A stretch of DNA of 64,000 nucleotides. It comes from Strigamia acuminata (taxonomy: Eukaryota > Arthropoda > Chilopoda > Geophilomorpha > Linotaeniidae). The notes below the pieces were generated by a model. It had not been told where the DNA came from. It worked only from the letters and a program-made list of their open reading frames with translations, and did no database searches. Position numbers and translations under genes: made by a program. The DNA lies in contig OX442324.1 of assembly GCA_949358305.1 (NCBI GenBank), positions 8,963,601-9,027,600 of the forward strand, given 5' to 3'. Numbering within the stretch: position 1 is the first letter of the stretch; each line of letters opens with the position of its first letter. Positions 1-64,000 of this stretch are shown piece after piece.

Positions 1-1233
1 GATAAAGTGCAAGCAAATTTGGACGACGCATTTGAGGACGCAACTGACAATATTGAGGACCAAAAGGAATTAATTCAACCAATATTGGCAATTAAAAACG
101 AACAATTTCCAGATAATATGGCAAATGCTTCACCAGAACTAGTAGCAATACAGACGGTATTACAAAATTTAGTGGTCAATAGAAGAAATCCAGTTGACTT
201 TGATCCGGCTACAGGGAATATTGACACATGGTTGATCGGATATGAAGATACGATCGCCGATGACACTGAAAGGATTAAACATCTGTCAATTGTGCTGAAA
301 TCCTCCGCATCATCGTGGTATCTAGATCAACTTCCACAACATCCGACTAGAACATGGAGTCAATGGAAAGATGCGTTGAAGGCAAAATTCAGGCGACAAA
401 TAACAACAATTTTGTCGAAATTACAGGCAATGCAGCACAAAGATGGGACAGCAATGGAACATATGCAGAAAATATTAAAAGAATGTTCTTTTGCGAGACC
501 AGCATTTACTGAAGAACAAAAGATATTTCATGTGTTTCAAGGACTTAAAAAGGTGACTAGAGATAAATTAGTAGTCAATTTTCCAAAGACATTGGATCAG
601 TTAACATCTCAACTTGGACTATTGGAAGCTCATGCATTCAGCGAGGATCCTGCAGAAGTTTTGCTAACCCTACTGCAAAAAGCTGTTGATACAACAGGCG
701 AGGTGAAACCAAGTTTGTTAGTTGAACCGAGCGACGTCAATAAATCAAAAGACGAGTTGTTAGCAGAGGTCAAAGTGCTAAGGCAACAGCAGCAGTTTGG
801 GGAAGTTCAATATGCAGAGGTTACTCCAGTCTTCTATCAAAATCAATGGTATACACCACATCCAAACCAGGCCCAGTTCTACAATAGAGGTAACTTTAGA
901 GGACGATCTGGACAACAACGTGGATGGTGGAATGACAATAATAGGAACCAAGGAAGAGGATGGAGTGACAATAGAGGTCAAAACAGAGGTAATTGGAGTA
1001 ATCAGTGGAATAACTCAGGTCAAGGATTCCAACAGCAAAATCCACAACAGCAGTGGAATCCACCACAACAGCAATGGAATCCACCACAAGGACAAAGACC
1101 ACAGGGGAATCCAAATAACCAAGGCCATCCTAAAAATCCAAATTATAAAGGTAAAAATTTCATTGAAAATTACCAAGGCCGAGGTCAACGAGGAGCCCCA
1201 CGTGGTGGACCGCCTAATGCATCGGGAAACTAG
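1..1233 (+). CDS. gag: Gag of gypsy element A (5' partial)
   Basis: The frame is open to the left edge. The first ATG is at 118; element B has an ATG at the equivalent place, followed by a similar MA..SP sequence, so translation may begin there, although both elements stay open upstream. Around residues 70-220 is a helical capsid-type region resembling retrotransposon gag (WLIGYED, SWYLDQL, W-x2-WKDALKAKFRR). The C-terminal third is rich in Arg, Gly, Gln, Asn and Trp with RGG-like repeats, probably for RNA binding in place of a zinc knuckle; no CCHC motif is present. Gag would form the cytoplasmic particle. Its TAG at 1231-1233 is directly preceded by a slippery heptamer that leads into pol. 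Confidence 0.9.
   Translation, partial: DKVQANLDDAFEDATDNIEDQKELIQPILAIKNEQFPDNMANASPELVAIQTVLQNLVVNRRNPVDFDPATGNIDTWLIGYEDTIADDTERIKHLSIVLKSSASSWYLDQLPQHPTRTWSQWKDALKAKFRRQITTILSKLQAMQHKDGTAMEHMQKILKECSFARPAFTEEQKIFHVFQGLKKVTRDKLVVNFPKTLDQLTSQLGLLEAHAFSEDPAEVLLTLLQKAVDTTGEVKPSLLVEPSDVNKSKDELLAEVKVLRQQQQFGEVQYAEVTPVFYQNQWYTPHPNQAQFYNRGNFRGRSGQQRGWWNDNNRNQGRGWSDNRGQNRGNWSNQWNNSGQGFQQQNPQQQWNPPQQQWNPPQGQRPQGNPNNQGHPKNPNYKGKNFIENYQGRGQRGAPRGGPPNASGN
1224..1230 (+). promoter_or_regulatory. -1 ribosomal frameshift heptamer GGGAAAC (element A)
   Basis: The sequence G GGA AAC is in the gag frame, fits the X XXY YYZ rule, and is immediately followed by the gag TAG. The pol frame is -1 relative to gag and is open from this point into the protease domain. 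No strong downstream hairpin was seen by eye. Confidence 0.75.
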
Positions 1234-4200
1234 AATGGCCACAAAGACGAAATAACAAGAAGAAAAGAAGAAAGAGAAAATTAGAAATCATCGAGTTACA
1301 CGCTATGGACGAACTTTTACAGATTCCAGTAGTATTAAATGGTATGGAAATCACTGGTGTCTTGGATTCTGGAGGTTTTCGCAATATCATTAGTGAAGAT
1401 TTGGTGAGAACTCTGCAGCTCAAATATCAGCCTTGTCCAGGTGTTCGATTGAGAGTTGTGGATGGCTCATTGATAGTCCCAGAAGGAAAAACCAGGATTA
1501 CCATTGATGTTGGACAACAACAACACACCATCGACGTATTGATCGTTAATGGATTTGGACGCCACTTACTACTGGGAGATAATTTCTTAAGATCTGCAAA
1601 GTGTAAACTCGACTATGACCAACAGAAGATCTTTGTAGGCCCAAAAAATGAACAACAAGAAGTTTTCCCAATGTCAAAGAATTATACTGATGTAAACTAC
1701 ATAGCCCGAGTTTTAAAACCGATAACAATTCCAGCATTACATGAATGTGTAGTTCCAATTAAAATTGCAAAGAAAGTAGATGATGAACTATTTATAGAAC
1801 CACTCAGTGGAGTAATTGATCGCTTTGGAGTAATTTGTTGCAAAACATTGACTAAATTCAGAAAAGGTGAAGGAGTTCTGCGAGTTGCAAATCCAACTAA
1901 AAAGACAATCTATTTAGGAAAAAACTCAGCAATTGCAAAGGCCTTTTATGTAATTGAGTCTGGCGTGCTTGATGAAAACAGAGTTAATCAATTTGACTTT
2001 AGCACGGCCATGGCGAATGACAACATGACGCCATCACAACAAGGGCTAATGTTGCGGTTGCTGGAGAAAAATTCGGATAGATTTGCGAAGACTGACAATG
2101 ATTTAGGCAGAGCTCATACGATTAAACATCGAATTGATACTGGAGATTCTCCTCCAATCCATTTACAACCTTATAGACGATCGATTAAGGAAAAAGAAAT
2201 CGAGGATGCTGAAACAAAGAAGTTACTTGAGCAAGGAGTCATTAGAGAATCTGAGAGCCCATGGAGTGCACCAGTACTACTCGTCAAGAAAAGAGACGGC
2301 AAATGGAGATTTTGTGTTGATTGGAGACGGTTAAACGCGGTAACAAAGAAAATGGTTTATCCCTTACCACGTATTGATGACACCCTAGATCAATTAGCGG
2401 GTGCGAAGTATTTTTCAATGATGGATCTTATCCAGGGATATCACCAAGTCGAAATAGACGAACAAGATCGTGAAAAGACAGCGTTTACCACGTCTAGTGG
2501 ACATTATGAGTTTAATGTCCTTGGAATGGGATTATGTAACAGCCCGGCCGCCTTTCAAAAATTGATGAATAAAGTACTTGGTAACCTCCTGGGAAAAGTA
2601 TGTATTGCATATCTGGACGATTTGATAGTGTTTTCGAAGACTTTCGATCAGCATCTTGTTGATTTGGAGGCAGTTTTCCAAAAGCTTAGAACAGCGAATC
2701 TCAAAGTCAAACTGAGTAAATGTACGTTTGCGACACACACCATACGATATCTCGGACATGTGGTTGATGCTGAAGGTATTTCACCGGATCCCAGGAATCT
2801 GGATTCAGTAGCTAAGTTTCCAATTCCTGTGAACGTTAAACAACTACGTGGTTTTTTAGGATTATGCTCGTATTACCGGAAATTTATTAAAGGTTTTGCG
2901 GACATTTCCAAACCTCTGGTGAATTTAACCAAAAAGGATGAAAAGTTTGACTGGGGACCACCCCACGACAAAGCATTCCACACGCTCCGAAATGCATTAA
3001 TAACAGTGCCGGTGTTAGCGCATCCAGATTTTACTCAGCCCTTCATGATTTCATGCGATGCAAGTGCCTATGGATTAGGAGCTATTTTGAAGCAAAAAGT
3101 CAACAATCAAGAGCGTGTCATCGCTTATGCAAGTCGTATGATGAGTACAGCAGAAATGAATTACACTGCAACTGATAGGGAAATGTTAGCAATCATTTTT
3201 GCTATTGAAAAGTTTAGACCGTACTTATATGGACAGAAATTCCAAATTATTACCGACCATTCTGCCCTCCAATGGCTGAAAGGAGTCCGAAATCCAAATG
3301 GACGTCTAGCCAGGTGGGCGCTGCAACTAGCTGAATATGATTTTGAAATATTTCATAAAAGCGGCAAGAAACATACAGATGCCGATGCTTTAAGTAGGAT
3401 CCAGGAAGAATTAAGTGAAGAAGAAATAGAAAAATTACCTTCGCTTTTCTTAGAAAACTTGGACCTCCCTGTTGAACAGAGGAAGGATCCCAAATTACTG
3501 GACCTCATAACAGCGCTAGAAAACCAAGAGCAACTTCCAAGAAAAAGAAGACGACCACTAAAGCAGTTTGTTCTTCAAAACAAAACATTGTTCAGGAAGA
3601 AAAAACTTAACAGTTCCCTGAACATGGAAGATTTATTACTAGTAGTTCCAAAACAACTTCAAAAAGATGTATTGTATGAAATGCACGATGGATTACTAGG
3701 AGCTCATTTGGGATTGGCAAAAACGTGGAAACGAATAAGAACACGATTTTTCTGGACAAGAATCTATAAAGATGTTAGAAATTACGTCTTGTCCTGCCAA
3801 CACTGCGCAAAAGCAAAAACAATGACAACGCCAGCTAAAGGATTAATGCAGCCATGGTCAACAGTCTCAAAACCTTTTGAGCGAATTGGAATAGACACAC
3901 TAGGACCATTTCCATTGTCACGACTTGGAAATAAACATGTTTTTGTTGTAACTGATTATCTTTCTAGAAATGCAATAGCTAGACCAGCAGCAGCAGCTAC
4001 AGCGTTAGAAGCAGCAAAAACATTGCTTTATGAAGTTATTCTGAAAGAAGGCAGTCCGAGAGAAATCCTAAGCGACCGTGGAACGGAATACAGGAACAAA
4101 ATGGTTGAGGAGGTCTCAAATATGTTTAAAAGTTTGCATAAAACTACGTCAGGATACCATCCAAGAACAAATGGATTAACTGAGAGATTTAATGCGACAT

Positions 4201-5030
4201 TCGCAAAAATGTTGCAAAGTTACGTCAATGATGAACACACTGACTGGGACGAATTTCTTCCATTTCTCCTGTTTTCATATAACACGGCCGTTCATGAAAC
4301 AACAGGATATACACCACACTATTTACTTCGTGGATATGATGTGGATTTGACAGTAGATGTTAATTTGGACTTGCCACAGAAAGAATATACATTAAGAACA
4401 GCAAAATTCATTCGAGCAGCCAGGAAAATTGCAAATGAGAGACTTGAAAAACAATCTGCAAAAAGTAAGAAAAGATTTGATGAAGACAGAGTCAACAAAG
4501 AATTTGAACCAGGTGAATTGGTTTATCTAAAAACCATCAACAGAAAAGTTGGCCTGTCAGAGAAGCTTTTACCCCAATTTTCCGGCCCGTATGAAATTGT
4601 GCGAAGAACTGCACCTAATGACTATGAAATCATCAATTCTACAAGAAAGAAAAGTGACATAGTGAATGTAGAAAGGTTAAAACCATATAAGGAACGAATT
4701 GAAGAAGAAATAGATGAAGTTCTGAAAGATATGCCAGAAAAGAAAGTGAAATTTGCTGATAAAGTGAAAAAAATCAGTAAAAAAGGTGAAATTGTAGTTG
4801 AAAACACAGAAAAACTAGTGAGAACAACGAAAATTAAGCCAAAAGAACGTTATATAGATGATACAGAACAGATTTCTCTAAAATCACTATTTGAACCACA
4901 GCCTACGGTGAAAACGAATGAAAATCAACTTCAAAACCCGCCACTAGATGGCGCAAGTCCACAAACCAACGATTTCCGGTCGCGCAGACTCAGACCGCGT
5001 AAGCGAAAAGACTATCGCCATTTCTACTGA
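1230..5030 (+). CDS. pol: Pol polyprotein of gypsy element A
   Basis: This is expressed as a -1 frameshift extension of gag; the first ATG is at 1305 (residue numbers below count from it, 1,241 residues). The aspartic protease has LDSGG with D21. Reverse transcriptase has YLDD at 436-439. RNase H has DAS from D585 and the TDHSALQW segment. The integrase zinc finger has H794 and C831/C834, and the catalytic triad is D864, D924, E960 with 35 residues between the last two. A GPY/F-like segment (PQFSGPYEIV) follows. The lysine-rich C-terminus has no chromodomain that I recognise. No stop or frameshift interrupts it and all catalytic residues are present, so it may be functional. Near the 3' end the coding DNA contains a perfect CTCF-core match at 4,941-4,954. 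Confidence 0.97.
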   Translation, partial: LEWPQRRNNKKKRRKRKLEIIELHAMDELLQIPVVLNGMEITGVLDSGGFRNIISEDLVRTLQLKYQPCPGVRLRVVDGSLIVPEGKTRITIDVGQQQHTIDVLIVNGFGRHLLLGDNFLRSAKCKLDYDQQKIFVGPKNEQQEVFPMSKNYTDVNYIARVLKPITIPALHECVVPIKIAKKVDDELFIEPLSGVIDRFGVICCKTLTKFRKGEGVLRVANPTKKTIYLGKNSAIAKAFYVIESGVLDENRVNQFDFSTAMANDNMTPSQQGLMLRLLEKNSDRFAKTDNDLGRAHTIKHRIDTGDSPPIHLQPYRRSIKEKEIEDAETKKLLEQGVIRESESPWSAPVLLVKKRDGKWRFCVDWRRLNAVTKKMVYPLPRIDDTLDQLAGAKYFSMMDLIQGYHQVEIDEQDREKTAFTTSSGHYEFNVLGMGLCNSPAAFQKLMNKVLGNLLGKVCIAYLDDLIVFSKTFDQHLVDLEAVFQKLRTANLKVKLSKCTFATHTIRYLGHVVDAEGISPDPRNLDSVAKFPIPVNVKQLRGFLGLCSYYRKFIKGFADISKPLVNLTKKDEKFDWGPPHDKAFHTLRNALITVPVLAHPDFTQPFMISCDASAYGLGAILKQKVNNQERVIAYASRMMSTAEMNYTATDREMLAIIFAIEKFRPYLYGQKFQIITDHSALQWLKGVRNPNGRLARWALQLAEYDFEIFHKSGKKHTDADALSRIQEELSEEEIEKLPSLFLENLDLPVEQRKDPKLLDLITALENQEQLPRKRRRPLKQFVLQNKTLFRKKKLNSSLNMEDLLLVVPKQLQKDVLYEMHDGLLGAHLGLAKTWKRIRTRFFWTRIYKDVRNYVLSCQHCAKAKTMTTPAKGLMQPWSTVSKPFERIGIDTLGPFPLSRLGNKHVFVVTDYLSRNAIARPAAAATALEAAKTLLYEVILKEGSPREILSDRGTEYRNKMVEEVSNMFKSLHKTTSGYHPRTNGLTERFNATFAKMLQSYVNDEHTDWDEFLPFLLFSYNTAVHETTGYTPHYLLRGYDVDLTVDVNLDLPQKEYTLRTAKFIRAARKIANERLEKQSAKSKKRFDEDRVNKEFEPGELVYLKTINRKVGLSEKLLPQFSGPYEIVRRTAPNDYEIINSTRKKSDIVNVERLKPYKERIEEEIDEVLKDMPEKKVKFADKVKKISKKGEIVVENTEKLVRTTKIKPKERYIDDTEQISLKSLFEPQPTVKTNENQLQNPPLDGASPQTNDFRSRRLRPRKRKDYRHFY
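4941..4954 (+). promoter_or_regulatory. CTCF-core match inside pol of element A
   Basis: CCACTAGATGGCGC agrees fully with the known bilaterian CTCF core (CCASYAGRKGGCRS). It lies in the last codons of pol. Binding is not shown. Confidence 0.45.
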
Positions 5031-6088
5031 TTTTGTCTACGGTGAACGCGAACTAATAGCGTGACCCGGAAAACAAGAACTTCCGACATTTAAGTTGACA
5101 TTTTGTGTTTGAAATTGTGTTACAAAAGGTTGTGTAAGTGTGTTAAATAATTATAGGTGATTTTTTTGGAATGAAATGTGAAGTTTTAAACGTTTTTATA
5201 AGCGGACTGCGCGAAACGAAACTAATCGCGATCTTCGTCGATTTGCTTTGAATTTTTATAGCATTTAATAAGTTAGATAAAATTTTGAAATAATTTGAAA
5301 TTGAATTTAGTAGTGTAATAGTTTAATTTAAAAATAGTTTTAAAGAATAAATTGGAAAAATTTAATTTGAATAATGCGAATTGACTGAGGACGCGAGTGG
5401 AATCTATCGCGAATTTTGCTTGAAAATATAATGTGTTGAAAATTTTGATAAATTTAATGTAAATATTTCACAGCATAATTTTGATTGAATGTTAGAAGGA
5501 GTTAATTATTGTAAATAATTGAAATAAGTTGATGTTTTAACGGTATTGTTAATTTTAAAGAAAATTAGAGAAATAGGAAAAATATTTTTTGAATTTGTTT
5601 ATTCCCATTTTGGAAAATTGTTAAGAGTTGTAATTTATTATGAAAATGCTTGTTTTTTAATGTGAATAGTTTTGAATATTGAGTGACAGAATAATTTATA
5701 TTTATTTTTCATCTTGTTTTAATTTAAAATGTGAACTTTGATTTTGATAATTTAATTTTGACAAAATTTTCTTTTGACTTACGTTTTTTTGTTAGACTTT
5801 TCAAATATGTAAAGATGAACAATGGAAAAGCAAATATTGTATTAGTGATATTAAGTTAGTTTAAGTTGAATTATTTTATGATTTGATCAGAATGGTAACA
5901 TTGGAATAAAAGGGAGTAAAGTTAACTCCAGAATAATTTAAGTTTGTGTGATAACTATGAAACAGCTGAGTGATAACTTATGAAAGGTAGAAATAGCCGA
6001 ACATTCCTTAAGAATGTCCGATTTAAAAGACACCTGTCTGGTATCGAAATTTGTATTTTGGGGTCCAAAACACAGCAAAAAAGGGAGT
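5031..6088 (+). other. 3' noncoding tail of element A, ending in a polypurine tract
   Basis: About 1.06 kb of very AT-rich sequence lies between the pol stop and the LTR, without an open frame of note. A 12-base polypurine tract (A-rich, then GGGAG) at about 6,077-6,088 abuts the LTR and would prime plus-strand DNA synthesis. In element B the equivalent interval holds the Ulp1-like ORF. Confidence 0.7.
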
Positions 6089-6660
6089 TGTCACGTGTAC
6101 GAACCGTGCCAATTGATGCGCGATTCGTAGCACGTAATTCGAATCATTATTAGGTTAAATGTTGCTAAATTTCGGCCACAGATGGCGCTGACGGCTTGGA
6201 CTCCGTCATCGCCATGTGATGGACCGATCAATTCAATTATGGGGTTTATGGCAGATTTGCTATAAATAAGGAGCCCGCACTAAGACAGGTCTCTAATCAC
6301 TTTTGCTTTTCAGAACTAGAGAGTCTGATGTCGCCTCAATAAAGAGCGCGGCTGATGACTATAAAACCAATTTAATTACATCGCAATTAAGTTATCACAC
6401 AGTAGTTCATAACCCAATTAATAAAGGTTGTACATTTGACAAATGTAAGAAGTGACAATTTATCCAAAATAACATTCTGACCTGTTGAGAATAAATGTAT
6501 CTGAATTTATAAGGGATCGAACAAACTTTGTTTGTCCGGTCAAATAAATCTGAATTGAATTTAAAGCATAAATGAATCTCATTCTTTCCTTTCACACTCA
6601 CTAAACCCCAATTAAACATAGTTGCGTGGAGACCTGATTAGGCCCGGATTCCACGTAACA
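6089..6660 (+). repeat. 3' LTR of gypsy element A (572 bp)
   Basis: It starts TGTCACGTG and ends CCACGTAACA, an imperfect inverted terminal repeat. It follows a polypurine tract, has a TATA-like box (tataaataag, 6,261-6,270) and an AATAAA signal at 6,338-6,343. The right flank begins ATAT and then continues the gag frame of element C. Sequence near 6,165-6,190 resembles the LTR-like remnant at 54,135, including the AGATGGCG core. Confidence 0.85.
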
Positions 6661-7256
6661 ATATTAGGCGGACCCAAATTCGCTCTGTTGAACGTATTCT
6701 CAAAGTTCTCTGGATTTGTAAATCCTCTTTGTTGGTTGCGAGCGAAGTTATTCGCTCGTAGTCGTTGTTGGAAAGCACGATTAAAATCTCCTGGTGTCAA
6801 ATTCGACTGATCTTGACGAGGAGGTTGTGCATTTTTATTTCTATATCTAGAAATAGGCGTCGAAGGAGTGGGACTAAAATTATTTAATCTTTGGCTGGCT
6901 GGGGAATTAGGTTGCTCCGACGTAGTACGACGCGTGTGTACAAAATCTAATACTTCGGTCAAAGATCTAAATTGGTTTGGGTTCAAACCGTGATCCTGAC
7001 AAAATAATAGACCGCCTCGGCCTAAATGAGAACCTTCAGGAATGCATTCCTCTTCTCCAGGTGGAGTAGGTTCACGTGGAGCCCTATTCTCTCCAGATGG
7101 TCCGGCTGTTTCATTTGAAACGCCATTATGGACCGCGTGGTTTTCCACTTCTTCAGTTCCATCAGGAACAGGTATAAACCCGGATAGATTCATTCCACCG
7201 GTCAAACAAGTTCTTTCCTTACCACGGGTGTTCATGTGATGCTGGTTGTTAGTCAT
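6661..7256 (-). pseudogene. gag: N-terminal fragment of gag, element C
   Basis: The frame starts at ATG 7,256 and runs 198 codons until the LTR of element A cuts it; the apparent extension to 6,612 is read from LTR sequence. A segment with the pattern C-x2-H-x6-QF ... FV-x2-R (minus-strand codons near 7,000-6,900) also occurs in the N-terminus of the 778-residue Gag of element E, which is why I assign it to gag. The fragment is rich in Pro, Asn, Gln and Arg. The capsid core and zinc knuckle are missing because of the insertion. Confidence 0.7.
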
Positions 7257-8360
7257 AACTAAACTTAAAACTAAGAAAATTTCCTAAGTCTGAGAGATAA
7301 CGATGAAGTTGCAAACGTTCAGGAGGATCGCAAACGAAGCAGTGGTTACACTAGTTCGAAAGGAAGTAAGGGTACTTCGATACACCTCTCTGATTGGTCA
7401 AGTATCAACGCTAGTTCTCGCGAGAGTCCAATCTCGTCCGAGATTGGTGGAAATCATCAAGTTCGTGGAACCGTAATCTTGACAGATTCCAGTGTTATGA
7501 CGTAGTCACCAAACAAAATGGATACTTTTCAAAATATTTTTAAAATATCACCGCATTTATTAATAAATGAATGATCACCTTTATGGAATTTTTTAAAGTT
7601 TTAAGCTCGTAATTTCAAAAGACGCGCCGATTCGTTTGAATCGACGGCTTTTCTGCACAACACGGGTTGCTAGGCAACACAACAGCGAGAATTCTTCTTT
7701 GCTAAAATTCGAATGGTATTCCATTCGCAAATTTCGATTTCAATGGCTTGAGATCACGATTTTTAACCAACATTTTAATGTAGATCAAGTCTGTAAAATA
7801 AGGTAAACCCATTTTGAAATAAAATATAAATTTTAATTCCTTCGAAAATCGTCAATTTTCTTTCTAATTTATTTAGGCAAATAAATTTAGGTTTGACTTG
7901 AAGTCTCAAGCAAAATACATATAAAAGAATATTCTAAAATTAAAACAACTGTTAAATTGATAGAATTCTTTAAGAATTCCATCAAAAGTCAACTTTTCAA
8001 AATTAGGCCCGACCGCGTGGTTTTGTCAGATTGTCAACGACAAAATGACGTTACCCGGGCGGAACCAACTTCAACAAGTTCGGGCAAGATTCTCATTTTC
8101 GGGGTTGGGCCTTTAGGCCTGACCACGCGGTAGAAATTATTAGTTTTGTTAAAACACATAATTTCCACGACGGAAAATCGGAATAAAGTGAATTACACTT
8201 GTTTTCTTGCGAGAAGTTCGAAAACAGAATAAAATATATTAAACACTTATAAATCTCAAACGAAATTTATTTTACACACAAAAATCACCATAAATGTTAC
8301 ATTACTCGAATTCACCATAGACATGCAAAACTTCAAATTTTATTTAAAATTTGGCAGCCT
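7257..8360 (-). other. Untranslated leader of element C
   Basis: About 1.1 kb lies between the primer binding site and the gag ATG. It has no long open frame. It contains short inverted GC-rich segments around 8,005-8,135 (copies of GACCGCGTGG / CCACGCGGT), which could fold as a packaging or initiation structure; that role is inference. Confidence 0.5.
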
Positions 8361-8378
8361 ATCTCGGTAGAACCTCCA
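8361..8378 (-). other. Primer binding site of element C
   Basis: The minus strand reads TGGAGGTTCTACCGAGAT, two bases after the LTR end (GTCACA). Element E has TGGAGGTCCCACCGAGAT in the same place. The initial TGG would pair with a tRNA CCA end; I cannot name the tRNA. Confidence 0.7.
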
Positions 8379-8380
8379 CT

Positions 8381-10035
8381 TGTGACGATTCTACTTTTGG
8401 GCTAATTTATTAGTCCTTTTGAGATAGATAATTCGGTTTATACAAGACGTTGCTAAGTTTAGCAACAACCTAACCGAGATAAGCTACGGAAATCTTTACC
8501 AACATGAATACGTGATCGAATAGAAATAACTTACAGTTTTAGTGTGCCATAACATATTTATTACTAAATATTAATGATAACAAAGATGGGTTCTGGACGC
8601 GTGTAAACGGGCGGCATCAGCTGGTTGAGGATCCGGGCGAAGCCAAGGGATACGGCTGACTTGCGGCATCGTCACAAATATCGCTACGGAGACGTATTTG
8701 GTCCGCAGCTCGAGTATCTAATAATGCGAAGAGTCCTTCGCATAAGTAGGAATATTCAGCAGAATATTCCATGTTCCAAATGAATAAAAGTAAAGTAATT
8801 AGTGGAATACAACAAATGAATTGTTGTATAAATATTAATTGGGCGGGGACCGTCACGACAATTGAGAGAACGTCGCGGGAGTTGTTGAGACTCCATCCGC
8901 CAGCATGCCTTACGACGACAAGATCTCGTGATCAGGCGCCGAGTATTTAATTGTGTGCTTTAACTCGCTATCGGTGGTACCAACCACCAGGTAAACATTT
9001 CTATGGACTTACCGGTATAAAAAGATATTGCCAATACAGGATTACCAATGCCCAAGTAATTTATTTAACACGACATATTTCATACATCGTTCACGGGTTA
9101 CTAACCCGGAGGGTACGATGGGGCGGGGACCGTCACGACGGTCGAGAGAACCATCGCGGGAGGATTTGACTCCTCCATCCGCCAGCATGCCTTACGATGG
9201 CGGGATCCAATGATCGAGCACCGGGTAAATATTAATCGGCCACTGCCGTTGGATTACCATTATCCAGGTAGTTGTTTCTCGCAACATCTTGAAGACATTA
9301 CTCACGGGCTACCAACCCGGCGTGTTACCTGTACATTAGGCCTTTACCGACTTTTAACAAGCGGAAGGACCAATCGTAGAAAGACGGGAACCTGCGTGGG
9401 CTGTTTACAACAACCATCCTGCAGCGGACTGTGGCCAGTTAGCTGAGGGACCTACTTTCATTTAGCAAGGTCGTACTGTATACGACCGTTATATTAAGCC
9501 ACCGTACGAAGTCCTACTGTCCCGTAGAACAGCTGGCTAACGTTACGGGGCCATTTCATGCGGATGCATGTCTATTACCGGAGTTAGCCTTCCCGAAATA
9601 GCCCTACAACAGCAATAACAAATAGTAATGAATACTAACTGTGGAGAGCTGAGGTGGCCTGATGTGTCGATAGAGAAAGTGAAATCAAACGATAACAACA
9701 ATTCAACTACAGACAGTATACAAGTTCAGTTATCAAGCCAGGGGGGTTAGTGGGTGAGAAACTGGAGCTTATATAGTTCTGTAGAACTACTAGATTGGCG
9801 ACAGCCAATCAGCGTACGAATCGGCGGATTCGTGGGTCACTAGTCCGGACCTAATATATGACTATGTCCAGATGGGCCCAGTTGGGGGCAGGAAGGGTCC
9901 AATTGGTTCCCTTCAACAGGTAAGTAATGTAAATATTGATTCGATAGAATCAACTTGTCAAGTAAATAATACTTAATTTATGTCGAATAAAATAGTTATA
10001 TTTTATTCACCGTGTCTAAATAATTATTTATCACA
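8381..10035 (-). repeat. 5' LTR of gypsy element C (1,655 bp)
   Basis: On the minus strand it starts TGTGAT and ends GTCACA. A TATA-like box (CTATATAAG) lies at 9,776-9,768, about 260 bases in, and AATAAA at 8,562-8,557, implying an R region over 1 kb long. It contains a degenerate duplication: about 105 bases from 8,841 and from 9,121 begin with the same 19 bases and share a CCGCCAGCATGCCTTACGA block. Confidence 0.75.
8841..9226. repeat. 280-bp-period direct duplication inside LTR C
   Basis: The blocks at 8,841-8,945 and 9,121-9,226 share GGGCGGGGACCGTCACGAC, a GAGAGAACnnTCGCGGGAG segment, and CCGCCAGCATGCCTTACGA. The related motif CACGGGYTACYAACCCGG occurs at about 9,093 and 9,303. The duplication falls inside the presumed R region. 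Confidence 0.8.
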
Positions 10036-10957
10036 CTATTTTTAGTTTTATCGAGTTTGAATTACGCGCGTTTGTTAAACAGCGCCACCTATTGTGAACA
10101 TTGATAACTACTGATTTGTAATCATCACAAGTTTCAGTAGTAGTCATCGAGGGGACAGGTCTATCCCGGCTGTGAGGACTCTGCATCTCCTTCCCATTCA
10201 CCACAGCGATGCTCAGTATCTGGCTCACCCCCACGATACAGCCTCCATGAGTGGTCACTGTGGGCTGTAGGTAAGTACAGCATGAATGTAATGTTGAACC
10301 GACCACGTCACCCATTGGACTCACGCCCAGTGTGTGACGGGTCGGTTGCCGGTGCGGCGTGCCTTCGTGGCACCCCTGCAACGGGAAGAACTAAAAGAAC
10401 TAAAAGAACTAAAAATTTTAGACTATGTTTTTTTTGTGCCTATGATTAATAACTTGTTTTCATTGTATTTGTGTGAATTATTACCAAAGAAGGGAAATTG
10501 TGATGATTTGTGTTGTTTATAATTCCCACTTATAGGTGCGGTTTTAAGGTCCAAAGGTTAACAAAGGCGCGCCCGTTGTGTTAGTGTCTTTTTAGTTTCA
10601 CTTTTTGTATTCACCTTGTAATGATGAACTTGTACCCAGTTTTGTTCCAACTATAAACCTGTTTTTCAAGAGTTATCTGCCGATTTATTGGATTCAAAAC
10701 ATCACACTCACTTGAGGCAAGTAGCGTGGTGGCCCAATACACTTCTGCCAAGTAGAGCAAATTCAAATGGCCATAACTTTTGGCCCATTTAAATTAAAAT
10801 TTCATTTTGTTCTTTAAAATAAAGCCCAATGTTCGTTCTATAAGTTGCATTTATTTATTTTGATTAAAAACATTTTTTAGGGTTTGAATTTTACGATTTT
10901 ATTTTTTGCAACATCAAAAAATACAAGCGGCCCAATACACATGGGTTCGGGTAGTAG
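10036..10957. other. Intergenic sequence, no gene recognised
   Basis: Sequence beyond the start of element C. It includes an AGGTGGCGCTG core (minus strand) at 10,080-10,090, a triplicated ACTAAAAGA motif near 10,390-10,412, and two GGCCCAATACAC words (10,731 and about 10,930), which suggest repeat-derived DNA. A 116-codon minus-strand frame at 10,031-10,381 has no recognisable feature. Confidence 0.4.
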
Positions 10958-11176
10958 TTGGGGAATGTATTTGAAGAGTTGTTGGATACAATTCCTAGCT
11001 TAAACATTCATAAAAATGTGTGTTGTTATCACAACCATGCAGAGAAATTAATTCCTCAGTTTTTATTATATTACATACAAACGAGATTTTATTTCACTGC
11101 TAAGGACTTGAGAAATGACACATGTAATGCTACGAAAAGTAAAAGCAACAAAAAGATTGCTAAATTATTGTCTTAA
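10958..11176 (+). CDS. Unidentified C-terminal coding fragment, 72 codons
   Basis: I do not recognise this protein. The peptide looks like real coding sequence: a regular mix of hydrophobic and charged residues, a helical YYIQTRFYFTAKDL segment, a Cys-Cys-x-His-x-His group, and a lysine-rich end. It ends at TAA, and an AATAAA lies about 50 bases downstream (near 11,227). It could be the 3' end of a decayed transposase or the last exon of an unseen gene. No convincing splice acceptor was found upstream. Confidence 0.3.
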   Translation: MGNVFEELLDTIPSLNIHKNVCCYHNHAEKLIPQFLLYYIQTRFYFTAKDLRNDTCNATKSKSNKKIAKLLS

Positions 11177-13031
11177 TTAAATTTTTTTAAGAGAGCATTT
11201 TTTTTTTGTATTTCATGTACCATGACAAATAAAAATGTTTTTAAATAATGATAAAACCAGTTTACCTATTTTTTGGTGTCATTTATCATATTTGCTTAAT
11301 TTAAAATATTACATTTGAATTGCATATTTTAAATGTATGAGAAAGTATAGTAAGTATAGATGTGGAGATCCAAAAAGACAACAAACCCAAAAAGTCAACA
11401 GCGCCATCGTGTGGCGGAAACACGTCAACTAAGGAGTTGCCCTACTTCCTTTTTTAGTATTATGCTGAAACTGCCAGAGTAACACCCCCTGGTAGCAAAT
11501 GCAAATGAGCCACAACTACAAATTGAAGTGTACCAATATTAAGAATTGAAATTATTGTGATAAATGAAAAAAAAAAATTGTCAGAAACTGAATCCGGTCC
11601 GTTCGTATGATGCGAGCAGTAAATTTACTACTGTATTTCAACAAAAGAAGAGCGTGATCGAAATTTGCGACAGGAAATATCAAGAATGTAGAACATAAAA
11701 AAAGTAATTATGATTGAAAAATTCGTGTGTAAGAAAAAGTTTACTTTATTAACCATTGAGTTTTTCAGGAATTGAGGTTATGCAGTGTCAGATGGCGACA
11801 ACGTACTCTGCACGATTCTTAACACTAGGAATGACTAATGGTTGCAGCCTATGAACCCGCAGGGGGAAAGTTAGCAAGTACAGTACTCTGTACTCTGCCT
11901 TAACAAACAAACAAAAGGACGATAAATTCAAAATTTCAACGGTGCAAGTTGATTTTCAAACTGTTAGTGTTAAACGTATTCCTGGTGATACTGGAAGAAA
12001 GGCGCGGAGCACATTGTCATCATCCACTCGTGAGGCTCCGCCCATTTAGCGTCAGTGGCGCTACCGTATGACAAGTTTAGTCTCTACGCACCATTGTGCC
12101 GATGATTACAAAGCATGCTGAAATTTATCCTCTTATTTCGTCGAATTGAGTCGTTATCATGGATTTTATCATTGATCTGGATGCGTAACAAAATCGGTAC
12201 TTACATTTCAATAGTTTGATAATGTTATTTGTCTTTATTTAAAAAAAAAACAAATTGTGAACGATGCGTTAGACGTCAGTGTGTAATAGAAAAGAAAACA
12301 GGTATCGTATCTGCTGTCAGTTGTGTTTACACGGAGCGAGTGGAAAGGGAATAGGCTTAATTGCAGGACAAAAGTTTGTCTTGAATTGAGATTTGACAGC
12401 TTGTGCTTGCTTCGCATACTCTTTGAAGGCGCACTCAATTTGATTTGTCGATACGAAACAGCATTATTCGGACATGCCTGGAGATGGAGACGAAATCGGT
12501 TTGTCGAAACGATGAAAGCCGTATATTACATATACACTTGGCCGAGCCGAGCCGAGCCGAGCTGAGCCGAACCGTTTCGGGCCGTTTACGTCAGCTTTTG
12601 TCACAAATCGTCAAATGTCGGTTGGCATCATACAGATTACGATTTCTCATTGCAAACAAGTTGAATGAATAGAAACTATTTTCGTCTATTTTTTTCTTTG
12701 TCAACATCGTTGATGTCTCGTTGAAAAATGCTCTCCTGCTCTCCAGCTACTTGCACCGAAAATCATTCATCATTTTTTCAATTCTTCTCGACAACGGTTC
12801 AATGTTGTTCAAACTCTAGTTCAGAATTAACAAATGCATACGGTGCCATACGGTATTCAAAACTCTTTTTTTTTTTTTTCTTCTTTTCTTCTTTTCTTCT
12901 TTTCTTCTTTTTTTTTCTTTTTCTTTTCTTAGCGCTCCCGCCAATGAAACTTTATTTGTCGCCAATTAAATTTGACTTACTCGTTCACTCACTAATCATA
13001 TTTCTATTTTTTTTCTCCTTTTATTTTTTAG
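11177..13031. other. Putative promoter and 5' untranslated region of the host gene
   Basis: No protein gene was found. A minus-strand CTCF-like core (CCACACGATGGCGCTG) lies at 11,399-11,414. A relatively CpG-containing stretch at about 11,990-12,600 precedes a GAGCC-rich simple repeat (12,539-12,575) and a pyrimidine tract (12,867-12,930). The interval ends in a strong polypyrimidine tract and AG at 13,031, so an upstream untranslated exon probably lies in it. Its exact position cannot be fixed by eye. Confidence 0.4.
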
Positions 13032-13286
13032 CCAAAAACAGAAAGTAGGAAATCTGATGTATATCGGGATGATGGATGAGGATTTGCAACGGGTGTTGTT
13101 TTTCCTTGAAGACACATTGAGAAGGATGCCTGGCTGGACCCATCAAGGCATATTGAAACAAGAACTGTTAGCAGCACCTATTGATGGTTTGCTCCATCGC
13201 AAATTGGGATCGTCGTCGTCCGAGATGTTTTCTGATTTTCTCAAAAGTTTTCCTAACTTATTCTGCATCAACAGCAATGCTAACCA
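13032..13286 (+). CDS. Host gene, 5' coding exon: winged-helix-like domain
   Basis: The exon is bounded by TTTTTTAG before 13,032 and by the donor GTGAGAT at 13,287. Coding starts at ATG 13,057 and gives 76 codons plus two bases (CA). The peptide begins with a LQRVLFFLEDTL helix and has LLHRKLGSSSSEMF, then FLKSFPNLFCI. That matches the layout of the N-terminal winged-helix domain of Egalitarian-type and LOTUS-like RNA-binding proteins, where the last strand follows F-P-x-L-F. The missing last strand (ANQLVQL) appears when this exon is joined to the one at 36,566, and the phases agree. I infer an RNA-binding or germline mRNA-transport role from this similarity only. Confidence 0.65.
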
Positions 13287-13900
13287 GTGAGATTTTTGTT
13301 TTCTTCAAAAAGACAAACTCTATTGAGGCCACAGTCCAATCCTTTTCTAGCAAAGAATGCAGTTTATAATATTGGCAGCCCTTTGTATGAGCATACAGCA
13401 CAAAACTCAACGATTAGGAAAACGTTTGCAACATGATGCTTCTTTTTTCATATCTTTTAGCTACAACTGGCTTGGACTGTAGTATCTATTTGTTAAAAAC
13501 ATTGAATTCATATACTAGTTTGTTTGCATCACAACAATAGCTGCATTTGAAATCTTGTTTAATTTCGTGTATACCATTTAAACCAGTCTAAATTTTCACA
13601 AGTCTGGGCAGCTCATCGTTGAGAAAATGGATAAGGTGAGGTGAGGCGAAGCTTGCAGGAGGAGGAGGGGAGGGGCAACGAGGGGCGCTATTCCCACTTG
13701 TTAGAAAAAAAGAAAAATAAACTTTTGGTTTGGCAGAAACCATCGATGCAAACGGAGTCGGTGAAATGTACCGACATATTTAACAGGTTTCTTTGGTCGC
13801 CGTTTTTCGAGGTAACGGCAATACTCAGTTAAGCTCACCAAATCTAATGACGTGGGAAATTTGGATTTTCAGCAAGTTCAAGCTATTGCTTAGTCTAAAT

Positions 13901-14145
13901 CAGTGCTTCTCAAACTATGTAATGCCGTGGATCAGTAATTTTTGTCCCAATGTTGTGGTAAAATTTAGATGGAATAGATAACATTTATTTAATACAAACC
14001 CAATTTTTATGCAGTTCGGATTGTACGTAATTAAATAGGATTTTTTAAGTTCATAACTAATTAATTTCACACTTGACCTATTTGTACCAAACTTATTTGC
14101 GGACCAGCAGCCTCTTGCTCGCAGACCACACTTTGAGAAGCACAG
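13901..14145. mobile_element. hAT-type miniature element (245 bp)
   Basis: The termini CAGTGCTTCTCAAACT and ACTTTGAGAAGCACAG form an inverted repeat, flanked by an 8-bp near-duplication (GTCTAAAT / GTTTAAAT). The TIR and 8-bp target site fit hAT elements. There is no coding capacity. Confidence 0.8.
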
Positions 14146-14350
14146 GTTTAAATGACTTTTGAATGCAGCTAGGGGGATCCTTCAAGAATATTTCAGGCTG
14201 GTCTAAAAGAAGGCAAATGCCAGTTTAACTGCAATAAACAGTAATGTCATTTCATTTACTATTTTATTGGCCATTTTGTTTACATGTTTGCTAATTTTTT
14301 TTCTCCTTTTCTTTCAATTTCTTCTTAGCTGTTTAGTATTGCTTGTCTGT

Positions 14351-14511
14351 AGTGTTGGGCTCGTACACGGTAGCAGTACCTCTGGTAGCTTGTATCGATA
14401 CTGAGACCATGGTACTTCTTGTTTGGCAGGTATCAAGCACCAAGTGTGTGGGTATTGCAGTACTTTTTATCTGATACCGCGGCACTTTTTGGTCAGTACC
14501 GGCCCAACACT
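14351..14511. repeat. Small inverted-terminal repeat element
   Basis: AGTGTTGGGC at the left and GCCCAACACT at the right bound 161 bp rich in GGTAC/GATAC words. No target duplication is evident. Confidence 0.4.
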
Positions 14512-14683
14512 GCTTTAGTGAACATCAGTGGTGGCAAATGTTGGGGCTCTGATATTTGCAGTCCAGATAATAGAACAATTTACTTGATTGTGAGGCTTGT
14601 GTGAATTCTGGTATGCATTGTCGTTAAGTGTTTTGCTGTCCGTTTAGTGTTTGACAGACCACAAAACAGTGAATATGTGCTTA

Positions 14684-14937
14684 CCGTAACGCTTCAAATT
14701 GGCATCGTATTCTGATAGTTGAGGGGACTCGTTTAAACACTGGGGGGACTAGCGGCGATTTAGGCAATTAGTGTCGGGTCCCCCAAAATCACCGATTTTT
14801 TGAATATCCGCTGGACTCGTATGACTGTCGGGATTTTCGGATCTGACCCCCCCTTCCTTCTCCCCAGTGGGAAGGGACTGGGGGTGGTTGGGTCCGAAAA
14901 TGAATAAATGCCTGGGCGTTTATTTGAAGCGTTACGG
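14684..14937. mobile_element. Miniature inverted-repeat element, CCGTAACGCTTC termini
   Basis: The left end CCGTAACGCTTCAAAT is matched by ATTTGAAGCGTTACGG at the right. The 254-bp interior has GGGGACT repeats. The target duplication is unclear. A similar word (CCGTACTGCCTCGAATAAACG) occurs near 24,285. Confidence 0.6.
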
Positions 14938-15295
14938 TTGTAGCATAGCATGTCAGTAAAAGTAAGACAAATAATAAGATTTTATCAATTTCTCATACAT
15001 TTGTAATTGTATTAAAGGTTTTTTTTTTTAACTTTTCTATTGCCATGGCTACTTACAATTCATTGCTAGCCATCGTAGATGTCAAACTATGCTGTCACTG
15101 TCTCTCTCTCTCTCTGTCTCTGTCAAAGTGTTGCTCTTCCATGCATTTTTAGTTGAAATTTTTTTAAAAAAAATTTCTGTCAGCATGCCATTCATTATAC
15201 ATGAAAGATTTTGTAATTTTTATCCCAAATGTTTCAGTAGACACTATTTTCATTTTCAGTGGCATTTCCATTAAAAAGAACATCACTGTTCAAAC

Positions 15296-15773
15296 TAAGA
15301 GGGTTTGTAACCTCTATTTCTCACCAACTTTGAAGTACAGATGGCGCTACTGTTTTCGCACAGACTTGCAAGTTAATTCATTTTTCCAGTCTACCTCGCT
15401 TAAAAGTTAATTTTTAAAAAAAATATGTTTGGAATGATCTGTTCTAGACCGCTATTGAGCCCAAGTTAAAAGATGTTGCAGTATAAGAGCAATTTTTATG
15501 TCAAAAATTTTCTTTTTTTGCTGTCTCTATAGTACTCAAATTTTGTTCAATAAATAAAAAAAAACAAAAAAATTACAAAAAAAATTAAATAAAATTTTTA
15601 TTTTTACATTTTTGGCTCAATAGCGGCCTAGAACAGGTCATTCCAAACATTTATAAAAAAGTCATTTTTAAGCGAGATAGGCTGGAAAACAAATTAACAT
15701 GCAAGTCTATGTGAAAACAGTGGAGCCATCTGTATTTCAAAGTGGCGTGAACTAGGGGTTACAAACCCTCTTA
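15296..15773. mobile_element. Foldback miniature element (478 bp)
   Basis: It is near-palindromic: TAAGAGGGTTTGTAAC pairs with GTTACAAACCCTCTTA, and the arms continue inward for over 150 bp (paired copies of AGACTTGCA, TTTAAGCGAGRTAGG and ATTGAGCC). A TA target is likely. The left arm has the AGATGGCGCTA core at 15,339-15,349; the right arm has a diverged copy. Confidence 0.8.
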
Positions 15774-16084
15774 ACAGACGAATAATTCTTCGGAACAAAC
15801 TCACCTGCACTTATTTAAACAGTTATTTTTTTTTAAAAGAAGGTCTTGTAACATTACTAATGTAGGTATACTGGCAACTTTATTCTTGTAATAAGTAGTC
15901 GTATGACAGTTGTTGGTTACAGATATTTAGTAATTTCGTTTTGGTAATACAGTTCAAACTTTTGTCACAGGCACGTCTACCCGCCTATCTTTAATTTAGA
16001 ATAACCCAATCTTATTTCTTATAATATTTTCTCATTTCTCTCCCTTGTACTGATTCATCTTGCTTACTCATTTTCAGTTAATGA

Positions 16085-16636
16085 ATGCGCAATCTGGATG
16101 ATGCGCATATCATTATTCTTAACAATCGAACTCCTATTTTCACCTTTCCACCCCCTTTTCTAATTGATCTGACCAGTCACGTGACTGAGTTTTCTTCTTT
16201 CCAACCATCTTAAGTTTAATCACTTCTTCTTATGCTCTCTAACGGATAACACCAATTTCCCTTAGTAACATTTAGATTTAGTCCTCTATTATTTGCGCCT
16301 TCAACAAGCGCTCCCACATCTAACCCTATTGCGCTATTTTCTAAGCCGCCATTTTTTATATTATCACTGCCCGATGATATCCCCTTTCCACTTTAGGTAA
16401 TGTCATCGTGCTTTCATTCTTTTACGACTACAAACATCCGCCGTAAGCAAGGAACTGTCCAATATAAATTATGTTAGTCAAACGCGAGTATTAGGTTTCC
16501 TGAGTTTCTGGATATCCTTATTTGAAGGAAACAAGGTTTAGGGAAATCTACGAACTTTGCCCATACATATTGCGCGAATTAGGTTTTGCGCGATATTTGT
16601 TTAGAATTAATTATACCAACAGAATTAATCGTGACA
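16085..16636 (+). repeat. Dispersed repeat K, copy 1
   Basis: About 550 bp match, in reverse orientation, the sequence at about 41,945-42,480. Shared anchors include TAATACTCGCGTTTGAC-like, AAGTTCGTAGATT-like and CACGTGACTGGTCAGATCA-like stretches. The right end runs into miniature element J1. No coding was recognised. Confidence 0.65.
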
Positions 16637-17197
16637 CTTTTTATAACGAATCGCAAGGGACTGGAAAATTGATTCGTTATAACGAGAGTACGTTAAAACA
16701 AATTAGCTAAAAAAAAATTAAATTTCAACATAAATAATAATATTTATTCATAAACACGCAAGTTTCATGTTTATTTATCCAAATTCTTTAGAATTGTTGA
16801 AAATTGTAGAACCAGACAAATTAAACTCATCTACTACAATTGATGGTGTCTTGCCAATGTCAATGGCATTAATAATGTTCAACTTGTCCTGAATCAAACT
16901 TGCCTTTTGTTTGGCAGCCATTTTAAAACAGTAAATTTTTCATTTTTCTTTAGTTTCTAAATATGGGCATCAGATGTTGTGAGTCTCAGTTTTGAAAATT
17001 CGGTATAACAAGAGCGTGTGGGTATTACAGTGTACATAAAAACTTGTATGTTATAACGAATAATTCGTTATATAAAATTCGTTATATCGAAAATATTTAA
17101 CATGGTGTTTTATGGCTGGCCAACCAAATCATTTATAACAATTTGTTATATCGATAATTTGTTATATCGCGATTCCTTATAAAGAGTTTTGACTGTA
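16637..17197. mobile_element. Tc1/mariner-like (pogo-type) miniature element J1, left end lost
   Basis: The right end TTGACTG followed by TA, and internal words such as TTATAACGAATCGC and ACATGGTGTT, match element J2 at 34,173-34,744, which has both CAGTCGAAACTC termini. The left terminus here is replaced by repeat K sequence. Confidence 0.7.
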
Positions 17198-18017
17198 ATA
17201 ATAATTAATGCTTTTTTGTGGTTACAAGTGTATGACAAGAGTAGAAATGTACAGTACTTGGTAAATCTGGATTGGTATATCTGGATAGGAACATGCATAA
17301 AGTCAGTTAATAATAAATGGCTTGATGAATGCGCCACTGAGGGTCAAGTCCAAACGTGTTATTACAAAGTGCTTTAAGTGAAACACTTTCCTGTTAAACT
17401 CTTTAAATTCATTAAACATTTTTCAGTATTCTGCGACCGCAAATAATGCTTTTTTTGTACTAATGTAATGTTAAATATTTTTACACAAATTTTTTTTTCA
17501 ACCAAACACGAGTTTAGTTCAACCATTTTGGCTTAACATGAGCTTTTGATCGATTCGTATCACGTTTTAGATGCACAAAAATATGAGTTTTATTGAGGAT
17601 CCATCCAAAAATGCAAGCTGCCAATAAAAAACTTGTGAACTGTTAAATTTAACAATCCATCCATAAACTAATGAGTAGGTAAAGTTGAATATGAAACGAG
17701 AAGCTCCTTGTCCTACTTTGATGCCTTACCTGCAGTTTGTAGCTATCCTCTCATCCTAAATATACAAGTAACACCATGGTATTGTATTGGAGTTTTTAAT
17801 ACAACAATTTGCTTTTTAAAGGCTTTTATTTAACTGGGGTTGGTTTGTTCCAATTTCCGCCACCATATGCGACTAAAACTATAATGGATGCAAACTCATC
17901 CGATCCGACTCTAAAACTGCTTTTTTGATATGAGAAGCGTTTTGATAAACTCTGAAACCGGTCTCAGTTTGTAGAGGATTTAATGCTCTAAATAGTTTTA
18001 CATTTTGTCTTTAGTTA
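17198..18017. other. Intronic sequence, nothing recognised
   Basis: AT-rich DNA without open frames of note or clear inverted termini. Confidence 0.3.
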
Positions 18018-18422
18018 CAGTATAGAAAAAGTACTCTTTTTTTACGGACCATATAAGACGCAGTTTTTTACTTTAAAAAATTGACCAAAAATGGGGGATG
18101 CGTCTTATGGTCCAAAGTGTCTTATAATCCGAAAAATGTAACGTCCACGATACGTTACACCATAATTTATGTACAAACTCCCTGCAATCCTATATCAATT
18201 CAAAATATCGATTCAAAATGAGTACACACCAAAAGAGATGTGCTCATAATGTGATAAATTATGCAAAAGAGCATGGAAATTTAGCAGCAGAAAAACATTT
18301 TGGTCCACCACCAACAGAAAAAATGGTTCTTAAGTGGATGCGTCTTGTCCAAAAAATCTTTTTTTCTAAAAATTGACTGATAAATTTGAGGGGTGCATCT
18401 CTTGATCTGTAAAATACCTGTA
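18016..18422. mobile_element. pogo/Tigger-like miniature element with a transposase remnant
   Basis: Flanking TA dinucleotides bound ends CAGTATAG and AATACCTG. Subterminal words GGACCATATAAGACGC and GATGCGTCTTATGGTCC are typical of pogo-type elements. It retains a short frame for the transposase DNA-binding domain. Confidence 0.6.
18218..18376 (+). pseudogene. Remnant of a pogo-type transposase N-terminal helix-turn-helix
   Basis: The 52-codon frame starts at ATG 18,218 and ends TGA at 18,374. It holds NVINYAKEHGNLAAEKHFGP, PPTEKMVLKW: the alternating helix pattern and H-G-N-x-A-A-x-x-H-F-G-P-P signature of the helix-turn-helix at the start of pogo/Tigger-like transposases. The rest of the transposase (second HTH and DDE domain) is absent, so it can at most bind DNA. 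The motif is better preserved than its decayed surroundings, but it is short. Confidence 0.65.
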
Positions 18423-18901
18423 GGTTATATTAAAAAAAAAAATTTTGTCATGGTCACGGCGAACACAAAAAAATGTGTGGTAAGAGCGGACTTTGGTGGC
18501 GATTTGATGCATCAACATAAAAAAGCCTTTATGCTAAAACGTAGTTTTTAAAATTTACTTCTTCAAAAGTTTTTGATATTGTCTATTGTGAACACCACTT
18601 CCAATAGAACACCAAGTGTCGCCCTTCACACACGCATAAGTAGCAGTGTTGCCTGGCAGAAGCACTTGCACAACCATAACAACATGATGGCTCTGTTTAG
18701 TTGTATCAATTGTTATGGTTATCATTATTTATGAAATTATTTGCATGTTAATGAGACTTGACTTTATGGAAACTTTGTAAAAGATAAATTAAAATCTTCT
18801 TGAATTATTACGAATATCTTCCTACATCAACAAGATAATTCAACATTTTTTTCAATAAATTTCCTAAATAAAATTTAAAGTTACAGACGGCGCAGCAATA
18901 G

Positions 18902-19460
18902 TAGGCGCATTCAATAACTTTTCGTGTAAATTTTCGTCTCGCTCGAATTTTTACACGAAATACCTCGTTTTTGAATGTAATCGTTCATTTATGTAATCGT
19001 TTATTTAGCAAATAAACGATTGTTTAACCACATTGTTTAACCAACTGCCAAACTTGACCTGGGATTCCAGATCAAGATCTAAGTCGTAATTCCCGCTGTA
19101 TGTCGCATACGGGTATTTCGTTTCGAGATTTTTCTTTCCTCGCATTTTTATTTTGTTTCAAGCCCTAATTATAACTAGTGATGATTATTATCATCATTCA
19201 CTATAAAAAAATTAATAACAGCTGCAAAATTGTGCTTATATCTCCAATCGTCGCGATCGATCTAACGGAGATCCAAGATGGCGGCCAAAATGTGCAATTT
19301 GAATGAGAAAACTCGTTACACAGAGATTTAAACGACCTAAAAAGGTCGTTTATTTTCCGCTCGTTTAAACCCATTCAAACGAGCTTTTAAACGAGAATCT
19401 CGTTTAAAAGTTTGTGGAAACGGGTTTAAACGACTGTTTATCAGTTTTTGAATGCGCCTA
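18902..19460. mobile_element. Miniature element of family G, copy G3
   Basis: The termini TAGGCGCATTCAA and TTGAATGCGCCTA match those of G1 (30,908) and G2 (54,457). The interior has paired inverted words (TCGTTTAAAC, AAACGAGC). TA is the probable target. There is no protein. Confidence 0.75.
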
Positions 19461-19655
19461 GTGTCTATTTTATAGCAACCAAATTATTTTCTGCATTTGA
19501 TTTTCCACAAATAAAATCAACAAATCTTAACCGAATTAAATTTTTCAAAACTTAATCAAATATTTACCAATTTTGAGTCTCAATTTCAACAAATCTGAAG
19601 CAATGGCTATTACTCAGTTAAGATATTTCAGCCATCCCTCTACCAAACTTTGGTT

Positions 19656-20097
19656 TTAACCCTTCCAACCCGAAAGAATTGGCCTCCCATCTCTCTCTAA
19701 GATGGGCATTATTTGACCCAGATTCTGCGCATGCGCAGAATCCGGGTCTTAAAGATTTCCAAAGGAATTTGGCCAACACGTGTGTTTTTGACAACAACAA
19801 AGATGGCCGCCGCAACACCTGGTGGCAATGATTGACATTAGCGGAGCCTGCTGATGATCATGATTTATGTCCTTTGGACTCCTAAGATGGGTCTTTTTTG
19901 ACCCAGTTAAACTTTGAGTTCAAATTATAGAAAAACTTAAAAAATTAAAAAAGTTTCAACTGTGGTATAGTGTCTAGTGATGTTTCAAAGGAATAGTCAG
20001 CAAAAATCAGAGAGAAAAAAAAATTATTTCTTATAAAAATAATGATTTTTTTAAAACAGGGTCACAAAATGACCCATCTCAGGGTTGGAAGGGTTAA
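19656..20097. mobile_element. piggyBac-like miniature element
   Basis: TTAA duplications flank CCCTTCCAACCC at the left and GGGTTGGAAGGG at the right. TTAA target and CCC-starting TIRs are the piggyBac hallmark. Internal GGGTCAnnnnTGACCC-type words are repeated. There is no coding. Confidence 0.8.
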
Positions 20098-20603
20098 ATG
20101 ACTCTAATTTCATAAAATTGAAAATTGAAAAAAAAATTGTGTACATATCAAATCCATATATCCTCATGTGAAAGTGATGGAAATAAAATATTCTGTTTAC
20201 CTCAAATTAAATCTAGTTTTAATTAAACCCTGAAATTTTAAACAGTTCATTAGATACATCTGAAGAAAGTATAAACAAAATTTCATGCCAATCTGGCTTG
20301 AAATAATAAAAATAGCAGCATATTTCAAAATAACATTTGATTCATATATTTTCATACCAGCTTGCACATGGTACAAAAATCTTCACACTCTGTATTTTAA
20401 TGTCAGAATATTTACATTTACACAAAAGTTTTATGTAAATGTGATCTTAATAGTCATAATAGCATAAAACATTTCAATTATAGATCATTTGTCAGTAAAA
20501 TGGCACCATAAAAGGCTGTTTCAGCACTAAAACATGACTGGAATGACAAAGTTGCACAGTGACTGGGGTATTTTCCTTTTAATTCCTTTTAAGAATAGCA
20601 GTA

Positions 20604-21373
20604 TACAGGGTGGTTCAGAAAGTCTGGTTCACAGTAAATAATTCCCAAACTGTTCTAGATGTTGATTCAGCAAAATGATTGTAAGGGTAGTATATCGGGG
20701 GAAATCCAATTATGACATCCAATTTGACCTCTGATGTCATCTTCTAGGTCATCCATATTGTAACTCGAGAACCGTGAAAGTTAGAGCAAAAAAGTGAATT
20801 AGAAAGTTGTAGAGCATCATCCAATTAGTCTAGAACTGTTCTTAAAAAAATTATCCCTTTCTGAAAATTTTTTAGAAAAAAAGGTTTGAAATGTTAGTCT
20901 ACTCAGCTTTGTAACCTAAAACTATCATGTGGAACGTATTTCCAAAATAAATTATTTCTTTTCTTTTGTGTTTCCTCTCTTCCACTTATAAGTATGACCA
21001 AATAAAGTGTCCTAATTGAGGATTAACTTGGTTGCCTCAGTAGTTTTAGGTTACAAAGCTGAGTTACAATGCTGAGTAGACTAATGTTTCAGACCTTTTT
21101 TCTCAAAACTTTTCAGTTTGAAATAATTTTTGTAATAACAGTTCTAGACTAATTGGATGATGCTCTACAACTTTCTAATTCACTTTTTTGCTCTAACAGT
21201 CACGGTTCTCGTGTTTTAATATGGATGACCTTGAAGATGACCTCAGATGTCAAATTGGATGTCATAATTGGATTTTCCGCGACATACTACCCTTACAATC
21301 ATTTTGCTGAATCAACATCTAGAACAGTTTGGGAATTATTTACTGTGAACCAGACTTTCTGAACCACCCTGTA
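20604..21373. mobile_element. Foldback miniature element with long CAGGGTGGTTC inverted repeats
   Basis: TATA at both sides surrounds CAGGGTGGTTCAGAAAGTC ... GACTTTCTGAACCACCCTG. The inverted arms extend about 250 bp, and a nested inverted pair (TTTGTAACCTAAAACTA / TAGTTTTAGGTTACAAA) lies further in. It sits in the left arm of the larger inverted repeat and is absent from the right arm. Confidence 0.85.
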
Positions 21374-21737
21374 TACTTGAATTTCATCTTTAGTCATACT
21401 GCTATGGGATAGTGAGTTCATATGACCTCTGAAAAAAACTTGATATCTGGTTCAACATTGCCTGAAAATTCCATTTAAATGTGCCACAGAACTGCCATTT
21501 ATTTTTCAACTATTTGCACATGATCATCTAAATTGATATTTTTTATCTAAAAATGTGACAAAGTACATTAATATATCTAGAACATTGTATTTTTCATGTG
21601 ATGATCAAATGGTCAATTTTATTTTTTGCTGCTCGTGGTGCTCTGATTCGTGTGTAATTGTAAGACACAAAAATATAACTTAGTTATGATCAATATGCAA
21701 CTTTGCCATACTATACTCTGTCCATGTGTAAGTTGGG

Positions 21738-22242
21738 TAATGTCCTGTTTCGCCGAATGCTGTTTTGCCGAATCCCGTTTCGCCGAATCTGGAATTCCCG
21801 TTTCGCCGAATCTGGAATTCCCGTTTCGCCGAAAATTGAATTCCCAATGAAAAAAGTGAGTAATCGATCAATTTTTCAGATTTTTCGTTTTTCCACATTT
21901 CCACACAAAAAAAGGTTTTACATCAATAAACCAGTAAGGTTAGGTCCGCGGGGGGTCAAGGGGGGGCGCACCCCCCCCTTGTTAGCCCTTCTTAGGAATT
22001 GTATGGAAATTTTCACACAAAAAAAGGTTTTTCATCAAAAAACCGGTAAGGTTAAGGTCGCGGTGCCCCCCTTGTTAGCCCTTCTTAGGGATCGTATGGA
22101 AATGTAAAAAAAAAGAAAAATTTTGAAAATTGATCGATTACTCACTTTTTTCATTGGGAATTCAATTTTCGGCGAAACGGGAATTCCAGATTCGGCGAAA
22201 CGGGATTCGGCGAAACAGGATTCGGCGAAACAGGTACAAATC
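21738..22242. mobile_element. MULE-like miniature element with iterated TTTCGCCGAA motifs
   Basis: A 10-bp duplication GTAAGTTGGG (21,728-21,737 and 22,243-22,252) flanks 505 bp. Each end carries 4-5 iterations of (C)GTTTCGCCGAAT separated by 8-20 bases, in opposite orientation at the two ends. The right arm of the host inverted repeat (near 22,594) shows a single copy of the target, confirming insertion. Confidence 0.75.
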
Positions 22243-24015
22243 GTAAGTTGGGCCTATTTTGGATTGGCTGAGCCTCATAACTGACTCTGTGCTGCCACCA
22301 GGAAAAATAGTTCAGAGTGGTTTTACATTTGTTTGATGATTTTAATCATTGATTGTAATATTGATTGTATTTTCTAAGAAAATGAATCTTGAAGCCATAA
22401 AATAGAGATTTATGCTGGTTTATTTCAACATTCCTGCTTATTCAGTTTATTGCTTGCTTCTTCCAGGGAACAAAACAATTTTCAAATTTTTTTATTGGTT
22501 GTTATGTCTGAAAAGCAGTCAAAATGGCAACCATTGTTTTGATCTATTTTTGGCATCACTACACCAGAGAAAAGGCTCAGCCAATCCGAAATCGGTCCAA
22601 CTTACACATGGACAAAGTATAGTCATGTTTTTGTGCTCAAAACAGCCTTTCCTGGTGCCATTTTACTGACAAATGATCTATAATTGAAATGTTTTATGCT
22701 ATTATGATTATTAAGATCACATTTACATTAAACTTTTGTGTAAATGTAAATATTCTTACATTAAAATACAGAGTATGAAGATTTTTGTACTATCTGCAAG
22801 CTGGTAATAGGATATATGAATCAAATGTTATTTTGAAATATGCTTCTATTTTTATTATTTCAAGCCAGATTGGTCTGAGATTTTGTTTATACTTTCTTCA
22901 GATTTTTCTATTTAACTGCTTAAAATTTCAGGGTTTAATTAAAACTAGATATAATTTAAGGTCAATCTAAACATTTTATTTCCATCACTTTCACAGGAGT
23001 ATGAGGATATATGGATTTGACTTGTACAATTCATTCATGTTCTTCCTTCTGGCGTTATAACCCTTTGGATACTCTAATTAACGATACTACTTTAAATGAG
23101 TACTTGCTTTTAACATGTGCCAAAACATTGTATTTTGTTTTCAATTTTTTTAAAAAAAAAGAAAAACAAAACAATTGGCTGTTAAATTCATACGCCAATT
23201 CTGCAGTTGGGCATTAGTCAACTGATTTTCAATCAATCGTGATATTAGATCATCTGTAATCTACTTTATTCGATTTGCCAAAACAATTCGTAGCTGCTGT
23301 TAGGACATTATTCAACATAATGGGTGACAAGAAGACTGGATTTGTAAAATTTGGTGAAATTCAAAACCCGGGGGAATTATTTGAATGTTTGCTCAAAGTC
23401 ACGTTAAAAAATCGACTGCCAATGCTAAGCTTTGAATAAAATGCAAGCATTCATGCACGGTATCTACAATGCCAAATCTGAATCCAGACACTAATATCCA
23501 TCCTTCCTAAGTAAATACAGTATTACAAATCAGACGATTCCTCCCTTTGAAAAGCATCAATTTAGCAATCTGTGACTACAATTAGTTCCTCAGATTGCCT
23601 GATGAGTGAAAGAGTTACAGTAGCTCGTTCGCTATTTCAATTTCAATTTTAATTTTTTTTCCTTTCCTTTTCTTTCCTTTTTTTCTTAGAAAAATTGAAA
23701 ATAAGATAAGATGTACGACACACATTAAAAACAAGTGCTTATTGGGAGTTATTAATAAGGAGAAATGATGAATATCCAAAGGATTTTAACATCAGAAGGA
23801 AGAACGTGAATGAAGTTTTTTTCAATTTTTCAATTTTTTTTTTAAATTGTAGATGGTTGGATTTGACTTTGAGCCTTTTATAACCGAGATTTGCTGATGG
23901 AATGCCTGGAAAATCTAACTGGATGGTAGCCATTGCTTCAGATTTGTTAAAATCGAGACTCCAAATGTTTCATTAAACTTTGTGGAATTTGATTTTTTCA
24001 GATTTATTTGCGGGA

Positions 24016-25365
24016 AATAAAAAATATACAATAATTAAATTGGTAGGAAATGTTGAATATTGTTGTACATCTTAGGCCGTCTTTAACTTAAAATTAATTT
24101 TTTTAAATTTATTAAAAAGAATTTGAATTTTGTAGTTGATGTCACTAATTAAGTTACGCAAGAAATTCATAATAATTCGAAAAAATTGTAATTTATCTTT
24201 TAAAAAGTACTCATAGAATAAAGAGTTTTTTAAACCTGTAAATAATTTCATAATTAGTGATGACCATAACAATGTGTGCATACCGTACTGCCTCGAATAA
24301 ACGCCGGGACGTTTATTAATTCTCCCGACCCGACCCCTCCCTGTCGGCTCACGGCAGCGTGCTGTGCAATAAACACAATCCAACATCAATCCAACATAGT
24401 ATTTGGTGCTAATTACTGAGTAATGATTTGTAAATTTTGAAAGGTTAAATATTTTCCAAATCTGGATGCCATTTTGAATTTTTAAGTTTCCATCTTGAAT
24501 TTATAAGCCTCCATCTTGAATTTTTAACTCTTCATCTCGAATTTTGATGTCTCCATCTAGAATTTTTTTTTGTTATTCTGACGTAAATGTTTCAATTGAC
24601 GCCCGTCTTTGTGGAATACTTTTGGTGACAAGTCGGGCTTTTTATGTTTGAATGCATAGTACAAGTAGTGTATTACAGAGTAATCCATGAATGAATGTGG
24701 AATAACAAAAAAAGAGAAAGACAATGAAAATAAAGACTTAACTTTTGACCTGATTTTCATCCATCTTTAATGGCAGTGAAAGGAAGTGTTTTAGACATTA
24801 CATGAATTGCTGGTGGCATGATTGATTAATCTGGTGGTAGAATTACAATGTATAATACATTAACTTTAATATTGAACTTATTACAAAACTGCAAAAGCTA
24901 ATTGACTGAAACTGAATGTTATCATGGGCCTGAGACACACTGAAAAGGAGGTTATTTTGAACTTTTTCTTAGCCAAATTGAGTTTTGTGAAGAAAACCAG
25001 GAGACGATAATCAATGAGTAGATAGGACAACATCATTTTGGATGTTAGGTCTCAGAAATTTTTTAGTGAATTTTTGGGAACTGTTTCTAACTGTAATTCT
25101 GAGTGAACATTCTATTTGTGACCAGAGAACATTTCAAGGCCCATAACTACATTATACTAGTACAGTAGCATTCAGCACACTTCCAGAAACACAGCAGGTG
25201 CCTACAGATGAGGGAAGACACCATCACTCGCATGCAGTCTCAGCAAACCTCTTTTATTCTCAGAGTGCCAAAATCATAATACAACACAGAACAAATCCTA
25301 AGCAGAATAACTCTTCATATACTACAATAGAAAAAATAGTTCAAATCATAATCAGACGCATGATA
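24016..25365. other. Intronic sequence, little recognised
   Basis: AT-rich; near 24,285-24,375 is a small GC-richer island with paired ATAAACG / CGTTTAT words. No coding frame is supported. Confidence 0.3.
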
Positions 25366-25795
25366 CCGGGTGGCCCACATAAAAGCGGCCCGACAATACA
25401 CAAGAAGGGTTACGAAGGGTGACTCAAAAAAATGTATTTCCGCACAAAATTAAATATACATTAATCATTAGCTGAGGGCAGTGTTGTTTAATTGATGTTT
25501 CTAGTGCAATTTTTTTCGCTCTTTCGTTTGGTGTTTAGTTTCTGACGATCCGAGCATTGGTTCTCGAGATATTTGCATTTTTCATCAATTTTTGTCCGAA
25601 TTATCCAAGTTTGATGGCACTAGTTAGCTTGAATTTTAGATTTTGTGGTAATTTTGTGGATTTCTTTAGCAGTACCGGTACCGGTACAGGTACACAGTAC
25701 TTTGCAAAAAAATACCGCAATACTGGTAACTGGTACCTTTTTTGGTACCATACGACTTTACTTTAGCAAAATCTCAAAAAATGTAGCAAATCCTC

Positions 25796-26004
25796 ATAAA
25801 TTCAAGCACAATCTCAGAAAAATTCACAAAATCAAGCACAATCTCAGAAAATTTTACAAAATCAAGCACAATCTCAGAAAATTTCACAAAATCAAGCACA
25901 ATCTCAGAAAATTTCACAAAATCAAGCACAATCTCAGAAAATTTCACAAAATCAAGCACAATCTCAGAAAATTTCACAAAATCAAGCACAATCTCAGAAA
26001 ATTT
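25796..26004. repeat. 30-bp tandem repeat, about 7 copies
   Basis: The unit is CACAATCTCAGAAAA then TTTCACAAAATCAAG, nearly identical from copy to copy. Because 30 is divisible by three it produces open frames on both strands that are not genes. A single diverged copy in the same orientation lies at about 33,518-33,570, on the other side of the copia element. Confidence 0.95.
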
Positions 26005-26105
26005 GGGGCGCATTTAGAGTCGCGAAAAAACGAATCGCGAATCCAGAAATCGCGATTTTTTTTTGCTGTTAGACAGCATAACGCGAATCCAATGTACCGC
26101 GAACC

Positions 26106-26420
26106 TGTTGAATACAGCTCCTAAATTGTGTGAGTTGTGTAAGTTGACAGTGGTGTGGAAAAACTCCAGATTTGAAAGAAAGCAAGCCAGGTGTTCACAG
26201 GTGTGAATCATAACACAGAGTGCTAGTTTATTCTCAAGTCATGTGACTCCCAAGGTATACAGAGCCACCTATAGGCATAATACATTATTATATGTGAGAC
26301 ATTGCGAACACTCGTAATGCTAAAAGCAATATCAAAGTAAGTACATAATAAACAGAACAAAAGCATCACTTGATGATACGATACAAATACAAAGTGATTG
26401 ACATGTGTAATAACTTAACA
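26106..26420 (-). repeat. 3' LTR of copia F
   Basis: In plus orientation it runs from TGTTGAATACAG to TAACTTAACA. It is nearly identical to 32,349-32,665. A polypurine tract (GAGGGGGGCGAT on the minus strand, 26,432-26,421) abuts it. Confidence 0.9.
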
Positions 26421-26438
26421 ATCGCCCCCCTCGTATAA

Positions 26439-28717
26439 TCAAGTGCGTAAAGAGTTAACATCGACCAGAAAACGCTTGCAAAAATGTATAAGATCTGTTT
26501 TATCAACAGACTTAGTGAAGATGTCAGCAAAATTGCACTTTGTGCCGACATGCACGATCTGGAGATTGTCCCTTTTGACAAGTTCCCGTATGAAGTGGTA
26601 GCGGATGTGTATATGTTTTGTCTTTCGGTTCTCAACACAAGATTTGGTGAAATCGACAGTGGAGATATTATCACAGAAAACACGATGGTAGAACTTGTCC
26701 GCTAAGTTCGGGACGATCTCGTGCAACACTCGGACGATCCATATGTAGTCCTTCACTGTCTCTGTGAGGGCCACGTTACGTTATGTTGTTTGAAGGTTCT
26801 CCAATAAACGGGTGTACTACCCAAAGTTACTCCAACGGAAATGCGATCATCTCTGTTATTGGCATAATCTGAGTCGCTATAGCCGATGACTTCAACTCGA
26901 TCGTTTGGAAATAACATCAAGCCAAAAGTCCTCGTCGTTCTTAAATAGCTCAGCAAATCCAGCAATACGATCCAATGGTCCCATCCTGGATTAGATTGGA
27001 ATTGACTCAGGATGTTCACGGCGTAGGTCATGTCTGGTCTCGTCCGTGAAGCGATGAAAGCTAAACGTCCGAGCAGACTTCGATAAGGTATTCCTTCCAT
27101 TACTTTGAAGTCTTCCAGTGTATTCGGACATTGTTGCTTAGTGAGTACGGTTGCCTTTGTCATTGGCTGCGACCTGATTCTGACTGGTTCCAAGTGATTC
27201 TTAAACTTTAACAAGACTTTGTCGATGTAAGAGCTTTGGTGTAGAATCATTTGTTGATTATGTGAGCAGAATTGGACTCCCAACAGCTTCTTCGTCTGTC
27301 CCAAAATCACAATATCAAACTGTGTCTTTATCATGTTGAGTACGTTCATAGCGTCTTCGAGTTGTCTGCCGAAAACGACGATATCATCGACGTACACAAT
27401 CAGATATGCGACATTTCTAAACTTGTACACGCAATTACACCAATTCACGTGCTCCAGACCAAGTTTCAATAGGGTATCTTCCAATTCTATGCCCCATTCT
27501 CTTCCAGACTGATGTAAGCCGTATATTGCTCGAAGGAGCTTGCAAACGTAGTTTTCCTTTCCTTGAACAATAAAACCCTTCGGTTGACGCATATAAATCG
27601 TTTTGTGCAGTTTTGCGTAAAGATACGCACACTTTACGTCCGCCTGGACATAGGACCACTTTAACATGCAGACCAAGAGCGTGAACATGAAGCGAACGAT
27701 TGCAAAGTCTACCACAGGTGAGAAAGTTTCCTCATATGAATCCCCATAGACTTGTGAGAAGCCCTGCGCCACAAGTCTTGCTTTGTATCTGGCGATTTCT
27801 CTTTTATCGTTCGGCTTGACAGTATAAATCCATTTGCACCCAATTATTTTCGTGTCGGGTGGCGGTGGAACCAACTCCCAGACTTCGCGCTCGTGCATCG
27901 TATTGATTTCGTCGCACATTGCATGATCCCATTCCTTCTTCTCCGGTAAAGTAGCTATCTGCTCAAAACGTTTAGGAATGTAAACTTCAAGGTGATTCGC
28001 TTCTAAGTCGGGGATTAAATCATCCATTGTTGTGTTCGACTCAGAAGGCTTCTTTTTCCTTTTGTCATCAAAAAGGTGTTCTGGAACACGAAGATTATGA
28101 TCCGCACAATAACGTTTCACGTCTGGTATCGATCGAAGTTTAGGCTTGTCGTACCCTTCTATTGTGTACTCATAATCCTTATGTCCAGTTGGTCGAGTTT
28201 TTTCCGTTTTCTTCCAAACGAGTGCGGGTATTGTTGCAACTGAATTCAAAGGAGCTTGTCCAGGCTGTGGCAAAACGTTTGGAAAATTCGCTCCTGGTAC
28301 GTTATGTTGCAACTTCTCGTTCGGCAGTCTAAATTTCAATTTAACTGGAGGCAATTCCAGTTCTGGATCTTCTCTTTTCTTGATTGGGTGCGGCGGAGGT
28401 AGCGGTGGTCTGACATCTTCATCGGAGTAATATTGGCGATCGTTGTCGTCCAAATTATCTTCTAAGTTGTCAATATATGTGGTGTATTTCTCCGGGAGGC
28501 CCAGCACGCCTTCAACTCCGCGCCTGCTTTCAATGAATTTCACATCGTTGGTTTCAATGACTTTGGAAAAGTCTGGTAGCCAAATTCTATAGCCTTTCGT
28601 AATCCTTGAATAGCCGAGCATGATTCCGTGCAGTCCTTTGTTGTCTATCTTCCCGTCTCGTACTTTCTTCTGCACGAAACATTTCCTCAAATGACGCAAA
28701 GATGGTTTTGACCACAA
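26439..28717 (-). pseudogene. pol: Copia F pol, 3' part: integrase end, reverse transcriptase, RNase H
   Basis: The frame from 28,717 holds the integrase C-terminus (GIMLGYS, EKYTTYID region), then a copia-type reverse transcriptase (CKWIYTVKPN, ARLVAQGFSQ, DVKCAYLYA, YVDDIVVFG) and the start of RNase H (SDSDYANNRDDR). It ends early at 26,753. RNase H resumes in another frame at 26,774 (ALTETVKDY ... CDNISTVD ... TKHIHIRYHFIREL ... ADIFTKSV) and stops at 26,439. The S-S-x-E-A-E-Y segment with a catalytic Glu is missing at the junction, so a short deletion, not only a shift, is present. The upstream join near 28,717 is also frameshifted. Confidence 0.9.
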
Positions 28718-28983
28718 TAAAGCTCCATCGGCGTCTTCTCCAAATTCAGCTTTGCAATCCTATTCCTGAGGTAGTTGAAAGTTAGAATTGCTTCACCCCA
28801 AAACCGGTGTTCCAATTGTGCGTCCTATACAAGAGCTCGCATTCCATTCGCCAAAGTTTGGTTTAATCTTTCTGAAACTCCATTCTGGACTGGTGTGTAC
28901 GCGTTTGTTCTCTCGTGTGCAATTCCCTGCTCTTCAAGGTACAATCCAAATTTGTTGGAACAAAACTCCATCCCATTATCTGT

Positions 28984-30849
28984 TCATATGGCTAAAATCG
29001 ATTTGCCAAGTAGCCGCTCGATTCGTTTCCCGTGCTTTTTAAACAACTCAAATACTTCATCCTTTTGTTTCATCAAGTATACCGTTGAATATCGCGAATA
29101 ATCGTCCGTGATGGTGAGGAAATATCTATTTCCCGATAGTGTGGGCGTTCCAAAAGCTCCGCATACATTCATATGCAGAAGTTCTAATGGTCCTTTCGAT
29201 CTAATTCCCGGTATCGACTTGTGCGATACTGACTTCTTCTTCGCCAAGGTACACACGTCGCACTGTGTGATTGGCACATCCAGCACAGGTAACCCAATTA
29301 CCGCTTCTGTCTTGCTCATTTGTTGCATGCTAGGAAAATGAATATGTCCCAGCCGTTCGTGCCAAAGTCGTGCCTCTTCTGGATTTGAAGCACTCTTGCT
29401 TGACTCAAATGATTGTTGTTTCTTGTCTTCACTAGTATTAGCCTTGCCTTTCTCCTTTTCTTTCAGTTTCTCAAAGTCGGGCTTTTCGTCGCTAAGTCGA
29501 ATATAATAGAGCCTGTCCTTCTTGATGCCCTCCATTAACTGCCTTTTCCATTGTGGGTCGTAGATTTTGACTAATCCCGCTCCAATAGCGACTCTGCATC
29601 TCGCTTCGTCAATGCACGGCCCCGACAACAAGTTTCTTCGTAAGTCCGGCGCATAGTATACCTTTTTAAGTGTGATTGGAATTGTGTTGTTTCCAACTAA
29701 ACACATGATGCAAACATCCCCAACTCCTTGTATTTGGATGAGAGTTTTCTTGTCAGCTTGGCTAATTGTCCCAGTCATTTCTTTGAAGTTGTGGAATTGA
29801 TTTCTGTCTTTGCAGAAATGTCCAGTGGCTCCAGTGTCGTAGATCCAGCAATTGTTGGCTTTGCTACACTGCAGCATCTCTTGTTCACTTAGTTCCGTGA
29901 GAAATCCTACATCTAACATGTTGGTGTCAAGTTCCTCGACCGTATTCGATTTCATGTTGCTATTTGTGACCAATTGCAACTGTGCTGTGCAATCTTTAGC
30001 CCAATGTCCATTTTGGTTACACCGGAAACACGGCCCCCGTCCTGTTGATCCGGTCGTATTTCCTCGGAAATTTCCTCTTGTGTTCCTGTTTCCTCGATAA
30101 TTTGATCTGCCGCCCTTTTGTCCAGCTTGGTATCCACGATTATTCTGGCTAAAATTCCCTTGTTGTTGTTGTTGTGACTTTGAAGAATTTTCACTCCCTT
30201 TGGCTGAGTTTGGCCCCGTACTGAAAGCGTCTATGATCTGCCCTTGGCCCGAATCTCTCTTCTGTTGAGCGAGACGTCCTTCTTCGGCAACCAATTCCGC
30301 CTCAACCTTCTCTAAAGTGAAATTCACATCCTCCCATCTGTAGATAGCCTGCACAATGGACTGATATTCTTGCGGCAAATATCGAATAAGTTGAAAGGCT
30401 TGATATAAATTGTCCAGTTGATGCTTCACATCAGCCAATTTTCTTGCGGCATTTCGTATTTTCGCCGCGAAAACTCCAATTGTTTCCGTTGCTGGGTCAT
30501 ATTTGAGGCTGAAGAATTCGTCCAAAAGGCGTATAATCCGTGCGCGAGAAACTGGTTCAAAGTTCAGCTTTAATGTGTTCCACGCCAATTTAGCATCTTC
30601 TAAGCCACTGAGCAATTCGTGGTATTGATCCTCGATGGAGTAATAGATTAAACTAAAAGCCCGTCCTTTCCTTAGTTTGTAATCGGAACGATCACGCCAC
30701 GACGCTCCAGGTGCCAATTCTTCCTCTGAACCGTCCGTGAATGCCCAGCAACCGTGGTGCATTAACAAAACCTTAATTTGCTGTTTCCACGTGTCGTAGT
30801 TTGTCCTATTTAGCAATGTCACTTTTCTCTCCGGTTTGTCCGAATCCAT
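28984..30849 (-). pseudogene. gag-pol: Copia F gag, protease and integrase N-terminus
   Basis: ATG at 30,849 opens a 621-codon frame. It contains a copia-type gag (UBN2-like, residues ~10-190), a CCHC zinc knuckle (CFRCNQNGHWAKDC), the protease motif YDTGATGHF, and the integrase zinc finger (H-x3-H ... C-x2-C, CDVCTLAK). The first catalytic acidic position of integrase reads Asn (HMNVCGAFG, codon at 29,167-29,169) where copia integrases have Asp. A TGA at 28,984-28,986 ends the frame just before the second catalytic motif, TDNGMEF, which follows in frame. A further in-frame TAG lies in the next ~60 codons. Confidence 0.92.
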
Positions 30850-32336
30850 TTTGTTTTAGAAGCACTAAAATTGTCAACCAGTGCACACACAATTTCCCCA
30901 AAAACACTAGGCGCATTCGAAAAGTAATTTGCACTAAACGACCAGTGCAACTGGTAGTGTAAATTTCAAGTTAAACAACCCAATTTTCGAGTTTCAAAAT
31001 AAATTTCTGTGTAAAATTCAGTAGTGTAAATTCAAGTGTAAATATTAAATTAGTCCAAATAATAACCATAGTCATTATTGTTGTTGTTTACTCTAAAAAA
31101 AAAACAGGAGATTATAAAAACATGATTATAAAATGTAAATTTATTTTAATTATTTGTATTATTAATATTTATTTCCGAACGGGAATCGGCTGAACATCCG
31201 CCTCAATCGCACAAATGCGGCCGAACACCGGCCGCATTAGATCGCACAAACGCGGCCGAACGTCGGCCGAACGTCGGCCGCATTCGATTGTACAAATGCG
31301 GCCGAACGTCGGTCGGACGTCGGCCGTATTCGATTGTACAAATGCGGTCGAACATCGGCCGCATTCGATCGCAAGAATGCGGCTAATACCTGCTAAAAAA
31401 TTGTTCTTGCGATCGACATCGTTCCAACCGATCTAACGAAAATCCAAGATGGCTGCCAGCAAGACCCGATTTCAACGAGAAAACTCGTTGCACGGAGATT
31501 TTAAACGGAAACGTGGCGTACAGGCCGTTTCCGTTTAACCAGTTTACACGACATTTACACGAATTAATTCGTGTAAATGTCGTGTGAAAACGAGTGTAAA
31601 CACGTTTACACTCGTTTTAATGATTATTCGAATGCGCCTACTTTCAATACTGGTAATCACAACAAGGTGCAGTGTTGTGATGTTAGTTCGCTCTTAAGTT
31701 ATGTTAGTATTTAAAGCTAGTAACAAAGAATTTCGACTGGTACATGATTTGTTAAAGCTAAACAATACTAAAATCATAAATTCAACAAATTGTATTCAAT
31801 AATGATGTCTTCGAGATGTTTTCCAGCCGTATATCTCGTTGAATTACACTTCACGTGTATGTCGCAGTCCACTATTGTCTTTCCTGCTCGAATCTCGTGT
31901 CGTGTCCTTTTAATTCCGCAAATTGTCCACAAAATTGTCCGTTGTTCTCCACCGCTGTTCGTCGACGTTTTCGTTTCACACTTCACGTGTGGTTGGCTGG
32001 AACAGTCGCCGTCGTATCGCAGACGTCTTTCCGCCGAAAATGTCGTCACGTTAACGATACGTATTGCGCCTCGCAATACGGGAAACAAAAATTCCCAAAA
32101 CGAAACAAAAACTTGTTTAAATAAATTGTTTATGCTTTCTCGAACCCGTTAGTGTTCCTGCACTGCTTGGCATCCAGTTGTCGCCTCGAAAATCGCGAAA
32201 TCCCGGTAAAGGCACAAGTTGTTTACATCCATCATGGGCGCCGCCATTTTGGATTTGGAGGAAAAACTTCACTGCTGACCTCGAAATGACTCAAAAAGTT
32301 CTGAACTCACTTTGGACGTTTTTCCAGCGATAAATT
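30850..32336 (-). other. Leader of copia F, interrupted by miniature element G1
   Basis: Sequence between the primer site and the gag ATG. Without G1 it is about 750 bp and shows no coding signal that I can support. Confidence 0.6.
30908..31640. mobile_element. Miniature element family G, copy G1 (733 bp)
   Basis: Its ends are TAGGCGCATTCGAA and TTCGAATGCGCCTA with TA as likely target. The interior has a GC-rich array of GCGGCCGAACRTCGGCC-type words, then palindromes such as GACATTTACACGAATT / AATTCGTGTAAATGTC. A 73-codon frame at 31,215 is identical to one in copy G2, but it arises from the repeat array and is not taken as a gene. Confidence 0.85.
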
Positions 32337-32347
32337 GGCCCATAACC
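32337..32347 (-). other. Copia-type primer binding site (initiator tRNA-Met internal)
   Basis: The minus strand reads GGTTATGGGCC two bases after the 5' LTR. It matches the anticodon-stem region of initiator tRNA-Met, the half-tRNA priming known for copia, rather than a tRNA 3' end. Confidence 0.75.
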
Positions 32348-32348
32348 T

Positions 32349-32665
32349 TGTTGAATACAGCTCCTAAATTGTGTGAGTTGTGTAAGTTGACAGTGGTGTG
32401 GAAAAACTCCAGATTTGAAAGAAAGCAAGCCAGGTGTTCACAAGTGTGAATCATAACACAGAGTGCTAGTTTATTCTCAAGTCATGTGACTCCCAAGGTA
32501 TACAGAGCCACCTATAGGCATAATACATTATTATATGTGAGACATTGCGAACACTCGTAATGCTAAAAGCAATATCAAAGTAAGTACATAATAAACAGAG
32601 AACAAAAGCATCACTTGATGATACGATACAAATACAAAGTGATTGACATGTGTAATAACTTAACA
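32349..32665 (-). repeat. 5' LTR of copia F
   Basis: 317 bp, nearly identical to the 3' copy at 26,106-26,420; the minus strand starts TGTTAAG and ends CAACA. Confidence 0.9.
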
Positions 32666-34076
32666 GAATCCATGAATCGCGATTCGCGATTTAATTGCAC
32701 ACGTAATTAAATCGCGAATCGCGAATTGTGTATCCGCGAATCCGTAAATCGCGAATCTGATGTACCGCGTTTTGTTTGGGATTTTTGTTGTTTGTTTATT
32801 GATTTTTGGCATTTGTAATTGTATTTTTTGGTTTACTTTTGGGCCTTTTTTTTATTATTCCACCCCGTTGATTGTTGTTCCACATTTCAACGTTTGTTTA
32901 TCTGTTGCTGCAGTGACTATCTTGTTGCAAGTTTAGAAAACCAAAACATATAAACGAACCAAACGGGAATTTTACGTCTGAATATCATCAGCGGATCGAA
33001 AATGCAGACATTAGCGGACATCGCGATTCAAATTCATTTAAGGCATATCATTCAATGGAACGTGGAAGATAGTTTTGACGTTAAAATGAAAGAGACGATG
33101 CAATTAATCACTTATTTCGATAAACTACGTGAATTTCACACGGACTTGTGCATTTATTTCGCAATTATCAACATCAAATTGTTTGATTTAGCTGGTAATT
33201 CCAGAAGAATAAACTCAAATGTTTGATAATTGGTGAATGCGATTTGTTGGGGTCGTCAAGGATCGAGGATCTGCTGAAAATCGATTCTTTGGTGGAGTTA
33301 GTGATACTTCGCGATATATTTCTTCGCGATATATTTTTTCGCGAAGTATTCATTCGCGTTTTAGCTTTTTCGCGTTTTAGCTTTTTCGCGATTGGCTTAT
33401 TCGCGTTTTAATTTTTTCGCGATTGGTTTATTCGCGATATATTATATTCGCGATTGGTTTATTCGCGATATATTATATTCGCGATATATTTTTTCACGAC
33501 AGTAGCGCCACCCCGAAAATTTCACAAAATCAAGCACAATCTCAGAAAATTTCACAAAATCTCACAAAATTTCGTACTGGTACATCTGAAGAAATCCACA
33601 AAAGTACCATTGAAGAGATTCAAAAAGTACCACAAAATTCAGGAATGACTAGTGCAATCAAATTTGGCGAATTCGGACAATAATTGATTAAAATTGCAAA
33701 TATCTCGAGAACCAATGCTCGGATCGTCAGAAACTAAACACCAAACGAAAGAGCAGAAAAAACTGCACTAGAAACATCAATTAAACAACACTGCCCTCAG
33801 CTAATGATTAATGTATATTTAATTTTGTGCGTAAATACATATTTTTGAGTCACCCTTCGTAACCCTTCTTGTGTATTGTCGGGCCGCTTTTATATGGGCC
33901 ACCCGGTAGTTTTTACATGTGACATACTCTAAAAACAGACACATAAATAGTAAAGAGTACTAAATTGTATTACTGATTACACTAAACATAAATGAACTCT
34001 GAATTCGTAATACGACAAAACACTTTGATACATTTTCAAATTAAGCTAGCGATCGGTACCCTCGTATTACGAAAAA

Positions 34077-35106
34077 TTAATTATCTCCATAATTTGTGTC
34101 CAGGTAACAAAACTTGTATAGACCTTTCCTGTCTACTGCTTTGGTCATTACATTCAGCATGTTTTTTCCCAGTACAGTCGAAACTCTTTATAACGAATCG
34201 CAAGGGACCAGACAAATCGATTCGTTATAACGAGAATTCGTTAAATTGAATCAGCTGAAAAAAATAAAATTTCATCATAAACAACATTATTTATTCATAA
34301 AATCATGTAAATTTTATCCCGATTCTTAAAAACTGTTGAAATTGTAAAACGGGACAAATTAAACTCAACTGCTACAATTGATAGCTTCTTGCCATTGTTA
34401 ATGGCATTAAAAATGTTCAACTTGTCCTAAATCAAAATTTCTTTTCATTTGGCAGTCATTTTAAAACAGAAAATTTTTTATTTTTTCTAAATGTGTTCCT
34501 AACATAAGCATAGGATGTTGTGAGTCATGTGATCAGTTTTTAAAATTTGTTATAACGAGGGCTTGTTGGTATTACAGTGTACATGAAAACTTGTTTGTTA
34601 TAACGAATAATTCGTTAAATTGAAATTCGTTGTAACGAAAATATTTAACATGGTGTTCTATGGCTGGCCAACCAAGTCATTCTAACAATTCGTTATATCG
34701 ATAATTCGTTATATCGCGATTCGTTATTAAGAGTTTCGACTGTATCAACATAACATTTTTAACTATTTATCTTTAACCACAGCTCTAACAAAATGATATT
34801 TTATGTCGATATGCTTCGTACGTTGATTTTCAAAATAAAATTTTGAGAGATTTATCGCTGATATATTATCACAGAACAGAGTATGGTTATATAAATTCAA
34901 ACAAAACTTATTCCAATCAAATAAAGTCCTCTACAGACTTGGCCAAAGCAACATATTCAGCCTCCATGGATGAAAGCAAAACACATTTTTGCTTGAAAGC
35001 TCTCCAAGATACTGCTGCTTCTCTGAATGTGATCACAGTTCCTTTGATGGAAATTCTGTCGTCTCAGTTATATGCACAGTCTGTGTCAGTATTTGATTTG
35101 AACATT
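34077..35106 (-). pseudogene. Decayed copia RNase H fragment, split by element J2
   Basis: Minus-strand translation across several stops shows YN-stop-DDRISIKG, SSMEAEYVALAKSVEDF and CDNISAINLSK in 35,100-34,745. Beyond J2, NVMTKAVDRKGLYKF and a terminal stop occur at 34,145-34,077. These are the ordered motifs of a copia RNase H. It is older than F and D and has no LTR here. Confidence 0.7.
34173..34744. mobile_element. Tc1/mariner-like miniature element J2 (568 bp plus TA)
   Basis: TA flanks CAGTCGAAACTCTTTATAAC and an inverted counterpart ending GAGTTTCGACTG. The interior shares TTATAACGAATCGC and ACATGGTGTTCTATGGC words with J1. It splits a copia RNase H remnant, whose reading resumes on the other side. 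Confidence 0.85.
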
Positions 35107-35134
35107 TGATTTATCCTTTAATAATTTCAGTCTG

Positions 35135-35361
35135 TATACTCAAAACCACCCCAACGTTGATTTATTTCACTGGTGTAGTGGCACAAAAAGGTAGTCCAAA
35201 ACACCAGAATTGTAATCGAACTCCAGACATTGTGCTCGATTACCAACATTGTCAAAGGTGATGCTTTGACACAGAACTACTTTTCCCGCTTAGTAGAACA
35301 CAGTACACAGTTAGGCGTAAACCGGCTGAAATGGATCAACGTTGGGGTGGTTTTGAGTATA
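35135..35361. mobile_element. Miniature element with perfect 27-bp inverted termini
   Basis: TATACTCAAAACCACCCC... at the left is exactly mirrored by ...GGGGTGGTTTTGAGTATA at the right, 227 bp in all. TA target likely; no coding. Confidence 0.85.
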
Positions 35362-36565
35362 GTTGCTTGTATTTTGCACATAATCGAAAAGGCTAACAGT
35401 ACATTCCAATGTACCATTCCTGGCTTGAAACAGCAAACACTAATTAAGCACCATTTCAAACGGAATGTTTTATCCTCTTATTATTCAGAGTCATTGTTGC
35501 TTGTTTTGCAAATGGCTGGCAATGGCAACAAACAACGTGTTCAATTGTAGTAGTTGGGTGTCTTTGTTTGCAAAGCGTGACCAGTTGCAAATTTTAGATG
35601 AAAAACAAGGAAATTCTGGGTAGACAAAATGTATTCAGAGTCTGAAACAATTAAATTTTTTCCATGCACCGGGGGCCGGAAACAATTCGTTTCCACTTGC
35701 AAGGGTGATTCAGAGTATAAACAATATTTTTATGAGTACCACCCTTGGCAGGAAACTTAAGACTTTGATTCCTGTTACCATTCCACGGACGGAATGGTGT
35801 TATGAGTACTAGCCTTTTTAGGAGACCGCAATTAATAAATTTTTAAAAAAAATAAAGTATTCATATGATCTAAACAATGTTTTTTTTCTTATATTAAAAT
35901 GCACGTCTCTTTCACATTGTTTCAAACAGTTACAACGCAGAATTCTTTACTGTGTTTGTAACACTACTTCTTTATTTTTAAAATAAAAAGGTCAATTTTA
36001 TCATTATTATTGGTGAGTAGATTCCAATAGCATTATAACTACAAGCAAGTAGTTTTCACCGATTAAACAATGCAAGCTACTAGTGTTGAGGGTATATTTG
36101 ACTGATATTGTTGATGCCAAAGTTATTGTGAACAGCAACAGCCGTCAGTTCCTAATTTTCTAATTAAGAACAGCTTTTACCGTTGGAAGGACCTGCGCTA
36201 AATTTGGTTTGTGTAGGGGTTGAAATAGATCGACAGCCATTGTGTTGTTCCAGACAATCAAAATGGCTTGTTTGTTTGTCAGTTTCCTGGTGGATACCCC
36301 CTTGAAGGCTCACACTGTTCGGGGGCACTCTCCAATTTTGTCACTTAATTAGGACTTAAACTGTATTATTATTATTATTTATTATTATTATTATTTATTA
36401 TGATTATTTATTATTGTTATTTATTATTGTTTATTATTGTTATTATTATTATTATTCATTGTTATTATTATTATTGATTATTATTATTAGTATCATCACG
36501 TTTTTATTTTTTTTATGTGATTACTTGCTTTTCAAATTACCTAATTAGCTTTGTCTTCTTTTTAG
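35362..36565. other. End of the intron with an (ATT)n microsatellite
   Basis: No gene is recognised. A TTATTA-type microsatellite occupies about 36,368-36,490. The last bases form the pyrimidine tract and AG acceptor at 36,564-36,565. Confidence 0.6.
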
Positions 36566-38609
36566 GCTAGTTCAGCTTTCAAGCAAAAAGAGGAACAGTT
36601 ACCAAGTCATTGAATCAGGTTTTTCTGTTGGGGTCAGTGACGATTTTTTAAATACCGAGGAATGCTGTATCGGTAATATGGAGTCATACATTGGAAATCT
36701 TTCACTTGGCTTGGAGAAACCTCATGGAATGCAGGCTCATCCAATCGAATGGAGTTCTTCAATGACAATTCTACCTGAAATGAAGGTTGGAAAATTGGGA
36801 TTTGTAAATGTGGAACCAGCTTCATCTGTGCCGGGTAATTACACACGTGAGTGTTCTGATAATCATCATTACAGCCCGAACGTCAGAGGTTGGGATCCAG
36901 CGGGTTTTCCACTTGGTGATTTCCAGCAAACTTTTCTTGACTCGAGCTGGAGTTCCAGTAGTTGTTTGAATCATTTTGCCAATGGATGGGATCAGTCAAT
37001 TATGGTTCCAAGTAAGCAAATTTCTCATGATGCACCGTGTGGCCAACAGCACTGTACGTGGGATGATACCGGGTCACACACACTCACCGAAAGTTTGAAG
37101 AATTTGACTATTGAAAATAATAATGATTACACAAGATCGTCTCCACATTCATTATCATCTTTTGGAGAGCCAACAAATAATCCAGCTCACACTCATTGGA
37201 TGTTGATGGGCAACGTAGGAGAACTGGATGGCTACAGCAATTGTCATGAACGAGCAAGCGAGGCTAATTTATTGAAAAATGTGTCCAGTGTTTGGGACGA
37301 TTCATTAAGAAAGAGAAAGTGTTGCACTTCAACTTCACAGTTTGGCGACTCACTAGATACAGCAGCTATTACTTGCCGGGCGCCAGACACAATGAATCAA
37401 CAAGTTGGAGCAAATTGTAGGAGCTTTAAGGAGTGGAACATCGAAGAAGTCCCGTTTTCGGGATTTCCAATTGCCTCTTTGGCCAATACCACTCAGCAAT
37501 TTTATGGGTGGAAACCTCCAGTCTCGCCAGCACCCATTACTGATACGTCACCATTAACTGAATTCTCAAGTTTAAAACAGATGCTGGATGAAGGGAATTG
37601 TGAATTAAAGTTAGGAGAATCACCTGCTGTTCTTTACTTAGAAGTAGAGTCCAATTCGGCCGAGCTCAAAGAACCTAAAGCAAATTGCATGTGCAATTCG
37701 ATGGATAAGCCAGACAAGCCTCAAGTCGAAGGCATCCAATTGTCGACTATGAGCACCCCAAACATGCTATCCAAGTCGGGAACTGCACTATCGTATGCAG
37801 AAGCATTGCGAAGCAATGCTCAGAGGCGACGCACAGATTCCGAAAATGGAAGTAGCTCATCCTGCAGTGGCATTGTAACCTCAACTTCACCCACTCAATC
37901 TACTCTAATCGCAGCAAACTGCCAGACAACATTAGCTCGGCAATTTGTCGACAAGTCAGCCAACCCACGAAAAAGTCTGGATGGACGGTGCGGCAAAGTA
38001 GAAAGTGTGACTATGGCAGATGGAGTTCTGCGACTGGGAAGTGGCAGCGTCTTCTTCGACAAAAATGTCTTCTTTGACGGGGGCAAAGCTGTCTCTGATT
38101 TGCGCAGCTGTCTGAAAATCAATGACACGGTTTACTTCAATGCAACTCTTGGTGCGAACGATTACGACTGGAAGTCTACTTTGGCATGGATAGGAAAGAA
38201 ACCTCGGTCAACTTGTTCTAGTACGAGTTTAGGCGTCTTATTAGACCACTTTCAGGCTGCATTTAATGGAGGAGACCTATCAGTTTCTAATAACAATAGT
38301 AGGGTTCAGAAAACATCGCTTAAGGATCTGAGTTCATCAACGACAACAATGCTAGACTGTACTGTCGAGGGTAATGGAAAAGTTGCCAAATTGCATGCCC
38401 ATTTCGGATTCATAAGGAGGGGGAAAAGGTTTAAGGAGAATGTTCACTTCAACCGTAATGTTTTTTATGCGAGTGGCAATCGTGTCAAAGAGCTCACCGA
38501 TACCCTGAAAGAAGGGAGCAGTGTCAATTACATTGCCGTCCCCAGTAATAAGAAATCTTGCGAGTGGAAAGCTGCTCTTGTCTGGACTGGCCCTCGTCCT
38601 AAAGTCTAA
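36566..38609 (+). CDS. Host gene, 3' coding exon with a duplicated OB-fold-like domain
   Basis: The frame is open from the acceptor at 36,566. Its first internal ATG is at 36,678 (643 residues to the TAA); joined to the exon at 13,057 the product would be about 757 residues. The N-terminal two thirds are low in structure, rich in Ser, Asn and Trp-containing short motifs, with a SYAEALRSN motif. Two copies of a ~72-residue domain follow (residues 439-509 and 567-643 from ATG 36,678). Both begin GKV, have a V-F-F / V-H-F-N-RNVF core, a central L-K-x-[ND/EG]-x-V-x-[FY] strand, and end W-K-[ST/AA]-L-[AV]-W-x-G. This pattern recalls cold-shock or S1-like OB folds that bind nucleic acid. With the winged helix at the N-terminus, an RNA-binding protein is likely. 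I cannot name the gene. Confidence 0.85.
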
Positions 38610-38981
38610 AGTTGCAACGTGAGAAAAAACACTTTGTCTAACCACTTTTTATTTTCGCCACCCTTTCCACATTTCAAATTCCTTAATTTTTTTTTGCAAT
38701 TATTTTACGTAAGAAATCTAGCAATATAATTTAACATGTTCACTTGTTTGTGTGTTTATGTCAATTTTTTTTAATCAAACCACTCCAAGTGTTAATCACA
38801 TTAAAATAGGCAAGACATTTTCTGTTTTTATCACAGCACTTTTTATTTCAATTTATATCGACCATAACCTGTTCAGAATATTGTATAAGTTTTTCATTGA
38901 ACTACTGAATTAAAAAGTTTAGCAACCCTTAAATTCACATTTTCATTTTAAATTTTTTTTGTCATATAGTATTTCATTTTT
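38610..38981 (+). other. Probable 3' untranslated region of the host gene
   Basis: AT-rich sequence after the TAA. A canonical AATAAA was not found; variant ATTAAA occurs at about 38,801 and 38,910. Element N begins at 38,982. Confidence 0.45.
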
Positions 38982-39630
38982 GGCCGAGGATATTCTTACG
39001 TACGTTTGTAAGAATAGCGTATTGGCTATTCCTACGTACGTACGTAAGAATAACGTTTGCCCGACGTGCCGCTATTCTTACGTACATACGTACGTACGTA
39101 CGGGCAGGGATGAATGAAACCCACCAGCATGTCGCGCTCAGGATTTGCCCCTCAAAAAAAACAAAATGAAACCAGCGTTTTGTTTTTTTATTTTCTTTTT
39201 TTAATAATGGAATATTTTGGTCATTTCAGACATTGAATTCAGTCGTTTTGGTCATTTCAGACAATTTCAGACATTGAATTCAGTCGATTTGGGCAACACT
39301 ACTAACAATAGAATCATTCACGGACATAGCCACAACAAATTATTACAACAAAACTAAACCTAAACTAACCTAATTGATATGGGTGGAAATAACGCGACAC
39401 CACACCTGTAGGTGGTATATAATCCTCCCACATACGTAAGAATAATGACTAATGACCCCCCCTGGCGGCCCGCTATGTACGTAAGAATAGCCATACGTTA
39501 TTCTTACGTACGTACGTACAAATATACAGTTTTTCAGGGGTCGACGATAGGCTTTTCTGCAATTTTCGGTATGTACGTAAGAATAGCGTATCGGCTATTC
39601 TTACGTGCGTACGTAAGAATAGCCACGGCG
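38982..39630. mobile_element. MULE-like miniature element with iterated ACGTAAGAATAGC motifs
   Basis: A 9-bp duplication TTCATTTTT (38,973-38,981 and 39,631-39,639) flanks 649 bp. The ends GGCCGAGGATATTCTTACG and CGTAAGAATAGCCACGGCG form an imperfect inverted repeat. The motif TATTCTTACGTACGTACG and its complement recur several times in each terminal ~130-200 bp. It lies in or just after the host gene's 3' UTR. Confidence 0.75.
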
Positions 39631-39994
39631 TTCATTTTTTTTAGTCTTACGATATTTTCCCTGTGCCTTTTGAAGTGAGTTTGTAGGAAAATTTCATCTT
39701 ACGAAAACCTGTTGTATTTGAAAGAAATATTAAAATAATGTAATAAATTATTTTCACAATACAAATTATAAAATATACAAAATAATATAATACCATAGTT
39801 ATAGTCGTAATAATTTGAGAAAAATTATAAGTTATAACGAAGCTGAATAAATGCATCTTGAAACACTAAAGACAATAGTGCTGTATTTCATCCATAAAGC
39901 TGCCATCGATAATGGGACTTGTCCAATTATTAGGATTTTTAATGAAGCTGCAAGAGCTCTGAAAATTTTCAAGTTAGTGTATGCGTGGAACAAT

Positions 39995-40294
39995 AGGGGG
40001 TTTCATAAATGATGCGCTGAAGGCGCTGAAGCGATTATGACGATTATTCTGCTGAAGCGATTATCATGTGACTTGCGTGGGCCAATCACATGAATAATCG
40101 CTTCAGCGTTTCAGCGCTTATTTATAATCACTGAAAAAGGAGCTTTTCATGCTTAAAACATAACACAACATAACCGGAAGTCATGTGACAGTAGTATAAT
40201 CAATTGAACCTGGCGTGGGTCTTCAATAATAGAGCGATTGTGATTATTGGAATAATCACTTCAGCACTTAAGCGCATCATTTATGAAACCCCTT
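39995..40294. mobile_element. Miniature inverted-repeat element (about 300 bp)
   Basis: GGGGTTTCATAAATGATGCGC at the left mirrors GCGCATCATTTATGAAACCCC at the right; internal GCGATTATT / AATAATCGC words repeat. TA flanks are probable. Confidence 0.8.
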
Positions 40295-40394
40295 AATATT
40301 CAGTAGCTACATTCAAAAATGGAAATAGTTATATTTTAACAATTTTAGTTTAATTGTAATTTAAGTTTAAATTTTGAGTGAGATAATTTTAAGT

Positions 40395-41328
40395 ATGGTT
40401 TGACTGATACCAAATTTTTCGATAACGGCCGATATTGTTATGTGGCTAAATGGGGATTGATTTAGTCCTACGTGACATGAATTTAATCAAGAATGACACA
40501 GGGTTTTATATGTAAAATGCCTGTTGGCTTTATTAATCAAAGTCGGACATTTACTAATGTAAATGTTCGGTCATCAGCTCTTATTACATTTGTTCATTTA
40601 TTAAACTTAAAACACATAAATGGTTCATTCAAATCAAATAAGTAACTAAATAAGGATGATGCTGTTGTCAATTCAATTCAATTCAGGAAAACCTAGTCCT
40701 GCCTGACCGTCAACCGGCTGGCAGTAGTAGGTGAAGGTAAAAGTTTGAGAATCAAAAGAGATCTGAGCTCTCTGGCTTAATCAACTCACTAAGTAAACTC
40801 CTATTCCCCCTATCAACTAAGTTGAACGGTCTGTGCATCTAATTAGGTGCACAGCGCCGTCTAGTGAGAATTCATTGCATTAAATGCCTAAACAGAGCGA
40901 GCAGAGCCAGCCGATACACGGTACGGCTCTACCGCGTAACAATATCGATATTATTCTCCTCAATTTCAACCGATACCGATACTTTTATAAAATTATTATT
41001 TTTTAATACAACAGGTTTAAAAAGTTTATTTTTGCTGAAAAAAAATTTTATTTAAAAAACATGATTTTTTAAAAATTATTTATCTGAATAAATGACATTT
41101 ACAAAATGGTGCAAAGATTGCACAATTTTCTTCATTGTCCAGTCAATAAAACGTGGATTTGGATGTTCTGGAATGGCGTGCGCACGTTTTGATAAATGTG
41201 TCGACGACAAACGTGCGTTTTGGTATCTGTATCGGCACATATTTTTTTATCCATACCAATACTGATACTATTATTTTGCCAAATATTGGCCACTGGCCAA
41301 TACTGATATCAGTTTTGGGCAAACCCTA
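40395..41328. mobile_element. Nonautonomous DNA element S holding a solo LTR
   Basis: A 9-bp duplication ATTTTAAGT (40,386-40,394 and 41,329-41,337) flanks ends ATGGTTTGACTGATACC and GATATCAGTTTTGGGCAAACCCTA. The imperfect TIR and 8-9 bp target suggest hAT. A gypsy B-type solo LTR is inserted inside; without it the element is about 430 bp. Confidence 0.6.
40436..40941 (-). repeat. Solo LTR of the element B family (506 bp)
   Basis: It aligns along its length with the B LTRs at 44,715 and 53,206, with a number of substitutions and small insertions. ATAT flanks both sides (40,432-40,435 and 40,942-40,945). No internal sequence remains, as expected after LTR-LTR recombination. Confidence 0.9.
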
Positions 41329-41337
41329 ATTTTAAGT

Positions 41338-41944
41338 CTATTAAATAAAACTGACAACATGTGATAACTATGGTGGCACAGAAGGGCCATCGTAATTTGT
41401 TCAAAAATAGAAAAATTTACACGTGGCCCAGGAGGGCCAAAAAAATGAAAAATTTAAAAAATAAAAAAATTTTAAAATTTTGGAAAAGCCGTGGCCCAGG
41501 AGGGCCATCGGACCAGAAAGGTGAAAGTCCCATTTTGATTCATTTTGACATCAGATGGGGGGGGGGGTGATGTTAATAATATCTTCGGTTGGAGTCTTTT
41601 TTAAAATAAAACGCATTGATAAGCGCGTTCGCCCACACGAACTTGAAGACACAATAAAGCTATAAATAAACAATAAAGCTATAAATAAATCAACAATATC
41701 CATATAATAAATAATAAATTTGTAAATATTTAATGGTTCAGATGGAAGTGTTAGGACTAGGCAAATTCCAAAACACCTAAACATGATCCAAAAACTTCCC
41801 ACAAACATAAAAACACCTAAACATGATCCAAAAACTTCCCACAAACATAAAAACACGACCGAAATGGCTAAATCATTCAAAAAATGTAAAAATAAAGTAC
41901 GAAAAATGGCTTAAAACATTCAAAACATCAAATAAAATGTTGTC
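41338..41944. repeat. AT-rich spacer with short tandem repeats
   Basis: GTGGCCCAGGAGGGCCA occurs at about 41,422 and 41,491. A ~51-bp unit containing CATGATCCAAAAACTTCCC is repeated twice at about 41,773-41,855. No gene was recognised. Confidence 0.6.
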
Positions 41945-42480
41945 ACGATTAATTCTAGTTGGTATAATTAATACTAAACAATATCGCGCAAAAGCTAATT
42001 TGGCGCAATAGTAATGGGCAAAGTTCGTAGATTCTCCTAAACGTTGTCTCTTTCAAATGTGGACATCCGGAGACTCAGAGAGCCTAATACTCGCGTTTTG
42101 ACTAACATTATTTATATTGGTCGGTTCCTCACTTACGGCGGGTGTTGTAGTCGTAAAAGAATGAAAGCGCGGTGATATTAACCTAAAGATGGAAAGGGAT
42201 ATCATCGAGCAGTGAAAATATAAAAATGGCGGCGTGAAAAGGGCGCAATAGGGTTAACATGTGTGGGCACTTGTTGAAGGCACAAATAATAGATGGACTA
42301 AATCTAATGTTACTAGAGAGGAGTGATGTTACTCAGTAGAAAGCATAAGAAGTGATTTAACTTAGGATGAAAGAAAAGAAGAAGACTTAGTCATGTGACT
42401 GGTCAGATCAACTTGGATCAAGGGGTAAAAGGTAGAAATTAGAGTTTGATTGTTGAAAATAATTCAGGGTTTGCGCGATA
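41945..42480 (-). repeat. Dispersed repeat K, copy 2 (inverted relative to copy 1)
   Basis: It matches 16,085-16,636 in reverse complement with substantial divergence. One end is cleanly defined near CACGATTAATTCTAGTTGG. No coding was recognised. Confidence 0.6.
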
Positions 42481-42551
42481 CTTGCGCGCCCTCGTGTGAG
42501 AGAATTTCGAACCGCAACTGCGGGACATTATTTAGTTCCGGTTAAGTCAAA

Positions 42552-43360
42552 ATGGCTCGTTGGAGTTGTGCCGTGACAAGTTTGTAGGAATTTTAAAAGA
42601 AAAGGTGATAATTCCTTGTCTTGGCATGCATTTCTAAAGTCTAAGCAGATCAGAAAAGAGTGGTTAGTTAAAATAAGAAGAGATTTGGGGAAAAAATTTG
42701 TCATAAATCAAAGCATTTTCTTGCTAGCGATTTTAATATTCGCTTGCATGGTAAACTAAGACTCTTAAAAAAAATGTTGTGCCTTCAGTATTCAATTGGA
42801 GTGATACATCTAAAGTAAGAATGATACATTATTTATTTAAAAGCACATGTAACTAAAATTTTAACATGAGTTGTAGCATGAGAGTTGTGATAAAAGATTG
42901 AAACGGTTGGCTGCTCGGGATAAAAACAAACTAGTTGGTGCAAATACACAAAAGGTAAACAAAATCAAATCGTGTTTCTTTCTATAAAATTGACATTATT
43001 AACAATTTCTTGTTTGTAGGAAATGGATATTGACCAAAACTCGATCATTTTACCAGAAGTTTTGACAGAATCATTTGAAGACTTGCCATCAAATGCAAAT
43101 GTAACAGATTATGAAAAGGAGTGTGAAGTTTTGAGAAGTCAACTTAAAAGTGTGCAAGTAGAAAATCATTTTATAAAAGAGAGAAATGAAACACTGGAAA
43201 AGGCAAATGAAGATTTGAGCAAAGAAAGAAGCAGTGTAAATTTAAAAATTGAAAATTTAACGGCATAGAAACAAATTTTAAAACGGCAAACACTGTGCTA
43301 CGAAAATATAAAACATGATGATAAGATGATAAATGTTTATACTGGACTTCCAGATAATAA
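42552..43360 (+). pseudogene. Decayed THAP-domain transposase gene
   Basis: ATG 42,552 starts MARWSCAVTS. After a one-base frame change the THAP signature continues (second Cys, SWHAFLKSKQIRKEWLVKIRRDLGKKF), with a degraded C-x-x-H end near 42,725. A good intron acceptor (TTTCTTGTTTGTAG at 43,019) leads to ATG 43,023 and an 81-codon exon with a coiled coil. After a TAG comes YENIKHDDKMINVYTGLP, a segment typical of the region before DDE_Tnp_4 domains in THAP-containing transposons. Copia fragment D begins right after it, so the catalytic domain is missing. Confidence 0.6.
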
Positions 43361-43781
43361 AAAATTTTAGCTTTAGTGATAGCCTTAGTGAAACTATAAG
43401 CCAAGTTTAGTTTAGTACCAATATGCTGAACAACAATTTCACCCTTGGAGACTAATTCCCTTATGAAGTGATATCTAACATCTATATGTTTAGTTTTTCG
43501 CCTTTCAATTGCTGACCTGGAAAAATCTATTGCAGCAGTGTTATTACAGTATATCACTCCATTACAATCAAAATTAAGTACATCACTTATTTCATGAATC
43601 ACTCTTTTAAGAAAAAGAAAATCTTTAGCTGTTTCACTTAAAGCGATATATTCAGCTTCTATAGATGAAACTGCGACACAGCATTGTTTAAAGGTACGCC
43701 ATACAATAGGGGTTGAATTAAACATAATTAGAGTACCCCCCAAAGATATTCTATCATCTCTATTATTTGCATAATCAGAAT
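43361..43781 (-). pseudogene. Copia D fragment 3: RNase H C-terminal part
   Basis: The minus-strand frame reads SDYANNRDDRIS ... WRTFKQCCVAVSSIEAEYIAL ... CNNTAAIDFSRS ... TKHIDVRYHFIREL ... FTKAITKAK, an ordered copia RNase H. It is cut from the rest of the RNase H by miniature element I; the target duplication lies in the SDSDY codons. No LTR or polypurine tract follows; the fragment ends against the THAP pseudogene. Confidence 0.85.
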
Positions 43782-44565
43782 GGGGTTTCTTCATTTTGTC
43801 GCCCTTCATTTCGTCGCCGTGTCATTTCGTCGCCGTTTTTGGCGACGAAATGACACACAAAACGGAAAAAAAGGCGACGAAATGAAGGGCGACGAAATGA
43901 TACGGTTGAACAATCAAAACAACCCAAACCGAACAGAAGGGCGACGAAATGACACGGCGACGAAATGAAGGGCGACGAAATGATACTGCTAAGTAACCGA
44001 AACATTTGCCACAATTTGACCAGAATTGGGCCACAAGTTTGCCAGAAATTGGCCAGAATTTTGTCAGAAATTGGCCAGAATTTGGTCACAAGTTTGCCAG
44101 AATTTGGTCACAAGTTTGCCAGAATTTGGCCACAAGTTGGCCATAATTTGGCCACAATGTTGCCACAATTTGGCCTCAATGTTGCCACAATTTGGTGAGA
44201 ATTTGGCCACAAGTTTGCCACAATTTGGCCACAAGTTGGCCACAAGTTTGCCACAATTTGGCCAGAATTTGGCCAGAATTTGGCCATAATTTGGCCACAA
44301 TGTTGCCAAAATTTGGCCTCAATGTTGCCACAAGTTTGCCAGAATTTGGCCACAAGTTTGCCAGAATTTGGCCACAAGTTTGCCAGAATTTGGCCAGAAG
44401 TTGGCGATATGCCACAACAATGACATGGCGACGAAATGATAGGGCGACGAAATGATATGTTGTTGAAATGAGGGCGACGAAATGAAAAAAAAATTTTCAA
44501 CATAGCATTGATTTAAAAAAAGGACGGGGGCGACGAAATGAATGGCGACGAAATGAAGTGACTTC
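43782..44565. mobile_element. MULE-like miniature element I with iterated GGCGACGAAATGA motifs
   Basis: An 8-bp duplication ATCAGAAT (43,774-43,781 and 44,566-44,573) flanks 784 bp inserted in copia D. Both ends carry several iterations of GGCGACGAAATGA, inverted between ends. The centre (about 44,005-44,405) is a minisatellite of ~11-12 bp units such as AATTTGGCCACAAG and TTTGCCAG. The uninterrupted copia reading frame gives the empty site. Confidence 0.8.
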
Positions 44566-44714
44566 ATCAGAATCAGAATATCCTAACAAAGACATTTCAT
44601 TTCCTCTTGACAAATTAAGACGATAGTTTTTGGTTCCCCGTACATACTCCAATAATTTGATCAAAAGATTCCAATGTTTTATCCTCGGATTCTGTTGAAA
44701 CTGACTAAGGATAT
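44566..44714 (-). pseudogene. Copia D fragment 2: reverse transcriptase / RNase H junction
   Basis: Minus-strand codons read LSQFQQNPRIKHW ... LLEYVRGTKNYRL ... LLGYSDSD, the copia segment between the RPDLQYAIN and SDYANNRDD motifs. It is bounded by element B on the high side and element I on the low side and is collinear with both neighbouring fragments. Confidence 0.88.
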
Positions 44715-45206
44715 TGTTACGTGGCTAAATGGGGATTGATTTAATCCTACGTGACATGAATTTATCAAGAAAGACACAGAGTTTTATATGTAAACTGCTC
44801 TTGGCTTTATTGTTCAAAGTCGGACATTTACTAATGTAAATGTTCGGTCATCAGCTCTTATTACATTTGGTTTATTCTTAAAATATAAATCAATCATTTA
44901 TTAAATCAAATAAGTAAATAAGGATGATGCTGTTGTTTTCAATTCAATTCAAGAAGCCTAATCCTGCCTGACCGTCAACCGGCTGGCAGTAGTAGGTGAA
45001 GGTAAAAGTTTGAGAATCAAAAGAGATCTGAGCTCTCTGGCTTAATCAGCTCACTAAGTAAACTCCTATTCCCCCTATTAACTAAGTTGAACGGTCTGTG
45101 CATCTAATTAGGTGCACAGCGCCGTCTAGTGAGAATTCATTGCATTAAATGCCTAAACAGAGCGAGCAGAGCCAGCCGATACACGGTACGGCTCTACCGC
45201 GTAACA
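44715..45206 (-). repeat. 3' LTR of element B (492 bp)
   Basis: The minus strand starts TGTTACGCGG and ends CCACGTAACA. A polypurine tract (AAAGGGGGGGGC on the minus strand, about 45,218-45,207) precedes it. A CTCF-like CTCACTAGACGGCGCTG (minus) lies at about 45,132-45,116. Confidence 0.95.
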
Positions 45207-45616
45207 GCCCCCCCCTTTAATTTTTTCGGTCTCTCGAAAAACAATGAATTGTTCTAACTAACGCATCTCCTTTTACATAAAAAATTTTCAAATCATAAAC
45301 ACAATTTTACAATTTTTTGAGAATCTCTTTTCATCATCCTTATTTTTACAAAAATATAATTTAACACACTTTTCAATGTTTATAAATGTCGTAATCACTT
45401 TTTATTACACTTTTACATTGGAAACAATTTTCAAAGTTTAAAATTAAATAAAACTAACACTTTTCAACAATGATAACACTTTTTGGTTTTTTGTTTTATA
45501 TTACTTTTTTTCAGTTTTCAATTTTCTATAAAAAAATAAAAACATACACACAAAAAAAAATGTTCAAAGTTCGTGTTGATTTTACACTTATTCACTTAAA
45601 GAAGTTAAAGTTCACT

Positions 45617-46990
45617 TCACTCTCCTCCCTCCGCTTGATCCTTCTTATCTTCTTCTTTGATCAACTCGAATGGGAGAATTTCACGGTTCGCAATCTCGTA
45701 GATAAAACGTAGGCGTAACTCACACGGCTCCCCAAACTGCATCAGGTCACGATCTTCAACGTATCGTCTGATGAAATAGAGTACAGTTGGGCCGCAGCTG
45801 TCGTTGTCCAATTGGTGCATACGTGGTGGGTCCCAACGTATGAACTTGTTTGGAAATGTCACTCCTGCGCCTACCAATGAATATCTTAAAGATTCCCATT
45901 TCGGATATGTAAGTTCTATTGGTCCGCTTGGATCGTAAAGCACGTATTGGGTTGGCTTTTTTCGCCAATCCACTATGAAAAGCTGCCAATGCTCTTCAAT
46001 AGGAACTGGGAACACCCAAATCTTCTTTTGAGCACATGGAAGTCTCTTCATTAGCCAACTGATCGCTTCTCTTCGTTTGGCTGGGTCCACCATTTTGAAG
46101 ACCCAATCAGATTGGAATGGTGCCAATATCGGATATCGCTCTTCTAACAGTTGGAGGTAGTGGTCAACGACGCTGTCATACGTCCAGCTCTGTCGTCCCG
46201 GCGTCAGGTCGCCTAATGCTGCCATTTGGTAGTTCATGACTTCAATCGGCGGACATCCTACGGCGTCGAATGCTAAGTCGTATTTTGGCGCATTACTATA
46301 ATCTAATGCAAGTCCAAGAGCCTGGACCTGTCGTGCAGCGTCCAACTCCACACGGTATACCCGTATAGGAGTGGGAAATACTACACTAGGGTCCTGGAAA
46401 GACTCTCTTCTCGCTAGGGCGATGGCTTTTAGAATGTTTTTTCTTATTTTCGCCTCCTGGATCAGCAAAGCATTCGCCCCTGTTCTCCACAACTGATAGT
46501 CGGGCAATCCCATAATTCCTTTTAATTTCCTGGCTCTAATGGCGTTGACCATATTCCGGTGCTCCATTCGCAAATCATCTAATCGGCGCTTGTTACGATC
46601 GACGGTGCGACGCATTTCTTCCTCTCGGATCTTTTTCGATTGCTCGTCAAACACTTTCTTCTTTTGTGCTTTCTTATGTCGTTTCAATTGTCGATTCTTA
46701 CGACGACGACGTAATAAGCCTTCTTCACCCTTTGTTAATGGTCCTGCATATTTCTTTTTATCTTCCTCCGCCTTCCGTTTTCCTTCTGTAAACGGGCGTG
46801 GGCAGTTAACCAATTCATCCAAAGTTTTGCTTGTGCTGGGCTTATTAGCTAGATAAATTTCCAAGTCATCGCCTTTCTTGAGTTGACGTTCCAAAAGGTC
46901 GCCCACTTGCATCGAGCAAACCGAATCCGCATCACTGTCACTGTCACTACGCACATCCATCCGATCAAATTTGCTTGCCATTTCGTCCAT
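45617..46990 (-). CDS. Third ORF of element B: Ulp1/adenain-type (C48) cysteine protease
   Basis: 457 residues from ATG 46,990. Residues 1-60 are acidic and Ser-rich; 70-155 are strongly basic and probably coiled, with an NLS-like run (RRRRKNRQLKRHKK, 94-107). The C-terminal half has the Ulp1 fold motifs in order: H334 in EEHWQLFIVD, D353 in VLYDPSG, Q393 and C399 in HQLDNDSCGPT. The Q-x5-C and H-to-D spacings match SUMO/NEDD8-type proteases and adenain. All catalytic residues are present and the frame is intact. It occupies the env position, but has no signal peptide or membrane segment. An AG acceptor eight bases before the ATG suggests a spliced subgenomic mRNA. It may cut isopeptide-linked SUMO-like modifiers or process particle proteins; which is unknown. 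Element A lacks it. Confidence 0.85.
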   Translation of the reverse strand: MDEMASKFDRMDVRSDSDSDADSVCSMQVGDLLERQLKKGDDLEIYLANKPSTSKTLDELVNCPRPFTEGKRKAEEDKKKYAGPLTKGEEGLLRRRRKNRQLKRHKKAQKKKVFDEQSKKIREEEMRRTVDRNKRRLDDLRMEHRNMVNAIRARKLKGIMGLPDYQLWRTGANALLIQEAKIRKNILKAIALARRESFQDPSVVFPTPIRVYRVELDAARQVQALGLALDYSNAPKYDLAFDAVGCPPIEVMNYQMAALGDLTPGRQSWTYDSVVDHYLQLLEERYPILAPFQSDWVFKMVDPAKRREAISWLMKRLPCAQKKIWVFPVPIEEHWQLFIVDWRKKPTQYVLYDPSGPIELTYPKWESLRYSLVGAGVTFPNKFIRWDPPRMHQLDNDSCGPTVLYFIRRYVEDRDLMQFGEPCELRLRFIYEIANREILPFELIKEEDKKDQAEGGE

Positions 46991-47406
46991 TCGGATTCCT
47001 AATATATTATTTGAAAAGAAAATAAAATAAATTAATTCATTAATTCAAATTTTTCACAAAATTATTCCAATTTCCATTCATTATTTCATTTAACATTTCA
47101 TGTTGTACTAATTTACACTAAATTCAACAATTTTTCAACTAATTAGTCACTTGCTAATGTATGCACACACTAAATTTCATTTCGAAGTTTTAACACAATT
47201 ATTTAAGCCTAAATCTCCATTTCGCGATGTTATTTTTCACAAAATTTGCGATAGATTTGTTTCGTTTTTAAGCTATTTGTCCGCCAAATTCGTTCAAAAT
47301 TTCACTCTCTTCACTTACGGAATCACACACAAATCAACTGCTGCTATTATTAATGCTTTAGGTTTTCCTTGAGTCACTCAGTAAACCTGGTTCGTCTCAG
47401 AAAACC
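46991..47406 (-). promoter_or_regulatory. Pol-ORF3 spacer with a 3' splice site
   Basis: 416 bp of AT-rich DNA between the pol stop and ORF3. On the minus strand TTTTATTTTCTTTTC, then ATATTAG, ends at 46,999, followed by GAATCCGAATGG with the ORF3 ATG. The donor was not located; by analogy with env messages it should lie in the leader or early gag. Confidence 0.55.
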
Positions 47407-50400
47407 TTAACACAATCCACGATAGTCACGACGAGCCTGTTTGCGAAGGCGACGTGACCGGAAACTCTCGATTTCAGGTGGCGACGCGTCATCGACTGCG
47501 TCAGCGACACCTGTCGGCGGTTTTCGCAATTGATTTTCTTCGTTTTTCCGTTCGTCTTCGTTTTGCCATCTTTCCATAATTTCTTTCGGTCCATAGAGCG
47601 CTTTTAATCGCTCTTTTTCGCTTGGAATTGGGAAATTTGACGTTTTTATTGCATTTTCTTCAGGTTCAAAGAGTGTTTTTAACGAAATTTGATCGTCATC
47701 GCTAATGAATCGTTCTTTAGCGATTGGAATTGGCGAAATCGACGTGTTTTCTTCAATTTCTTGTTGTTTTTCACTTTGTGTTGCAATTTCATCAGCAAAT
47801 GTGACTTTTTTAGCTGTTAATTCTTCTAATATTTCCGCTGGAATTTCTTCTCTGGGTTTATACGGTTTTAATCGTTCAACGTTAACAATATTTGTTTTCT
47901 TTCCATTTGAGCTTCTAATTTCGTAGTCATTTGGCGCGGTTCTTCTTACTATTTCGTATGGGCCTGAGAATTGTGGTAGGAGTTTTTCACTTAACCCAAC
48001 TTTTCTATTGGGTGTTTTGAGATAAACTAATTCTCCTGGGTCAAATTCCACATGAACTCGGCCTTGATCGAATCTTTTTCTGCTTTTTTCTCCTTGCCAT
48101 TCCAATCTTTCATTTGCTATTTTCCTAGCTTCTCTGATGAATTTCGAGGTTCGCAAGGTGAATTCTTTCTGAGGTAAGTTGAGGTTTACGTCCACGTTCA
48201 AATCGACTTCATATCCTTTCAAAAGATAATAAGGTGTATATCCTGTCGTTTCATGCACACCGGTATTATATGAGAAAAGCAAAAATGGCAAAAAATCATC
48301 CCAGTCCCTCTGGTCCTTATCAACATAAATCTGCAACATTTTTGCAAACGTCGCATTAAATCTTTCTGTAAGGCCATTGGTCCTTGGATGGTACCCTGAA
48401 GTAGTTTTGTGTAGGGCTTTAAACATATTTGATACTTCTTCTACCATTTTGTTTCTGTATTCTGTGCCTTTATCGCTCAGGATTTCTCTCGGACTACCTT
48501 CCTTCAACATTAACTCATAAAGCAAAGTTCTAGCTGCTTCCAACGCTGTTGATGCTGGAGCTGCTCTAGCAATCACTGTCCGCGACAAATAATCTGTCAT
48601 AACGAAAACATACTTGTTGCCCTTGTCGGAGGTCGGAAAACTTCCCAATGTATCGATTCCAATCCTCTCGAAAGGCTTAGATATTGTAGACCACGGCTGC
48701 ATTAAACCTTTTGGCGCTGTTGTCATTGATTTCGAGCTCGCGCAATGTGGACAAGAAAGTACGTAATTTCTAACGTCTTTATATATCCGGGGCCAGAAGA
48801 ATCTTGTTCTCATTCTCTTCCATGTTTTGTTTAGGCCCAAGTGAGCACCCGTCAGTCTGTCATGCATTTCTTCAAGAACTGCAGTTTTCAAATGCTGCGG
48901 AACATATAACAGATTTACTTCCGTGTCTAGGGAATTCAAAGAATTTTTCTTCCTAAACAACACATTGTCGAGAAGGACGAACTGCTTTAGAGGACGTCTT
49001 CTCTTCTTCGGAAGCTGCTCTACTTGATTCATTGCGGTGATCAATTCCAGTAGCTTCTTGTCCTTACGCTGCTCAGCAGGAAGGTCGAGCTGTTCGAGTA
49101 AAAGTGAGGGAACTATTTCGTTTTCTTCCTCGCTTAAATCTACTGGAATTCTGCTCAAGGCGTCGGCATCTTTGTGCGCTTTTCCGCTCTTGTGGATCAC
49201 ATCGAAATCAAAGTCTACTAGCTTTAAGCTCCATCTAGCTAGTCTGCCGTTGGGGTTTTTGACTGATTTTAGCCATTGAAGTGCCGAATGGTCTGTAACG
49301 ATCTGGAACTTCTTACCATACAAATAAGGTCGGTACTTTTCAATTCCAAACAGAATGGCCAGACACTCCCTTTCGGTGGCATTGTAATTCTGTTCTGCTT
49401 GGCTGAGAAGTCTGCTGGCATAAGCTATCACATGTTCTTGTTTGTTTATCTTCTGTTTCAACACTGCTCCAAGACCATATGCGCTCGCGTCAGTCGATAC
49501 CATGAAGGGTTCTTCAAAATTAGGGTGAGCTAAAACTGGCACGGTTACTAGGGCGGTCCTTAATGTTTTAAAGGCCTTATCATGAGGTGGGCCCCAATCG
49601 AATTTCTCGTCCTTCTTCGTCAAATTGACTAAGGGCTTGGATATGTCCGCAAAACCTGGAATGAACTTCCTGTAATACGAACAGAGCCCTATGAATCCTC
49701 GAAGAAGTTTAAGGTTAGTAGGAACTGGAAACTTAGCTACGGATTCCAGATTCCTTGGGTCTGGTGATATACCCTCGGAGTCCACTACATGTCCCAAATA
49801 CTTGATGGTGTTCGTCCCAAATGTGCACTTGCTTAACTTCACCTTTAAGTTAGATTGTCTAAGCTTGTCGAAAACGTTGTCTAGATCTTTCAAATGCTGA
49901 TCAAATGTTTTAGAGAAAATGATAAGATCGTCAATGTACGCTATACAGACTTTGCCCAGGAGGTTGCCTAAAACTTTATTCATTAGCTTTTGAAAAGCTG
50001 CTGGACTATTGCATAATCCCATTCCTAGGACGTTAAACTCAAAATGTCCGCTTGAAGTGGTAAACGCTGTTTTTTCACGATCTTGTTCATCTATTTCGAC
50101 TTGATAATATCCTTGAATAAGATCCATCATGGAGAAGAACTGTGCACCTGCCAGCTGATCTAAAGTGTCATCTATTCTTGGCAATGGGTACACCATTTTC
50201 TTTGTTATCGCATTCAAACGTCTCCAATCAACACAAAATCTCCACTTACCATCTCTTTTCTTTATTAGCAATACAGGCGCGCTCCAGGGACTTTCTGATT
50301 CCCTTATCACTCCCATATCAAGCAATTTCTTTGTTTCCTCTGCTTCGACTTCTTTTTCCTTCATAGAACGACGATACGGTTGCAAATGTATTGGTTCATG

Positions 50401-51336
50401 GTCTCCAGTATCGATTTTATGCTTATCCCCTTGAACTCTTCCCAAATCCTTGTCAGAAACAGCAAATCTGTCTTGATTCTTTTGAAGAAGTTGTCGCATT
50501 TGCTCTTGTTGGTCTTTATTCATTTTGTCTTTTGCTATTGAGGAGTCAAAGTCAAAACAGTGTACCTGTTTTTCATCAAACACCCCAACATCAACCACAT
50601 AATAAGCTTTTGCGATTGCTGACTTCTCCTTCAGAAAGACTGTCTTCTTGGTTGGGTTAGCCACTCAAATGATGCCTTTGCCGTTCTTGAAATCTGTTAA
50701 AGTTTTACAACCAATCACAGCAAATCTATCAGTAACATTATGCAATGGTTGTACAAACATGTCCAATGTTATTGCTTTATTCAAATAGATGGGAACAATG
50801 CATTCGTGCATTGGTGGAATAGTGATGTTTTTCATTACCCTCGCAACATAATTCTGATCAACAAAAGTTTTATTCATTGGAAATGACACTTCCTTTCCAC
50901 TAGTTCGGCCCACAAAGATTTTTTGTTTGTCGTAGTCTAACACACACTTCGCGAACAGCATGAATGGGTCACTTAGCAGTAATTCATAATGAAATCCTTT
51001 AACAATCAGGACCTCGATCCTGTATGTTAATTCACCAATTGTAATGTTCATCTTGGTTTTTCCTATTGGAGTCACAAGTTCTCCGCTTACCCCTTGTAAT
51101 CGTATATTTGGGCTGGGCGGGTATTTCAACTGAAAAGCTTCAGCAAGCTCTTCGCTGATAACGTTGCGTTTTCCTCCAGTGTCCATAACTGCCTTGACTT
51201 CCATGTTGTTCACTATTACTGGAATTTCCAATAGAGATTCTGAAATGTTCATATTGACTACGATTATCTTCTCTCTTCTACTCTTTCTTTTCTTCTTTGG
51301 ATGGTAACATCTTCTTTGTGGCCGACCCACTAGTTT
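47407..51336 (-). pseudogene. pol: Pol of element B, one in-frame TGA
   Basis: Read in -1 relative to gag. The protease (MDTGGKRNVIS) lies near 51,180; TGA at 50,667-50,665 interrupts the frame just after it, in a codon that is Arg (CGA) in element A, suggesting a C-to-T change. Downstream the 1,085-codon frame is complete: RT with AYIDDLIIFS near 49,936, RNase H (STDASAYGLG, TDHSALQWL), integrase HHCC finger, D,D-35-E triad (GIDTLGSFP, LSDKGTEYRN, LTERFNATF) and a GPY/F segment. Apart from this one codon no break is seen. The break would remove RT and integrase unless read through. Confidence 0.93.
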
Positions 51337-52580
51337 TCCTCTTCATGTTGACCTTGTTGTGGGTTCTGCTTAGGATTAGGGTTAGTTTTACCACCCCCTT
51401 GTGTCCTTTTCTTCTTAAACCACCTTTTGTTGTTTGAGTTTCCTCTATTTTCTTGAGATTGTTGCTCCTGTGGCGCTGATGTGTTATGTTCACAACCATA
51501 ACGATGCCAACATCCACATGAACGCGTTGTTGTCGGACTGCTATTTGACCGCTGTCTACCTCTGTTGTATCTACCTCTAAAGTTCTGTCCGCGCTGCGAT
51601 GCTGGAATATACCACTCGCCTTGTATGAATAATGGAACCGATTGTTGTGGCTCTACTGACTCACTTACGAGCTTTTGCTGTTTTAATTTGATATTTTCAG
51701 CTAGTAACTCGGCGTAGCTTACTGGGGATCCCCCTGTTCCAGACAGTATACCTGTTGTCGTAGGGTTCACCTTTTCATCTACTACTTTTTTGAACATTGT
51801 GAGCAGTAGATCCGCTGGTTCTTCTGTTTTGTGACTTTCATACAATTTAAGTCTCTGTTCCATTTCTTCTAACGTCGATGGAAATACTGTTATCATCATC
51901 TTCTGCATTGCAGGCTTCAAACCTTGGTAAACATAATTTATTTTCTGAGTTTCAGTCATTTCTGGTAGAATAAACGCACATTCGGCCAAGACTTTCTTCA
52001 TGAAGGCATCTGCTGTACCCTCTTTGTGTTTCATGAAGTGGAGAGTATTGTAAACATTTTCTTGGCTTCTTCTAAATTTTTTCTTGATCTGTGGTTTCCA
52101 ATCCGTCCATTTCCATGTCGGATTCTTCTTAAGTTGTTCCACAAACCATGCCAATCCATCAGTCTTTAAGGCTAATGCCAAATGTTTTACTCTCTCATCA
52201 TCTGTTCCTATTGTAGCTTCATATGCCACAAGCCATTGGTCGATGTTGCCTTTTTCTGTATCATAAGTGACGACTGGTCGCTTCTGCACTACCAAACTCT
52301 TCAACAAGTCGGTCAATACGTCCGTTGGAGTCTGTGGTGATGCCATCTTTGGAAAACTTGGTTTAATTGGTGTTGGAACTGGTTTAGTCTTTACTGGTGT
52401 AAATGTCTTTATTATTTCTTCTAAACCTTTTTGTGGAATTGATTTTATTAACGGAGTAGCGAAATCCAACTTCTGTAGGATTGATTGAGGTTGAGATCGG
52501 ACTTCTTTATCTTCCTTCTGAGGTTCAGTGTCAGATTCGGATTTAGCGTTTTTACTTTTCCTAGTGGTGATATTCTTCAA
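51330..52580 (-). CDS. gag: Gag of element B
   Basis: The frame is open from about 52,613; the first ATG is at 52,346 (residue 79 of the frame), matching the ATG of element A Gag, so I favour it as the start unless a spliced leader adds the upstream codons. A capsid-like helical region (WLVAYEATIG, WTDWKPQIKKKFRR, MKHKEGTADAFM) is collinear with A. The basic, RG- and Gln-rich tail contains CGCWHRYGCEH, a C-x-C-x5-C-x-H group absent in A that could bind zinc; it is not a standard CCHC knuckle. The stop TAG (51,332-51,330) follows a slippery-like heptamer. Confidence 0.88.
   Translation of the reverse strand: MKNITTRKSKNAKSESDTEPQKEDKEVRSQPQSILQKLDFATPLIKSIPQKGLEEIIKTFTPVKTKPVPTPIKPSFPKMASPQTPTDVLTDLLKSLVVQKRPVVTYDTEKGNIDQWLVAYEATIGTDDERVKHLALALKTDGLAWFVEQLKKNPTWKWTDWKPQIKKKFRRSQENVYNTLHFMKHKEGTADAFMKKVLAECAFILPEMTETQKINYVYQGLKPAMQKMMITVFPSTLEEMEQRLKLYESHKTEEPADLLLTMFKKVVDEKVNPTTTGILSGTGGSPVSYAELLAENIKLKQQKLVSESVEPQQSVPLFIQGEWYIPASQRGQNFRGRYNRGRQRSNSSPTTTRSCGCWHRYGCEHNTSAPQEQQSQENRGNSNNKRWFKKKRTQGGGKTNPNPKQNPQQGQHEEEN
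51333..51339 (-). promoter_or_regulatory. Probable -1 frameshift site GGAAAAC (element B)
   Basis: G GAA AAC in the gag frame sits directly before the TAG. It departs from the strict X XXY YYZ form (the P-site tRNA would re-pair with one G-U), but its position equals that of the canonical heptamer in A, and pol is -1. Confidence 0.6.
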
Positions 52581-52613
52581 ATTTGGCCCAGGTGACTGCA
52601 GATCCTGCAGATC

Positions 52614-53203
52614 CTAAAGGTTATCCAAGTTGAATTGTGACAATTTCACTGGCTTATCCACTCTGAAGCCTTATATTGCACTTTTTATTCACTTCACTAG
52701 CACTAATCTCTTTCTAAACACTGAATACACTAACACGAATTCATTACCTGAAAACTTAAAGTGTTATTAGCATATAATACATAAATATTACACTCAAAAT
52801 TACAAAGAAAATAATCCATCAATAACATTTCAAAACAATTTTTCAATTCCTATAAATTCACAAAATTTCCTGTAAATAAATATCAAAATTAGTATTTATA
52901 CACTATATATTTTATTTATTCTAAATATAACAATTGTAAATCAATTTATTAATCCCTAATAAACAATTAAACCCTATTTTTATTTCCAAAATGCAAATTA
53001 TTTCACACAATGACATTAAATATTCAAGCTGTGACTTCACTTATTTTTACCAACTCTGAGTCATTCAAGATAATTGCTATAAAATCAGCAATTTTCAAGT
53101 TTTTATTTCTAGATTTTTATTAAATTATTTTGACAATTTTTAATCCAATTTTAATGGGATTTTTAAATCTAAACGGGCTACAATCGAGACCGCATCTCCA
53201 CCA
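52614..53203 (-). other. Leader and primer binding site of element B
   Basis: The minus strand reads AC, then TGGTGGAGATGCGGTCTC (53,203-53,186), right after the LTR; TGG fits a tRNA CCA end. The rest of the leader is AT-rich without a long frame. A CTGCAG duplication sits at its gag end. Confidence 0.65.
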
Positions 53204-53205
53204 GT

Positions 53206-53697
53206 TGTTACGTGGCTAAATGGGGATTGATTTAGTCCTACGTGACATGAATTTATCAAGAAAGACACAGAGTTTTATATGTAAACTGCTCTTGGCTTTA
53301 TTGTTCAAAGTCGGACATTTACTAATGTAAATGTTCGGTCATCAGCTCTTATTACATTTGGTTTATTCTTAAAATATAAATCAATCATTTATTAAATCAA
53401 ATAAGTAAATAAGGATGATGCTGTTGTTTTCAATTCAATTCAAGAAGCCTAGTCCTGCCTGACCGTCAACCGGCTGGCAGTAGTAGGTGAAGGTAAAAGT
53501 TTGAGAATCAAAAGAGATCTGAGCTCTCTGGCTTAATCAGCTCACTAAGTAAACTCCTATTCCCCCTATTAACTAAGTTGAACGGTCTGTGCATCTAATT
53601 AGGTGCACAGCGCCGTCTAGTGAGAATTCATTGCATTAAATGCCTAAACAGAGCGAGCAGAGCCAGCCGATACACGGTACGGCTCTACCGCGTAACA
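53206..53697 (-). repeat. 5' LTR of element B (492 bp)
   Basis: Same length as the 3' LTR, with two visible differences (near 53,237 and 53,451). The CTCF-like core lies at 53,623-53,608 on the minus strand. The outer flank ATAT restores the copia D sequence. Confidence 0.95.
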
Positions 53698-54134
53698 ATA
53701 TTAATTGCATATTGTAAATCGGGTCGTGTACGTAATGAGAGAAATGACAGACACCCCAAAAGACTTCTATATGGAATTTGTTCCATATCTGACAATTCTC
53801 TTGCATTTACTGGGCAATCCCCTTTTGTCAATATAACTCCTTGAGCTATTGGGAGAGAAGGAAAAGATTTACAGAACATTCCAAACTTCTCAAGAATCTT
53901 ATTGATGTAGGATGTCTGATGGATATATAGAACTCCGTTAATCTTTTCGAATTCAATACCTAGCAACTTCTTTGTTTCTCCCAACTCAACTAAATTAAAT
54001 ACATGTGCAATTTTTCTTGCCGCTCGATTGATGTTATCAATAGTATTTCCAAAAATAACGATATCGTCAACGTATACTATTAAGACGACACTTTTCCCGA
54101 AAAAATAAACACAATTACACCACTTTAATGGTAT
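53698..54134 (-). pseudogene. Copia D fragment 1: reverse transcriptase
   Basis: An open minus-strand frame from 54,134: KWCNCVYF, IVYVDDIVIFG (copia YVDD), GETKKLLGIEFEKI, YINKILEKF, PYRSLLGCLSFLSLRTRPDLQYAIN, cut by element B. The upstream part is separated by the LTR-like remnant at 54,135. Fragments 1-3 together give a collinear RT-RNase H region. Confidence 0.88.
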
Positions 54135-54456
54135 TGTTACGCGGAGAAAACGTACCGATTAACGGACGGCTCTCTACGCGTAGATTCGGCTAAAATGCAT
54201 TTAATAGTTGCCAAATTTCGTCATTAGATGGCGTTGAGTGGTGACTTAATCATCACCTCGTCATCGAGCGAAAGGATTAGTAAAACGGGGGTAACAGGAG
54301 CTTTCCTGTTAAGCAAATGACCCGACTTAGAACACTTCTCTTCAGGATCAGGTAACGGTATGAGCTCTGACTTTTTGACCCAAGTTTTAACTCAATGTCA
54401 GCCCGATTGTGGCTTGGCTGCGAGGAATTGATTTATTGAACAACTAATTGATTAAC
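54135..54456 (+). repeat. LTR-like remnant U, related to the LTRs of gypsy A and B
   Basis: It starts TGTTACGCGG directly against copia D and shares GTTGCCAAATTTCG, then AGATGGCGTTGA, with the same-order segment of LTR A (near 6,160-6,190). It is cut at 54,457 by miniature element G2; the remainder lies beyond the window. Confidence 0.6.
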
Positions 54457-55163
54457 TAGGCGCATTCGAAAAGTCATTAAAACGAGTGTAAACGTGTTTA
54501 CACTCGTTTTCACACGACATTTACACGAATTAATTCGTGTGAATGTCGTGTAAACTGGTTAAACGGAAACGGCCTGTACGCCACGTTTCCGTTTAAAATC
54601 TCCGTGCAACGAGTTTTCTCGTTGAAATCGGGTCTTGCTGGCAGCCATCTTGGATTTTCGTTAGATCGGTTGGAACGATGTCGATCGCAAGAACAATTTT
54701 TTAGCAGGTATTAGCCGCATTCTTGCGATCGAATGCGGCCGATGTTCGACCGCATTTGTACAATCGAATACGGCCGACGTCCGACCGACGTTCGGCCGCA
54801 TTTGTACAATCGAATGCGGCCGACGTTCGGCCGACGTTCGGCCGCGTTTGTGCGATCTAATGCGGCCGGTGTTCGGCCGCATTTGTGCGATTGAGGCGGC
54901 TGTTCAGCCGATTCCCGTTCGGAAATAAATATTAATAATACAAATAATTAAAATAAATTTACATTTTATAATCATGTTTTTATAATCTCCTGTTTTTTTT
55001 TTAGAGTAAACAACAACAATAATGACTATGGTTATTATTTGGACTAATTTAATATTTACACTTGAATTTACACTACTGAATTTTACACAGAAATTTATTT
55101 TGAAACTCGAAAATTGGGTCGTTTAACTTGAAATTTACACTACCAGTTGCACTGGTCGTTTAG
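54457..55163. mobile_element. Miniature element family G, copy G2, cut by element E
   Basis: A near-identical reverse-complement copy of G1. It begins TAGGCGCATTCGAA and runs to CGTTTAG at 55,163, where LTR E begins; the last ~27 bp of G are missing here and should lie beyond E. Confidence 0.85.
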
Positions 55164-56911
55164 TATGACGGTTTATAAGTGCTATTTATTAATAACACGG
55201 CCGAATTTTAAGTGTTTTTGGCGAAACCCGCATCTGTCAATGCTCCGAGTCGCCACTAGATGGCGCGATTATAATTCAGCGGTAAATTCGAATTGCGAGT
55301 TAAGAAAACTGGTAAATAAATATAAGAATATATTTATTTGTATGAAACGACACTTTATTAGGATTAATATAAATATATATTAATAATTATTGTTCACACT
55401 AAGTGATGGGAATCTCTAGTTCAGCAGAAATGGAGATTTGATAATCCATCGATCAACCGATCGATGTGATTGGTGGATCCATTTCCGGTCCTGGGTATCC
55501 AGTTCCGGTTGTGGTGTGAATTAGCATATTGCTCCTCCGTATCCACTTCCGGCGATACGGGATTGGAGGGATTCGTGGAACCCATGTTCCAATTGGTTGA
55601 TTGGATTAATCTCTAATCCAGTCAGGTTATATAAACCCAAACAACCGGCCATCCGGCGGCTCTGTTTGATTATTTCTGTTTGGTATTATTACTTAAGAAA
55701 TATGATTCGTTGTCCATTAAAAAACCTTTTGGTTCTTTGTTGATTTATTCACAAAGAACCGCGGCATGATTCTACCGAATCATGCAACCACCGGCAATTG
55801 AAGCCGACGTATTGGATTGTTATGTTGCATACATGTTTCAAGTTACGGTCTCGCCGAGGAGAACCTGCCTTCTGTGCAATTCAGTATCCTCCGGGCAGGA
55901 CTAAGTGGTCATTTTCGGTATGAACGCATCTCGTAACCGCAAGTAAGCACCGGAACTGTTGAGAGTTGGTTCCTTCACCTGTTGGTGCAAAAGCAGTCTG
56001 TTTCACAGTAACCACGAGTAGCACCAAGTGTTTGGCAAGCTGATTCTCATGGTATTTGGTGCCAAAGCAGTCGTTTTGTTATTAGTACCGCGAAGGGCTA
56101 AACTGCTGTGCGGAGCCGCGAGCTATCGACTCCTGTGTACGTGATACCGTCAATCGCTAGACGAACGACCGTGTTGCGGCGCAGGGGACGCTTGATACCG
56201 TTCTGCATGGCAAGGCGTTTTCTATCGATGGCAATTGTGTGTTGCGACGGGAAGTCTAACATTTATCCTTTACGTTTATAACAGAACAATATTAACTTGG
56301 CCACAAGTTAATTAATCAAAGTCAGGAAGACTTAAAAAAACAAGAATACATTGAACTCAATGTGACAAATAAGTTGACGACAACTTATCGATGAAATATC
56401 CAGTAGAAAAACTCACAACACTTATGAATTAAATATAATTCATAATTGGAATATTGATAAGTAAATGAATACATTTACTTACACCAATATCCTCCCAAAG
56501 TTGTGGCGGTGCAGACAAAGTCAACCGCAATGCTCAGATCATTCGATTTATCGACGTGCGATAATATTACACAGCGAACCAAGGAACCAGCGAAGCCGTA
56601 TCGGACTCCAGGACACAGCCATCCGGCTTAGATGACATCTATAATCAGGTCGAGCGATGGGGAAACCGCTCCCATCTCCCAGACCCGTAATGATATTATT
56701 TTAGGGCCAGTTGGCCAATTCTTTGTATAATTTAATAGTTGATTTAACTTGCCAAATGTCGGCATTAGTCCTATGTATAATTTAGCTCATTTCATATTGT
56801 TTGCCAACAATAAACTGTCTTGTATTTATCTCGTATTGTATTCACTGTTTATTTATTGCGATCTCTTCCCGGTACCATTGTTAAATGGGAGTTGTGGTCG
56901 TCACCGTCACA
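55164..56911 (+). repeat. 5' LTR of element E (1,748 bp)
   Basis: Ends TATGACGG ... CCGTCACA. A TATA-like box (GTTATATAAACC) lies near 55,626 and AATAAA at 56,809-56,814, again implying an R region near 1.2 kb. A perfect CTCF core, CCACTAGATGGCGC, is at 55,253-55,266. Boundaries rest on the inverted ends, the primer site and the break in G2; the 3' LTR is not visible. Confidence 0.75.
55253..55266 (+). promoter_or_regulatory. CTCF-core match in LTR E
   Basis: CCACTAGATGGCGC, identical to the match at 4,941, lies about 90 bases into the LTR, upstream of the TATA-like box. Confidence 0.45.
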
Positions 56912-56913
56912 CG

Positions 56914-56931
56914 TGGAGGTCCCACCGAGAT
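56914..56931 (+). other. Primer binding site of element E
   Basis: TGGAGGTCCCACCGAGAT, two bases after the LTR, as in element C. The tRNA is not identified. Confidence 0.7.
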
Positions 56932-57901
56932 TAGGTTGCAATTAAATTCGATTGAATTACAACAGTGAATATTGGAGATAAATTTTTTAACTAAAAAGAT
57001 TAGTTAAAGAACAGACAATTAGATTTTCAGTTTATATCTCCGTACGAAGAAAAGTACACTGATGAAATAGAATTACGTAGTGGATTTTCCTTCATTATTT
57101 TCGCTCGAAAATTTAAGAGATCTCGAAGACTACCAACTAATCTCACATGTGAAAGTTCCACTGAAGATTAGAATTTGCAATTAACTCGATAGAATTAAAA
57201 AAGTGAATTTTCTCGAGGAAAATGAATAATTCAAATTCTACACGAAAGAATTGCAACAAATTACTGTTAAGATCTATCACATGATGTTGAGATAAGTTTT
57301 AATCGAAGTTGTTCAAAAAATTCGGAGAATTGGAAATAACAAGAATTCGTAGAAGAAGTATATTTAGATATTTGCTTTATTCTTAAAAAGATAAAAGTAA
57401 AAAGACAAGTCTAAACATGTTTTACGAATCGCAAGAAAAAGAAAAATCTTGCAGAAAAATGGAATTTCGAAGTAAAGTCCAGTCTTTAAGAAAAGTTACA
57501 ATAATTAGAAACAATTTACAAGAGTTGAAATGAATTTATTTTATTTCATACAAAATTTGGGAAAATATTTACGAAATATCTCTCGAAAGAATTTTATGTT
57601 ATCGGTAAATTCTAAGATTTCGAAAGGAACGGACTTAGAAGAGAACTGTTAAACGAACATACTACGTCTGACATTTTGTGGTTGATATTGAATCAGCCAA
57701 TCAGGAGCTAGGAGATCTAGGGATCCCCAGCCCCCTACTATTAAAAAAGGATCAGATCAGTTGTTGATCATTCGCTTCCAGACCAGACTTACGAGACGTG
57801 CTACAGTAACTATTCTGACCGCACCAACCGATTCTAGTTACGATTCGAAGTTTTCCCATCGCTAATTATTTTAAAGACAGATTCAATTATATTTTTATAA
57901 A
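56932..57901 (+). other. Untranslated leader of element E
   Basis: About 970 bp, A-rich, no long frame. GGAGGTCCCACCGAGATTAG-like sequence of the primer region recurs in part at about 57,150-57,175, so the leader may contain a partial duplication. Confidence 0.6.
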
Positions 57902-60238
57902 ATGGATCCAAACAATCTTCCTAACGAAGAAAAAGTGGCTGAAGAAAAGGCCGTAGAAGAAATAGTTAGCTTGGATTCAAGTTATGTAAAACTTTGTGAC
58001 CAAACGGAAATGATTCCCGATGAACTCACACAGTTTTGTACGCATTACGAACTAGATAGAACTCAGTTCAAAACCATAATCGAAGCTTCTGAATTTGTGA
58101 CGAAGCGGGCGTTACGTAACATACGTATTAATCCAACCCCGGAAAAACGAGCAGAACTTTCGAAGGAGAGCTCGGCGCACCATAATTTTGGAAAGGACCC
58201 AACCCCTTCACCAAAAGATCTGCCTGAAGAAAACAGATCACGACCTAAAACTCCACAACGTAAGTTGGGAGATCAAGCAAGAATTAAAACTCCGTCGGTT
58301 CGTAACCAAGATATTCGAGAGTTATTTCGAACATCAAGCAAGGAATCGCTTGATCAGTCCAGTTTAGGAAATAGAACTCCTCACTCCAGCAACGCCAGTT
58401 GCCACAATACTCCAAATATTTCGGAGGTAGGAGGATCCAATTTTTCAACTTTTCAACCTGAAAATGCTAAAAAGCAACCCAATCCACATATTTATACGGA
58501 GAATGGGACGAGACATTTTGCCAAACAAACCCCTAGAGGGCGAGGCAATAAATCCGCCATTCGACGGAAATTATCTCCACTACCATCTCCAGTCTTACCT
58601 CAAACTCGACAAGAACAATTGAGATTAGACGAAGTGGAAAAGGAACGAATTAGGCTGGAAGCAATTAATCAAAAACAGATTAACGACGAAAAGATTCGCC
58701 AAGATAAACTTGAAGGAGAAGTTGTCAATCAAAACGAAGTTCGTAAGTCGATAGACAAAAACGATAAAATTCTAATTGATCAATTACGGGCTCAATGGCG
58801 ACAGGAACACGATGAAAAGTTCCAAAAGCAACAAGATCAATACAATAAGAAGTGGGCGGAAGTGAACAGAATTGAAGACAATCAACGCAAGCGGGAGAAA
58901 ACCTTACAGGAAAGCATCCGGATAAATCTCGCGGCGTCCACTCGGGCTAGCCATGGTAGTGAACCCCGAGACCAGACAAATCCGTCACGTGCATCTACCG
59001 ATGACATTCCAAGCTCACATTTCTCGGCAGAAAGTTCTACAGAAACTAGACTTCCCTCTGACGGAACTAATATTTCATTTGATTATATTTTGAAAATGCA
59101 GCAAAATATGGCCGCCCAATTCCAAAAACAATTGGATAGTCGAATAGATACATTCGTTCAAACTCAACAAACAACTGGGCCGCAACGATCTAATAATCCA
59201 GGACCCAGTAAAGTCTTTTTCAAAGGACAAGACCTTCCAGTTTTCGATGGAAAACAGGAGGATATAGATAAATTTTTATCAGTAGCTAAAACTGTAGCTA
59301 TTTCAAAGGGATTAACTCTGGACGAAATGGTTAATCAAGGTATTCCCACCTATTTGTCCGGATTAGCCCAACAATGGTATGACGAGAATAAAACCAAGTT
59401 TACCAACTGGGAAACCTTCGTAGAATTATTTCGTGAAGAATTCGACATGATTCCAACTACTCGACTCCGAAATTTACGAAAAGTAATCCAAGGAGACGAT
59501 GAACCTTTATATGAATTTCTAGTCAGATTCACTAAAGCCCAAGGATCGTATTCCGAAAGAGGAAATGTTGCCACACTTTTCGACAACCTGAATTGGACGA
59601 GTTACAATAGATTAATCGATCGAAATCTGTACAGGAGCGAGTCAGTAGACAAAATCTTTCAATTCGTACGAACGAATAGAGCACTCTTTGAACCCCAAAG
59701 AATCCGTACAGAGAATTCCAAGGAAATTGATAAAGTGGTATCTAACAACCAGAAGTATTCTAAAGATACCAAAAATATGAGACCTTCGGCTCGATCCACT
59801 CAAATGATGGAAATAGAGCCGGAAGAAGAAATAATGGAAGTCAATGAGTTGACAGAGAATAATGTATCAATGGATAATTTATTATGTGCCATGTCGGAAA
59901 ATCAGACAGGGAAATGTTTTCATTGTAAACAACCAGGTCATTTCAAAAGAGAATGTCCTCTGCTTCCAAAGCGAAAATTTAGCAATAATTTCCCTGGAAA
60001 TAATAATTCCAATAACAATAGCGCTAATCAGCAGCCGAACGAATTTAAGCGACCACGCCAAAATTGGGTAACTGCCGAAGCTATTGATCAAAAAATGGAA
60101 GAGTTAAAAACTGATATGAATAACAGTATGCAAACAACGATAAGTAAGACAGTGTCGGATTTATTTAGTAAATTCTTAGACCCGAAGAACGCTACTACGG
60201 CACCAATTACTGAAACCCCACCGGTTCCAAAAAACTAG
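57902..60238 (+). CDS. gag: Gag of element E
   Basis: 778 residues from ATG 57,902. Residues 1-240 are charged and low in structure, with the C-x2-H-x6-QF segment shared with element C. Residues ~240-345 are a long charged coiled coil (RLDEVEKERIRLEA and following). Residues ~440-600 are a retrotransposon capsid domain (FKGQDLPVFDGK, QQWYDENKTKFTNWETF, LREEFD-like). A CCHC zinc knuckle is at C672, C675, H680, C685. It is large for a gypsy Gag because of the N-terminal extension. The stop TAG at 60,236 abuts a canonical slippery heptamer. Confidence 0.93.
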   Translation: MDPNNLPNEEKVAEEKAVEEIVSLDSSYVKLCDQTEMIPDELTQFCTHYELDRTQFKTIIEASEFVTKRALRNIRINPTPEKRAELSKESSAHHNFGKDPTPSPKDLPEENRSRPKTPQRKLGDQARIKTPSVRNQDIRELFRTSSKESLDQSSLGNRTPHSSNASCHNTPNISEVGGSNFSTFQPENAKKQPNPHIYTENGTRHFAKQTPRGRGNKSAIRRKLSPLPSPVLPQTRQEQLRLDEVEKERIRLEAINQKQINDEKIRQDKLEGEVVNQNEVRKSIDKNDKILIDQLRAQWRQEHDEKFQKQQDQYNKKWAEVNRIEDNQRKREKTLQESIRINLAASTRASHGSEPRDQTNPSRASTDDIPSSHFSAESSTETRLPSDGTNISFDYILKMQQNMAAQFQKQLDSRIDTFVQTQQTTGPQRSNNPGPSKVFFKGQDLPVFDGKQEDIDKFLSVAKTVAISKGLTLDEMVNQGIPTYLSGLAQQWYDENKTKFTNWETFVELFREEFDMIPTTRLRNLRKVIQGDDEPLYEFLVRFTKAQGSYSERGNVATLFDNLNWTSYNRLIDRNLYRSESVDKIFQFVRTNRALFEPQRIRTENSKEIDKVVSNNQKYSKDTKNMRPSARSTQMMEIEPEEEIMEVNELTENNVSMDNLLCAMSENQTGKCFHCKQPGHFKRECPLLPKRKFSNNFPGNNNSNNNSANQQPNEFKRPRQNWVTAEAIDQKMEELKTDMNNSMQTTISKTVSDLFSKFLDPKNATTAPITETPPVPKN

Positions 60239-60260
60239 TGGCGGGGGTCCTCGAGCCCCC
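60229..60260 (+). promoter_or_regulatory. -1 frameshift signal of element E: AAAAAAC plus hairpin
   Basis: A AAA AAC (60,229-60,235) is in the gag frame and touches the TAG. After a 7-base spacer, GGGGG (60,243-60,247) can pair with CCCCC (60,256-60,260) around an 8-base loop. Canonical heptamer, spacer and stem are all present, and pol is open in the -1 frame. Confidence 0.88.
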
Positions 60261-63200
60261 TATTAATAATTCCGAAGGAATTTTACCACCAGACTTGGAA
60301 CAAGCACTTTCCGAAACTTTGGATAATTTAACTATTCAAGATAAAGAAATTAAGCGTGCTCGTCCTAACCGGAAGACACGGAAAAGGAACTGGAATTATA
60401 AGTTTAAAATCGCGTCAAATACGCCCTTTTCGGCAGATGAGACAGCAAACCCGTTCTTGAATTTTCACGACGACCTGTTTTCTCTAGATAAGGGGGACGA
60501 ATCTTTAGCTAGATTGATACAAGATACATCCAATCTTAATATTCGTGATGAATCCACCAGTTCTAGTGGAGGAGTATTCGAGAATTTACAATCAATGATT
60601 GATAATTTGAATCCCGACTCCAAATCCTCCAGATTTGCGAGATTAAAATCTTACATTAACGAGAGTCAGTTAAAACGAAAAGATGGCATCGAACGAATTA
60701 ATAAATTGGGAAATCACATCGACGACCCCCGAATGAAAATTACAATAGGTGGACTCACCTATAATGCTTTGATGGACTCAGGAGCCACACAGTGTTTTAT
60801 TGGGTTGCAATTACTAAGTAAAACTTGTGCATCTCCCGATTTCATACAAGATTGTCCAAAACACATGAGAGTTTGTGCAGTTGGAGTTACTCATATTCCA
60901 CTGGGACAAATTACTTTGTGTGTACAATGGGCAGATGGAGCAGAATTCACACCGATAAATTTTATCATTTTGGATAATAATGTGTGTGGATTAATTATCG
61001 GACATAATTTTATGCGCCGAACCAAAATTAATTTAAATCCAGCACGAGCTGTATTTACTTGCGACAGCAAGTCCGACTGGACTGCACCCTACGAAACTGA
61101 CGAGTTAAATTGTAATTTAGCTCGAGTACAAGTGTTGACTGACAACGCCACAGCCACACACACGCCAGATAATTGGGAAGAATTGCTGGTAAAGGATTGT
61201 GACTGTTCAGATGAGGAAAAAAGTAAATTACGCGAAGTAATTGCTAGTGTTAAGAACGTCTTTAGAGATAAAGTCGGATGTACTAACATAATAAAGCATA
61301 AGATCACCTTTAAAAAGGATGTAACGTGGAAAAAACAACCATTTCGAATGTATAACCCTGCTAAAATAGCCATTATGACTAAATTAGTAGAAGAATTAGA
61401 AGCGGATAATTTGATCGAAAGAGCTACTGGACCTTACATAAGTCATCCAGTGATCGTAGCCAAACCAAATGGTACTTATCGTTTATGTATCGATTATCGG
61501 TGGTTGAATGCAATCACCGAAATCAACGCCATACAAATGCCAAGTATTGATTTGTTACTCCACAATACAAATCAGGCAAAATATTTCACGTCTCTTGACC
61601 TTACCAAAGGTTATTATCAGGTCGAGATGGACGAGGAAGATAGACAGAAAACAGCCTTTTATACTCCGAAAGGCAATTACCAATTTGTCCGCATGCCTTT
61701 TGGTCTTTGCAATGCGCCATGTACATTTCAGTTCTTAATGGAACGAGTAATGGGCGAAGCATTATACAAACACGCGTTAGTCTATTTGGACGACGTGATA
61801 ATCTTCTCCACCACTTGGGAGAAACATCTTGAACATATCAAAGATGTGTTGGAAAGACTAGATAAAGCCAACTTATCAGTAAATAAGGAAAAATCAAAAT
61901 TTGGAAAAACTACACTCAAATTTTTGGGTCATTTGATAACTCCAACCGGATTAGCACCTGACCCAGACAAGATAGTATCCGTTAGGAAATATCCAACTCC
62001 TAAGAATTCCAAGGATATTCAACGATTTCATGGCTTGTCAAATTTCTTCCGGAAATTTATTCCCGAACATGCAAAAATTGCTAGGCCTCTAACTAGCATG
62101 ATGCATGATAAAGCAGTGTTCGAATGGGGAGAAGAACAAGAGAAAGCTTTTGAAACAATAAAAAATATTTTATGTGACGAAACACAAGTTTTGTTAATGC
62201 CAGATATGATGAAACCATTCGTAATCTTGACAGACGCATCACATGATGGACTTGGTAGTGTGTTATGCCAAGATGTGGAATTCTTCGATGAAGGAAAAAG
62301 AGAAATGATCATGACTCCTAGACCCGTAGCTTATGCTAGTCGAGTCTTACGAGGGGCAGAAGTACGCTACTCAACACCCGAACTCGAGTGTTTAGCAGTA
62401 GTGTGGGCAGTCGACAAATTCCGACCGTATATCGAATATACGACATTTACTTTGGAATCAGACGCCGAAGCATTAAAATGGCTGATGGGAACACCAGAAC
62501 CATCGGGACGATTTGGTCGTTGGGCAATTAAACTTCAATGTGGCGCCTTTAAGATTAAATATCGACGAGGTACCCAGAACCAAGTTGCCGACGCCTTCTC
62601 GAGAGCGCCTTTGGAGATCGAAGACATTCCAGAGAATGATTATTGTGAGCCAATCGAGATTACTCAATTCTGGCCGGAATGGGACGGAAATCGAGAAATT
62701 ATTCGAAGGAATAATAGAGAAGATTGCCAATTTCTCACGAATGTGCAGCTTCATTTCGATTATTCCAAATTATTATACAATACTTTGGAAAAGGGGGAGA
62801 AGATGGATGAAGCTACAGAAGAAACACTATTTAGTGCTTTAACTGAAGTTTTAAAGGAAGTTCCACCGACTCGAGAAGAAATTATAAAAGCTCAACTAGC
62901 CGACAAAGAGTGTAGAATAATAATCGATCATCTGAAACGAGATGAAATCGAACAAAGAAAGTTTAAGAAAACTAAAGAATGGATGAAAGCAGTCCAAGGT
63001 TACCAATTAGATTTTCAAGAAGAAAATGGTAATGAAATGCTGATTTATTTCAAACCAACGTTTGAAGAGGAATTGAATGACTCTGGAAACGGATTTAAAG
63101 CTGTCATTCCACCGTCATTAGTACGAAGAGTACTGTTTGCCTGTCACGGACATCCATTAAGTGGACATGCAGGGATGAGTAAGACGCTCGAACGAGCAAA

Positions 63201-64000
63201 ACTTATATATTACTGGCCGAAGATGAATAAAGATACTCGCAATTACGTCCGAAGCTGTATTCATTGCCAGCAATACAAGCCCTGTCAACATAAAAAGCAT
63301 AGAGCGAGTTACACTCCTCATAACATGTCTTACCCGTGGGAAGTAATCTGCATTGATTTAATGGGTCCCAAACCGACAGGAAGAAGCCAATACAGATTTG
63401 TATTAGTAATTATAGATCAATGTACTAAATGGGTAGAATTATTCCCTTTAAGTAAGGCATCTAGTGAATCTATTGTGAATAGGTTAGGAGAAGTGATTCA
63501 TAGATGGGGATACCCAAAGAAAATTGTTAGTGATAACGGGAGCCAATTCATATCCACGATTTATGAAGAATTTTGTAAAAAACACAACATCAGAATGGCT
63601 CATGTGAGTCCATATCACGCTCAGGCCAATCCTACGGAAAGGGCCAATAGAGACATCAAAATAATGCTGGCTCTTTATTCAGACATTCACTCCCATTGGC
63701 CGAGATTCTTAAACGAATTTGCATTTGCCTCGAGAACGGCTAAATCAGAAGCTACAGGCGCAACGCCATTCTTATTGAACACAGGAAGAAATGTACCTCT
63801 TCCCTTTGATCCTCGGATCATCCAACATGCAAATGCATTTGACAAGAATAACCCGGAAGAATACGTATATAATTTACTTGGAATTTTACGTAGAGCACAT
63901 CAAGAGATGCATTTGCGTATTCAAGCAAATTATGAGAGACACGACAAGATTCACAGAAATAAATTTCACATTTGTGAATATACTGTCGGTGATTTGGTAT
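60235..64000 (+). CDS. pol: Pol of element E (3' partial)
   Basis: More than 1,250 codons, read in the -1 frame and open to the window end. Protease ALMDSGATQCF (Asp codon 60,775). Reverse transcriptase from ~61,320 with YLDD near 61,787. RNase H from ~62,215 (LTDASHDGLG) to ~62,600. Integrase zinc finger near 63,145-63,270 (CIHC). Integrase catalytic residues are Asp at about 63,355, Asp at 63,532 and Glu at 63,637, with 34 residues between the last two, one fewer than in A. All active-site residues seen are intact, so the element may be competent. Sequence is clearly diverged from A and B. Confidence 0.95.

Follow-up and report, generated by a model that had tools for sequence, protein, structure and literature searches.

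The analysed window (the whole stretch of 64,000 nucleotides) contains a Ty3/gypsy element at positions 44715-53697 on the minus strand, which is complete from LTR to LTR and bordered by the target site duplication ATAT (44711-44714 on the left and 53698-53701 on the right, in plus-strand coordinates). The 5' LTR (53206-53697) and the 3' LTR (44715-45206) are each 492 bp long, share TG...CA ends and are identical at 490 of 492 positions. Such near identity marks the element, which carries an additional open reading frame (ORF3), as a recent insertion. A primer-binding-site-like stretch beginning with TGG (53186-53203) lies two bases inside of the 5' LTR, and a run resembling a polypurine tract, and presumably acting as one (45207-45218), adjoins the 3' LTR. 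Between these signals we identified, all on the minus strand, gag (51330-52580; a weak, sub-cut-off match to Ty3_capsid, with no CCHC knuckle found), an aspartic protease frame with the DTG motif (50665-51330) and a pol open frame of 1085 codons (47407-50664) for reverse transcriptase (RT), RNase H and integrase, with the Pfam domains RVT_1, RT_RNaseH, Integrase_H2C2, rve and Integrase_p58_C. This order, gag followed by protease, RT, RNase H and integrase, is that of Ty3/gypsy elements and, together with the paired LTRs and the ATAT duplications, bears out the Ty3/gypsy identity proposed in a preliminary description of this DNA. An in-frame stop lies between protease and RT, where the frame of a sister element (see below) is open. 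The pol region of this copy is thus interrupted, which concerns the state of the copy and not its family, and the copy is probably not autonomous.

The insertion site lies in a copia pol gene, pieces of which flank the element on both sides (53688-54122, 44566-44715 and 43663-43779, minus strand). With the element and one ATAT removed, the joined flanks formed a single continuous copia pol frame (the empty site), which was identical to the copia pol at 26753-28717 in 91 of 192 alignment columns. The continuity of the copia frame across the empty site indicates that the inserted unit extended from LTR to LTR, and hence that it brought ORF3 along, barring a later entry of ORF3 into this copy. 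Another, longer copia element occupies 26753-30849 (minus strand). A further gap in the interrupted copia pol holds a satellite-like tandem array with an 11-bp unit (43950-44466), in which 29 overlapping copies of 198 nt were registered, nearly all at 11-base steps; the array also yields repetitive minus-strand open frames. A solo LTR (40436-40941, minus strand), which belongs to this LTR family or to a close one, is approximately 93% identical to the LTRs of the element. It is likewise flanked by ATAT, and the presence of this sequence at both insertions of the LTR family (two cases only) may reflect a target preference. A 643-codon open frame at 36678-38609, with no recognised domain (weak match to DUF7930, E 0.018), possibly represents a host gene. 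No tRNA was found in the window and no Rfam family reached its gathering score.

ORF3 (45617-46990) starts with ATG at position 46990 of the minus strand and runs through 457 intact codons to 45617. It begins 416 nt past the pol stop, after an AT-rich spacer (46991-47406), and ends 410 nt short of the 3' LTR. The earlier report of an intact frame of this length, placed after pol and before the 3' LTR, is thus confirmed; the frame belongs to the minus strand, and read in the opposite direction the interval contains stops. In second-order Markov simulations based on the composition of ORF3 itself (n=500), stop-free runs reached at most 247 codons (mean 105), and in those of the pol-to-LTR region (n=500) the longest run was 191 codons, against 475 observed. 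Since the frame is so much longer than the simulated ones, we rejected chance as its source. Over the same interval, stops number 26 and 31 in the remaining two sense frames and between 12 and 20 in the frames of the antisense strand. Like gag, protease and pol, ORF3 is rich in G at the first codon position, and its GC content is 46%, compared with 41% for pol and 23% and 28% for the two flanking spacers. No transmembrane-like stretch was detected in ORF3 (the highest 19-residue hydropathy was 0.72), and its identification as an env gene was rejected on the lack of a membrane-like segment. The N-terminal half contains basic stretches at approximately aa 94-157, with clusters at aa 94-110; these lie ahead of a Ulp1-like domain (approximately aa 265-438), in agreement with the basic region noted previously.

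Shortly upstream of the ORF3 start codon is a pyrimidine-rich stretch, followed by a few A/T bases and then by TTAG, eight bases before the ATG. This is a possible splice acceptor, although in AT-rich DNA such a site carries little weight. Between the two spacers flanking ORF3 there are repeats, among them an inverted pair of 13 nt (45285-45297/47005-47017) and some short direct ones, and shuffled spacers reached the observed counts in 18 of 30 cases for the inverted repeats and in 22 and 24 of 30 for the two counts of direct repeats. With flanking repeats at the level of chance, nested insertion of a Ulp1-carrying transposon was rejected as the source of ORF3. A second insertion has left no mark here, and an old one may still have taken place.

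The C-terminal part of ORF3 (aa 225-457; 45617-46318, minus strand) resembles the Ulp1/SENP cysteine proteases. When it was compared with PDB sequences (phmmer, E up to 10), 14 of the 15 matches were SENP1, SENP2, SENP3, SENP5 or Ulp1, the best with an E value of 2e-4, and the fifteenth was a pseudouridine synthase (E 0.43). The whole ORF3 gave SENP/Ulp1 proteins in 14 of 18 matches, and the reversed domain, used as a control, gave none. In the printed alignment, H334, D353, Q393 and C399 are paired with the SENP1 His, Asp, Gln and Cys, which we take to be the catalytic residues, so that the four residues singled out in the preliminary description do stand in Ulp1 order, with the Q-x5-C spacing. 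Their contexts in ORF3 are H334-W335, Q-x5-C and C399-G400. Moreover, W269-x-x-D272 aligns with W-L-N-D of SENP1 and W335 with the Trp following the catalytic His; these two tryptophans presumably line the tunnel for the Gly-Gly tail of the modifier. The similarity is low overall (about 24 bits at best), and most of the other matches reach only to just before or past the Asp. Adenovirus protease, SENP8/NEDP1 and SENP6/7 were not named among the PDB matches up to E 10, which suggests that ORF3 is nearest to the SUMO-specific branch.

Pfam listed no family other than C48 for the catalytic domain, even at E values as high as 10. The domain scored 16.4 bits (E 0.0084), below the 20.7-bit cut-off, and the whole ORF3 9.7 bits (E 0.96). 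Because the score lies under the curated cut-off, we call the domain Ulp1-like and not a certified member of PF02902; in other words, the earlier assignment to Ulp1 (C48) is upheld by the SENP/Ulp1 matches and the clean reversed control, and falls short in the Pfam comparison. An AlphaFold model of aa 225-457 built from one sequence was poor (pLDDT 37.7). Used as a Foldseek query, it matched nothing at E <= 0.001. At E <= 10 there were 274 matches, which are not meaningful; the best 50 were of unrelated kinds. Weak matches to FAP7 (E 0.15) and Tektin-3 (E 0.25), together with one of the N-terminal half to Myb/SANT (E 0.19), were set aside as likely compositional, and the matches in NCBIfam and PHROGs were likewise weak, with E values of 0.11 or worse. 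Taken together, the sequence comparisons make it highly probable that the ORF3 domain is homologous to the Ulp1/SENP proteases.

A word-based search of a database of 5.8 billion proteins with the whole ORF3 yielded no relative at E <= 10 among 7999 scored candidates, possibly because the basic half had taken up the available words; the same type of search in that database with aa 225-445 yielded none at this threshold among 528 candidates. In viral contigs, pattern scans based on ORF3, on pol and on an alignment of pol gave 3, 6 and 18 stretches, respectively, and in bacterial and archaeal contigs one based on ORF3 gave 23; no relative was confirmed in either set, and neither is a likely place for a eukaryotic element. 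Phage records contained no match to aa 225-457 at E <= 0.01. The failure of the two protein searches to find a close relative suggests that the sequence has probably been diverging for a long time. Within the 64,000-nucleotide window ORF3 was seen in one copy.

The pol of the element has numerous relatives in the protein database (4618 of 7974 candidates at E <= 0.001). The best 120 of these are approximately 34-50% identical to it and have Ty3/gypsy-type domains of RT/RNase H or integrase; the organisms named among these 120 matches are mostly pseudoscorpions, spiders and ticks, and also a fish and a lancelet. The closest pol lies in the window itself, in the sister gypsy element (7-5030, plus strand), whose protease-RT-integrase frame is open over 1241 codons. 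A pol tree with 18 rows joins this element to the main one with 100/100 support, and the two pol sequences are about 72-75% identical. The gag sequences of the two elements are only 38% identical, though the identity of pol is 72%. By its LTR the sister represents another family; its own 3' LTR could not be placed, as its 5' end lies outside the window. The 1.67 kb after the sister's pol showed no ORF3-like frame (in tblastn the best E value was 1.3). Either one lineage thus gained ORF3 or the other lost it, and a single pair cannot tell between the two. A third, more distant gypsy-type element (57902-64000), with a CCHC knuckle in gag and pieces of RT and integrase, is cut by the window end; it forms a very long branch in the pol tree and was left out of the reading.

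On the basis of these comparisons, we lean towards the view that a gypsy element acquired a stand-alone gene for a Ulp1/SENP-type protease, which would be made and would act in the nucleus on a SUMO-like modifier, to the benefit of the element. According to this scenario, the C48-like cysteine protease would have been added as a separate third gene downstream of pol. The protein would be translated from its own, probably spliced, mRNA; the distance between the pol stop and ORF3 would require either a separate message or reinitiation. It would then enter the nucleus, possibly targeted there by the N-terminal basic clusters, and its C-terminal isopeptidase-like domain would remove a ubiquitin-like modifier, most likely SUMO. 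Since the enzymes nearest to ORF3 are SUMO-specific, the protein would most probably strip SUMO from a target in the nucleus. That target might be a host factor for silencing, transcription or DNA repair, or else Gag or integrase of the element itself, and its deSUMOylation might favour expression or integration of the element. A suggestion that repair factors are targets has been made for the Ginger transposons (PMC2836005).

The near identity of the LTRs limits what can be read from the intact frame. It implies that the copy from which the element recently derived already had an intact ORF3, if ORF3 did not enter the main copy later; at most, the intact frame points to such a source, and not to selection on ORF3. 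This bears on an alternative that we regard as unlikely, although it deserves serious attention, namely that ORF3 is a functionless passenger: a host SENP-like sequence that arrived through insertion or was picked up by template switching or read-through, and is confined to one copy or a young subfamily. The single copy of ORF3 and its lack in the sister element fit this explanation, and with LTRs as similar as these an intact frame is no proof that selection acted after insertion. Against it, ORF3 is oriented in the sense direction, lies between pol and the purine tract, and retains both its frame and the four catalytic residues; the repeats in the flanking spacers do not exceed chance, and the probable long divergence indicated by the missing close relatives also speaks against a passenger.

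Adenovirus and Polinton proteases of the Ulp1 type presumably cut capsid proteins during particle maturation, and ORF3 might cut Gag in the same manner. A Ulp1-like cysteine protease is described as common to Polintons, adenoviruses and their kin (PMC10175614). The gypsy element, however, retains an aspartic protease with DTG, which would make a second maturation protease unneeded; the matches of ORF3 are SENP/Ulp1 proteins, with no adenovirus protease among those named up to E 10, and its basic N-terminal clusters would suit action in the nucleus. A particle-maturing function, raised in the preliminary description, is thereby weakened, and we consider it improbable; given the element's own protease, the role of a SUMO-type isopeptidase seems the likelier of the two. 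Equally little credence can be given to a non-catalytic ORF3 that binds SUMO, another modifier or genomic RNA and is regulatory, like CERV of the retrotransposon Cer1 (a spliced-mRNA product reported to be needed for nuclear export of Cer1 genomic RNA; PMC10309623). The basic half of ORF3 would suit such a binder, whereas all four catalytic residues are kept and binding alone would not require them.

As for the consequences of the favoured reading, SUMO protease activity acquired by the element, published work on silencing offers a framework. In Caenorhabditis elegans, Argonaute-directed silencing has been reported to require SUMOylation of HDA-1 (PMC8131101), and activation of the yeast LTR retrotransposon Ty1 has been attributed by the authors, as their inference, to decreased SUMOylation of unknown factors (PMC8585004). 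If silencing needs SUMOylation in worms and lowered SUMOylation activates Ty1, then a SUMO protease borne by an element would be a natural counter-measure. The proposal in the preliminary description that the protease might counter SUMO-dependent silencing is plausible in this respect. The same yeast study also reports that Ty1 RNA rises on loss of Ulp1 itself (PMC8585004), so that a retrotransposon would not necessarily profit from a SUMO protease and the direction of the effect is uncertain. We therefore put forward only tentatively, as a less probable and more specific proposal, that a Ty3/gypsy lineage keeps a captured SUMO protease as an enzymatic anti-silencing factor, which would deSUMOylate the small-RNA silencing or transcription machinery, or the element's own integrase.

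Among the open-licence papers listed by our literature searches we found no description of a gypsy element with a separate Ulp1-like third ORF, in line with the preliminary description, whose author knew of no such family. What appears to be new is the presence of a Ulp1-like protease as a separate ORF3 in a gypsy element; Ulp1-like domains in other mobile elements are known. The order His-Asp-Gln-Cys and the motifs H-W, W-x-x-D and C-G are common to ORF3 and to SENP1, SENP2, SENP5 and Ulp1 (judged from the SENP1 alignment), which are, however, cellular SUMO proteases, whereas ORF3 belongs to a mobile element. Cer1 of C. elegans is, like the element described here, of the Ty3/gypsy type. It is also an LTR retrotransposon with a protein beyond Gag and Pol, yet this protein, CERV, is described as a novel RNA-export protein and not as a protease (PMC10309623). 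LTR retrotransposons of bdelloid rotifers resemble the main element in encoding an enzyme as ORF3 downstream of pol, but the enzymes reported are a GDSL esterase and a DEDDy exonuclease, and the terms Ulp1, C48 and cysteine protease do not occur in the main text of that article (PMC5408684).

Ulp1-like proteases themselves have been described in several other types of mobile elements. Polintons and related viruses carry one (PMC10175614; PMC5718144 speaks of a cysteine protease), and Ulp1-like domains of Mutator DNA transposons are cited in PMC2836005. Some families of Ginger1 combine a gypsy-like integrase with a Ulp1 domain, and others with OTU, but Ginger1 is described as a cut-and-paste DNA transposon with terminal inverted repeats and with the protease fused to the transposase (PMC2836005). 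The nematode non-LTR retrotransposons NeSL and Utopia-1_TSP also encode a Ulp1-like cysteine protease domain (PMC4640811). In contrast to the main element, which has LTRs, a gypsy-type pol and a separate ORF, they are reported to carry it at the N-terminus of the RT-bearing protein. The acquisition of Ulp1-type proteases by several unrelated mobile elements hints that reversal of SUMO or ubiquitin tags helps transposition. In NeSL/Utopia and Ginger the protease is fused to RT or transposase, respectively; the stand-alone version in an LTR element would be separate from both and would thus make this idea directly testable.
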